From Lepisosteus oculatus (taxonomy: Eukaryota; Chordata; Actinopteri; Semionotiformes; Lepisosteidae): a stretch of DNA of 64,000 nt. Of this stretch, positions 1 through 64,000 are shown one piece after another. The stretch covers positions 43,336,788 through 43,400,787 of the forward strand of contig NC_090697.1 in NCBI RefSeq assembly GCF_040954835.1, read 5' to 3'. Both the position numbers and the translations under genes were made by a program. The notes beneath the pieces are model-generated. The model searched no databases. It had not been told where the DNA came from and saw nothing but the letters and a program-made list of their open reading frames with translations. The first letter of the stretch is position 1; every line of letters begins with the position of its first letter.

Positions 1-2516
1 TGTCTCCTGTAGATCGTCTTTATATTCTTGTAAAGAATGTAAACTTTGTGTGAAATTTGTTAGGAATTTCGATTCTTCTGTGGTCTACTTCTCATAAACA
101 TCTATGCATTTTATTATATAGACAACCTACTTCTTCTGTTTCTATCTTCTTTTCCATGTCAAGACCTTCTTTGTTCTCTGAAGAAGTTCAGTCTACGTAA
201 TAAAATGCACAGAGTTTTGAGTTGATACACACCCAGGACAATTTGTGTTCCAATATATCTTACCACAGTCACTGTCTGGCTGACAGATGACTGAGTCAAT
301 GCAATGCTGTAAAAATGGCAAGCGAGAATACTGCTTTCTGCGTAGTCAGTCAGGAGCTGGCTCTGTGATGGTAGCAGTATTATGGGTATGAAGTACAACA
401 AGCCTAATTTGCTTGTCTATTCATACACTTTACTACACCTCCAAAGCTAAGTAGTGTGAAAGGAACATGTAATGAAGGGATATTTTCTAAATGTACTCCT
501 TCAGAGTATTTTTTAAGCAAAAAAGTTTCTTCCTTTTGCTGAAGACATTGTATGACAGGAATAATGCACTCCAGTGCATGCACTGTGCTCAGTAATGTCA
601 TATCAAAGAAGCTGGAGAGCAGAACAAACCCTAAGACATCTTCTGCCCATTTTTAAATCACCCATTTGTGTGTTTATCACTTCACTTGGACATCATATTA
701 CATTCACTCTTCACCTAGAGATGGTCTCCTTTCTCTATGCTCAGCTGTGCTGCTACTCTACCAACATCCACTTTGCCTAAATGAAAACTGTTTTCTAGCA
801 CTGTCTCCAAAGCCAACCAACCACAAACAGTGAGCTTCATCTGGAATCAGCTTTTCAAAGACTCCACTCATTTGGCTCAACCCTGTCTTTGACCAGGAAT
901 CTCAACCCCCAAGTCTTCTACTTCTGTTGAATCTAATCTGCTCTCCAAACGCCAGCAACTTGTGCTTCAACTCCACTGCTTGGTCCCCAGGCCCCCCTCT
1001 GCTCCACCAACCCATGCCCTCAGGCCACCCCCAAGCCAGCCATACCAGTATGATCACAGATCCACCACACCTCAGCTCCATCACCCACCTGTGCCCTCAA
1101 GATGGCAGCCTACAGATGGATTAAATCACAGAACTTTAAGTCTTTTGACTAGGTGGTTTTTGTTTCAAAAGATCTTTTTTTATATATTATCCCATTTGCT
1201 GCTAGAATTTCACTTTTGGTTGTGTTTCGTAACATCCTCTCTGAAAAAATATTCTTCTGGACACTAAATACCATAATATGGGTTTGGACCTTTCTGCAGG
1301 GCTGCTTTTTTGTGTGTTCCTGGACAATGTCACTTCTTCCTTTCGATCCTTTGATTTTTTCTGTCACTGAGAACTCTGGACTGTTTTCATTTCTATTTCC
1401 TGAGTTACTTAAGCAGTACTAAGGGCTTCCCCATTAAGATCCCTGAAGAAGTGAAGCTTGAATTTAAACAACCCTGAAAGAATTTGAAACAAGTGTAATC
1501 TCCTAAGCATCAGTCACATTGTAGTGCAAGTAAAAAAAAATAATATATTTTTGTGAATATATCTATGCATATATGTGCACAACTATGTGTTTTTTTTATA
1601 TATTGTTGTTTCAGTATGGGAATGTTCTTGATCTCACATACATTCACTTTTTTAAAGCATACCCCTTTTAATTAAATTAATTAAAGGAATCATTTATTCT
1701 TTAGGCTCCCTGAAATATTTCTGGAAGACAAGGCCGTAATTCCTAAAAAAAAAAAGAGTTTCCATAGTGAAAAAGAAAAGCAAAACAAAGGAAATCTGTC
1801 TTTTCTTTTCAGGGTATTTTGAAGTTAAATTGAACATAGAGAGTGGGTGTCTGAATATCTTTGACTCAGTATTTTGAAAATTATACAGTGTTATTTTCAA
1901 ATATTGGTGCTGATGCGGTCATTTCTTATATTTTAATTAAAGGGGTTATGATTAAGGTATAATCAACTTTACACAGTAAAATGAAAGAGTTTTTTGTTGA
2001 CAAATGACAAATATGACTTTTGAATATAATGGTCCAAATTCTGCTATACTGCAGAGTTTTCTACAATTTGCATTAAAAATGCTACTGTAACTGCTACACA
2101 GCTGCCATTACCACTACAAACTATGAAAGTAAGTACGAAGACTCAATAATTCTTTATTGTATCTCAGACTTTTCCAAGTACTCAGACACTTAAAAACAAA
2201 CAATATTTCTGTTAAATATTAAATTGAGGGCTGGACATCATGAGTATGCATGCTTTCCTTTCATTACCAATGTGAATCATTTAAATAAATGTATTTAAAT
2301 TACTTTGTTGTAGAATCTATTTGAGTTTGAAATTGATTTAGGACAGTCAAACTCAAGAAACACTAGTTCATTTTCTTGTTTCATCTGCTCCACAACATTC
2401 TGCAACTCATTTCTTAAGTATATTGCCCTCCAGTGGCCAATACATATTAGTGAAACCTGTCCTGTTCAATTTATTGTCTGGTTTTCACTGGCTGCCATAT
2501 TGTTAGGATCCAAGGG
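1..2516. other. Intergenic, no gene seen
   Basis: AT-rich sequence with short scattered open frames only. None shows a recognisable domain, splice-flanked exon or codon pattern. A few poly-T and poly-A runs are present near 1540-1760. Confidence 0.6.
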
Positions 2517-2761
2517 GTGTTGTTTCCAGTTAGCATCTTGACACACACCCTAACACCAAGGCAACCTTTCCCAGAAGCCAATTAACCTACCAGCATATTT
2601 TTGGACTGTGGGAGGAAACCAGAGCACCTGAGGGAAACCTAATGGAACACAGAGAGAATATATAACCTCCTTGCAGATAGCTCCCCATGTCCAGAATTGA
2701 ATCCAGGACCCAGTGTGGTGAGGCAGAAATGCTAACCAATGCTGCACTGTGCTGCTGCCAC
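2517..2761 (-). repeat. V-SINE-type tRNA-derived SINE, minus strand
   Basis: Read on the minus strand, this has the usual fish V-SINE order. A tRNA-like head with a B-box-like part comes first. Then comes the conserved middle (GTTTCCTCCCACAGTCC and CTGGTAGGTTAATTGGCTTC type sequence), then a tail. It is diverged from the canonical form, so it is an old copy. The family name rests on remembered consensus, not a search. Confidence 0.6.
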
Positions 2762-5700
2762 TTATGTTTCAATATCTACAATATTAATGTCTTAAATTCA
2801 GAGTTGACATTATAGTATATATTATACTGTTTTATAATAATAACAATGGCTGGGAGAAAATGACGCCAGGTCAATAATATTCAGGTAGCTCTACAAATGG
2901 GGTTTGCGTGGAACTGAAAAAAGTCCTGTATGTGGTTTTTCAGCAAAGCACCTACAGTATGTAATACTGCAGACATGTGGTAATAGATTTTGTGGTCAGA
3001 CAAGACAAATATGGAACGTTTTGGTCTAAATGCAAAATGTTATATCTGATGCAAACCCAACATAGTGCTCCATTCACTCAACACCATCCCCACTGTCAGG
3101 CATAGTGGCAGCAGTGTTACAGTATGTTATCAGCAGGGACTCAAAAGCCTGTCAAGAAAGCCAATCGGAAAGGTCGCAAACGAGTAAAGTTCTGACAAAT
3201 CACAGAGGAAAACATGCTTCAGCCCGTAATCTGAGTGTTGTAGTTGATCTAACATTAGCGTATTATTGGACTTTTTGTCATATAAGGTCATTTTCCTTCC
3301 CAACTCTATTTTGTCACCATTACGAAACCTAAAAAGGTCAATGCACCTTTTTCACACTCTACACATGCACTGAAATTCATCACCATTATTTTAAGCAGAT
3401 TATCTTGCTTGACATCTGTCCCGATTTGCGTTGATTGCTTGTCTCAGTGCTTCTGATAACGCATGGCAGTGTTTGTCATTGCCTAACTCTGACTTTCTGC
3501 ATTTAGGGCTGTGGTTAGAGGTCAGCCAAAGTGATTTCCTGTGAAAAGAAGCTTTTTTGATTCCATTTGAAATCATCGTATCCTCTCTTGATTTGCATAT
3601 TTTTGTGTGGGTCAATCTCAAAGAACAAATGTAATTTTTGAAAACACTAAGAACATAATATTGAAAGAATCAAATCTGATAAATATATATATAATGCATT
3701 TTTTAATCCTTTCCATGACTAGTCAAATAAGTGAGTTTTGGTCACATTAAGATTTTTTACTTCCTGATGTACTAGCTGTTTTGTGTTGGTTATTCAGATT
3801 AAAGCAAATAATATTGTCGAGCTCTGGATACATAGCATGGAAAAGGAGACCAACAGTCATTTAAAAATGTTTTAATAATAACAGAAATAGTGCCTATACA
3901 TTGCTTGACCAATTGCTAAAGCCTGCAAGCCTGCTGCAGCAAACACTGTACACTGAAATTCTTACTCCAGTGGGTGTAATATTATTTGAGAGAACTACAA
4001 ATATTTTAAACAAAGCATGCAACGTTCATTTAAAAAATATGCATACACATAGGTTTTTACATGTTCAGCAACGGTTACAACCATTGTGTTTAATATTGTC
4101 ATTACTGTTGTCATTACTAAATCTAGGGGAAAAAAGTTTGAAACCAAATACGTTTCCAAGAGACTTGCAATCAGAGGTTTACTCAGAATAAAAAACATCA
4201 TTTAAAACAGGAAAACAAAATCGATTTCATACAAAAAATACTGAAAATTGACACCCTCAATTTCTTCTTCATATTGTCGTTTCAAGGACAATCAGAAAAA
4301 GTAGCTCATGCTAATTTGGATACAGCAGTGTTCCTCTGTAGGCAGCAGGTTGTTTATCAGTATGACTAAGCTTTGAGGAGGCAGTGTCTCTTGACGCCTA
4401 CGTAGATCTTATTTCTTTCAAGTCTCATGCATGTTTTGCAGCCTTCAATGCTCACTGCCATACTCATTTTATGAGTGTCAAAGTGTCTGCTGTGCACTTT
4501 GTTTTACTACATATCATGTGACTTACAGGAAAGACAGAAACATGACCCTAAACATTTTTGCACATTTAGACTCACTTTAACCGGAGGCTAGAAAGGATTA
4601 GAACTCTAAAATACTTCAAGTATTGCCAGAAAAGAAAAAAGGTATTTTGAGTTCATAAAACTTTCACAAATACATATGACCCATGATATATACTGTAAAT
4701 AAGATAAGTAATTATACAATATATGGTTTTGTCCTAAAATTGGGTATCTATTGCTGAAAGCAATCAAAACTTTTTAGCCTTTTTGCTTTTTTTCACGTGG
4801 CAATATTGTGTTGTTTATAAACAGAAGCTCAGCCAAATTCAAATCTCACACTCTGAGAACCCCTTTGTGTTCTGTTTCTCACATTTAGTGTCTGGCTCAT
4901 CATAGGCAGTCATTTTACACATTTGGTGTTGCTAGACCTTATATTAGACCTTACTTATACAGTGTAATGTCTTCACTGTTCCTGCATATCTCCTACGCTC
5001 CTCCCTCTACTGCCATCACAACAACTCTGCTTGTTTAGTGGCTTTACTAGACTTTTCCTAACCAGACACAGCAATCTGACCATACAGTAATTTACTTGGT
5101 CCAAGCCAGTACAGCTACTGCTCCTTGCTTCTCCATGAACAAACCCACTCTCGAATTTCCCCACACTCAAGACAACCGGCACCCTGTGTTTGACATGTCC
5201 TCTGCTGTTTGATGTCCTTCACCTCCTTGGAGCTCCGGAACAAAAGTGACCACTCCCTCCCCCTTCCCTCTCTCTAGCCCTTCAGCTGTCCCACTTTTCC
5301 CCAATCTCTCCCCTTCCTCTCTTCTCCTTAATGGATCCACCCATCTCCTGTCCTTTATTCTAAAATGAATTTTAGATAGAATAAAAAGTCTGTGAAAAAA
5401 AGAAGAATCTCAGCAATGCTTTCCTTGAGCCAAGCACGTTAAGAGTGAAAATCTGCCTGTTAAATAATAAACTTGTAAGAATGACCACATCTGTCACCTT
5501 ACTATAAATGAAAACTCCTAATGCTATTGCTTGTATGGTGAGGGATTAGATCACCTTGAAATGTTTTGTTCATCTTGGCCACAAGCCAAGCCTGGCTGCT
5601 TTAACACAATTGTCTGAAATTCTGCTCTGATATAGTGTGAGCTATTAAACCTTTTCGTTCATTTAACCTATGCTACGCATTTTGTCTCTTCGACTCCACC

Positions 5701-8700
5701 ATCTGTTCTCACCATAATTGCCTCCTCAGTCTCTTTGTACCACTATAATAACCTGGATACCAACATTATAGTGATTCAAGGAGATAAAGAAAATGTTTGT
5801 AGCTCCCCAGCCTTGAGATTTTGTTTTCTCTATTGCATTTTGCAAACTGTATCCTATCGTCAAAGCCTTTATCCTTTCTTGGGGTTCCTTTTGAATCCAA
5901 AAATATGTCCTATCAACCAGTCATATGCTGTATCTGTGGTACACATTAAAGAAAGGTACTTTAAACCACTATTTATTGCAAACATTCCAGGTGTCTCACT
6001 TGGGTCTTTATTTGTAACCAATTGAATGAATTGGTTCCATGTAGAGTATACATTTTAGTTCTTAGGTTAGTGCTCTAGACATGATGAAGAAACGACATGT
6101 CTTTGAAATTGAATGGAAAAGAATATGACAGAAGAAAAATATTGAGAATATTGGGAAGCTGATAGGCTTTGTGAAGCTACTGGATTAGATAGTTAGCTAT
6201 TACCACTCTGAGAAGCGAGATGGGTTGGATATTATTCTGCTACTACACTAATCCAAAATCATCAGACCCAACAGTTGTGGATCTACAGAATGAGACCAGT
6301 AGTCAACCTTAAGGTCAGCTTGAAGGGGTTTTCTTCAGGTCCAGGATTTCAGGACCCTGGCCTGAACTGTCCACAGACTAAGTATTTGGAAAAATATGTA
6401 TAGTCATGTACATACCTGTGATTATTTACCCCAGGCTAGAGTACATATTCTGCAGTTGGATGCTGGCAAACATCCTTCCTGTTTTACAGTGTTAATCCAT
6501 GCCCCTCTCTTTTGTACTCTTCAGAAACAAGAAAACCAGATTGATATTGTATTTGTTCTGAGTTGCACTGAAAAAGTTGGCACAGGAACAACATTCCAGT
6601 TTAGGCGACACAGGAGCTGACAATTAAGTATTTTGTCAATATCTTACAAAACTGGGTGATTGGCCTGGTAAGTAATCAGGCATAGAATGCATTGTGAAGC
6701 CATATGAGAGCCCTGCAGCGAGGTTGTACTTGTTAAGTTCTTCAGTTGAAATCTACACATGACAGCTGAACACAATTTATCAAGGGAGTGTGAATGTGTT
6801 AGTGGCCTTCAAAAGAAAATGATCAAATGTGAAAGCAGACAAAGAGTTTATATATTGAGCGGCTGTTGGCTGACTGATAGCGTGCTGGGGACTGTCCCAT
6901 GTCTTCTTTCATGACAATTTCGAGGCAAAGTTGTGGGAACCGCACAGCTCGTTTTCATTGTCTGTGCTTCACATTCATATCTGAGCAGGTCCACATCAGG
7001 AAATGTAACGTATATAAGTGAGAGGTATTTGCAGCTTCAGAGTTCCTGCTATAGCTGTGTTTTCAGATGATCCAAAAGGGGTGTCAAATGATTTTGCCAC
7101 ATTACTGAAAGCAAACAAGTTGGGGTTTTTTTTACAGGGAAAGTCCCATTCTATTTTTCTTGTGTTTTGCAATTATAGAATGGACGGAAGACAGAATATG
7201 CGGTGTGACGTCACGTTGGTAAAAGGGCTTGGCTTACTGTCAGCGGGTTACTGCTCAAAGGTTACAACTGCGTCTTCTGGAAGGAAAGCAAGCCATTCTG
7301 AATTCCCCGTGTCAACCGCTATGTGGACACACAGGCCCTGTGTTTGATGATTTGTAAGTCTTGCCCAGCAACTCAGTTTAGCCGGCTGTCTCAGGCCCCA
7401 GATGGGTGGTTTACTTTGTGCTGAGTCACATGTTAGAGAAGCCCACTGCTTTTTAAACATAATATGGCCAGACAGCATACTGCTCTTTTAAGGAGTAGTT
7501 GGACAGATGAAGGGGAACTTTTTTTGGGAAAGAACAGAGTGAACTGACTAGGGTCCAGATTCCATCCCAACTGTGCAAAACAGGCATATCTATATACAGT
7601 AATTAAATCGATCGTAGTACAAAGCAACACTGATTGTATTTTTTTCAGTGGTAGCTGAACCAGAACACCAGAGATATACAGAAGACATGTTTTAATAAAT
7701 ACATCTCACTTGTTTGCAAAGCATTCATACTGAATGAAATATTGTAATTTAACAATTCAAAAAGGCTCTCTCCCATTAGTAATGCAGTGCACTGGTGGCC
7801 CAAGACCATAAGGTTATGAATTTCACAGAATCCATGGACAGAATACTTGAAATCAATGTAGCTTGTATTATCTAAAGACAGTTTGATTTGAACAATCCAT
7901 ACCTCTAGATCTGCAAACTACATCTCTACAGAATATGCTTGTGTGTGCTGATGTATATCTGTTTTACTGTTTATTATGCGGTATATATTTTTTAAATTAA
8001 CGTGGAGATGAAAAAACCTCTCTGAAGAGATAAAAGTACAAAAATTACAAAATGTAGCCAATAATTTTAATACATGATGTTTTACATGATCACTTCAGTG
8101 CTGCTGCTTTTGGGAATTATACATTTGGTTATTCACTGCTCAGCTTGTACTGGCAGCCTGTGATCTACACTAATATACAGTACACTACAACACACTGTGT
8201 GTGTGCTGCCACATACTGGAGTACGAAGAACTGCAAGTCTTCAATACACTGTATATACTTATACAATATACAGAAACATAAACCATCAAATATTCTCTTC
8301 ATTCTTAGTTCTAAGTAGCTCAGGTTAGTTAATGTGTAATGCCCCAATGAGACAAGAACAGTTTCAGCAGCAACAGTAGTTATATCAATGTTTACATCCA
8401 CAGAAAAAGACATCTTCAGAAAGGTTGTTCACTAATTGCCCACTCTTGCTTACAACAGCTCAGTCCATTTCAAAGGTAATGATTTGATAATGTGAAAAAA
8501 AGCCATTTTCTGAGAGCACAATACTGAAGCATGAGGTGTACAATACACCAGGTTACATGATTGTACAATTTGAGAACATTTGTCTATGAGGAAATGTCTG
8601 ATGTTGTATTGGAAGTGTATTTTCAGGTGCTGAGGCAAGTATGCTTTTTAAACAAGTGTGTTTCTCATTTTTTTTTTAAACTACATTCCGTGTTCATTAC

Positions 8701-9969
8701 CACCAAATTTAGTGGAGCTTTAAACTCAGTGCAGTTTTCTGAGCTCTGCTTCTTTAGGAGTTAAAAAATGTTACTACTGTTAACCACTGTTAGCTCATTC
8801 TCCAATTATTCCACCTACACTGTATGCCGACTCCCAAAAAAACAATGTTTTTTCATTACTTAATTTTTTGTCACTACTGTTGACTCATCAATTCATAGAA
8901 TATTCCTCCAGAAGACTGGGGGATTATGAAGGTGTTTTTCAGCAAACATGACATGAGCATCAAATGCTCTTCTTGGCAAACTGGTTTTCACCGTGCCACT
9001 CTCCCATGAATTCCATTTTTACCCACTCTTTCCGAGTCTAGTGGAGTCATGAACACTGACTCTAGCCAGGGCAAAAGATCTTAAGAAATGGTCTACATAA
9101 CTTTTTCCAGACAAATATGTATCAATGACTTTCTTCAGAGGACTTTGGGAGTATCTTTAAAGCAGGGTATGCATCTAGATTCTGTATGGTGAGTACTTTA
9201 CTGTGAGGAGAACCAAAGTTGAGTGTTTTACATGAAGCAGGACTGGCCCAAATAAGCCCCAATTGTTTAATGAAGTACTCTCACAGCTGGCCCTTGTTAT
9301 CCCTTTACTTCTGAAGGCACCGTCTTAAGAGTTAACAATTCTTTGGGAATTGTTTTTACACATTACTGACCAGCCAAGGTCTCTCACATAGTAACTCATA
9401 TATCCTATGCTCAATTTAGCAACATGAAAGGAACAGGATTCTTGGTTAACTACCCAACTCTGACCTTGTGTACACCTTATAGGGCAACAAATTATGACTG
9501 TCCAATCAAAAATGTTCTTGCACTCTAATGCTGCTTATCTTTACGAAAAGCCTGTTCGGTGTGAAAAATTAAGAGACAAGGTTAACCTGTTAACTTCATC
9601 TGTCCTTTATTGCAATAAGGAAATCACAACTTGATTCATCAGAACCATGTGTGGTTTTCTTTGTGGAGTATCACTTTTTCACAAAGGGCATTAGATGTCT
9701 TTATTAAATACATTAAACAAGCATGAAACTTTGGTGATTTATTCACACAGGCTCCCCATATAATCACTCTGGCCCCATGAACTGCATCAACTATGGAATA
9801 GAGCATTTTCTAACATTATTAATCAAGTTACAATTTATGGGCATCTTCAACACACTGCATCTGCAAGGCCAAAGCTGGATGGAAAACGGCACAATGCATC
9901 CTACAAGATATGAAACACATGCTCTCTCCTGTCGAGAAAAATACTGTTTTATAGACAAAAAGCTGCAAC
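2762..9969. other. Intergenic, downstream of hsp90ab1
   Basis: About 7 kb without a coding exon I can support. Open frames are all short and unconserved in appearance. A pyrimidine-rich stretch lies near 5190-5350. I see no tRNA, rRNA or clear transposon in it. Confidence 0.5.
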
Positions 9970-10427
9970 ACACAAAAGATGAGGTGTTAAATTTTTATTT
10001 ATGTTCGCATGAAAAATGGAATGGAGATATTTACTCAGCAGACAAACATTTGAACAGCTGCTTCCCACAGAGCAGGCTGCAGAGATGCACTCCTCACCCG
10101 GACTCGGAAAGAATACAAAGAAAAGCAGTTCCCCCACTTTTATACATCTGGATGTACCAGTCCCTTACTCCTCCAATGTCATCTCAAGTTACTTTCGACC
10201 ACCAAGTGTTGCCAGCTGCTAACTAGGCCTTGCAAAAAAAAAAAACACACTAAAACCTTGAAAGAAGGCACAAAACAGAGGGCAACACTGGGCGATTGTT
10301 ACAGTATCTATTGTATAAATTGTTTTAGAACTTTCTGGTGGTGACCAGATTGTCCATACACTGGGCTGGGGGGGACAGGACTTAGACAATCTGAAACGGA
10401 GGTAAAAGAAAGGCTTCGAAGAAGTCT
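9970..10427 (-). other. hsp90ab1: hsp90ab1 3' UTR with poly(A) signal
   Basis: This follows the hsp90ab1 stop codon (complement of 10428-10430). An AATAAA on the minus strand lies at 9994-9999, giving a 3' UTR of roughly 430-460 bases, similar in scale to other vertebrate HSP90-beta genes. The exact cleavage site cannot be seen. Confidence 0.6.
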
Positions 10428-16324
<5,897 letters not shown>

Positions 16325-17214
16325 CTAAAAAATAAAAAGTAAAAAAAAGAATGATGAGAAACACTCACTTATTTTTACACAAATACATACAGGGGTTAAG
16401 GAACAGCGGAGACTAAATAAAGGGCCCTGTTCAGCCACCCTGGAGTGCAGCACCCAACTGGGTGACATACAGCGGCCTGCAGCCCCACTACACAGCAGAT
16501 TAAGTACAGAACATTTTCCAGTGTGGAATTCAGACAGGATATCAGGGTTAACAAGGCACCTTGGGACTACAGGGTGTGCCAACATCACATAAGACACTGA
16601 TGGGAAAGGGATCACCAAGAAAGGGTATTTGTGCAGCCCTGAGCAGTAACTGACAACCGCTTTGACTTGCCTATCCCTGGATTACATACAGCACGTCTTG
16701 ATTTTGTACTCTGGAAGATTAAGGAAAATTCTATTGTTTAACAATAAATCAACTACATTTTTCAAATGTAAATTTTGACCAGCAGCAAACTACTCCAACA
16801 ACTGAGCTTCACACAATAAGCCATTAAATAAAGCAAACCTAAATCCAAAGATAACTGCTTATAAATGAGCTATTGTGAATACATGAGACACCTTAACTGA
16901 ACCTCAACCAAAAACAGACTCGCGAGTCTCGGGGTAAAATGAAACCTTTCTTTGAATTTCGAGCTGCGTTATCGAGTACAGCAAGAGAAAAATGAACAGT
17001 GTGGCGCAATGCAGCATTCTCCAGCCTTCACCTGCAGTGTGCCAGCTTTTGGCAGCACAGTGGCACCCAATCATAGCTGGGAATGCAAGTTAAACATACC
17101 TCCTAAGCAACAAAGGAGCGAAGATCGTGTTAAAAATAGCACGATCTTCAACGGTAATTTAAAGAAAGGGAAGGGACAGACTCCATTTTATTTTCCGCAC
17201 AATCATTCAATACA

Positions 17215-17275
17215 TTCGAGACGGAAGTGACGCCGGAGCCGAACAATATGGCGGCACCTGCTATGCAGTTTAACG
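17215..17275. promoter_or_regulatory. CpG-dense ETS/CRE/YY1-like patch in intron 1
   Basis: In an AT-rich region, this stretch holds ACGGAAGTGACGCCGGAGC followed by CAATATGGCGGCACC. These resemble an ETS site (CGGAAGT), a CRE half-site (TGACG) and a YY1 site (AAnATGGCGGC) in tight order, as in TATA-less housekeeping promoters. It could be an internal enhancer or a second promoter. Confidence 0.35.
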
Positions 17276-17692
17276 TAGAACACGTGGGTTTAACCTTCTA
17301 ACAAGAATAAATAATAACTATGCTGCAAGTGAAAGAATAGCACATCTTTTTCACTTCGGCTTATCTAAAAAAAAACATAACGCTATCCAGTCGATTACAC
17401 ATTTTTTACTGCTTATGTCCACGGATAAATCGTTCACATACAGGAAGACAAAGCGTGATACAGCATGTTATTCACGTCAGAGCTAGCGATGTACTTATTT
17501 CATGGAACAAACCGGGAACGTCTGTAAGTTTTAGATCTCTTACAGCAAACTAATGTCAATCGGAGGTGCTGGAAATGTATCTATAGAATTAAATAGTTAA
17601 TCATCACGATTCCATCAGAAACCATTGTACTAAACAACGTTTTAGACGCATATCTACCTTTGAGAGAAATTTACTCTGATCACTAATAAGCT

Positions 17693-17716
17693 GGAACATT
17701 CCCAGCTTCGGGGAAC
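17693..17716. promoter_or_regulatory. Heat-shock-element-like cluster in intron 1
   Basis: GGAACATTCC at 17693-17702 is a clean inverted GAA/TTC pair. It is followed by CTTCGGGGAAC, with a TTC at 17707-17709 and a GAA at 17713-17715. HSF1 binds arrays of alternating GAA/TTC units, and HSP90-beta genes are known to use elements in intron 1. The spacing of the third and fourth units is imperfect. Confidence 0.45.
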
Positions 17717-17913
17717 TAGATATTTCTTTTCTCCCATGTTTTATGTTTCTTCTCATTCAATCCAGCGATCAGGAGGCAGCCTTGTACCTTGGACCACTCT
17801 TTCGAAACCTCATCTCTCATCAATGTACGTTTTTTTTTTACAAAATTATTATGCTCACCTATAAATACCACATATAACACTCATAAAGGGGAAAGAAACG
17901 TACCTTTAACGTT

Positions 17914-17990
17914 TTAGCTGTTGTTCTTTTCTTGAAATAAATGCAACCACACAGGCTGATCCCCAAGCACTCTGACGCTGAGAAACTGAA
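17914..17990 (-). other. hsp90ab1: hsp90ab1 non-coding exon 1 (predicted)
   Basis: On the minus strand a good donor (AAAG|GTACGT, with the GT at 17913-17912) follows a short untranslated stretch. The acceptor at 16325-16326 lies directly before the ATG. This gives a 1.59-kb intron 1. HSP90-beta genes in vertebrates have a non-coding first exon, so the layout fits. The 5' end is estimated from the TATA box and could be off by tens of bases. Confidence 0.6.
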
Positions 17991-18100
17991 AGGGATTTCC
18001 TTTTAAAAGACAGTATCTTTATACCCTCTGCGCTTGCCGATGTATCCATCCGCGTAAACAAGCGCTATTTCCCTGTTCTTGCAGCCTCCCAATGAGAAAC
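17990..18100 (-). promoter_or_regulatory. hsp90ab1: hsp90ab1 core promoter with TATA box
   Basis: Minus-strand GGTATAAAGA has its TATAAA at 18023-18018, about 30 bases upstream of the predicted exon 1 start. An ATTGG (inverted CCAAT) lies further upstream near 18090. A looser TTC/GAA cluster is also present (CATTCCAGTTTCTC on the minus strand). Motif-based, no expression data. Confidence 0.55.
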
Positions 18101-20100
18101 TGGAATGGGTATTTATTCAGGTCTATGTATTGTGTAGTGCGTAATACGTAATTAGAAATAAGTAAATACAGTATTAGCCTTTAAATCATTGTATAGGATT
18201 TTCTAAAACCAATCATAAACACAGCACCACTGTGCTTAAGGCTGCAGTCTCTTGTCTTAAGGTCATTGCTCTTGCTTGGCTCTTTGTCAGTCTATTATGG
18301 GTTTTATTGCACCAGTTCAAAACTTTCCCCATCTTGTCGGGTACTGATGATTTATAGAGACTATGACAACCTGCCAACACACCAACCCTCGAAGATTTGC
18401 ACGGGACAGCCTTGTAGGGTAAAAAAGATGATAACGTGATACTCAAATTTGAGGGCATTGTACATGAAACAAAAAAACGTGAGATGTGGTACTTTTCCAT
18501 GTTATATATATATAAAATCGCTTTTTCGTCGCAAAGAAAATATTTTTGTTGTATTATTACATATATCCAAAAAATCTCAATAACACAATTGTGTTGGAAA
18601 TGTATGTGAAAATATACATAAATGTAGTGTGGCTTTGAAATGAGGTTGGGGATCTAGCACTAGTATCTGGCAGTAGCTGCTACTTCCAAATCAAAATTAT
18701 CATGAATATCAAAACGTCAACATTGCTATATGATACTGTACATTAATCTGCCTGTTGGCAAAACACTTACCCCGAGCCTATTTTCAGAACTGTCTGGTGA
18801 TACTAATGATGACTGTTAATAAGATGACAGATGAAACAACAACAGTAAATTGTCCTATAGCTTTTAAGAGGCAAATTAAAAAAAATATCACAACTTTTTT
18901 ATTGTATCTTTAAGGCAGGAAAAGTAGAAGTGTATAAACCATGTACACATCACGGTGAACATGGAGAAATATTGCAAGGCACCATTAGAAACCTTGGAAA
19001 CATACTAAATGTGTAAAGTGTGGTAAATTCTTTAAAAAATAGAAAGGATAATGGATAATACCGTGCGGAATACGGTACAAATTTACTGTATTTCATTTTT
19101 CAGAAGGGACGTCACGAGAAGGGGTGTAAAGTACAGTACATACGGTGTATATCTGAATGCTATGGTATGAATCTTAATACATAATATACCAATATCGCTT
19201 TTACGTTAACGTTTGGTTATATTTTACTTGTGATATTTTGTTAATATCCTCTTCCCATCTTTAACTCCAAAATGATTTTTTTCTATAATACCAAATTCTT
19301 CATGGCTGAATTGATATGCGCTACATTTCTACTTCTCACGTGTGATTCATTATGGAACTCCTTACTCCAACGGAAGGATACAGACATACCCGCGAATGCG
19401 TGCTTAGGTTTTTCCAGAAATTTCTGCATAAACCCCGCCCGGGTTCCTGACGTCACAGGATGTTAAATGCGGTGTTCTTGCCGGGCTTCGTTTTCGGTTG
19501 TCGTGCAACAAGCTGCTTCCATAGCAACTGCGCAACTGCCTCCGTAGTTAAATATATTTTCTTGAGCTGCATTAGAATTTATGTGTACAATCCAGAACAT
19601 TCTTAATTTTGAATTTACGATTAAATATTGTGTCGATATGTGGTTATAAAATTTAGGAGAGTATGAAAAAAGAAAAATATTTAAAGTGCTGTTTTAATTT
19701 AAAAAAAAAACGATAATAATAATATTACCACCCCTTTTTATTATACAATAACATAACTTATTATACAATAAATAATTTATTGTCACAATGGATGTTTAGT
19801 TTTAACTATCTAGTTCTGGTTTGCTTTTAATACTATTTTTTATTGGGTTGTTGCTACCCATACAATAAGGACTGGTTAAAAGGTACTCACAGATCCTTCA
19901 GTCTGATGTTACGTATCGTAAATACGGTATGTCAGAGTTTTTTAACACTGAAATACGGTCAACATTTTGAGAATATTAAATATGGTAGGTATGTTCAACG
20001 TATTTTTATATTTGATATAATTTTAAGGCTAATTTCATGTACAACACCGGCACATTTATCAGCACATTAATACCATCATCATAATAATAATATGATGCTT
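18101..20100. other. Intergenic, upstream of hsp90ab1
   Basis: Very AT-rich. There are no supportable coding exons. A CpG-containing island-like patch with a full CRE (TGACGTCA) occurs at 19440-19560 and is described in the findings. Confidence 0.5.
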
Positions 20101-20102
20101 CC

Positions 20103-20239
20103 AAAAAAAAAAGAGAACACAATGTTTCGGCCGTGTCCACGGCCGAAACGTTGTGTTCTCTTCTTTTTTTCAGCGTGGAATAAACCTATTACTTGTTCCT
20201 TTGCAGCCTACGCATGCTGATGCAGCTACCCACCTGAAC
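20103..20239 (+). mobile_element. Penelope-like element end, palindromic fragment
   Basis: The sequence CACGGCCGAAACGTTGTG, then a T-rich spacer, CAGCGTGGAATAAACC and a downstream CTACGCATGCTGATGCAG form a block that I associate with fish Penelope-like element ends carrying a hammerhead-ribozyme core. The first part is preceded by its own inverted copy. Arms 20113-20135 and 20138-20160 pair with one G:T. No reverse transcriptase remains nearby. Family assignment is from memory. Confidence 0.45.
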
Positions 20240-20258
20240 TATAATAATAATAATAATA

Positions 20259-20713
20259 GCTTACACTTATATAGCACTTTTCTGGACACTCCACTCAAAG
20301 CACTTTACAGGTAATGGGGATCCCCTCCACCACCAACAGCAGCCATAGTGCGCCAGAACGCTCACCACACATCAGCTATCAGTGGGGAGGAGAGCAGAGT
20401 AATGGAGCCAATTCATAGAGGGGAATTATTAGGAGGCCATGATTGGTAAGGATTACACCCTTACTCTTTTTGAGAAGCGCCCATCCAAAGGATGGTGCCT
20501 GTTTACAGTGTAGTGTCCCCATCACTATAATGGGGCATTAGGACCCACACAGACCACAGGGTGAGCACCCCCTCCTGGCCCCACTAACACCTCTTCCAGC
20601 AGCAACCTTGGTTTTTCCCAGGAGGTCTCACATCCAGGTACTGACCAGGCTCACACCTGCTTAGCTTCAGTGGGTTGCCAGTTGTGAGTTGCAGGGTGAT
20701 ATGGCTGCTGGCC
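20259..20713 (-). repeat. 5S-rRNA-derived SINE, minus strand
   Basis: Read on the minus strand it starts GCCAGCAGCCATATCACCCT. Next come the 5S landmarks GAAGCTAAGCAG, GCCTGGTCAGTACCTGGATG and GAGACCTCCTGGGAA, then a long unrelated tail ending in TATATAGC and (TAT)n. That is the SINE3 pattern (internal pol III promoter from 5S rRNA). A second copy is at 41958. An (AAT)n run at 20240-20258 adjoins the tail. Confidence 0.8.
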
Positions 20714-23150
20714 GTAATAGCTACTAGATTTCAGTTCACCTGAGAATTGTGAATGAAAACAAGATTTTCTTTCAGTATCCATAGTATTTCATACATATTA
20801 GTTTAGATAGGCTGACCTTTTAGAAAAAATAAAAGCTACTATTGTCCTTCAGACATAGAATGTCCTTTGAATTTTGCTCTAGTATACAGTACCTCCTCTT
20901 CAGTACTTCATTCAGGTCACATAGTTTTTGTCCATGTTTGTCAACAACATAATAAATGCTTTATAACATTACCTCTTTTCCCCTGTAGCGTGTGTTGACG
21001 TCTATTTGAATATCTACTGAAAACTAGCATTTTGTTTTTCGTTTACAATACTGTTCTGTGCTTCATTGATTTTTCTTATTTTCATGATATACTTGTCTTT
21101 TGGAGCCAATTTCCCGATCTACAGCTCTACCTTTTATGTCTCTCTTTTGCTTTTAGTTAAAACAAAAGTTATTTCTTCGCCTTGGTCTCAATGTCATTTC
21201 TCTCAAGTGTCCTGCTTAGCATCTCTTGATTTAATCTGTGCAGCTCTTTAGAGTCCTTTGTTAATTTTCCACGTCACATCATGCCAGATTGGCATCACCT
21301 TGGGATGAATATTGCTTCCCTCAAAGACCTGGATATTTTATTAATTTATTATCCTGTGATGCATTACCTTCTGGTTTGGGTGCAGTGATATGTCTGATGC
21401 AGTTGAGAATAAAAAAGAAGGACCTGTAGCTTTTGTGTCCTGAATGTGGAATTCAAATGAGAAAAACTAAAGCCTCCTTTTCAATCTCAGCATTATTTAA
21501 TTTTTGGAGTATAGAAATTTCACAAATACAAGTATAGCCACAAATTCACCACACATCATTAGGCTAACAGATGGATTGGTACCAACACTAGTTGCACACT
21601 AAACAGTTCTGGGCTATCTTTCTCTCTGCTCACAGATTAGGTACTGAAAGTCAATGTTCTTGCTAAACATTGAGGAACTACTGTAAAAGCCAACAATATT
21701 ACAAAAGAGAGTAAGAAACACTGTTTTATTACAAGTGCTGGATCTGACTTTTGCAACCTTGCTGTCAGCAGCTCTCACCAGAGCAGGATAAGGCTTATTG
21801 CAGAAGTGCAAGTGACATCAAGATAAACTTGTGGATAGAAAAATTGATTTAGATCGTAACACTCATCTATCAGGTTACCAGCTTCACATTTGGTGTTGCA
21901 GACTGGACCACAATATTGAGAAGTTACAACTGTACACACTCATCTTCATTGTCTGTCACGGGGTTCAACTGGTTTCTGAGCCATTATTTGCCGTCTGCTG
22001 TTGGACTTTGTTTTTTCCTTGGGTCTTAATTCTGCATTGGAGATTCTAAGGACATACTGTCTTAAGAGAGCAGCAGATTTCAGTGCAGTATTCTGTGATT
22101 GCCCTTTCCATGCTTTTACATGCACTATTGAGCTCACTCGCTCAGTTTTTCTGTTGACTACTTTGTTTTTCTTATCTTCCCAGCGTGATCTCAGTTTCAC
22201 CACATTCACGATTCTATTACACAACAAGATTCTTTATCCAATATGAAGCCACTAGACATAACTACAGTATTTTATACTTTTTAAGCATAGGTTGATTGAG
22301 GTCAGATAACTACTCCATAAATTTCATAGCAAAACCTTTGGTTTATTTAATCTGTTGATTCCACCTACTTACAAAGTGTGTATTCCAAGTGTAGTGGGCC
22401 CAGAAGACAATCTGAAAGAAACATCAAGTGTGACACACCAGAGGTTTTCAGACATGAGCTCCCGTATCCCACAACTCTTTTGTTTCAGTGCAGAAGACTC
22501 TGCATTATGCATTATTTTTCCAACCAGGTTATTTGCCATGGAACACTGCCTCAGTGTTAACTGGCATACTACTGACACCTACTGATTGCTTCTGCTTGTT
22601 TTCAGCTTTCCTCTCTATAACATTATGACTTAATCTAGATTTCTGGTGTTCTATGGCTCTGTAAGGATGGCACACTTTAGTCCCATCAGTGTGACCTCCT
22701 CCAGTTTCCCAAGCTGACAGCTGGTGCATTTTTTCTCGCACATGTCACACTACACCCTTTCAGGTAATGCTTTCCACTCCTGCACCTAAAGCAGTGATTA
22801 GATTGGTCACATTTCCCTTCCTTCATGCAGTTAAAACAGTCTTTTTTAGTTTTACGTTTTAACTCCTTTTAAAATGCAGGTTAGTGGTCTTAAAACTAAA
22901 CACTAAAGCATGTTTAATTGTTAACAGTTTTGTTTTTGGTTCTTTAAAAAAAACATTTAAATATTTACTTTCATTTTGTTAGGTTACCTTTGTAACCATC
23001 TTTCTTGATTTATGAGAATAAGGATGTGTGTGAAGAGGTGTGTCCTTAGGATTCTCTTGTTGAGTTGTTACAGGCATTGCCAGTTTTTATCTTCAAAATG
23101 TTCTGTCTCAAGGCTGACTACAGGATTTAGACAAAACCTCATTTCATACA
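20714..23150. other. Intergenic with possible old retroelement remnant
   Basis: No host gene is seen. On the minus strand near 22740-22815 a short peptide with C-x2-C-x4-H-x4-C spacing can be read, which resembles a retroelement zinc knuckle. It is isolated and too weak to call an element. Confidence 0.3.
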
Positions 23151-23151
23151 G

Positions 23152-23430
23152 GGATGGTGTGGTGGCTCTGTGGCTAAGGATCTGCAGCTGTGGCTGGAAG
23201 GTTGCCGGTTTGTATCCCTCGGCCAACAGAGGAATCCTACTCCACTGGGCCCCTGAGCAAGACCCTTAACCCCAACAGCTCAAGGGGTGACGTACTGTAT
23301 AAATGGTTGCCCCTGCCCTCTGATCCCAAGCTTCTCCCTGTCTGGGTCTCATAGAGAGCAAGTAGGGGTATGTGAAAAAGACAAATTCCTAATATAAGAA
23401 ATTGTATACGGCCAATAAAGTGATTTCATC
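23152..23430 (+). repeat. tRNA-derived SINE
   Basis: The head GGTGGCTCTGTGGCTAAGG resembles a pol III A box, and GGTTGCCGGTTTGTATCCC resembles a B box. A body with CCTGAGCAAGACCCTTAACC follows, and the copy ends GCCAATAAAGTGATTTCATC. These are common fish SINE landmarks. Only this copy of the type is visible here. Confidence 0.6.
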
Positions 23431-24649
23431 TTATACAGTACACTGTCTTATACAGTATGTAGGGTTGCATTACAGTGTGCATGCTATAAGTCTGTAATCC
23501 TGTAGGCACTGACTGAAAAAAGTGCTTTGAAATAAAACAGCATTTTTCCTCCATCCAAGTATTCTAAGAGTTCTTGTGCTTTCTCTCTGAGCCCCTGGGA
23601 TGCACTTCTTAGCTCCTGATATCATTCTCTTCATTTTTCTTGACAGTAGGATCTGAAAATCCTCCTCACTTTAGGCAGGGACAAATCCAGTTTTCCTTCT
23701 AAGTTACATCTAAGACTGAGTGGCTTTTATCACTGTATGCACCACTTTTTTGCTGAGGATATCCCTTTCTCAGTCTGCTTTCAATTCAGTGTGGCAGGCC
23801 AGTAAAGTTTAATCTTTATTCTGTAAGTGAATCAATTCATGCAGGCTGAATCAATTTCACAGGTCTCAGGTCTCATCTGATTTTTCTGTTCTTTTTTTTA
23901 TTTTGTTTTTATAACTGCATCTGCATTGCCTCTATTGCCTCTATCTTGACATACTTTTATTCCATTATAAATATCTTCCTTACTAAATTCATCTGTGATT
24001 TTTGCTGAATTGGTTCTAGTAATGTCCAGAAAAAACACAAAATTCAATTAATTGATTACATTCTTTCTTGTGATCATTTTTTCTATTTCTGTGTGCATTG
24101 CAGCTTTTTCTCTGCAAAGGAAGAAATATCTTAATATCTTCTTGATATCCTATCCAAATGTATTATTTTGTCTTTAAAATGGTTAACTTTCTATCCTGTT
24201 AAACTTCACTGTTTGTGTACTGCATACTGTATACTAGTGTCTGTTATTTGACTCACTGTTAGCAAGATGTGAGTGAAGTTCTTGTTGTACCTGGTGCTGC
24301 TGCTGCAGTAGGAGCTCTGTCTAATGGGATTGCTGTTACCCAGACAGGTTCTCTTCCTGTCTAACCACTTGCTAGGGCAAATGTTGCCCTCAGGGACTTG
24401 GACATCTTTAATTATTTTATATAACATAACTTATTAAAAAGACCCCTGGAGCATAAGGACATACAATGGTATTACAATTTGCAATGAGAATAAAATACTT
24501 TTATAGAAGTTTGACTTCAAACCACTGTACTTCCTTCTAGCTCCCTAACCCAAACAATTATTATTACAATTATGAGTCAGAATGTATCACCAGGTAGACA
24601 GTAGTTTGACACCTTGATAGAAAGGAAGTGGAGACAATTGCCTTTGAGC

Positions 24650-24890
24650 TAGCAATAATAAGAAAAATTGCTTGCGTCTATATAGCATTTTGCATTGCAC
24701 AGTGCTTCACGTACAGCAGAGGACCCACTTCATCCACACCTCTCTGATGTGTGCCAACCATTGTGCATCAGCAGCTCCACCTGTACAACAGATCAGGGGG
24801 CAAAGGGAGAAAATACTTCACTAACTGAAATAAGACACATTCCAATAGGCCATGGTGAGCAAACCCTGTAGAAAGGTAGGAATTAACAAG
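24650..24890. repeat. Decayed SINE-tail-like repeat
   Basis: The sequence TCTATATAGCATTTTGCATT and the following CACTTCATCCACACC-type text resemble the non-5S tail of the 5S SINE at 20259, strongly diverged. No head region is recognisable. Confidence 0.3.
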
Positions 24891-24989
24891 GAACACGTCT
24901 GCTTTGACAGATTGTCTTGGGGAATTTTAAGTGTCCAAGTCATAGAAAAGATGATAATCCATTTTCAATAAACACTTAGTCCCATATAA

Positions 24990-25165
24990 GGTCTCAGTAT
25001 GTTGTAGCCTAACCTGTAGAGAATGGGGACAAGGCAGCATGTTTTTGCACAGTCCGAAGCATTTGGAACACCGAATAAAAACACATGTAAACAAGGGGAA
25101 GACATGCAAACTCCACTAAGAAGAAACCCAAGGCCTGAGCTGAATCCAGAACTCCAAAAGGGAGC
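24990..25165 (-). repeat. V-SINE fragment, minus strand
   Basis: It contains GACATGCAAACTCCACTAAG, GAAACCCAAGGC and GAGCTGAATCCAGAACTCC. This is the complement of the V-SINE middle and B-box region. It is diverged and truncated. Confidence 0.5.
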
Positions 25166-25949
25166 CAAGCCATCTAATGATAACAGTAAACTTCAGTTTT
25201 TAGAATCAATTACCAAGTCAGGACTCAGTTAAACATTTTATCTAAAGACGGCACCTCCTACAATGTGAAAGTGATCTTCCCAGACACTATATTGCACAAG
25301 AGAAATGCAGATATACAGAGAGCCACTTACTGGTCAACCAATATCACTTATAGCAGCAACCTGGTGATTTGACAAGATCAGGAAAAAGAGCTGTAACTCT
25401 GCTGTCTAGTGTAAACCAGTTAAAGTAGATGCAATTAATCATATTTCCATTTTAGCCTGTCAGCTTTCTCATGCAGTAGTGGCATTATTGGCATTTTAAA
25501 ATTAAATGTCAATGTTATTCATACTGAACAAGTGTATGCACTGTACTGCACCATGCAAGGGCAGACAAGCTTGTGACTGGAGCATGAGGGCATCCTAGAA
25601 AACACAGCTGTCAGGGCAAGACAGCAAATTCACAAGTTTCCATTTAGCCCACTTGAATGTTTCTGAGCCGTTTCAATAATACTATGTATCTTTTTCATGG
25701 CATCCAGAAAAAATGTAGTGAAATGATAATTAGTTGTTGCAGCTCTTTCTTTCTAGATCAGAAGAAGTGTGAGTGTTCTTGGTCACTAAAATCGCATATT
25801 GTTCACCACGCCAACAAAGTCTGCCATCAAAGAATTGTCTGATTTCACAGATGAGAAAATTAAATTCAAATGTTTAAATGTTTTAGGATGAACAAATGAT
25901 TCAAGCGAGATTTAAAAGTATTTTTAGAGAGAAATAAGGTATTGCAGGC

Positions 25950-26138
25950 TGCATAATAGTGCAGTGGTTAGAGTTGCTGCCTTGCTGTGCTAGGGCCCTG
26001 GGTTCAAGTCTGGATCTGAGGTGCTATCTGAGTAGAGTTCATATGTTCCCCTCTGTTCATGTTGGTTTCCTCTAGGTGCTCTGGTGTCCTCCCACAGTCC
26101 AAAGACATACTGGTAGGTTAATTGGCTTCTGGGGAAAT

Positions 26139-26139
<1 letters not shown>
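25950..26139 (+). repeat. V-SINE, plus strand
   Basis: Head AGTGCAGTGGTTAGAGTTGC (A box) and CTGGGTTCAAGTC (B box), then CCTCCCACAGTCCAAAGACA and TAGGTTAATTGGCTTCTGG. It runs directly into a dinucleotide array, so the usual tail is replaced by the microsatellite. Confidence 0.7.

Positions 26140-26140
<1 letters not shown>

Positions 26141-26192
<52 letters not shown>
26141..26192 (+). repeat. (GA)26 microsatellite
   Basis: Uninterrupted GA dinucleotide for 52 bases, directly after the V-SINE, a frequent place for microsatellite birth. Confidence 0.95.
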
Positions 26193-26194
<2 letters not shown>

Positions 26195-27727
26195 CTAAGC
26201 AGAATCCTTTCAGAGTTTATCCAAGAACCTGGGCCAGGAGGTCAGGCCAGGGTCAAAAACCAGTAAATCCACAATAACCAAATCAAAATCCAGAAGACAA
26301 AAACCTAGAAATCTTGTGAAACAAGGAACAATACAACCCTAGCTACGTGAAACCCAATAATAAGAAGTGGTTTGTTAGGTTGGTTTAAGTAGGCAGGTGT
26401 GTCAGGTTAGTTAATTGGAAACTGCACTGGAACGTGAAGGGGTTGATTAAGGGTGGTGAGTTCTCTGAGGGTGTGACGTAGCAGTGTGCTTTGTTATAGA
26501 CTTGTGCCCATTGCTTGCTGAGATAAACTCCTGTTCCCATGTGGCCCTGTATGAGATTAATTGGTTTACAAAGTGAAAGGAAGGATAAGGTATGACTAAC
26601 TCTTCAATTTATATTGCTGCATAAGTAGCTATGATGCTGGATTAAATTGAATAAATATGATTTGTCTCCTGCAGTTCAGTATCATCGTGCAGGAGATAGG
26701 TTCTTGAACAGTAAAGTGTATCGCTCTCAACTGTTCTTATGAAATTGAATTGAAAATGACCTGGTGAAAGTTATCTCATCTTCCCTCAGCACATAAACAT
26801 CAGCTTTGTGAACCAGCATCTGGTCTTGTATTCTGAACATACTGTATTCTGAAATGTTTTTATTGTGTCTTGTTTATTGTAACTATTGTCCTGTTTTCAA
26901 AGCAGCTTATTTAATGTTATAGACAATACAAAACTACCTGATGTTCGTTTTTAAAAATTAAAGCACATACAACAAAAACATATATTTTATTGTTCATTAC
27001 TATGGTTGTATACTGTAGATATTACAGTATCTTAATGATACTAAGATATAACTATATTAATGATCTTAATATAACTATATTAATTATCAATATATGATGC
27101 ATTTCTGTGTTTTTGACAGACATAAAGTTAATTATATCTATAATAATACATAACAATAAAACGTGTTACAAAACATTAATGTAAAACAGTTGCACAGAAA
27201 TCGCAATCAAAATGAGATCTTCAAAACTTAACACCCAAGTAATGCGGCTATAGCCATAATGAAACTTTTCCACTAGATGGCAGAATTGTTTTGTGTGTGC
27301 TATGGTGTTACACTAATACAGTACAGTATTGTTATATATTTATAATGTCTGCTTTGATTCACACTTGAATTCATACCATACAAATTGTCACATGATTAAT
27401 AACTGAAACATCAATTATTATGACACCCTTTCTAACAAGGAAAGAATATAAGAGGATACAAAATAGTGGCATCTAACCAGCCCATCTGCCTTGTTTGCTT
27501 CCTAGGAATTTAGTCAAATTGCACACAGGCATTTCTTGTAGGTTGCCTGAGGTCCTTATTCAGGACCCCCAAAAGTCCTCCTGGTGTGGAGGAGTACCTC
27601 CTGTTCAGCTGAATCGAGTTCCACTTATTTTCATGTGTCACTGTTGATCCTAAAGAAGCATATTGGGAGCTATTGTAGTCATTACTTCTTAAGATTCTAA
27701 ATACTTAAATTAAGTTCTTTTATACAG

Positions 27728-27855
27728 CGGCAGGGTCCTATGGGCTGTCTGGGATCACAGCTCTGGGACCCTGCTTTTGAGTCCTACAACGCATGGATTT
27801 TGTACGTTTTCCCTGTGTTTGCCTGCTGTAAAGCAATTAGAAAATGGATGAGTAG
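27728..27855 (+). repeat. Degenerate V-SINE fragment
   Basis: GGGTCCTATGGGCTGTCTGGG, a TTGAGTCC B-box-like part and a terminal GAAAATGGATGAGTAGATAG resemble a heavily diverged V-SINE with an internal deletion. Confidence 0.4.
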
Positions 27856-28127
27856 ATAGAAGTTCTCCTACAGTCATCGACTTTAGTCAGGACTTTAGTT
27901 TCTTTAGCTTGACAGTATAAAACATTCTTTTAAGCTGTGCTACACTCATAAATCTCTTCTCGGCAGCCCAGGTTTATTTTAAAAATTGGACTCGGCATGG
28001 TTTCACCTCAGGAAACAATAAACAGCTGTAAACAGCAAATAGTGTTAGCAATGACTCGGATTTAATTAACTGTATTGTTTTTATGTATTACTTTTCATTG
28101 TAGAGATGTATGTGTATGGTTACCCTT

Positions 28128-28330
28128 GATTGTCTCTTTGGCGGTACAGTGGCACTTTGATTAGCATTACTGCATTGCAGCAGTGTGGCCTTGGGTTCAA
28201 TTCTGGGGTCCTGGGGTGCTATCTGTTTGGAGTTTGTAGTTGTAGTCCTCTGTTAACATGGACTTTCTTCCAGCTCCCCTGTGACCCTGAATTGGATGAA
28301 GTGGTTCAAAAATGGATGGATGGTTGATAT
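28128..28330 (+). repeat. V-SINE, plus strand
   Basis: GGCGGTACAGTGGCACTTTG head, TTGGGTTCAATTCTGGGG B box, TTTGGAGTTTG middle and a terminal GGATGAAGTGG...GGATGGATGG tail. It is internally shortened. Confidence 0.65.
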
Positions 28331-28867
28331 AGTATTTTAAACCCTGCACATATTAAAGAAAGCGGAAACAAAACACAAGTTCATTATATTATGAATTATT
28401 ATATTATGTGTTATTAGAATGGCACACTTTGCCCAAAGAAGTTGGACAAAGTAGGATGTTTGCAGTAGTGCTGACAAGCCCAAGTAAAATCAAGTCCTTC
28501 TGGGCATCTTGGCATAAAGTCAGGCATTTTTAATTGATCATTCACATTACCACAGTAGTACTCCAGTGGGCTCATGACCATAAATATTACAATATGGATG
28601 AGAATGTTGTTTCCTATACTAATTTCCCAACATAACGTTTAACACTTTTCACAATATGACTACAACAAAAGGGTTTTTCAACTGTAATAACACTCTTGGG
28701 GTTCTTTTCTTTTTCGTTTCTAGTTTAGGGGGAAGGAGGTAATCTCTGTATCAGTTTTTGTTCCCTTGGACAACATAATAGAGGAGCACTGGAGTTTGGG
28801 CATGCTTATTGGTAGAGTAATACGTTGAAAAAAGTCAGAATTTTATTTGATCCTAATAATTTCACTG

Positions 28868-29105
28868 TCATGTTTTCTCGGGCTTCCTCTGAGTGCTCCT
28901 GTTTCTTTCCACAGTCCAAAGACATGCTGGCAGGCTAATTGGCTTCTGGCGAAATCGACCCTGGTGTGAGTGTGTTTGTGTCTGCGTGAGCCCTGTGACG
29001 GATTGGCGTCCTATCCAGGGTTTATTTTGCTTTGTGTCTGTTGCCTGCCAGGATGGGTTCCGGCTACCCCATGTACTGGATAAAATGGAATAGAAAATGA
29101 ATATG
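28868..29105 (+). repeat. V-SINE 3' part, plus strand
   Basis: It begins in the middle region (TTCTTTCCACAGTCC, CAGGCTAATTGGCTTCTGG). It continues through GTGACGGATTGGCGTCCTAT and CTGTTGCCTGCCAGGATGGG to a GGATAAAATGGAATAG end. These are the classic V-SINE/LINE-tail landmarks. The tRNA head is missing. A 174-codon open frame on the opposite strand overlaps it and is not a gene. Confidence 0.7.
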
Positions 29106-32100
29106 GATGGAATAGCATTGCATGTGTCAATTGTATTTGTGTTAAAACTGATTATAATCTTTGGATCAATGCACATTTCTGTGTATGCCCTCTGATATAG
29201 TTCAAATCCTTTTCTAGGTCTAGGATCCAAAACATCTGACTGCAGGCCTGAGTGAAAAATAAGCCGATGACATTTACCTAGGCCTTTTATTCTATAAATA
29301 ACACTGTCATAAGTACACTGCCACTTTGTGACAAAATGACCATGCCTGGAGACTGGCCTAATGATACCTCTGACATCCAGGCAATAGTGCACTTGTCAAC
29401 AAATCATTTATGAGCTCAAATAACAGCAGTGAGTGCATTTCATAAATTCAAACAGATGACCACTGGGGGGAGCTCATAATACAATTGAAGACTTAGGAAA
29501 GTCTTCTCTACATATAACTGAAAATATTATCTAATGCAAGGGAGGGATATCTTGTATCTTTACTGTTTCTCGACAATACAGTATTTTAGAAATAGAGAGA
29601 AAATCATTTTATTTTATGTTAGAAATGCAAAAAAGGACTGTTAATAGTTTTCCCTTCAGACACGTAAGAAAATTGACATAGTTAATGTTTTTGGAGAACT
29701 CTGCTCATTTTTGACTACTTTTAAATTAATTATGAAACATGTAAGTGTACAGCCCCTCAAAGAAGATGATGAATAAAATGCCAAGTCCAGATACTGCTGA
29801 GAAATAAGATGAAAAATTAAGTAACATTCTACATTGGGATCCCTGTAACATCACAAGAGGTGCTGATGCAAGTCGCAGAGTAACCTTGCATGCATATTGT
29901 TAGCACTGATGGCTGGAAGGCATTTGTTGTGCCCATCAGTGATGTTATGAATGGAGTTGATATGATTTTATGCATCATCTGAAGTGGTTTGCTACTGCTT
30001 GTTGGGCGGGACTGGTGCAATATGGTCTAACTCAATCTGATATGACTGATGCCCGCTCCTTAATTCAACTGGTGAAGCAGTTCCAACTGCGCTGCTGGCA
30101 CTCAGTTGGTGCAGGTGGGTGTTGAACTTTAGTGGATAATATTAAATGGAGCTGGAGATTAGGGGCTGGAGGAAAGAGGGGGAAAAAAGCACATAATGAC
30201 ACAACCAAACAACAGGCAGATGTGGCATGGGCAGTCAGTAATTTATTTTGTTTTGCACGAAATAAAATTAGGTTAATGAAAAGACGGATGGCAGTAGATG
30301 GAGGTAAACAATAGCCTACCCTGTAACACAATTAAAGCAGACAAATAATCAGAATGACATGCTGGCACTGTGAGATACGTGTGGATATGGTGGCATTGTG
30401 GGATATGGGTGAGGACAGAGTGAGCTGGCCCAATTTCCTTCTCGCACCCTCATAATTAATATGAGACAAACGGATGTCGGCACATGAACTATAATGCCTT
30501 GTCTATAAACAAAGGAAGCCCATTCATCACAGCCTTGCTGGCACATCTGTCATAGTTTTCTTTCATTTTAAACAATTTTGTGCATGGTCTTTGGATACCT
30601 TTTTATATTTAAGAACATTCATTATTTAGCAACAGCAAGTCAAATAAAGTCATGCTACAAAGCATTTAACTGCTCTAGTCAGTTACTCTGCAACCAGAGT
30701 TTTTTAGAAAATGTTAGAGGTTAAAAGTTGATTGATTCATCTTCATTACCAAAAAGGAAACAGAAAAAAAACAGCAAAATTTTAAAACCGAATGGTCAAT
30801 AAATGTTGTTACATTTATAAGATATTGTACACTGCTACCTGATGTTGGGCTATTCTACCTTGAAGTAATTCCAGAGCCTGATTGTATTCATCACTGGATA
30901 TTCATGGCATCACTGTATTTGTGGTTCTTATTAGAAATGTATTGTTGCTTGAAGTAGCTTCTGAAATGTTACACTGTTACTGCATATGGTCCAGTGATTA
31001 CATTCGGTCTTTCCTCTGCATGTGCAATTCAGGAATTCAGAATGTCATGATTGAATGCTTTTCCTTTGTCACCAGTTCTAATGTGACAAATGGATTTCAT
31101 TGCAGTGCATAAAATGTATAAATCACCAAAATAACAAAATGATATGTTTGTCACTCAGGGTTTCCTTATGAAGCAGTGCATGAACTGAGTCTCACATTTT
31201 ATCACTTTTCTACGTAAGCTATATAGTTGGAGACGATTTGGGAAGCCTGAAGAAGTATGTGCATTTCTAGAAGAAATGTCTTTATGTGAAACATGTTGTA
31301 CTGCTTGTGCATGCATGTGCTGTAACATCTGGCATCAATTGTATGTTTTTGATTGAAACAGAAATAAAAAGAGAAATTATTATTCTCCAATTTCATATTT
31401 AAAATGCATATAAAACAATTGCATGGGTGAAAACAGAATTGGCATTGCAACCAAGAAATGAAATCCCTGCACATCATATTAGTAAATACCTGTACTTCTT
31501 ATTAAATATAGAAATTCAGACAAGGTCCTACTACAGCTGTAACAACAGATTATTTCTGTGAAGAGACTGAACAAATCTAACTTTTAAACTTAAAATACAA
31601 GGCCCGCATTCAAGGTATTTATTACGGTAATACTAATAAGTGCATTAATCATGCTCCATGTAGCGAATTATCATCTATTTAACAATGCAAAAGGAAGTCC
31701 AGTTACTTAAACTTTTCATTTATTGTCTACAAGGACAAATGAAAAAATAAATCTCTTCTGAAGAAAAAAGCATGTGGTGCACTTTCTCAAAAGGTATATC
31801 TGGGAAGCCGACTTGATTAATTGTCGGAATACCAACAAGGTATGCTGTGTATCAGTTCACTAAAGGGCACTCAGAAGCGAACAGAAGAGAATTGAAAATG
31901 GTTTTCATAGCAAAAAAAAAAAGTAATTCTTTTCTAATCTGACCTCAAAGCTGTAATATCTTTTCTGCAAAGTGGTGACCACAACTGTGCACAATATTCT
32001 ACCAGTGGCTTGTACAATTCTGCAGAACACCTTGATTTGAATTCCATACTTTTATTCTCAAGATATGTCCTGCCATTCTTTTTATTGATTCCCCTTAAAA

Positions 32101-32449
32101 GGTAAAAAGAAAATATTTTTTAAAAACTGAAATAGAAAATAATACAATTCAACCTAGTGGATTTCTGTGGAATCAGCAGTGAAACATGAATCAGAGGAAA
32201 ACGGGAGAGAAACAGGACGGAACCACCTTTTTAGGGTTGTGGGATGCTAGAACAAGTTATGCAACTGTGTTGTTTATGCAGATGCTCCGGTTGGCTTAGT
32301 TGGATTAGGTCCTCAAATCAATTAGTTACTAGCAATGATCTCCTCTCATTTGTCATTTTTTCTTATGTACTTTACATACTGTACATCTTATGTTCAAGAG
32401 TTGTGAACTCACACTTTCAAATTGCTGAAAGGACCTGAATTAAGTTTTT
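29106..32449. other. Intergenic, no gene seen
   Basis: AT-rich, short frames only, no recognisable repeat family except scattered A-runs. Confidence 0.5.
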
Positions 32450-33130
32450 AGATGTTGGAAAAAATACATCCAGATGCACTTGGATACGTCATCAGAGATG
32501 TGATCTTGGTTCACTGGGTGTTTTCAGGTCTTTCAACATCAGACACTCTACCCTTAGAGGCCCAGCCAGGGTCGATCAAGCCACGGCTTGTGTCCAGGTG
32601 GTGGGTGGTGTTGTTACCCACAAATCACTCCTCCATAGCCATCCTGAGGCTCTTCCTGCAACCTCTATGGTGGTTGTCATGGCTTTCCTCTTGCTCCCCA
32701 CTGTTATGACCAAAAAGACTGTAGGCTCAGCAGCAAATCCTCTGTACCCCACCTTGAAGGGCTCACACTACAGTATACTCTCCACCCACTCCCATGGCAT
32801 TGAGTAACCAGGTCTTGGTATTTTCCTCTCATGGAACTGTTAGCTCTAGCATGACAACTTGCTTGATGTCTCAATGTCTGGCCTGAGCGAGGTCACTGTA
32901 ACGGTGTCAAGGAGCTGTCAGTAAGCTGCATCTCTAGGCTGACCTTGAGCTGAAAGTCTTACAGCGTTACCAGAAGATCCACTGACACTTTGGACTGCGT
33001 CTGTTGTTGCTGCATAGCTTTGACGAATGCAAACGCTGGTTTTCACTGCTGTTAGTTATCCTTCCTTAATGGTGTCCACTAAGGCCTTCGCACCTGTCAG
33101 TTTAATGTGCCTTCTCCAAGGGTTTTTCGG
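32450..33130 (-). mobile_element. LINE-like coding relic
   Basis: On the minus strand several short peptides in different frames recall the C-terminal part of a fish retroposon product: PWEWVES..., then KVGYRGFAAEP, then ASGWLWR, then VTTPPTTW. I associate the VGYRGF and WLW landmarks with non-LTR retrotransposons in fish. The copy is multiply interrupted. The class call is from memory and could be wrong. Confidence 0.35.
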
Positions 33131-34194
33131 CAAGAGCTGAGGATGTGTTCCCGTGTTCCTCATCATGAGCACAACAATCATGCTGGTGAATCACCTTTAC
33201 TCCAACAGAAGAAGTTAGATGGACAAGGTAGAACATCATAAACTGTATCACAACGTTAATATGATAGGGGTTCACACAGACAACAATATTCCCCCTACTA
33301 TTGATGATACCCCTCTTTTAAGTTAAACCAAGGGATCCCCAAAAGAAATTTAAAAGTACCACACATTAAGACTTTCACCTCATGAGCAGTAGCATTCAAA
33401 ATCTCTCCCTTTTCCCCAGCCACCAGCACCAAACTTCTGAGCAGCGGAAAAATCTCTTTTAAGGATAAAAATATATGCCAGTACGATTTTCATATCATGA
33501 TGCTTATATCACGATGGATAGCATCAACCCCCAGCAGCCCTTAGTACAACGCCATCACAAAAAGATTCTGGTCTGGAATGTCATTTAATCTTCCGATCGC
33601 ACACAGCATGATTATTGAATTTAATCAACAACATGACCAGGACTGTTCTTTGACCATTTCCCTTTTTTTACCCCCACACACTCACTTCCTGCCCCTCTAT
33701 CTCTCGGTGAAGAGCACACACCAGTTCATTGCTAAGGGCAAAGATACCTAGTAACCTTACAATCCTGCTGTCTCCTGCTCCTGTCAACACAGTCTTATGG
33801 GGAAAAAGGGAGGATCACTATAACATCATGGAATTTTAATATTTCTAAGCAACTTCCCATGTTCCTGGGAGACAGGTTACTCAGATACACACTGACTGAG
33901 GAACCTGTGAGGAGAAGCCGAAGTCTTTTTAAACTCAGGCAGAGATTTTCACTGTTATCTACATGCTGTTACTGTGATACCAGCATTATAAAAGGAGTAA
34001 ATCTTAATTTTGTTTCCACAGGATTGATATCAATTAAGAAGGCTTAATATAGAATCACTTTTTTAAAATAGTGACTCATCTTATGCATTTATCTGCTACC
34101 TGCTACATTATAGGGGGAAGTACTCATAAACTGTATGAGAAACACTGCCCTTTTCCATTCTTATTTAATTTACATTTCATATCTTAAAAGGAAT
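33131..34194. other. Intergenic, no gene seen
   Basis: No coding exon or clear repeat. This is the left flank of the tandem region. Similarity to the later units begins at about 34195. Confidence 0.45.
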
Positions 34195-35213
34195 GTAAAA
34201 ATATTTTTCAGTCTCATGAATTTCAGCATTATCATATGATGCTGCGGATCTCCATTTTTGTCAAAATATCTTCTCTCCTACAGGTGTGTTACCGTCCACA
34301 TCCTTGAGATAGTGAACAAGCTTTAAAACAAATCGTTTGGAGCATATTAAATACAAATAAAGTATTTTGAAGCTTAACATGAAATTTCTACTCCATACAC
34401 CTCATTCATACCTCCAGCCATGGCTGGTGTTCAGTGATGTGATAACTGAGTCACATAATTGTAAGTAGTTAGTTATCTAATCATATATAATCATAATAAT
34501 TCTGTGCAGGAGATGTGAGAGCATCATTCTCTATTGCCAATGGACCTAAAGAGCAGCCAAATGTTGTTTTCCAAATTCAGCAATGAATGGCTCAGTAGGA
34601 TGAAACAGGATGAAATCTTTCCAGGGAGGACTTGAGTCTTTTGATCTGAGCACTGTGCAGGGAAAAACCTATAGTCCCTTCCAAGGAGTGTAAATTCCTT
34701 GGGGTTGTAACCAGTGAAGATGTAATCCAAATTTCTGTGGCAAGATCAGTGATGTGATTCACAACTTCCTCCAGAACCAATGAGAATGAAAGAGATATCT
34801 TCATCACTGGCAAAAGAGATGACAACTGTTGCTGTACACTGCTTTATGCGAATGATACATTTGCATGTTTTTTTTCTTAAAGTGCACCATGGGAATAATT
34901 TCAGTAAATTCAATCCAGATATCAAACCTTTAAACTTCATTTCAAATGATCTCTATTCAATATTTCCAACCAAAACTGTTTTAGTAATTTGGTCATTGCC
35001 CTGGCCTGAAAATAATCACTTGGAACTGTTTGTGTTGGGAATTTGTTTTTGTAACTAAGACTTGCACTCTAACCAAAGTAGCTAACCTGTAATACAGATA
35101 AAGAATTTAGTCACTTTGCTTAGTCACTTGTTAAAAGTGTTGACTTTGTCTCTCTCAAGAAGAGAAACAATAACGTTGGAACTGATTACCTTGTAATCGG
35201 TTTTACTCATATA

Positions 35214-35426
35214 CAGTGCCTTGCGAAAGTATTCGGCCCCCTTGAACTTTTCAACCTTTTGCCACATTTCAGGCTTCAAACATAAAGATATAAATTTTTT
35301 ATTTTATGTGAAGAATCACCAACAAGTGGGACACAATTGTGAAGTGGAACGAAATCTATTGGATTTTTGAAACTTTTTTAACTAATAAAAAAATGAAAAG
35401 TGGGGCGTGCAAAATTATTCGGCCCC
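35214..35426 (+). repeat. Tc1 left terminal inverted repeat
   Basis: 213 bases, inverted and near-identical to 36631-36843. It begins CAGTGCCTTGCG and ends AATTATTCGGCCCC. Confidence 0.92.
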
Positions 35427-35604
35427 TTTACTTTCAGTGCAGCAAACTCACTCCAGAAGTTCAGCGAGGATCTCTGAATGATCCAATGTTGTCCTAAATG
35501 ACTGATGGTGATAAATAGAATCCACCTGTGTGTAATCAAGTCTCTGTATAAATGCATCTGCTCTGTGATAGTCTCAAGGTTCTGTTGAAAGCGCAGAGAG
35601 CATC

Positions 35605-36624
35605 ATGAAGACCAAGGAACACACCAGGCAGGTCCGTAATACTGTTGTGGAGAAGTTTAAAGCCGGATTTGGATACAAAAAGATTTCCCAAACTTCAAAC
35701 ATCCCAAGGAGCACTGTGCAAGCGATCATCTTGAAATGGAAGGAGTATCAGACCACTGCAAATCTACCAAGACCTGGCCGTCCCTCTAAACTTTCAGCTC
35801 AGACAAGGAGAAGACTGATCAGAGATGCAGCCAAGAGGCCCATGATCACTCTGGATGAACTGCAGAGAACTACAGCTGAGGTGGGAGAGTCTGTCCATAG
35901 GACAACAATCAGTCTTACACTGCACAAATCTGGCCTTTATGGAAGAGTGGCAAGAAGAAAGCCATTTCTCAAAGATATCCATAAAAAGTCTCGTCTAAAG
36001 TTTGCCACAAGCCACCTGGGAGACACCCCAAACATGTGGAAGAAGGTGCTCTGGTCAGATGAAACCAAAATCGAACTTTTTGGCCACAATGCAAAACAAT
36101 ATGTTTTGCATAAAAGCAACACAGCTCATCACCCTCAACACACCATCCCCACTGTCAAACATGGTGGTGGCAGCATCATGGTTTGGGCCTGCTTTTCTTC
36201 AGCAGGGACAGGGAAGATGGTTAAAATTGAGGGGAAGATGGATGCAGCCAAATACAGGACCATTCTGGATGAAAACCTGTTGGAGTCTGCAAAAGACCTG
36301 AAACTGGGACGGAGATTTATCTTCCAACAAGACAATGATCCCAAACATACAGCAAAATCTACAAAGGAATGGTTCACAAATAAACGTATCCAGGTGTTTG
36401 AATGGCCAAGTCAAAGTCCAGACCTGAATCCAATCGAGAATCTGTGGAAAGAGCTGAAAACTGCTGTTCACAAACGCTCTCCATCCAACCTCACTGAGCT
36501 CGAGCTGTTTTGCAAGGAAGAATGGGCAAGAATTTCAGTCTCTCGATGTGCAAAACTGATAGAGACATACCCCAAGCGACTTGCAGCTGTAATCGCAGCA
36601 AAAGGTGGCTCTACAAAGTATTAA
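35605..36624 (+). CDS. Tc1 transposase (DD34E)
   Basis: A 339-residue cut-and-paste transposase acting on its own inverted repeats, typical length for Tc1 (about 340). The N-terminal paired-type helix-turn-helix region runs over roughly residues 1-110, with a GRP(S)-type linker at 58-61 (PGRPSKLS). The catalytic core has D152 (WSDETK), D243 (QQDNDPKHTA) and E278 (SPDLNPIENLW), with 34 residues between the second Asp and the Glu. The glycine-rich box HGGGSIMVWACFS lies at 186-198. No stop or shift interrupts it. The ATG at 35605 follows a roughly 180-base leader inside the element. Whether it is active cannot be judged from sequence. Confidence 0.95.
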   Translation: MKTKEHTRQVRNTVVEKFKAGFGYKKISQTSNIPRSTVQAIILKWKEYQTTANLPRPGRPSKLSAQTRRRLIRDAAKRPMITLDELQRTTAEVGESVHRTTISLTLHKSGLYGRVARRKPFLKDIHKKSRLKFATSHLGDTPNMWKKVLWSDETKIELFGHNAKQYVLHKSNTAHHPQHTIPTVKHGGGSIMVWACFSSAGTGKMVKIEGKMDAAKYRTILDENLLESAKDLKLGRRFIFQQDNDPKHTAKSTKEWFTNKRIQVFEWPSQSPDLNPIENLWKELKTAVHKRSPSNLTELELFCKEEWARISVSRCAKLIETYPKRLAAVIAAKGGSTKY

Positions 36625-36630
36625 CGCAAG

Positions 36631-36843
36631 GGGGCCGAATAATTTTGCACGCCCCACTTTTCATTTTTTTATTAGTTAAAAAAGTTTCAAAAATCCAATA
36701 GATTTCGTTCCACTTCACAATTGTGTCCCACTTGTTGGTGATTCTTCACATAAAATAAAAAATGTATATCTTTATGTTTGAAGCCTGAAATGTGGCAAAA
36801 GGTTGAAAAGTTCAAGGGGGCCGAATACTTTCGCAAGGCACTG
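36631..36843 (-). repeat. Tc1 right terminal inverted repeat
   Basis: Complement of the left repeat, 213 bases, directly after the transposase stop and followed by the TA duplication. Confidence 0.92.
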
Positions 36844-38397
36844 TAAGCAGGGACCTACTGAATTAATTTAGAAAAATGATGGAAATATGCTTAATTTGGC
36901 AATGAAAAACAAAAATTAAAACATATTTGTTACAGGATTTTTAACTATGTGAGCTGTGAAAATCATCTCCTTTCTTAACTCTTTATCATACCAAATTCCT
37001 AGTGCAGTTTCCATCTAGTAGATTGAATTTCAAATCACATTAATTTTAGAACAACTAATCACAGTAATACATCACATAAGCAAATCATTTTCATAGAATT
37101 CTATGAGAGAAACAATATAATAAAGAAAAGTAAATTTCAGTAAAATTTGCTGGTTTATAAATAAAGGTGAAAAAAGAAGGAACTGTGTAACTTACAAACT
37201 TAACAAAGGTGACTTCCTTGAATAATTCATAGCTCCTTCCCTGGATATCACACCGGTTTTTGAGTTCACATACTGTATATGTAATTTTACAGATCACTTT
37301 CTTACAAAGTTATAGCCTCTTTTAATTTATGTATTTATTTTTCTTTGGAAATTATGCAGTGCCTTAAATTAACCTGTAAAACATTATTTTTTATGTTTGA
37401 CTTGTTTTTCTAATTTTAATTTTAAATAGCTTTATGCACCCGGAGATATTAATATATACAATCTTAGGCACAACTTAACTTTCACATTTATAGAACTGAG
37501 GTATATATTCAAGTGCAGTTGTTCCTGGATCTCAATGGATGGGGAATAAACCTCTAGTTGTATTTTCTACTTTTTATACATTTTAAAGATAATCTCCCCG
37601 CTCACATGTGGATTCTTTTGCTTGATACAATGTTCTTAAAACAAAAATGAGAAATACAGCCAGAAACGTATAGCCAGAAAACCTTTCCTCATCTTTGTGA
37701 GGAAGAGGGGATCTGTGACAAATCAAGAGATGGAGGGTCAGACACAAAAGAAAAAGAGCTTTCTCTTCAAACAAAACTAGGATCCTTTCTTATATAGCTT
37801 ACCTTCAACCTAAATCAAAATGCAGTCTACAATTAAAATCTGTAGCAACAATGTGTAACTGACAGGATCTCTGAAGGTCAGAGGTAATTTTTTGTCCGTT
37901 GAACCCAAACAAAAACAAAGATTTGTCTTTTTTGTGTTATTGGTTGTAAACTTGATTAAAAAAAGTATACACAAGCCCTGTCTGTGGATTCTGTCAAATA
38001 CGCCTGCTGTGTTACAGAGGTACTACAAAATGCTGTCTCTGTCATCAGGGAACACTTGGAGATGAAGAGCCAAATGTGTCCCTGTATGAAATGATAGTAT
38101 TAAGAGAACACTCCAACAAAAATCATACTAAAATGATGAAAGCATTTTATTTGTTCCCAATATGTGTATTCAGCAATGCTTCTCATGAAGTAATAAAATA
38201 TGATTAAAAAGTAAAGGTTCATTCCATGCTGAAAGGAAAAGATAAGACACAGCTATAGTACTGTACATACTTGATCAACATCAGCTAGAAGATACTGTCA
38301 GTAGAAAATTCACATGGAAATAAGTGAAAATACATAGTTTCTTAGAGATATTTCATAATGGGAAAAAAAAAGTGAATCCGCATTTCTTTTGAGATGC

Positions 38398-38403
38398 TTT
38401 TAT
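38398..38403 (-). terminator. Poly(A) signal of copy A
   Basis: AATAAA on the minus strand 28 bases after the stop codon of copy A. The same position is kept in the C copies. Confidence 0.6.
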
Positions 38404-38430
38404 TGACTATTTTCAAAACACGTGTTTCTT

Positions 38431-40599
38431 TCACAGCTCTGTTTCCTCTGAGTTGACATCAGCCCACAGGACGTATGAGCCCTCCTCAGAAGAGTCCGTG
38501 CTGCTGAGAGACTTCTGGGAGACACGAAGCTCTTCTTGTGTCTGAGAACTCGAAACCATGTTCACCTTCTCACTGTCAGCATCTTCCTCGCCATCCTCTT
38601 GCCAGGAGGTGGGGGAAGGAATGGGCACTCCTGGAAGCTGCCAGTCTATCTGCAAAGTGACCAGGAAGACAAGAGAGGACCTCGCTTGACAGGGGAATGC
38701 CAATAGGAAACCTGCTTTCTTCCGCATCTTTTTTACATGGCATTTTCAAAAGTCTGCTCTCTTCCAGGAGAACCCTATGGCATAGACAGCTTTAATAAAG
38801 GTGTTTACTTTAGCAGAGGGTCCTGTGTCCTGTAGTCGAGGAGGTCTGGAACTCGGTCTTTTTGTGCTCCTCACCACTGGGAGGCCAATAAGTCCTGGGG
38901 CTGGAATTTCTTCACCAACCAGAACCAACTGTTGCATTGGTAATATTTTAAAAGGTTTGATTGTCTGTAATATATATATGTTTAACCTATGTAAAGAAGC
39001 AAACGGTGTAGATTACAGGATCTCTGGTAGAGACAGTGCCGATATAAGGACTTGCAGTAGCAGGGAGTCCAGGCAGCACTGTGACTCTCTCACTCACTGG
39101 AGGGGGTGCAGTAACTGGTCTGATGGGCTTCTTGACAGGAACATCAGCCCACTTCGTGGTTGGGGGTCTCTCATTAGCCCGTGGAGCCTCTGGTGACACT
39201 GGCCCTGGAAACTGTTCAACCGGCTGTGGGTTTAGGAAAGAAGGCCAATGAATAAGGTGTACATCATATAGATATTCAGTATGTACATGTTCTTTATTTA
39301 TGCTTTAGCTGTTCGTATGAACCCTTGTTTCCTCAAGAGCTTTAAGTGTTCAAGGCAGGGTTTATGCTTTACATAGCCAATTTCTAAAACAATATGGAAT
39401 AATATAGAACATTACTGGTATTGACATCATCGGGGCAGCTCTTGCCAAATTTCTATCTTTCAGCTTCAGTCATGGAGAAGCCTGCATCAGAAACCCACAA
39501 CCTATTGTATAAAGAAGCTTTTCCTAAACTCCCTCCTAAGTACAATACCTTTAGTTTCTAATTCTGACCCTTTTCTACCCCCATAGGATCTAAGGGTTCT
39601 TGGATCAAACCTACAATGTTCACGCAGTGTCCATGTGACTCACAGTTGTGTGTCCTTTTTCAGGGTCTTCATGTACTGCAGAGACAGGGTCTGTCACTGG
39701 AGTGGGCTTGTGGCTTTTCCACAGATTTTTGCAGCTGGAATCGTTAGGCTGAATCACAGTCGGTTCCGCTTGCTTGTTCGAATCACATCCATCGTTCAAA
39801 TCACAGTCCTCAGACTGTGAGACTTGGAGGGGGCTGGGGGGTGTCTTTACATCAGAGTCTGTAATTCAGATGACCATCAAGAAACAGACTGGAAATATTC
39901 AGATAAATTCCTGTGAGGTGCTTCACACCCAAATTGTCTCCTGAACCCCATTTTTCAGAATGTAAACGGGTTGATGCAGATGACACACTAAGGCACATTT
40001 TATTTTCTCTTACTCTTGGGTAAACATACCAAAGTCAGATCTGTTTTCAGCAGTCTTGTAAAAGGACTGTTGTCTCTTAGGCTAATAGAAGAAGCTCCTT
40101 ACTTGTAGAAGTTGAGGTGGCAGGAGTGGGGGGGGTCACTGGAGCTGAGGTCTTGTCTTTGCTGTCGCAGGTTCTGGAATTTTTCTCAGGTGTGACTCCA
40201 CCGCAGCAGACACACAAGGCCAGGAGGTTCAGAAACAAGTAAAGCAGTTTCTGTTCTTGTTTCCTGTTTCCTGGATGCCTTTTTCTGTCACGAAGCGTTC
40301 TTTCTGGTCCCTACGCAGACGACACGATCCGGGGTTGAGTGAGGAAACAGGGAAAAAAGGCATGCAGGAAACGGGAATAAAAACAGGGGGGCGTGTCCAA
40401 GGAGTGTTGGTGTTCTGGGGAGGTGTGACCGAGGCAAACAATCCAGGGATGAGTCCAAAGAGAAATTCAAAAACAGGGCTAAAGTCCAAGGCCAGGTGAT
40501 CCATCCGAGACAGACGATTAAAAACAGGAACAGGAACAGGAACAGGCTTCTGGCCTTCCAGGCCTGTGACCCCCTTGGATCACTCTGACATTGACCCAT
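38431..40599 (-). pseudogene. Copy A of the unrecognised five-exon gene, exon 1 broken
   Basis: Homologous to the intact copies C1 and C2. Exons on the minus strand: exon 1 from the ATG at 40599 (MGQCQSDPRG) to a donor at 40103; exon 2 39858-39644; exon 3 39223-39017; exon 4 38964-38809; exon 5 38649-38431. Exons 2-5 keep GT-AG borders and the reading frame. Exon 2 is 21 codons longer and exon 5 is 16 codons longer than in the C copies. Exon 1 is interrupted by an unrelated insertion (about 40286-40546) that brings stops before the hydrophobic segment LLYLFLNLLALCVCCGG. A truncated product from an alternative start is possible, but I see no ATG for it. Product function is unknown. The C terminus -SEETEL is kept. 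Confidence 0.6.
40286..40546. repeat. Unidentified insertion in exon 1 of copy A
   Basis: Alignment by eye with the C copies shows about 260 bases here that replace a short stretch of exon 1. It contains a small GGAACA tandem run at its right side and a CACGAAGCGTTC part at its left. I find no coding region and no family match. Borders are approximate. Confidence 0.45.
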
Positions 40600-40712
40600 A
40601 GAGCAAAGAAGCTAATGAAAGATCTACTAAGCAAGGCAGATGAAGGTACAGTACATGCAGGGGTGTCCACAATTAAATGTGACCAATCTTCACATGTAAG
40701 AGGGTGAACCCC

Positions 40713-40719
40713 TTTTATA
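40713..40719 (-). promoter_or_regulatory. TATA box of copy A
   Basis: Minus-strand CCTATAAAAGGGG about 115 bases upstream of the copy A ATG. The same TATAAAAGG and its downstream ATTGGTCAC are kept before C1 and C2. Confidence 0.6.
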
Positions 40720-40921
40720 GGCTTGTGACAGTGTACGAATTCCACTGTCACCTGGAATAACATTCTGATCCGTTCATATTGCCAAGCATTAGTGTGAGGT
40801 CAGAACTCACCACATAAAACTGTTTTTATCACTGTTCACTGTCTGCATCAACCCTTTCAATATACAATATTCAACAGCCTTTCAATAACAGATCTGTGCT
40901 TAACACTGCTTAACTGAGCTA

Positions 40922-41060
40922 TCACAGTTGGCACCTTGTTGTGGGGATTCGTGCAGTGTCTCACAATGGCCTGGAGCACACTTGGTGTGGAGTTTGCATG
41001 TTCTCCCATGTTCTGTCTGGGCGAACTGGTGTCTCTACATCACCGCTCCATGTTTTTTTG
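40922..41060 (+). repeat. V-SINE fragment shared by units A and B
   Basis: GGTGTGGAGTTTGCATGTTC followed by TCCCATGTTCTGTCTGGGCG is V-SINE middle sequence. The same fragment is at 50655-50790 in unit B, so it was present before those units duplicated. Confidence 0.55.
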
Positions 41061-41957
41061 TGTGCTCTACACTTAGCAGACAATCATACTGTAGCCCCAC
41101 TTGTATTGTCACACTCCTGTAATGATAAAGATGAAAATATAAATATGGACGACTGATGTTTGTTTCACATTATGAGATCATATAAAGAAATGCTACTTTT
41201 ACGAAGTATCAGATGCAAGGCAGGAATAATATAGCAGTCCATTTATCAGTGTAACCATTTTGTGTAACTGATTCGACCGTGTTCTTTTGTACTTACACTT
41301 ATTGTAGATCTGCACAAGAGGTCACAGAAAATCACGGCTTATAAAATCATTGTACGTTCCTTAGTTTCAGTAAAGTAGAAACAACAAATAAACTATGATG
41401 GAAATTTTTGGGAATATTTATCGTTACTTCTCCAGATTCCTCTCTTTGGGTCCTACTGGCCTCTGACATCTTTCCACCCTGCAGAGAGTCAGAAGGAGCA
41501 GAAGCTTTTCAACACACCTGAGCACACAGCGCTGGTGTCTGAGAGAATGTAGTGCACAAGCATGGAAAATGTGATGGAACTGGAAGAACTAATATTTAAT
41601 ATATTTTATTTTAAAAATACATATTAAACTTTGGATACCAGTTATTAAATCAGAGGCAAACTGAGATCAACATTTATTAATAATGACACACTAAACAAAA
41701 TAACACAACATACTCAGAGACCTATATCCTGACTCACCAGAAAACTAAAACAGACTGCTACCAAGAATTTGATAATCCTATATAAGACCTGCATATACTG
41801 TATCAACAAAAGAGATAACCCTTCTAAACTACACATTTACAGGGGCCTAGACTTAAATCTTTAAATCTCTCTAAATCTGGATACTACAAAATGAATGGGA
41901 CCCTTTCCCCCTATTCTAGAAAACATTGCAGCTACTGACAAGGAGAGAGTGTTTTTA
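41061..41957. other. Intra-unit spacer of unit A
   Basis: No coding exon. The sequence is similar to 50800-51250 and 52860-52950 of unit B, which brackets the L2-like insertion there. Confidence 0.5.
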
Positions 41958-42545
41958 GCCAGCAGCCATATCACCCTGCAACTCACAACTGGCAACCCTC
42001 CCTGAAGCTAAGCAGGTGTGAGCCTGGTCAGTACCTTGATGGGAGACCTCCTGGGAAAAACCAAGGTTGCTGCTGGAAGAGGAGTTAGTGGGGCCAGCAG
42101 GGGGTGCTCACCCTGTGATCTGTGTAGGTCCTAATGCCCCAGTATAGTGACGGGGACACTATACTGTAAACAGGTGCTGTCCTTTGGATGAGACATAAAA
42201 CTGAGGTCCTGACTCTCTGTGGTCATTAAAAATCCCAGGGTGTTTCTCAAAAAGAGTAGGGGTGTAACCCTGGTGTGAGGGCCAAATTTCCTATTTGCCT
42301 CCTAAAAATCCCCCTCTATGAATTGGCTACATTACTCTGCAGCCCCACTTGTATTGTCACACTCCTGTAATGATAAAGATGAAAATATAAATATGGACTA
42401 TTTAATATGGACATTACTCTGCTCTCCTCCCCACTGATAGATGATGTGTGGTAAGCGTTCTGTTGCACTATGGCTGCTGTTGCATCATCCAGGTGGATGC
42501 TGCTGTTGCATCATCCAGGTGGATGCTGCACAATGGTTGTGGGAT
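41958..42545 (+). repeat. 5S-rRNA-derived SINE, plus strand
   Basis: Starts GCCAGCAGCCATATCACCCT and carries GAAGCTAAGCAGGTGTGAGC and TGATGGGAGACCTCCTGGG (5S internal promoter region), then the same tail as the copy at 20259. The tail is interrupted at 42341-42410 by a segment copied from nearby. It ends with a tandem duplication of a GTTGCATCATCCAGGTGGAT segment at 42480-42535. Unit B lacks this SINE. Confidence 0.8.
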
Positions 42546-43059
42546 TCTTTATACAGGAAATCGGAATTATCTTACGAGTCAAGTACTTTACTAGAATTTA
42601 GTTTTTATGGTTGATTTGAACCAGGATCTCTCGCCTCCCCTGTTTCCCTTTTTCTCTCTTCTCTGTTCTTTTCCCCTCTCTCTAAGCTTTATGTTTAAAT
42701 GATAAAAAAACAAATAACACTAATAAATAAACAAATGTACTTTGTTTCAATAGTGGACTCAAATAATAATAGATGCTATGCTTATATGCAAATATAAGTG
42801 GCAATACCTGGCCTCGGTTAATCTATCCAAATAACTTTATGTGGTGAATAAGGAAATTTACAAATCGTATCTCCAAAAATCCTTGAGATCCCGCAAAACT
42901 ATTTTTCAGTCTAATGAATTGTTACATTTGATATGATTACAAATCTCTCCAGTTGCTTATGTTTATGAAGCTCCTATTGGACAAAAATATTTTTCTGTAA
43001 TCAGAAATATCTGCTCACCTCACGCTGACCTTCAGTCCAAATCAGTTTATCTTCCACAA

Positions 43060-43265
43060 AGTTAAATTCATTCTCAGATGTATCAAATCTGCTGCTGGAT
43101 CTCCATTTTTGTCAAAATGTACCTTCTCTCCTACCGGTATGTTAAAATCCACCTCCTTGAGATAGTGAACAAGCTTTAAAACAAATTCATTGGAGCTAAC
43201 TAAATACAAGTAAAATATTTTGAAGGTTAAATGAAATTTCTGCTCCACACACCTTATTCATTCCT
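43060..43265 (-). pseudogene. Family C GPCR ectodomain exon relic, unit A
   Basis: Minus-strand frame SNEFVLKLVHYLKEVDFN, IPVGEKVHFDKNGDPAA is the best preserved receptor piece in the window. It matches the segment before the cysteine-rich region of V2R/calcium-sensing-type receptors (..LHYLK.V.F....GE.V.FDENGD..). No other receptor exon of this unit remains. An L1-like element follows upstream in transcript sense. Confidence 0.6.
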
Positions 43266-43589
43266 GCCATGGCTGGAGTTCAGTGATGTCTGGGCATGTT
43301 CCATTCTCAAAAGGACCTTTTCCAGGGCTTCAGAGCTGCATGTCTAAAGAGCCAGTGGTATTGGGTACACTGCTTTGTACACGTTGTATGTTACTCTTAA
43401 CTGAGTCATATTAATGTAATAAGTTAAAGAGTTAGGGAATAAACCTCCAATTGGCTTCAGGGCAGATGATCTTTAAAAAAATACATACAGATATACATAA
43501 AAAGGAGACATTTCAATTGGAGGATTATTCCCCATCCATACAGGTCCGGGAATAACTGCAATTGATATTTCATTTAAATATAAACCTCA

Positions 43590-46500
43590 GCTCAGGCGCG
43601 CGCATTTCCACAGTGGAAGATCCTGGACGAACCCAAGAAAGCCAACCGAAATACACGAGCCAGAAAATCAAACTGATGCAAGACAAAATTGACGACCTGG
43701 AAAACGGGACGGCAGAAAAACCTGAAAATCCTAGGCCTACCGGAGATGTCGGGGGGCTCCACACCACTTGCCCGATTTCTTCAATTCAAGCTACTAAAAT
43801 GGCTGGACCTTCCCTCGGATAAAAGTTTGGACGTTGAACGAGCTCACAGATACAGTAACTCAGTCCTGCTCCATTTCCCAACAGCCGGTCTGGTACGGCG
43901 TTGGTGCGATTTCTTCGCTTTCCTGATGAGGATGTCCTCCGGGTTGTGCCGCGGATTTGCTGATCTGGCTGAACTACGCTGTATTCATAACGGAAAGTTA
44001 CATTTATTCACCTCGCCAGCCTCTGCGAAAGACTTTATGGACAATATAAAATACTTAATTCTTCATTTTCAAGAATCGGTGGATTAAGGTAAACGGAGGA
44101 AAAAAATAGACTCGGACCCCTGTTACGTTCGTTAAATATTTTTTCAGTATTTAAGGGTTATTTGGAGCCTGGTCTGTTTTTATGGCGGGAGGGGTGGAGT
44201 GGGTTGATCTTTTGCCGTTTTTTTCGTTGTGTTTTCCCGCAAGTTGTGAATATGCGCTGTTCACATTTCTGTTAAGTTTGCTGCATTAGTTGGGTTTAGT
44301 GACCTTTTTTAGATCGTGCGTGTCCAGTCGATTGGTGACGGGGCTCGGGGTGGGGGTTATTTTTCTTTCCTTAAAACGTTATTCTCTTCTTATGGTTGCA
44401 GCATCATTGAAGCCTTTAAGTGAATTTATAGCATAAACCTTGTGAACATTTCTGAGTTTTCTATAATGATCAATGACCAGTCCACTTAAGGTTTTTATGC
44501 TAATAGAATAGGGTATGTTATTAAACGGTAGAAAATGCTAACATTTTTAAAAAAGGAACGAAAGCACATGGTTATAGTTCAAGAAAGGCCTTTAGCTGAA
44601 ATCGAGCATTTGGAACTAAAAAAAAGATTGGGTGGGGCAGGTTTATTTTTCATCTTTTAATTCACGTAAAAGAAGCACGGCCATTCTTATAAATAAACAT
44701 ATCCGATTTATTTTTTAGCAACGCATTAACGGCCTAATTAGGCAAATTTGTTTCAATATCAGGTTCTATATTTGGACAATATCCCTTTGTCCTCAATATT
44801 TCTGCTCCTAATGAAGATTCTTTCAACTTTATGGCTGATGCAGTGCTGTTATTTAACCACTACAAAGGTGTTGGTATTCAGATGTATTTTAGATCTCAAT
44901 CTAGACATATCCTCAACTATCCCTGAAACTCAGTTCATATGCTCATAATGTTTTATCCTGTCATATAGTTCCGTTGTCCTATCTGATCATTCTCATATAC
45001 AATTAGCGTTTACTGTTTCTGTAAGGTTAATAGACGGTTACATATGATCCCAGGTTAATTAATACTATATTTAGAGATTTCTGTAAGGCACTTTACAAGT
45101 CACAAAATAATGTGTCACAGGTTGATATTGTCTCATACCTGGATAAGATATCACTCCCTACAGTTTCTGGGGATGATAGGAACGCTCTTAATGCATCTTT
45201 TTCCCCTGAAGAGGTTCTGAATGCAATTTTATCTACAGTATGCCCTTGGACAAGTCACTTGGTCTGGACGGATGCCCTCTGGAATTTTACAACAAAATTT
45301 GGTCTGAACTGCACCAGATCTTGATGCGTTTTCCATACTTTACTGGATCAAGGCTCAATATCTGTTAAGCCTCTATCTGCTTGCATTTTGAAAAAGGATA
45401 AGGATGCACATGATTGTGCATCCTATAGGCCTGTACGTTTATTGAGCTCTGATCGTAAGATATTGGCGAGGGTTCTTGCTCAGAGATTAGAAAACATGTT
45501 ACCAAACATTATTTAACCTGATCAGACAGGGTTTGTAAAACCCAGATATAGTTCAGTTTGCGTCGGTTATTTAACATTAGTGATCTGGCCAATGGGAATG
45601 AAGAACCCACGTTATTAGTCTCTTTTGATGCTGAAAAATGCATTTGATAGAGTGGAATGACATTTTCTGTTTACTATTATAGAAAAGTTTAGTTTGGGCC
45701 CAAAATGTATTAATTTAATCAAACTACTATACTCCAATCCCTAAGATGTGGTGACCACAAATGGTCTTTATCAAACAGATTCCAGATTGGCAGGGGTTGG
45801 AGACAGGGTTGTGCCCTCTCACCCCTCTTATTTTTGCATTGGTTATAGAACCATGTGCCAGGGGCCATAAGGATGAACACGTTTGTCTAAACCCCCCCTT
45901 TATGCCAGTGATAATCTTTTATATATAACTAAACCAGAACAATCAATTCCTGCAGTCTTGGAATATATTTCACAGCGTAGCAATGTTTCTGGTTACAAAA
46001 TTAACCTCTCAAAATCACAGGCCTTGGCCATGAATATTGCCCCAAGTGCTAATATTAGAATCTTATCCCCCTTCCATCTAGTAAAAGATGGATTTACATA
46101 TCTTGGCATTTTTATCAGTTCAAGTCTATGTAGTCTTTTTAGTAAAAACTACACCACTCTAATAAGAACGTTAAGCATGTTTTAACCACATTGAGCCCTC
46201 TTCCAGTTTCCTTTTTTGGGAGGATAAATGTTGTCAGGATGAATATTCTTCCTCAGTTGATTTATCTGTTTCAGTCTCTTCCTTGCCACCTGCCTAATTC
46301 ATTATTCAAAGAATTAAATATGAACATATATCAGTTTATTTGGAATAATAAAAAAAAACAAGGGTCAAGTTTACACAATTATTAAAACCAGGGAGAAAGG
46401 GAGGTGCTGGGGTTCCTGTATTTCAGTTTTATTATTAGTCTGCTCAAATAAAGCATAAGTTTGGTTGGTGTTCTAAAGGGCGTGATGGGCTTTGGGTTAA

Positions 46501-47940
46501 TATGGAATCAGTAGTGTGTCATCCGTTGCCCATACAATCTTTCTCTCTCATCCTAGCGTTAATCCCGCATCAGCAGGGTCCGCTTGTCGGCACGCCCGTC
46601 GCCATTTGGTGGTTTGAACCAAATCTTTGAGCTGACGTTGCCATTAAATGCGACTGAGAATACTCCAACCGGCGCGTAGCTCCACCTGCCGTCGGCCGTT
46701 GCCCATACAATCTCTACCCTTTATTAGCAATGTTAGTCTATTGAGAAATCTATCAGATACATTTGTAGTACACAGTACTTTCCTGGTCAGATCTTAACTT
46801 AATATACCCACTTGTCCATCTCTGTTATCACCTATCACATTCAATCCTGATTTCACTCCATAGATGAGAAATATAGGACTTTTAGACGGGACCAGAAATT
46901 GGATTTTTGACCTTTCCTGTTTATTCTTACAAGAAATGTTGAAATCTTTTGATCACATCAAAGCTGAATGTCATATTCCCACATCTGGGTTTTACAAATG
47001 TCTTCAAATACGGCATTATATTTTGTCTCCTATGAAAGAAAATAGATTGAGATTCGTTCTCTCTGAGGTTGAAAAAATCTTGGCTGAGGCGGAATAAAAA
47101 ACGCCTGGTACACCTAGGCGAATGTTATCAAAGTTATATAATATATATTAGTTAATAATTGTATGTCTTCATATACAACCTTGAAAACTATCTGGGAGCG
47201 AGACAGGAGGCACTCATTTCCTGAGGAGGACTGGCTATCAATTTGTGAAAAGCTTTATCCAAAGTGCTCTTCCCTTACCATAGAGGAGCTTAATTTTAAA
47301 TGTCTTAACAAATTTTATCGAACCCCAGTCCGTTTGCAAAAGATATACTCGGGTAGATCGAATCAGTGTTTTAAGCTTCACTCTTAGATGGGTACCTTTA
47401 TTCATCTATTCTGGCAATGTGATAAAATTAAACAAAACTGGAATAATGTACATTCTGTCATTAAAAAAATCTTGGGTAAAGATTTTACAATGTCTGCATA
47501 ATTGTATCTTCTACACGGTGATTATACAGTCAAATGTGACATTCAGATTCAGAATGTCTATTTTTTGTGCTTGTTCTGCAATGGTCTGTCAACGTACCAA
47601 CTGTTGAAATGTGGCTCTCTTGTCTCTACATTTCTGCCTCTGGAAAAACTGACATACAGTGTATGGTCTTCACTCGAGTTCTGTGCACGTTTGGAAGATT
47701 TGCTCACCACTTTGGACTATTGAAAATCACCTTTCTTATTTCATTTATTAATTGTTTTTTTTTCCTTTTAAAATTATATTAGTATTGGAGGGCTGTGCAA
47801 TTTTTTCACCTATATGCCATAGCATATCATTATGTAATTAATTTCCTTTTGCATTAATGGCTAATGATTGCATTTGATTTTGAATGAGGTAATGCTATAA
47901 ACTGACTTGTTACTGTTAAAAGCAAAATAAAAAGAAAATA
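43590..47940 (+). mobile_element. L1/Tx1-like LINE, degraded
   Basis: Plus-strand ORF1-like peptides occur at 43600-44090 (LMQDKIDDLENG, then LKWLDLPSDKSLDVERAHR), the L1 ORF1 coiled-coil/RRM pattern. ORF2-like pieces include ADGCPLEFYNKIW-type text near 45260, a DQTGFVK motif near 45520, RQGCALSPLLF near 45800, and YASDNLLYITKPEQSIPAVL near 45890 (the YADD box as YASD). A KSWVKILQ...-type C-terminal part and an A-rich end follow near 47930. Many stops and shifts make it inactive. It sits within unit A, between the receptor exon relic and copy B. A 155-base insertion lies inside it. Confidence 0.75.
46541..46695. mobile_element. 155-base GC-rich insertion inside the LINE
   Basis: The 18-base sequence CCGTTGCCCATACAATCT occurs at 46523-46540 and again at 46696-46713, a target-site duplication. 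The insert is much richer in CpG than its surroundings. It holds an ATTTGGT...ACCAAAT inverted repeat and, on the minus strand, GGTTCAAACC (B-box-like). There is no poly(A). It matches no RNA gene I know. Confidence 0.6.
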
Positions 47941-48266
47941 CAAAAGCACTAACAAATATCATAATAAAATAAAGTAAGCATATGTTATTTGTTACTCATT
48001 TGTGTAATCAGCCATGCTTCTCATAAAAGTAATACAATACAGTTAAAAAGTAAAGGTTCATTCCATGTTGAAAGGAAAAGATAAGACACAGCTATGGTAC
48101 CTACTTCATCATCATCAGCTAGAAGATACTGTCAGTAAAAAAATCACATGGAAATAAAAGTGTGAATACATAGTTTCTTAGAGGTGCTTCATAATGAAAA
48201 AAAACATGAATATAGATTTAGTTTGAAATGCTTTTATTGACTGTTTTCAAAGCACGTGTTTTTCTT

Positions 48267-50600
48267 TCACAGCTCTGTTTCCTCTGAGCCGACTTCAGCC
48301 CACAGGATGTACGAGCCCTCCTCAGAGGAGTCCGTGCTGCTGAGAGACTCCTGGGAGACACGCAGCTCTTCATGTGTCTGAGAACTCAAAACCATGTTCA
48401 CCTTCTCACTGTCAGCATCTTCCTCGCCATCCTCTTGCCAGGAGGAGGTGGAAGGAATGGGCACTCCTGGAAGCTGCCAGTCTATCTGCAAAGTGACCAG
48501 GAAGACAAGAGAAGACATCGCTTGACAGGGGAATGTCAATAGGAAACCTGCTTTTTTCAAGATCCTTTTTTACTTGGAAAAGTTAAAAACTAGAGAAGTA
48601 GTAATGGGAAACCAGCCTTGTTAAGTATTTCCAGCATAGGAAACCACACTGACAAGAAACTTATTTCAGTTGACATCTCATATCATTTCATATCATGGAA
48701 ATTGCTCCATGTAGGTGCCATTATATTTGCAAATGCCAGATTCTAACGGTGATCTGTGAAGGCCATGTTGACTAAACAATTGAAATTTGTGCTGCCACTC
48801 AGATGAACATTTAGGCTTGTCAAGAGAGCACAGATATATACCACCTGCATACTCCTGTATGAAAAAAGACACTCAGCTCTCTTCGAAGAGAACCCTATGG
48901 CATCGACAGCTTTAATAAAGGGGTTTACTTTAGCAGAGGCTCCTGTATCCTGTAGTCGAGGAGGCTCGGAATTTGGTCAGTTTCTGTTCCTCACAGCTGG
49001 GAGGCCAATAATTCCTGGGGCTGGGATTTCTTCACCAACCAGAGGGAACTGTTGCATTAGTAACATTTTAAAAGGTTCGATTGTCTGTAATTTAAAAATA
49101 TTTAAAGGGTTTGACTGTAATTTAAAAATGTGTATATGTATTTAATATATGTAACAAAGCAAACGGTGTAGCTTACAGGATCAGTGCCAGATAGTGCCGG
49201 CAGAGACAGTGCCGATACAAGGACTTGCAGTAGCAGGGAGTCCCGGCAGCACTGTGACTCTCACTCACTGGAGGGGGTGCAGTAACTGGTCTGATGGGCT
49301 TCTTGACAGGAACATCTGCCCACTTCGTGGTCGGGGGTCTCTCATTAGCCCGTGGAGCCTCTGGCGACACTGGCCTTGGAAACTGTTCAACTGGCTGTGG
49401 GTTTAGGAAAGAAGGCCAATGGGTAAGGTGTACATCTCAAAGATATATATAGTATAGGCATGTTTTTTATTTATTCTCTAGGTGTTCATATGAACCCTTG
49501 TTTCATCAAGAGCTTTAAGTGTTCAAGACAAAGTTTGTCCTTTACAAAGCCAATTTCTAAAGCAATGTGCAATCAAATAGAACATCACTAGTGTTGACCT
49601 CATCGGGGCAGCTCTTGCCAGTTTTCTACCTTTTAGTTTGAGCACTGACTTGAAGCAAATTGGAGTCTGGAGTAAAAACCATTAAGGGACATATTAAGAA
49701 CATAGTAAAAGTTGCAAGCACTAGGAGCCTTGGTGGTTCGGAAACCTATTTGTGGATTTAAAGTGTAATTTTTCAAATCCAATCATTTCTTAAAAGGTCG
49801 CAGAGTTTCTGGATGAACAAAGTAGCTGAGGAGCCTGCATCAGGAACCTACAACTCATTGTATAAAGAATTTTTCTCCAAATTTAAATACCTCTTACTTT
49901 CTAATTGTTACCCTGTTAGTTTCTCAGGGTGCTTGGATCACACCTGCAATGTTCACACAGTGTCCATGTGACTCACAGTTGTATGTTGTTTCTCAGGGTC
50001 TTCATGTCCTGCAGAGACAAGGTCTGTCACTGGAGTGGGGCCACGGCTTTCACCCAGATTTCGGTCGCTGGAGTTGTTGAGCTGAGTCCCAGTCGGTTCC
50101 ACTTGCTTGTTCGAATCACATCCACCTTCGTCTTCAGACCCTGAAACTGGGAGGGGGCTGGGGGGTGTCTTCACATCACATCAGAATCTGTAATTCAGAT
50201 GATCATCAAGAAACAGACTGGCAATATTCAGATAAATTCCTGTGAGGTGCTTCACACCCGGCTTCTCTCCTGAACCCCACTTTTCAGAATGTAAATGGGT
50301 TGATGCAGATGACACACTAAGTCACATTTTATTTTCTGTTACCCCTGGGTAAACATACCAAAGTCAGATCTGTTATCAGCAGTCTTCTAAAAGGACTGTT
50401 GTCTTTCAGACTAATAGAAAAAGCTCCTTACCTGTAGAAGTTGAGGTGGCAGGAGTGGGAGGTCACTGTAGCTGAGGTCTTGTCTTTCCAGTTCCAGTTT
50501 TTTTAATTTTTCCCAGGTGTGATTACACCACAGGAGACACACAAGGCCATGAGGTTCAGAAAAAAGGAAGCGAAGCAGTTTTTGGTTTTGTTTCCTGTTT
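48267..50600 (-). pseudogene. Copy B of the unrecognised five-exon gene, degenerate
   Basis: Exons on the minus strand: part of exon 1 (from about 50580 to the donor at 50432), exon 2 50187-49977, exon 3 49394-49177, exon 4 49084-48929, exon 5 48485-48267. Exon 5 (73 codons with stop) and exon 4 (52 codons) are in frame and close to copy A. Exons 2 and 3 have lengths that break the frame, exon 3 through an 11-base net gain and exon 2 through small indels. The MGQC start and TATA region are missing because the sequence diverges just past the hydrophobic segment NCFASFFLNLMALCVSC. This copy cannot make the full protein. Confidence 0.65.
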
Positions 50601-50654
50601 TAGGAATACAATAACTTAGATTTGCGCTTAGTACTGCTTAACTGAGCAATGAGG

Positions 50655-50790
50655 TTTGGCACCTTGTTGTGGTGATACCTGCAGTGTCTCACAATGGCCT
50701 TGAGCACACTTGGTGTGGAGTTTGCATGTTCTCCCATGTTCTGTCTGGGCGAACTGGTGTCTCTACATCGCAGCTCCATGTTTATTTTCT
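50655..50790 (+). repeat. V-SINE fragment in unit B
   Basis: Counterpart of 40922-41060, with the same GTGTGGAGTTTGCATGTTC core. The deletion that formed the C units has its left break inside this fragment. Confidence 0.5.
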
Positions 50791-51254
50791 GTGTGCTCTA
50801 CACTTAGCAGCCAATCATAATGTACCCCCATTTGTATTGCGCACCCCTGTAATGATAAAGATGAAAATATAAAAATTAAAGCTTAATTTTTGTTTCACAT
50901 AGATTATATTAAGAAATGCAAATTTTATTCAGTATCGTATGCAAGACAAGAATAATATAGCATTCCATTTATTGGTGTGATCTTTTTATTGTAACTGTAT
51001 GAATTGTGTTCTTTTGTACCTACGCTTATCGTAGATCTGCACAATCATGTCTCATAAAATAACTGTACGCTCTGGAATTACAGTAAACTAGAAGCAACAA
51101 TCAAACTTCAGTATGATGGAGATTTGCGGGGATATTTATCAGGAGCTCCTCAACACACCTGAGAAAACTCATCCCTTATCACAGTACTGGTGTCTGAGAG
51201 AATGTAGTGCACAAGCAAGGAAAATGTGATGGAATTGGAAGAACAGCGTAAATA

Positions 51255-52700
51255 AGAATAGTTTATTGCTATATGTACACCATTGGAATTCTGAATCGCG
51301 CTGATCTCACGGGACATACACAGACAACACCACACAATGTACACATTACATTACAAACTGAATAAATAATAACAACAGGAACAATAAATATGTTGTGGAA
51401 CATAAATATGTATTTGCGAGAAACAACATGGTAGACCATGCAAAAAACGCATACTGCAGATGTATATTGAGTCTGAGGCATTGTAGTTAGCTGTTGCGGA
51501 TAAGTACTGCAGTGGGATAGAAGCTGGTCTTGAGTCTAGTGTTTCTTGCTTTAATAGTGTGGTACCACTTGTCAGAGCGCAAGGGGGAGAACAGTTTGTG
51601 GCTGGAATGTTGGGATCCTGAATGAAGGATTGTGCTTTATTGTGACAGTGGATGGCATGAGTCTCACTGATTGGTATATGACATCCTATAAACCTGCGTG
51701 CCATTGCCACAATCCTTTGAAGTGCATCTCGTGCATTGTAGTATTGCTGTACCACACAGTGATGCCACTAGTGAGGACACTTTTTATGGTGCTATGGTAA
51801 ATGTTCATGAGGAATTCTGCAGAAAGTGCAGATGCTGTTGTGCCTTTTCCAGACTGGCTACAGTGTTGTGAGGCCAAGCCAAGTCGGTGGTGATCTGCAG
51901 GCCCTCAAACCTGAAGCAGCTGACAGTTTCCACTTCTGTGCCATCGATGCTGATTGGAGCGTGACTCCCTCTGGGTCTCCTGAAGTCCACAATGAGTTAT
52001 TTTGTCTTGCTGACATTCAGGGCCAGATTGTTGTCAAGGCACCATCTTGTAAGATGCTCCACCTCACTCCTGTATGTGGACTTTTTGTTGATCAGCCCAA
52101 TAACAGTGGTGTCATCTGCAAACATTTGGTTGCTGCTGTAAATGGCTATACATTCATAGATGAATAAGGAGTATAGCCTAGAACTGAGACAGCAGCCTTG
52201 GGATGGTCTAGTGTTTCGGATCACTGTAGAGGAGATATTGTTGCCAATTTTCACCACCTGAGGTCTGCCTGTCAGATAATCCAGTATCCAGCTGCAGATA
52301 GAGTTGCATAAGCCCTGATTTCTGAGTTTTGGGACAAGTTTAAAGAGAATAATTGTGTTGAAGGCCGAGCTGTAATCCATTAACAGAATCCTAACATAGA
52401 TGGCCTGCCTGTTTAAATGTTCTAGGCAGTATGTAGTGCTAGAAATATTGCATCATCAACTGACCTATTCCGCGGTAAGCAAACTCAAGTGGGTCAAAAG
52501 AGCGTAGGATAGTGTAATTTATATATGAAAATACTAAGCTTTCCAGACACTTCGTGACCACTGAAGTGAGTACCACTGTAATTGTTTAAACAAGTTATCT
52601 TGATCTTCTTGGGCAGTGGCACAGTTGTGGTTCTCTGGTTGTCCGCTTTACAGTTCATCAGAACGACAGAGTGTGCTTCTCTGATGTATGATATTGTTAC
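51255..52700 (-). mobile_element. L2-like LINE fragment
   Basis: Minus-strand reverse transcriptase pieces: TTTVPLPKKIKITCLNNYSG (52640-52570), then MDYSSAFNTIILFKLVPKLR, GNNISSTVIRNTRPSQGC, and FADDTTVIGLI (the ADD catalytic box, 52380-51997). Tail text such as WLDNNLALNVSKTK and ITVWYSNTTMHEMHFKGLWQ follows. These are hallmarks of fish L2/Maui-type elements. It is 5'-truncated and frame-broken. Comparison with unit A, which has continuous sequence here, shows it inserted in unit B. Confidence 0.75.
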
Positions 52701-53339
52701 AGATAGAAGGTTAAGAAAAAAGAGAATTAGTGAAAACAGATTGAGGTGGTTAATGAAAAATTTAAACAATCATAATAAACAAATTATAAAGATTATGCCA
52801 AGAATACACCCGAGTGGGTGATAAAATTAGAGGGAATTGAAGTCTTTTTCTGGCACATGTTTGGTAAAGAAGTTATATATTAGAGGCAAACTGAGATAAA
52901 CCTTTATTAACAGTGACACACTAAACAAAATAACACAACATACGAGATACTCTATATGTTTATATAATGATAAAAAAACAAATAACACTAAAAATTAAAC
53001 ACATGGACTTTGTTTCAAATGTGGACTCAAATAATAGTAATAGATGTTATGCTTAGAACACTTAATATACATTAGGACTAGGTGCCAGTACCTGGCCTCA
53101 ATTAATCTATGCAAATAACTTTAGGTGGTGAATAAGGAAATTTATAACAGGTGATGAATAATCCTGTGTATCTCTAAAAATCAGCTCCTAACAATAGTGG
53201 AAAAAATGATAAATCACTGTATGGGAGAACTATTGATGTAGCTCACAAATTGTATCTTTGCAACTGAAATGTAGCTTGTAAATTAATAAATACAGTACAA
53301 AACTTACTGGCCATGTTGTCCCTGAAATAATCCTTCAGA

Positions 53340-55620
53340 ACCCACAAAAATATTTTTTAGTCTCATGAATTTCAGCATTAGATCATATATCATCTTTGAT
53401 ATGATTATAAATCTCTCTCCAATTACTTATGCTTATGTATCTCCTACTGACAAACACATTTCTCAGTCATCAAAAATAATTGGCTGACCCCCAGTCCAAA
53501 CCTGTTCATCTTCCTCAATGTTAAGTTCATTCTCAGATCAATCTGATGCATCAAACTGACCAACATTCACAAACTTTACCAACCCGTCCACCTGCCTTTG
53601 CCAGTTGATAATCATTCATACTGAATGTCAAAATGTATCTCTTCTCCTACAGGTGTGTTACCATCCATTTCTTTGAGATAGTGAACGAGCTTTAAAACAA
53701 ATTCATTTGAGGTAATTAAATACAAATAAATTATTTTGAAGGTTAAAATTAAATTTCACCTCCACACACGTCATTCATACCTGCCATGGCTGGAGTTCAG
53801 TGATGTCTGGGCATGTTCCATTCTTAAAAGGACCTTTTCCAGGGCCGCAGAGCAGCATGTGATGAAGAGCCAGTGCTACTGGGTACACAGCTTTGTACAC
53901 GTTGTATGTTAACTGAGTCTTAACTGAGTCATATCATTATAAGTAGTTTGAATGATCTAATCATTCTGTGCTGCAGATGTGAGAGCACCATTCTCTATCG
54001 CTGACAGAATTAAAGAGCAGTCAAATGATGTTTTGATTCACAACTTCCCCCAGAGCCAATGAGAATGAAAGAGATGTCTGCATCACTGGCAAATGTGATG
54101 ATGACTGTTGCTGTACACTGCTTTATGTGAATGATAAATTTGTATTATTTTTTTCTTAAAGTACACCATGGGAATAATTTCAGTAAGTTCAGTGCAGACA
54201 TCAAACTTCTGAACTTTATTTCAAATGATCTATATTCCATATTTCCCATAGTCATCATCTCCAGCTATTACTTCAACCCAAGTCCAAGTCAAAATGTTTC
54301 AGTAATTTGGCCATTGCCCTGGCCTGAAAACATTAAAAGTAGCTGACCTAGAATGCAGATTACAAGTTTAGTCAGGTTCCTGTTGAAGGTGTTGACTAAA
54401 GGTCTCAGTTCATTCTGGAACAAGAAGATGAAACAATAATGCTGGAGTACACTCCATTTCTTTTCATCAGTGTTACTGATATAAGCAAGTACCTACCCCA
54501 TTAATTTAGAAAACTGATGGAAATATGATTAATTTGACAGTGAAAATCAAGAATAAAAACATTCTTCCCAGGATTTTTAACAATGTCTTTGCCAGTGAGA
54601 TGTAAAAATCATCTGTTAACTGAACTCTTTATTGTACCAAATTCCCAATGCAGCTTTCATCTGGTAGGTTAAATTTCAAATAATTCTGGGAAGAATCACA
54701 CTAATTTTAGATAATCTAATCACAGGTATGACTCACACAAGGAAATATTTTTCATAGAATTCTATGAGAGAAACAGAACAATCGAGAAAAGTGAATTTTA
54801 GTAGGAATTTAGTAGGTTTGCTGTGTGGGAAATAAAGGTGTACAAGAAGGGACTGTGCAAGAAGGGACTGTGTAATTTACAAATTGCATATAAAAGGTAC
54901 TTCCATGAATAATTCCTAGCTCCTTCCCTGGATATCACACCAGCTGCTGAAAGACTGTCCTCCTAATCCTATACTGCATTCCCACCTGTAAGAGAACCAG
55001 CTGGATCACCTCCTTGCTGAAGGAATTTTAGAGACGCAGAGAGTTCTGGCAATAACTATGGATCCAGTTGAGCTGGCATCCCAAGTAATGACAGGTACGC
55101 CTGGAGCTCGTTCACGCCTGGAGCCGGCCATGTCTCCCTCTCTCCTGTCAACAGGGCCAGGGCCTCCCTGAGAGCCGCAAGCCGTGTCAGACAGGTGACA
55201 GCAATGGCGTAACCCACTGTCATGTTCAGAAGAAGCTCAGTCTTCCACAGCAAACATCATTTCCTGTGTCAAGGCATCATTGCCTTTTCTTCTGCCAGTG
55301 GAATCCCCTGAAATACAAACTACAATTTCAAAGATAATTATTTCAGTAGTTCTTATAATTCAGCTTCATTGTTATGTGTTTGTACAGTTGCTGTAGGATA
55401 TTCCTGGATCTGTAAGAATGGTTAAAAAAACCTCCAGTTCTAATGTCTATGTTCTAGTTCTAATGTTCTAGAAACAAAAATAAGAAATACAGTCAGAAAT
55501 GTGCAGCCAGAAAACTCTTCCTCCTCTTCGTGAGGAAGAGGGGATCTATGACAAAGAAAGAAACAAAGAGTCAAAAACCTTCCCCTCAAACAAAACTAGG
55601 ATCCTTTCTTATATAGCTTA
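53340..55620 (-). pseudogene. Family C GPCR (V2R/OlfC-like) relic, unit B
   Basis: Transcript order: a signal-peptide-like piece near 55600-55460, truncated. Next, exon 2 from 55307 (after a TTTCAG acceptor) reads DALTQEMMFAVED then, shifted, ELLLNMTVGYAIAVTCLTRL and EALALLTGERE. These resemble the A.MFAIEEIN, LLPN.TLGY.I.DTC and LALVTG segments of the receptor's first lobe, followed by DASSTGS (compare GDASST). Lobe-2 pieces lie near 54350-53950 and the FDKNGD-type exon near 53760-53620. Frames are broken and no cysteine-rich or seven-helix exon is present. The unit is the best guide to the original gene order. Confidence 0.6.
54482..54483. other. Empty Tc1 target site in unit B
   Basis: The sequence TTACTGATATAAGCAAG aligns with the two flanks of the Tc1 at 35214 (TTACTCATATA and TAAGCAG). 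It shows the site before insertion, with a single TA. Confidence 0.8.
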
Positions 55621-56047
55621 CCCAATACCTAAATCAAAGTGCTGTCCAATCAGCTATTAAAATCTGTAGCAGCAATGTGTAACTGACAGGATCTCTGAAG
55701 GCCAGAGGTAATTATATGACCGTTGAACCCAAATGAAAAAAAGGAATTGTGTTTTTTGTGTTATTGGTTATAAACATGATTATCCAAGAATACACAAGCC
55801 CTGTCTGTGGATTTTGTCAAATACGCCTGCTGTGTTACAGAGGTATTACAGAATGTTTTCGCCATCATCAGGGAACACTTGGAGATGAAGAGCCAAATGT
55901 GTCCCTGTATGAAATGACTTGATCCTCAGTAGCTTGAAGATGCTCTCAGTCAACAATAAACGCATAAATAACAGCGTGAATACACAGTTACAGAGAGATG
56001 TTTCATAATGAAAAAAAAAACTGAATACACATTTAGTTTGAGATTCT

Positions 56048-56053
56048 TTTATT
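56048..56053 (-). terminator. Poly(A) signal of C1
   Basis: AATAAA on the minus strand about 28 bases past the stop, giving a very short 3' UTR. Repeated at 59307-59312 (C2) and 62567-62572 (C3). Confidence 0.65.
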
Positions 56054-56080
56054 AAATGGTTTCAAGGCACGTGTTTTCTT

Positions 56081-58094
56081 TCACAGCTCTGTTTCTTCTG
56101 AGCCGACCTCAGCCCACAGGATGTATGAGCCCTCCTCAGAGGAGTCCGTGCTGCTGAAAGACTCCTGGGAGACATGCAGCTCATCTTCCTCGCCATCCTC
56201 TTGCCAGGAGGAGGGGGAAGGAATAGGCACTCCTGGAAGCTGCCAGTCTATCTGCAAAGTGACCAGGAAGACAAGAGAAGACATTGTAATAGGTTTATTC
56301 CATGCTGAAAAAAAGAAGAAAGAGAACACAACGTTTCGGCCGTGGAGCCTTCTTCAGGTGCCACCAAGAGAAGACATTGCTTGACAGGGGAATGTCAATA
56401 GGAAACCTGCTTTCTTCCACATCCTTTTTTACATGGCAATTTCAACAGCCCGCTCTCTTCCAAGAGAACCCTATGGCATCGACAGCTTTAATAAAGGGGC
56501 TTACTTTAGCAGAGGGTCCTGTGTCCTGTAGTTGAAGAGGCTCGGATTTTGGTCTGTTTCCGTTCCTCAACACTGAGAGGCCAATCAGTCCTGGGGCTGG
56601 GATGTCATTACCAACTAGAGGCAACGGTTGTGTTGGTAACATTTTAAATGGTTCAATTGTCTGTAATAAAATAAAATTCACATATGTAAAAAAGCACACA
56701 GACTCTCTGGCAGAGACAGTAACGATACACAGACTTGCAGTAGCAGGGAGTCCCGGCAGCACTGTGACTCTCTCACTCACTGGAGGGGGTGCAGTAACTG
56801 GCCTGATGGGCTTCTTGACAGAAACATCAGCCCACTTCGTGGTCGGGGGTCTGTCATTAGCCCGTGGAGCCTCTGGTGACACTGGCCTTGGAAACTGTTC
56901 AACTGGCTGTGGGTTTAGGAAAGAAGGCCAATGGGTAAGGTGTTCATCTCATAGATATATATAGTATAGGCATGTTTTTTATTTATTCTCTAGCTGTTCA
57001 TACGAACCCTTGTTTTTTCAAGAGCTTCAAGTGTTGAAGACAAAGTTTGTCCTTTTCATAGCTAATTTCTTAAAGAATTTGAAATAGTATAGGACATCAC
57101 TGGTATTGACCTCATTGGGGCAGCTATTGCCAGTTTTCTACCTTTCAGTATGACCACTGACTTAGAAAATCTGAAGCAATTTTGGCTCTGGAGTAAAAAG
57201 CATTAAGGGACATATTAAGAACATTGCAGATGTTGCAAGCACTAGGAGCCTGTTAGGCCTGCCTTGGTGATTTGGAAACCTACGGTATATTCTAAGTGAA
57301 TGTAAAATGTATTTTTTCTATTTCTAGAAAACTATTAGTTTCTAATTGTTACCCTTTTTCTACCTGTTAGTTTCTCAGGGTACTTGGATCACACCCGCAA
57401 TGTTCACACAGTGCCCATGTGACTCACAGTTGTGTGTCCTTTTTCAGGGTCTTTATGTCCTGCAGAGACAGGGTCTGTCACTGGAGTGGGGCCGCTGGAG
57501 TTGTTAGGCTGAATCCCAGTCGGTTCCGCTTGCTTGTTCGAGACTGATAGGGGGCTGGGGGGTGTCTTCACATCAGAGTCTGTAATTCAGATGACCATCA
57601 AGAAACAGACTGGAAATATTCAGATAAATTCCTGTGAGGTGCTTCACACCCGGCTCGTCTCCTGAACCCCACTTTTCAGAATGTAAACGGGTTGATGCAG
57701 ATGACACACTAAGTCACATTTTATTTTCTGTTACCCATGGGTAAACATATCAAAGTCAGATCTGTTATCAGCAGTCTTGTAAAAGGACTGTTGTCTTTCA
57801 GGCTAATAGAAAAAGCTCCTTACCAGTAGAACATGAGGTGGCAGGAGTAGCCGTGGTCTTCTCTTTGCGGTTGCGGGTTTTGGAATTAGGCCCGGGGGTG
57901 ACTCCACCGCAGCAGACACAGAGGGCCATGATGTGAAGAAAAAAAGAAGCGAAACAGTTTTTCTTCTTGTTTCCTGGACGCCTTCTCTTTTTCCTTTTTT
58001 TCCAGGCACATTCATGGTCACCTGGGGGGGTAACTGGAGGGCCTCTGGCCTTCCAGGCCTGTGGCCCCCTTGGGTCACTCTGACATTGACCCAT
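56081..58094 (-). CDS. Unrecognised five-exon gene, copy C1 (318 aa)
   Basis: Function unknown. Exons in transcript order: 58094-57824, 57579-57428, 56906-56700, 56660-56505, 56251-56081; 957 nt, no stop until the end. The ATG is about 110 bases below a TATA box. Residues 1-6 MGQCQS fit N-myristoylation (Gly2, Ser6) with Cys4 available for palmitate. A basic run KKRKKRRRPGNKKKN lies at 32-46, then a hydrophobic stretch CFASFFLHIMALCVCCGG at 47-64. Residues 91-210 are rich in proline, serine and threonine (TPPSPL, KKPIRPVTAPPP). Residues 263-318 are acidic, with SSTDSSEEGSYILWAEV and a final -ETEL, a class I PDZ-ligand form. From this I infer a membrane-attached protein with a long unstructured part. 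Three acceptors and most donors are standard, but the exon 3 donor is GTGTGC. Copies A and B have GTAATC and GTAAGC there. Confidence 0.7.
56287..56364 (-). mobile_element. 78-base Penelope/hammerhead-like insertion in intron 4 (C1)
   Basis: Flanked by a 15-base duplication CAAGAGAAGACATTG (56272-56286 and 56365-56379). Copy B has the uninterrupted site. The minus strand reads CCTGAAGAAGGCTCCACGGC, then CGAAACGTTGTG, a T-rich spacer, and GCATGGAATAAACC. CTGAAGA, a GGC/GCC hairpin and GAAAC in that order resemble the conserved core of a hammerhead ribozyme as found in Penelope-like elements. Same insertion at 59546-59623 and 62806-62883. Confidence 0.5.
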
Positions 58095-58202
58095 AGAGCA
58101 AAGAAGCTAACGAAAGACCTACTTTGTAATCCAAAAGAAGGTAAGTGCAGGGCTGTCCACAATTAAATGTGACCAATCCTCACATGTAAGAGGGTGACCC
58201 CC

Positions 58203-58209
58203 TTTTATA
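58203..58209 (-). promoter_or_regulatory. TATA box of C1
   Basis: Minus-strand GCCTATAAAAGGGGG. The predicted start is near 58175, leaving an untranslated leader of roughly 80 bases before the ATG at 58094. An ATTGGTCAC follows. Conserved at 61462-61468 (C2) and 40713-40719 (A). Confidence 0.65.
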
Positions 58210-58442
58210 GGCTTGTGATAGTGTAAGAATTCCGCTGTCACCTGGAATAACATTCTGATGCGTTCATGTTGCCAAGCATTAGTGTGATGTCATAACTCAC
58301 CTCATAAAGCTGTTTATATCACTGTTCACTGTTTGCAGCATCCCTTTCAGTATTAAATATTCAAAAGCCTTTTAATTACTTCGATTTGTGCTTAACACTG
58401 TTAACTGAGCGATAATATTCGACTCCTTGTTGTGGTGATTCC

Positions 58443-58810
58443 ACCGCAAACATCATCTCCTGTGTCAAGGCATCATTGCCTTTTCTTCTGCCAGCGGAAT
58501 CCCCTGAAATACAAACTACAATTTCAAAGATAATTATTTCAGTAGTTCTTATAATTCAGCTTCATTGTTATGTGCTTGTACAGTTGCTGTAGGATATTCC
58601 TGGATCTGTAAGAATGGTGAAAACAACCTCCAGTTATAATGTCTACTTATATACAGTATATATACTAAAGATAACCTCCCCTGAAGCTTACATGTGGATT
58701 CTTCTGCTTGGTACAATGTTCTAGAAACAAAAATAAGAAATACAGTCAGAAATGTGCAGCCAGAAAACTCTTCCTCCTCTTCGTGAGGAAGAGGGGATCT
58801 ATGACAAAGA
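58443..58810 (-). pseudogene. Receptor exon 1-2 remnant in unit C1
   Basis: Minus-strand piece FSGCTFLTVFLIFVSRTLYQ with EEST before a GTAAGC donor (near 58780-58680) is a signal-peptide-like exon. After an acceptor at about 58510 come some 20 codons matching the start of unit B exon 2 (NDALTQEMMFA). The sequence then jumps to the region upstream of the TATA box. The remaining receptor exons are deleted. No in-frame ATG is visible. Confidence 0.45.
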
Positions 58811-59339
58811 AAGAAACAAAGAGTCAAAAACCTTCCCCTCAAACAAAACTAGGATCCTTTCTTATATAGCTTACCCAATACCTAAATCAAAGTGCTGTCC
58901 AATCAGCTATTAAAATCTGTAGCAGCAATGTGTAAGTAACTGACAGGATCTCTGAAGGCCAGAGGTAATTATATGACCGTTGAACCCAAATGAAAAAAAG
59001 GAATTGTGTTTTTTGTGTTATTGGTTATAAACATGATTATCCAAGAATACACAAGCCCTGTCTGTGGATTTTGTCAAATACGCCTGCTGTGTTACAGAGG
59101 TATTACAGAATGTTTTCGCCATCATCAGGGAACACTTGGAGATGAAGAGCCAAATGTGTCCCTGTATGAAATGACTTGATCCTCAGTAGCTTGAAGATGC
59201 TCTCAGTCAACAATAAACGCATAAATAACAGCGTGAATACACAGTTACAGAGAGATGTTTCATCATGAAAAAAAAAAAACTGAATACACATTTAGTTTGA
59301 GATTCTTTTATTAAATGGTTTCAAGGCACGTGTTTTCTT

Positions 59340-61353
59340 TCACAGCTCTGTTTCTTCTGAGCCGACCTCAGCCCACAGGATGTATGAGCCCTCCTCAGAG
59401 GAGTCCGTGCTGCTGAAAGACTCCTGGGAGACATGCAGCTCATCTTCCTCGCCATCCTCTTGCCAGGAGGAGGGGGAAGGAATAGGCACTCCTGGAAGCT
59501 GCCAGTCTATCTGCAAAGTGACCAGGAAGACAAGAGAAGACATTGTAATAGGTTTATTCCATGCTGAAAAAAAGAAGAAAGAGAACACAACGTTTCGGCC
59601 GTGGAGCCTTCTTCAGGTGCCACCAAGAGAAGACATTGCTTGACAGGGGAATGTCAATAGGAAACCTGCTTTCTTCCACATCCTTTTTTACATGGCAATT
59701 TCAACAGCCCGCTCTCTTCCAAGAGAACCCTATGGCATCGACAGCTTTAATAAAGGGGCTTACTTTAGCAGAGGGTCCTGTGTCCTGTAGTTGAAGAGGC
59801 TCGGATTTTGGTCTGTTTCCGTTCCTCAACACTGAGAGGCCAATCAGTCCTGGGGCTGGGATGTCATTACCAACTAGAGGCAACGGTTGTGTTGGTAACA
59901 TTTTAAATGGTTCAATTGTCTGTAATAAAATAAAATTCACATATGTAAAAAAGCACACAGACTCTCTGGCAGAGACAGTAACGATACACAGACTTGCAGT
60001 AGCAGGGAGTCCCGGCAGCACTGTGACTCTCTCACTCACTGGAGGGGGTGCAGTAACTGGCCTGATGGGCTTCTTGACAGAAACATCAGCCCACTTCGTG
60101 GTCGGGGGTCTGTCATTAGCCCGTGGAGCCTCTGGTGACACTGGCCTTGGAAACTGTTCAACTGGCTGTGGGTTTAGGAAAGAAGGCCAATGGGTAAGGT
60201 GTTCATCTCATAGATATATATAGTATAGGCATGTTTTTTATTTATTCTCTAGCTGTTCATACGAACCCTTGTTTTTTCAAGAGCTTCAAGTGTTGAAGAC
60301 AAAGTTTGTCCTTTTCATAGCTAATTTCTTAAAGAATTTGAAATAGTATAGGACATCACTGGTATTGACCTCATTGGGGCAGCTATTGCCAGTTTTCTAC
60401 CTTTCAGTATGACCACTGACTTAGAAAATCTGAAGCAATTTTGGCTCTGGAGTAAAAAGCATTAAGGGACATATTAAGAACATTGCAGATGTTGCAAGCA
60501 CTAGGAGCCTGTTAGGCCTGCCTTGGTGATTTGGAAACCTACGGTATATTCTAAGTGAATGTAAAATGTATTTTTTCTATTTCTAGAAAACTATTAGTTT
60601 CTAATTGTTACCCTTTTTCTACCTGTTAGTTTCTCAGGGTACTTGGATCACACCCGCAATGTTCACACAGTGCCCATGTGACTCACAGTTGTGTGTCCTT
60701 TTTCAGGGTCTTTATGTCCTGCAGAGACAGGGTCTGTCACTGGAGTGGGGCCGCTGGAGTTGTTAGGCTGAATCCCAGTCGGTTCCGCTTGCTTGTTCGA
60801 GACTGATAGGGGGCTGGGGGGTGTCTTCACATCAGAGTCTGTAATTCAGATGACCATCAAGAAACAGACTGGAAATATTCAGATAAATTCCTGTGAGGTG
60901 CTTCACACCTGGCTCGTCTCCTGAACCCCACTTTTCAGAATGTAAACGGGTTGATGCAGATGACACACTAAGTCACATTTTATTTTCTGTTACCCATGGG
61001 TAAACATATCAAAGTCAGATCTGTTATCAGCAGTCTTGTAAAAGGACTGTTGTCTTTCAGGCTAATAGAAAAAGCTCCTTACCAGTAGAACATGAGGTGG
61101 CAGGAGTAGCCGTGGTCTTCTCTTTGCGGTTGCGGGTTTTGGAATTGGGCCCGGGGGTGACTCCACCGCAGCAGACACACAGGGCCATGATGTGAAGAAA
61201 AAAAGAAGCGAAACAGTTTTTCTTCTTGTTTCCTGGACGCCTTCTCTTTTTCCTTTTTTTCCAGGCACATTCATGGTCACCTGGGGGGGTAACTGGAGGG
61301 CCTCTGGCCTTCCAGGCCTGTGGCCCCCTTGGGTCACTCTGACATTGACCCAT
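59340..61353 (-). CDS. Unrecognised five-exon gene, copy C2 (318 aa)
   Basis: Second full copy. Exons: 61353-61083, 60838-60687, 60165-59959, 59919-59764, 59510-59340. The predicted protein has the same length and layout as C1. The two coding differences I noticed in exon 1 (C1 57892 and 57925 versus C2) are silent: one in the Pro codon before Asn70 and one in the Leu codon of MALCV. Promoter, poly(A) signal, the weak exon 3 donor and the 78-base intron insertion are shared with C1. Function unknown. The near-identity means a very recent duplication or ongoing gene conversion. Confidence 0.7.
59546..59623 (-). mobile_element. 78-base Penelope/hammerhead-like insertion (C2)
   Basis: Same element and same 15-base target duplication as in C1. 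It was therefore present before the array amplified. Confidence 0.5.
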
Positions 61354-61461
61354 AGAGCAAAGAAGCTAACGAAAGACCTACTTTGTAATCCAAAAGAAGG
61401 TAAGTGCAGGGCTGTCCACAATTAAATGTGACCAATCCTCACATGTAAGAGGGTGACCCCC

Positions 61462-61468
61462 TTTTATA
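61462..61468 (-). promoter_or_regulatory. TATA box of C2
   Basis: CCTATAAAAGG on the minus strand, about 110 bases upstream of the C2 ATG, identical in context to C1. Confidence 0.65.
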
Positions 61469-61701
61469 GGCTTGTGATAGTGTAAGAATTCCGCTGTCAC
61501 CTGGAATAACATTCTGATGCGTTCATGTTGCCAAGCATTAGTGTGATGTCATAACTCACCTCATAAAGCTGTTTATATCACTGTTCACTGTTTGCAGCAT
61601 CCCTTTCAGTATTAAATATTCAAAAGCCTTTTAATTACTTCGATTTGTGCTTAACACTGTTAACTGAGCGATAATATTCGACTCCTTGTTGTGGTGATTC
61701 C

Positions 61702-62069
61702 ACCGCAAACATCATCTCCTGTGTCAAGGCATCATTGCCTTTTCTTCTGCCAGCGGAATCCCCTGAAATACAAACTACAATTTCAAAGATAATTATTTCA
61801 GTAGTTCTTATAATTCAGCTTCATTGTTATGTGCTTGTACAGTTGCTGTAGGATATTCCTGGATCTGTAAGAATGGTGAAAACAACCTCCAGTTATAATG
61901 TCTACTTATATACAGTATATATACTAAAGATAACCTCCCCTGAAGCTTACATGTGGATTCTTCTGCTTGGTACAATGTTCTAGAAACAAAAATAAGAAAT
62001 ACAGTCAGAAATGTGCAGCCAGAAAACTCTTCCTCCTCTTCGTGAGGAAGAGGGGATCTATGACAAAGA
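61702..62069 (-). pseudogene. Receptor exon 1-2 remnant in unit C2
   Basis: Same signal-peptide-like exon and truncated second exon as in C1, with the same deletion junction near 61701. Confidence 0.45.
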
Positions 62070-62599
62070 AAGAAACAAAGAGTCAAAAACCTTCCCCTCA
62101 AACAAAACTAGGATCCTTTCTTATATAGCTTACCCAATACCTAAATCAAAGTGCTGTCCAATCAGCTATTAAAATCTGTAGCAGCAATGTGTAAGTAACT
62201 GACAGGATCTCTGAAGGCCAGAGGTAATTATATGACCGTTGAACCCAAATGAAAAAAAGGAATTGTGTTTTTTGTGTTATTGGTTATAAACATGATTATC
62301 CAAGAATACACAAGCCCTGTCTGTGGATTTTGTCAAATACGCCTGCTGTGTTACAGAGGTATTACAGAATGTTTTCGCCATCATCAGGGAACACTTGGAG
62401 ATGAAGAGCCAAATGTGTCCCTGTATGAAATGACTTGATCCTCAGTAGCTTGAAGATGCTCTCAGTCAACAATAAACGCATAAATAACAGCGTGAATACA
62501 CAGTTACAGAGAGATGTTTCATCATGAAAAAAAAAAAAACTGAATACACATTTAGTTTGAGATTCTTTTATTAAATGGTTTCAAGGCACGTGTTTTCTT

Positions 62600-64000
62600 T
62601 CACAGCTCTGTTTCTTCTGAGCCGACCTCAGCCCACAGGATGTATGAGCCCTCCTCAGAGGAGTCCGTGCTGCTGAAAGACTCCTGGGAGACATGCAGCT
62701 CATCTTCCTCGCCATCCTCTTGCCAGGAGGAGGGGGAAGGAATAGGCACTCCTGGAAGCTGCCAGTCTATCTGCAAAGTGACCAGGAAGACAAGAGAAGA
62801 CATTGTAATAGGTTTATTCCATGCTGAAAAAAAGAAGAAAGAGAACACAACGTTTCGGCCGTGGAGCCTTCTTCAGGTGCCACCAAGAGAAGACATTGCT
62901 TGACAGGGGAATGTCAATAGGAAACCTGCTTTCTTCCACATCCTTTTTTACATGGCAATTTCAACAGCCCGCTCTCTTCCAAGAGAACCCTATGGCATCG
63001 ACAGCTTTAATAAAGGGGCTTACTTTAGCAGAGGGTCCTGTGTCCTGTAGTTGAAGAGGCTCGGATTTTGGTCTGTTTCCGTTCCTCAACACTGAGAGGC
63101 CAATCAGTCCTGGGGCTGGGATGTCATTACCAACTAGAGGCAACGGTTGTGTTGGTAACATTTTAAATGGTTCAATTGTCTGTAATAAAATAAAATTCAC
63201 ATATGTAAAAAAGCACACAGACTCTCTGGCAGAGACAGTAACGATACACAGACTTGCAGTAGCAGGGAGTCCCGGCAGCACTGTGACTCTCTCACTCACT
63301 GGAGGGGGTGCAGTAACTGGCCTGATGGGCTTCTTGACAGAAACATCAGCCCACTTCGTGGTCGGGGGTCTGTCATTAGCCCGTGGAGCCTCTGGTGACA
63401 CTGGCCTTGGAAACTGTTCAACTGGCTGTGGGTTTAGGAAAGAAGGCCAATGGGTAAGGTGTTCATCTCATAGATATATATAGTATAGGCATGTTTTTTA
63501 TTTATTCTCTAGCTGTTCATACGAACCCTTGTTTTTTCAAGAGCTTCAAGTGTTGAAGACAAAGTTTGTCCTTTTCATAGCTAATTTCTTAAAGAATTTG
63601 AAATAGTATAGGACATCACTGGTATTGACCTCATTGGGGCAGCTATTGCCAGTTTTCTACCTTTCAGTATGACCACTGACTTAGAAAATCTGAAGCAATT
63701 TTGGCTCTGGAGTAAAAAGCATTAAGGGACATATTAAGAACATTGCAGATGTTGCAAGCACTAGGAGCCTGTTAGGCCTGCCTTGGTGATTTGGAAACCT
63801 ACGGTATATTCTAAGTGAATGTAAAATGTATTTTTTCTATTTCTAGAAAACTATTAGTTTCTAATTGTTACCCTTTTTCTACCTGTTAGTTTCTCAGGGT
63901 ACTTGGATCACACCCGCAATGTTCACACAGTGCCCATGTGACTCACAGTTGTGTGTCCTTTTTCAGGGTCTTTATGTCCTGCAGAGACAGGGTCTGTCAC
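62600..64000 (-). CDS. Unrecognised five-exon gene, copy C3 (partial, cut by window end)
   Basis: Third copy, 3' part only: exon 5 62770-62600, exon 4 63179-63024, exon 3 63425-63219, and the first 54 bases of exon 2 from 63947. The frame is intact in all of it and equal to C2 as far as I can see. The start and promoter lie beyond 64000, so further copies may follow. Confidence 0.68.
62806..62883 (-). mobile_element. 78-base Penelope/hammerhead-like insertion (C3)
   Basis: Third copy of the intron 4 insertion with the same flanking duplication. Confidence 0.5.

Follow-up and report, generated by a model that had tools for sequence, protein, structure and literature searches.

The window, by which we mean the whole analysed stretch of 64,000 nucleotides, holds at its right end three gene-bearing 3.26-kb units that are arranged head-to-tail on the minus strand, each with a TATA box and a poly(A) signal. 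To their left lie two older copies and, further out, an HSP90 gene as the nearest identified gene, which we take to be hsp90ab1. Tc1 and LTR-like elements are also found nearby.

10432..16324, minus strand: HSP90 gene (range judged by eye; exon 11901-12191 matches Pfam HSP90)
37450..41450, minus strand: older copy A, exons 2-5 open
47900..51150, minus strand: older copy B, broken, promoter and start missing
55243..58438, minus strand: unit C1, the left end unit
58439..61697, minus strand: unit C2, 3259 bp
61698..64000, minus strand: unit C3, truncated at the right border of the window (3260 bp in full)

The first-pass annotation had already reported three such units, and both their number in the window and their spacing of 3259/3260 bp in the array body are borne out by our comparison. 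The duplicated unit starts at 55243, however, instead of 55462, and a count of three falls short for the whole array, which comprises seven units in the genome, four of them beyond the window after unit C3, and sits within a 78-Mb contig. Nor is it a lone, isolated array, being instead one branch of a family that also includes 69 units on contig C5, a single copy on contig C13 and relics.

Within the window, units C1 and C2 are 96.6% identical over their first 207 bp, after which about 60 bp are missing from C1 and the remainder is 99.7% identical counting gaps; from 55462 onward they differ by four substitutions and two short indels over about 2980 bases. Units C2 and C3 differ inside the window (2302 bases) solely by one base of a poly-A run. 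Across the array, substitutions number 38-51 between unit C7 and the other units, and 1-12 among units C2-C6.

The older copies have decayed to different degrees. Exon 1 of copy A has gained an insertion and lost 4 nt, and it reads CTG at the position of the second ATG of the array units; over its codons 1-55 we find a large insertion and several gaps of lengths not divisible by three. The region ahead of M56, the second ATG, is thus disrupted in copy A, despite its conservation between loci. Copy B contains stops in exons 1 and 4, a 5-nt insertion in exon 2 and a 2-nt loss in exon 1. From codon 56 on, the exon indels among A, B and the array units measure 15, 24, 30/39, 48 and 9 nt, in addition to the 2- and 5-nt breaks of copy B.

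Gene model and regulatory signals

Each unit carries a compact five-exon gene. As the earlier annotation had proposed, the frame is kept across the exon junctions. The gene lies on the minus strand, a detail absent from that annotation, and the introns are GT-AG throughout, intron 1 being in phase 1. The features of units C1 to C3 are as follows.

56040..56056, minus strand: poly(A) signal AATAAA of unit C1, identical in 7/7 units
56081..56251, minus strand: C1 exon 5, stop included, with DWQxPGVP, SSTDSSEEGSY and C-terminal ETEL
56505..56660, minus strand: C1 exon 4, without significant counterpart in the contig C5 unit
56781..56906, minus strand: C1 exon 3, with the preferred donor CCA/GTGAGT (the earlier version extends to 56700)
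57428..57579, minus strand: C1 exon 2, with a homologue in the contig C5 unit
57824..58094, minus strand: C1 exon 1, with MGQ start, basic stretch, hydrophobic helix and VCCGGV motif
58193..58211, minus strand: TATA box region of unit C1, CCTATAAAAGGGGGTCACC, identical in 7/7 units
58212..58330, minus strand: proximal promoter of unit C1, TGACATCACACTAAT ... TCCAGGTGACA
59340..61353, minus strand: C2 gene, exons 61353-61083, 60838-60687, 60165-60040, 59919-59764 and 59510-59340
61452-61470, minus strand: TATA counterpart of unit C2
62600..64000, minus strand: part of the C3 gene in the window (exons 5, 4, 3 and part of 2)

The predicted C2 protein is identical to that of C1. A length of 318 aa had been given for it, which is reproduced exactly when exon 3 is extended by 81 nt to the donor TCT/GTGTGC, matching the consensus at four of nine positions; the donor CCA/GTGAGT matches at seven of nine and yields 291 aa. 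Judged by these splice sites we prefer the 291-aa model as the stronger one, noting that exon 3 of the contig C5 unit continues through a similar stretch to LPVR/gtgagt, like the longer version. We also considered translation from M56, where the Kozak context appears strong by eye, a reading that is weakened because exon 1 is conserved and selected between loci from MGQ on.

The 291-aa frame is open in all seven array units and all splice sites are intact in six, the exception being the end unit C7, which has lost the GT of the intron 2 donor. The TATA box attributed to the gene, and likewise its poly(A) signal shortly past the stop, recur in 7/7 units, AATAAA beginning 27 nt after the stop. 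Conservation of the C1 proximal promoter reaches the contig C5 array, the C7 relic and a C13 fragment and, in part, the C13 single copy.

Related loci, constraint and searches for relatives

The sister array on contig C5 consists of 69 units in register inside a 62-Mb contig. Exon 1 is matched 68 times at spacings of 3394-3507 bp, with no stop in any of the 68 matches, and the 69th unit follows in register 3500 bp further right. Sixteen of the 69 units were read whole; the stretches read contain 17 start sites, 16 in register and one incomplete, 5135 bp beyond. Splice sites and TATA box are present in all 16 units and an intact 296-aa frame in 15, while the right-most (end) unit is frameshifted and reaches only 98.1% identity to the reference unit, compared with 99.3-99.5% for the others of that stretch. 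Copy 34036803 carries G2S, which would abolish myristoylation there. The single copy on contig C13 is complete, open over 299 aa and without the ETEL tail, with a prohibitin-2 (PHB2) exon some 10 kb away (E 6e-13; this genome only).

Comparison of the three loci gave dN 0.47 and dS 1.41 (p 9.4e-12) between the window locus (C2) and C5, 0.60 and 1.65 (p 1.9e-9) between C2 and C13, and 0.67 and 1.76 (p 2.6e-8) between C5 and C13, corresponding to dN/dS of about 0.33-0.38. Exon 1 alone is constrained in the between-locus comparisons (p 0.0024, 0.00015 and 2.5e-6); for exon 5, C5-C13 gave no significant constraint (p 0.62). Within the window locus, dN/dS against copies A and B is 0.55-0.78, with exon 4 near 1 and a weak result for the pooled exons 3 and 5 (p 0.035). 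Intron 1 is conserved as strongly as the best exons, so part of this local contrast may be conversion. Positive selection on exons 1 and 4, which are more divergent than the introns, was rejected, given an exon 4 dN/dS of about 1 and a non-significant excess over the introns. By its substitution pattern this is a protein-coding gene family under purifying selection between loci, and we regard it as a real gene family because between-locus dN/dS is low and the proximal promoter is conserved.

That the gene had been assigned to no recognised family is in line with our searches. Pfam at E up to 10 returned nothing for the 291-aa protein or copy A exons 3-5, nor anything for the contig C5 and C13 proteins; with the window protein only, the best hits were an engineered protein in PDB (E 0.22) and E 0.44 in NCBIfam. 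Two queries of viral contigs gave 5 and 19 pattern matches, none of which was upheld by tblastn. As far as these comparisons reach, the family is without relative in Pfam, NCBIfam, PDB and viral contigs. A reading of the family as V2R was rejected. Our literature searches brought up no description of the family.

In sequence, the protein looks mainly disordered with membrane-anchor features. MGQ and VCCGGV are invariant in 3/3 loci, whose N-termini read MGQCQS, MGQNLC and MGQRHS and thereby fit the consensus for N-myristoylation, Gly2 with Ser/Thr/Cys at position 6, as a putative site. A hydrophobic stretch (47-65), preceded by 46 residues of which many are basic or proline, appears as a helix (47-62) in the predicted exon 1 models at low confidence (mean pLDDT 54 and 59). 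Proline makes up 15% of the composition and five S-x-E sites are present. The C-terminal ETEL/ETEV tail of the arrayed branches would fit class I PDZ ligands according to the PDZ motif classes.

Origin and possible role of the arrays

Taken together, these loci very probably represent a multi-exon protein-coding gene family that was multiplied into homogenised head-to-tail arrays. The single-copy member near prohibitin-2 is probably ancestral. From it, one derived branch would have led to the window array near the HSP90 gene, with its seven units and two decayed older copies, and another to the 69-unit array on contig C5. Each inner unit read carries its own conserved TATA promoter, poly(A) signal and splice sites and would form a transcription unit complete in itself. 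The copies are probably kept alike by unequal exchange or gene conversion, as indicated by nearly identical inner units and diverged end units, of which unit C7 and the right-most contig C5 unit are damaged. Amplification had been described as recent or homogenised. The near-identical units agree with both, and the left edge of unit C1, far more diverged from unit C2 than the body is (7 differences/207 bp vs 4/2977 bp, p = 1.2e-6), favours homogenisation of an older duplication.

The open frames might merely reflect the youth of the copies if the unit, formerly coding, were now a dead or silent satellite-like repeat. Copies A and B are broken, a splice donor is gone from unit C7 and the end unit of contig C5 is frameshifted; neutral simulations keep the 291-aa frame open in 6-26% at 4-8% divergence, and 12 of the 13 distinct variants among 15 contig C5 copies are non-synonymous. 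We nevertheless consider this unlikely in view of the purifying selection between the C2, C5 and C13 loci, the conserved promoter and the confinement of damage, among the copies read, to end units and outlying copies. The earlier worry about an assembly repeat is weakened by the 78- and 62-Mb contigs enclosing the arrays, by at least five substitutions in every pair of window-array units but C2/C3 (6-40 between C2 and the units besides C3) and by the older duplication visible at the C1 edge. It persists for C2/C3, whose whole units are told apart by a single substitution and a single poly-A base, yet inflation by counting this unit, and some contig C5 units, twice seems rather improbable.

SCPP-type secretory or matrix proteins, instead of membrane-anchored cytosolic ones, would share the proline richness, the S-x-E sites and the tandem copies, and the hydrophobic stretch could serve as a signal anchor. 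Such an identity appears improbable as well, since SCPP introns are, as far as known, all phase 0 and intron 1 here is phase 1, there is no ordinary signal peptide, and the basic and proline-containing 46 residues precede the hydrophobic stretch within an exon selected between loci. Tandem amplification, the neighbouring Tc1 and LTR-like elements and the MGQ start, which occurs in some retroviral Gag proteins, could point to a virus-derived or transposon-borne gene. Against this very improbable origin stand the four or five exons, the cellular-type promoter and poly(A) signal, the lack of a Pfam match or confirmed viral-contig relative, and the absence of inverted repeats of at least 60 bp in 54-64 kb.

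As for the homogenised gene family itself, its arrays resemble histone-type arrays in their head-to-tail order, near-identical coding and non-coding DNA, one promoter per unit read and diverged or damaged ends, but differ in having one spliced gene per unit and in the coexistence of 69 and 7 units with a single-copy paralogue. The protein recalls MARCKS/Src-type myristoylated plus polybasic proteins by its MGQ start, its basic stretch, its low-complexity body and, at two of three loci, a serine at position 6, although no sequence homology was found, lipid addition is putative here and the hydrophobic VCCGGV helix is extra. A membrane-anchored adaptor combining myristoylated glycine 2, the basic stretch and the cysteine-bearing hydrophobic helix is the likeliest form of the product from these motifs, though still doubtful. 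The likeliest use of such arrays would be dosage, the plentiful supply of a single small product, a reading whose odds we judge to be evenly balanced. The explanation as a whole, comprising family, arrays, homogenisation, dosage and anchored product, is still the best available and on balance probable.

Few spliced animal protein-coding genes are known to persist as long homogenised arrays; arrayed genes such as histones serve extreme demand or genetic conflict. Seemingly intact genes number about 75 here, mostly in the two homogenised arrays, 22 of them read whole, and we tentatively suggest a vertebrate family, perhaps undescribed so far, of small disordered proteins with a lipid anchor that may have reached histone-like copy number from one gene near PHB2. 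With a single copy, 7- and 69-unit arrays and dead relics in one genome, amplification, homogenisation and decay become directly comparable, and simple RNA-seq and proteomics would be enough to look for the product of the arrayed gene. If the proposal is true, it would imply that massive output of one protein is in demand, or is the object of genetic conflict, as might be the case in eggs or the germ line.

Homogenised array on contig C2

The first-pass annotation's head-to-tail, near-identical units carrying an intact gene were borne out: units C1 to C3 (the last cut by the window end) lie in register with spacings of 3259 and 3260 bp in a repeat search. Aligned from 55462 onward, units C1 and C2 are separated by 4 substitutions and two short indels; units C2 and C3 differ by a single base of a poly-A run inside the window, or by that base and one substitution over the whole unit. 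The true left boundary of the duplicated unit is 55243. Over its first 207 bp, unit C1 is 96.6 % identical to unit C2, and these are followed by about 60 bp absent or changed relative to it. This edge is more diverged than the body (7 differences in 207 bp versus 4 in 2977 bp, p=1.2e-6), so the duplication predates the likeness of the unit bodies, which indicates homogenisation. Of the two origins initially offered, recent or homogenised, the comparison favours the latter and points to array bodies kept alike by homogenisation rather than by recent duplication alone.

In the Lepisosteus oculatus genome (1.20 Gb, 813 contigs), the window occupies C2:43336788–43400787. Searches of this genome scored best candidates only, whereby all family counts are lower bounds. 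The three units proposed are indeed present in the window, but the array comprises seven, extending to about C2:43414773, so the earlier observation is correct yet understated. A 291-aa frame is open in all seven. Units C2 to C6 show 1–12 substitutions between any two, unit C1 shows 16–23 against these, and unit C7 38–51 against all others. The TATA box and AATAAA are unaltered in every unit and the splice-site set is complete in six of the seven; in unit C7, at the right end, the GT of intron 2 is changed to TT at the base matching window position 60686.

Older copies and other elements in the window

Features of the window:
20594–20712, minus strand: 5S rRNA-like copy
35212–36845, plus strand: Tc1 element, Sleeping Beauty type, whose 339-aa transposase frame is open
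about 37.5–41.4 kb: older gene copy A
41958–42078, plus strand: 5S rRNA-like copy
about 47.9–51.1 kb: older gene copy B
52000–52452, minus strand: reverse transcriptase fragment (RVT_1, E 6e-12)
58193–58211, minus strand: TATA box of unit C1

Copies A and B belong to repeating blocks of roughly 10 kb each and are 75–87 % identical to unit C2 over matched pieces above 100 bp. Copy B is broken at several places; in copy A, exon 1 contains an insertion and lacks 4 nt, and exons 2–5 are open. Downstream of codon 55, the exons of A, B and the C units differ by indels of 15, 24, 30/39, 48 and 9 nt, all multiples of three except for 2- and 5-nt breaks in copy B, whereas many gaps in codons 1–55 of copy A are not. 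With gap or stop codons excluded and exon 1 taken from codon 56, dN/dS within the locus comes to 0.55–0.78 in total, with exon 4 at about 1. Exons 3 and 5 diverge less than the introns (p 5e-5 to 6e-4), and pooled dN versus dS gives p 0.035, so that the window locus alone provides moderate evidence of selection only. Intron 1 (57580–57823 in unit C1) is gapless and 93–96 % identical among A, B and unit C2, exceeding exons 1 and 4, a likeness that may reflect either conversion or a regulatory element.

Receptor-like relics at 43045–43257 and near 34265, both on the minus strand, are repeated with the copy A and B blocks and resemble one family C (vomeronasal type 2) receptor exon; Pfam gave no match and PDB only mGluR7 (E 0.9), ranked behind unrelated proteins. 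The 218-bp inverted ends of the Tc1 element are 99 % alike, which together with the open frame suggests a probably recent insertion. The two 5S rRNA-like copies share 93 % identity over 233 bp and are perhaps a 5S-derived SINE, at a guess. The window also contains an HSP90 gene, which, like the Tc1 element and the genome size, accords with a ray-finned fish.

Family members elsewhere in the genome

Further loci of the family:
contig C5:33833605–34071835: homogenised array of a sister gene, 69 units of 3.5 kb each
contig C13:1901238–1899904: complete single-copy gene, four exons, 299 aa
contig C13:3.28 Mb: fragment with exon 5 and promoter, a transposon-like stretch replacing exons 1–4
contig C7:25322149: relic with one stop
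contig C18:6184700: weak relic (E 2.9e-4) with three stops

A protein search of the genome found at least 68 exon 1 matches on contig C5 between 33.83 and 34.07 Mb, spaced by 3394–3507 bp, 96–99 % identical to the C5 query and without a stop in any of the 68; a 69th unit follows in register 3500 bp rightward. In the stretches read, covering part of this array, 17 start sites occur, and all but one fall in register. Of the 16 in-register copies, 15 keep an intact frame of 296 aa, while the right-most carries a frameshift; the remaining site lies further out and belongs to an incomplete copy. Against a middle unit, identity is 99.3–99.5 % for units of the right-hand stretch and 98.1 % for the end unit. 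Among the 13 distinct coding variants of the intact copies, 12 are non-synonymous and one synonymous (211 synonymous and 677 other sites), thus constraint is not visible at that depth.

Beyond the right end of the array (L043 3200–6500), LTR-retrotransposon-like frames, judged by eye, adjoin decayed family copies. The replacing stretch in the contig C13 fragment (L013 3600–4650) appears Tc1-like, its element type likewise assigned by eye. A reading frame about 10 kb from the single-copy gene matches prohibitin-2 (E 6e-13).

Gene model, selection and predicted product

The gene lies on the minus strand of the units, its five exons with GT–AG ends giving 876 nt and a 291-aa protein that is the same in units C1 and C2, their coding parts differing at two bases. 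The 318-aa protein proposed before is reproduced when exon 3 is extended by 81 nt, but the stronger donor, CCA/GTGAGT, also found in copies A and B, gives 291 aa. Since the homologous exon 3 on contig C5 does extend through the disputed region, donor strength alone does not fix 291 versus 318 aa. The gene's own TATA box and poly(A) signal were confirmed, with AATAAA 27 nt past the stop. The stretch preceding the TATA box is conserved in the contig C2 units, copy A, the contig C5 array, the contig C7 relic and the contig C13 fragment, and partly in the contig C13 gene.

Between loci, dN and dS were 0.47 and 1.41 for contigs C2 and C5 (p 9.4e-12), 0.60 and 1.65 for C2 and C13 (p 1.9e-9), and 0.67 and 1.76 for C5 and C13 (p 2.6e-8), by Fisher tests on rounded counts with dS near saturation. 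Exon 1 alone gave p 0.0024, 0.00015 and 2.5e-6 for C2–C5, C2–C13 and C5–C13, respectively; no significant constraint was seen for exon 5 alone in C5–C13 (p 0.62) or exon 2 alone in C2–C13 (p 0.19). These comparisons clearly argue for purifying selection on the protein between the three loci, and because of this selection we judge the gene to be real. Pfam gave no match for the window, C5 and C13 proteins, nor did PDB and NCBIfam for the window protein; the earlier suggestion of an undescribed gene therefore holds only within the scope of these libraries.

The MGQ start, VCCGGV closing a hydrophobic stretch and DWQ.PGVP near the C-terminus are invariant at the three loci. Residues 47–65 have a mean hydropathy of 2.08, and exon 1 models, of low confidence, show a helix only within this stretch. 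The protein is richest in Pro, Ser and Thr. An MGxxxS start and a basic stretch are compatible with myristoylation and binding to membranes, making the protein a putative myristoylated membrane binder. The C-terminus reads ETEL or ETEV in the contig C2 and C5 arrays and ETEL in the contig C7 and C13 fragments, an ending that fits PDZ ligands and is absent from the contig C13 gene; the tail is thus a putative PDZ ligand.

The transcription units are complete and conserved, and the arrayed frames are open among those read. Damage sits at the end units and outlying copies, and the arrays show a pattern of homogenisation. The arrayed units would be expressed, dosage may be the reason for the arrays, and the product would be a disordered, membrane-anchored protein.
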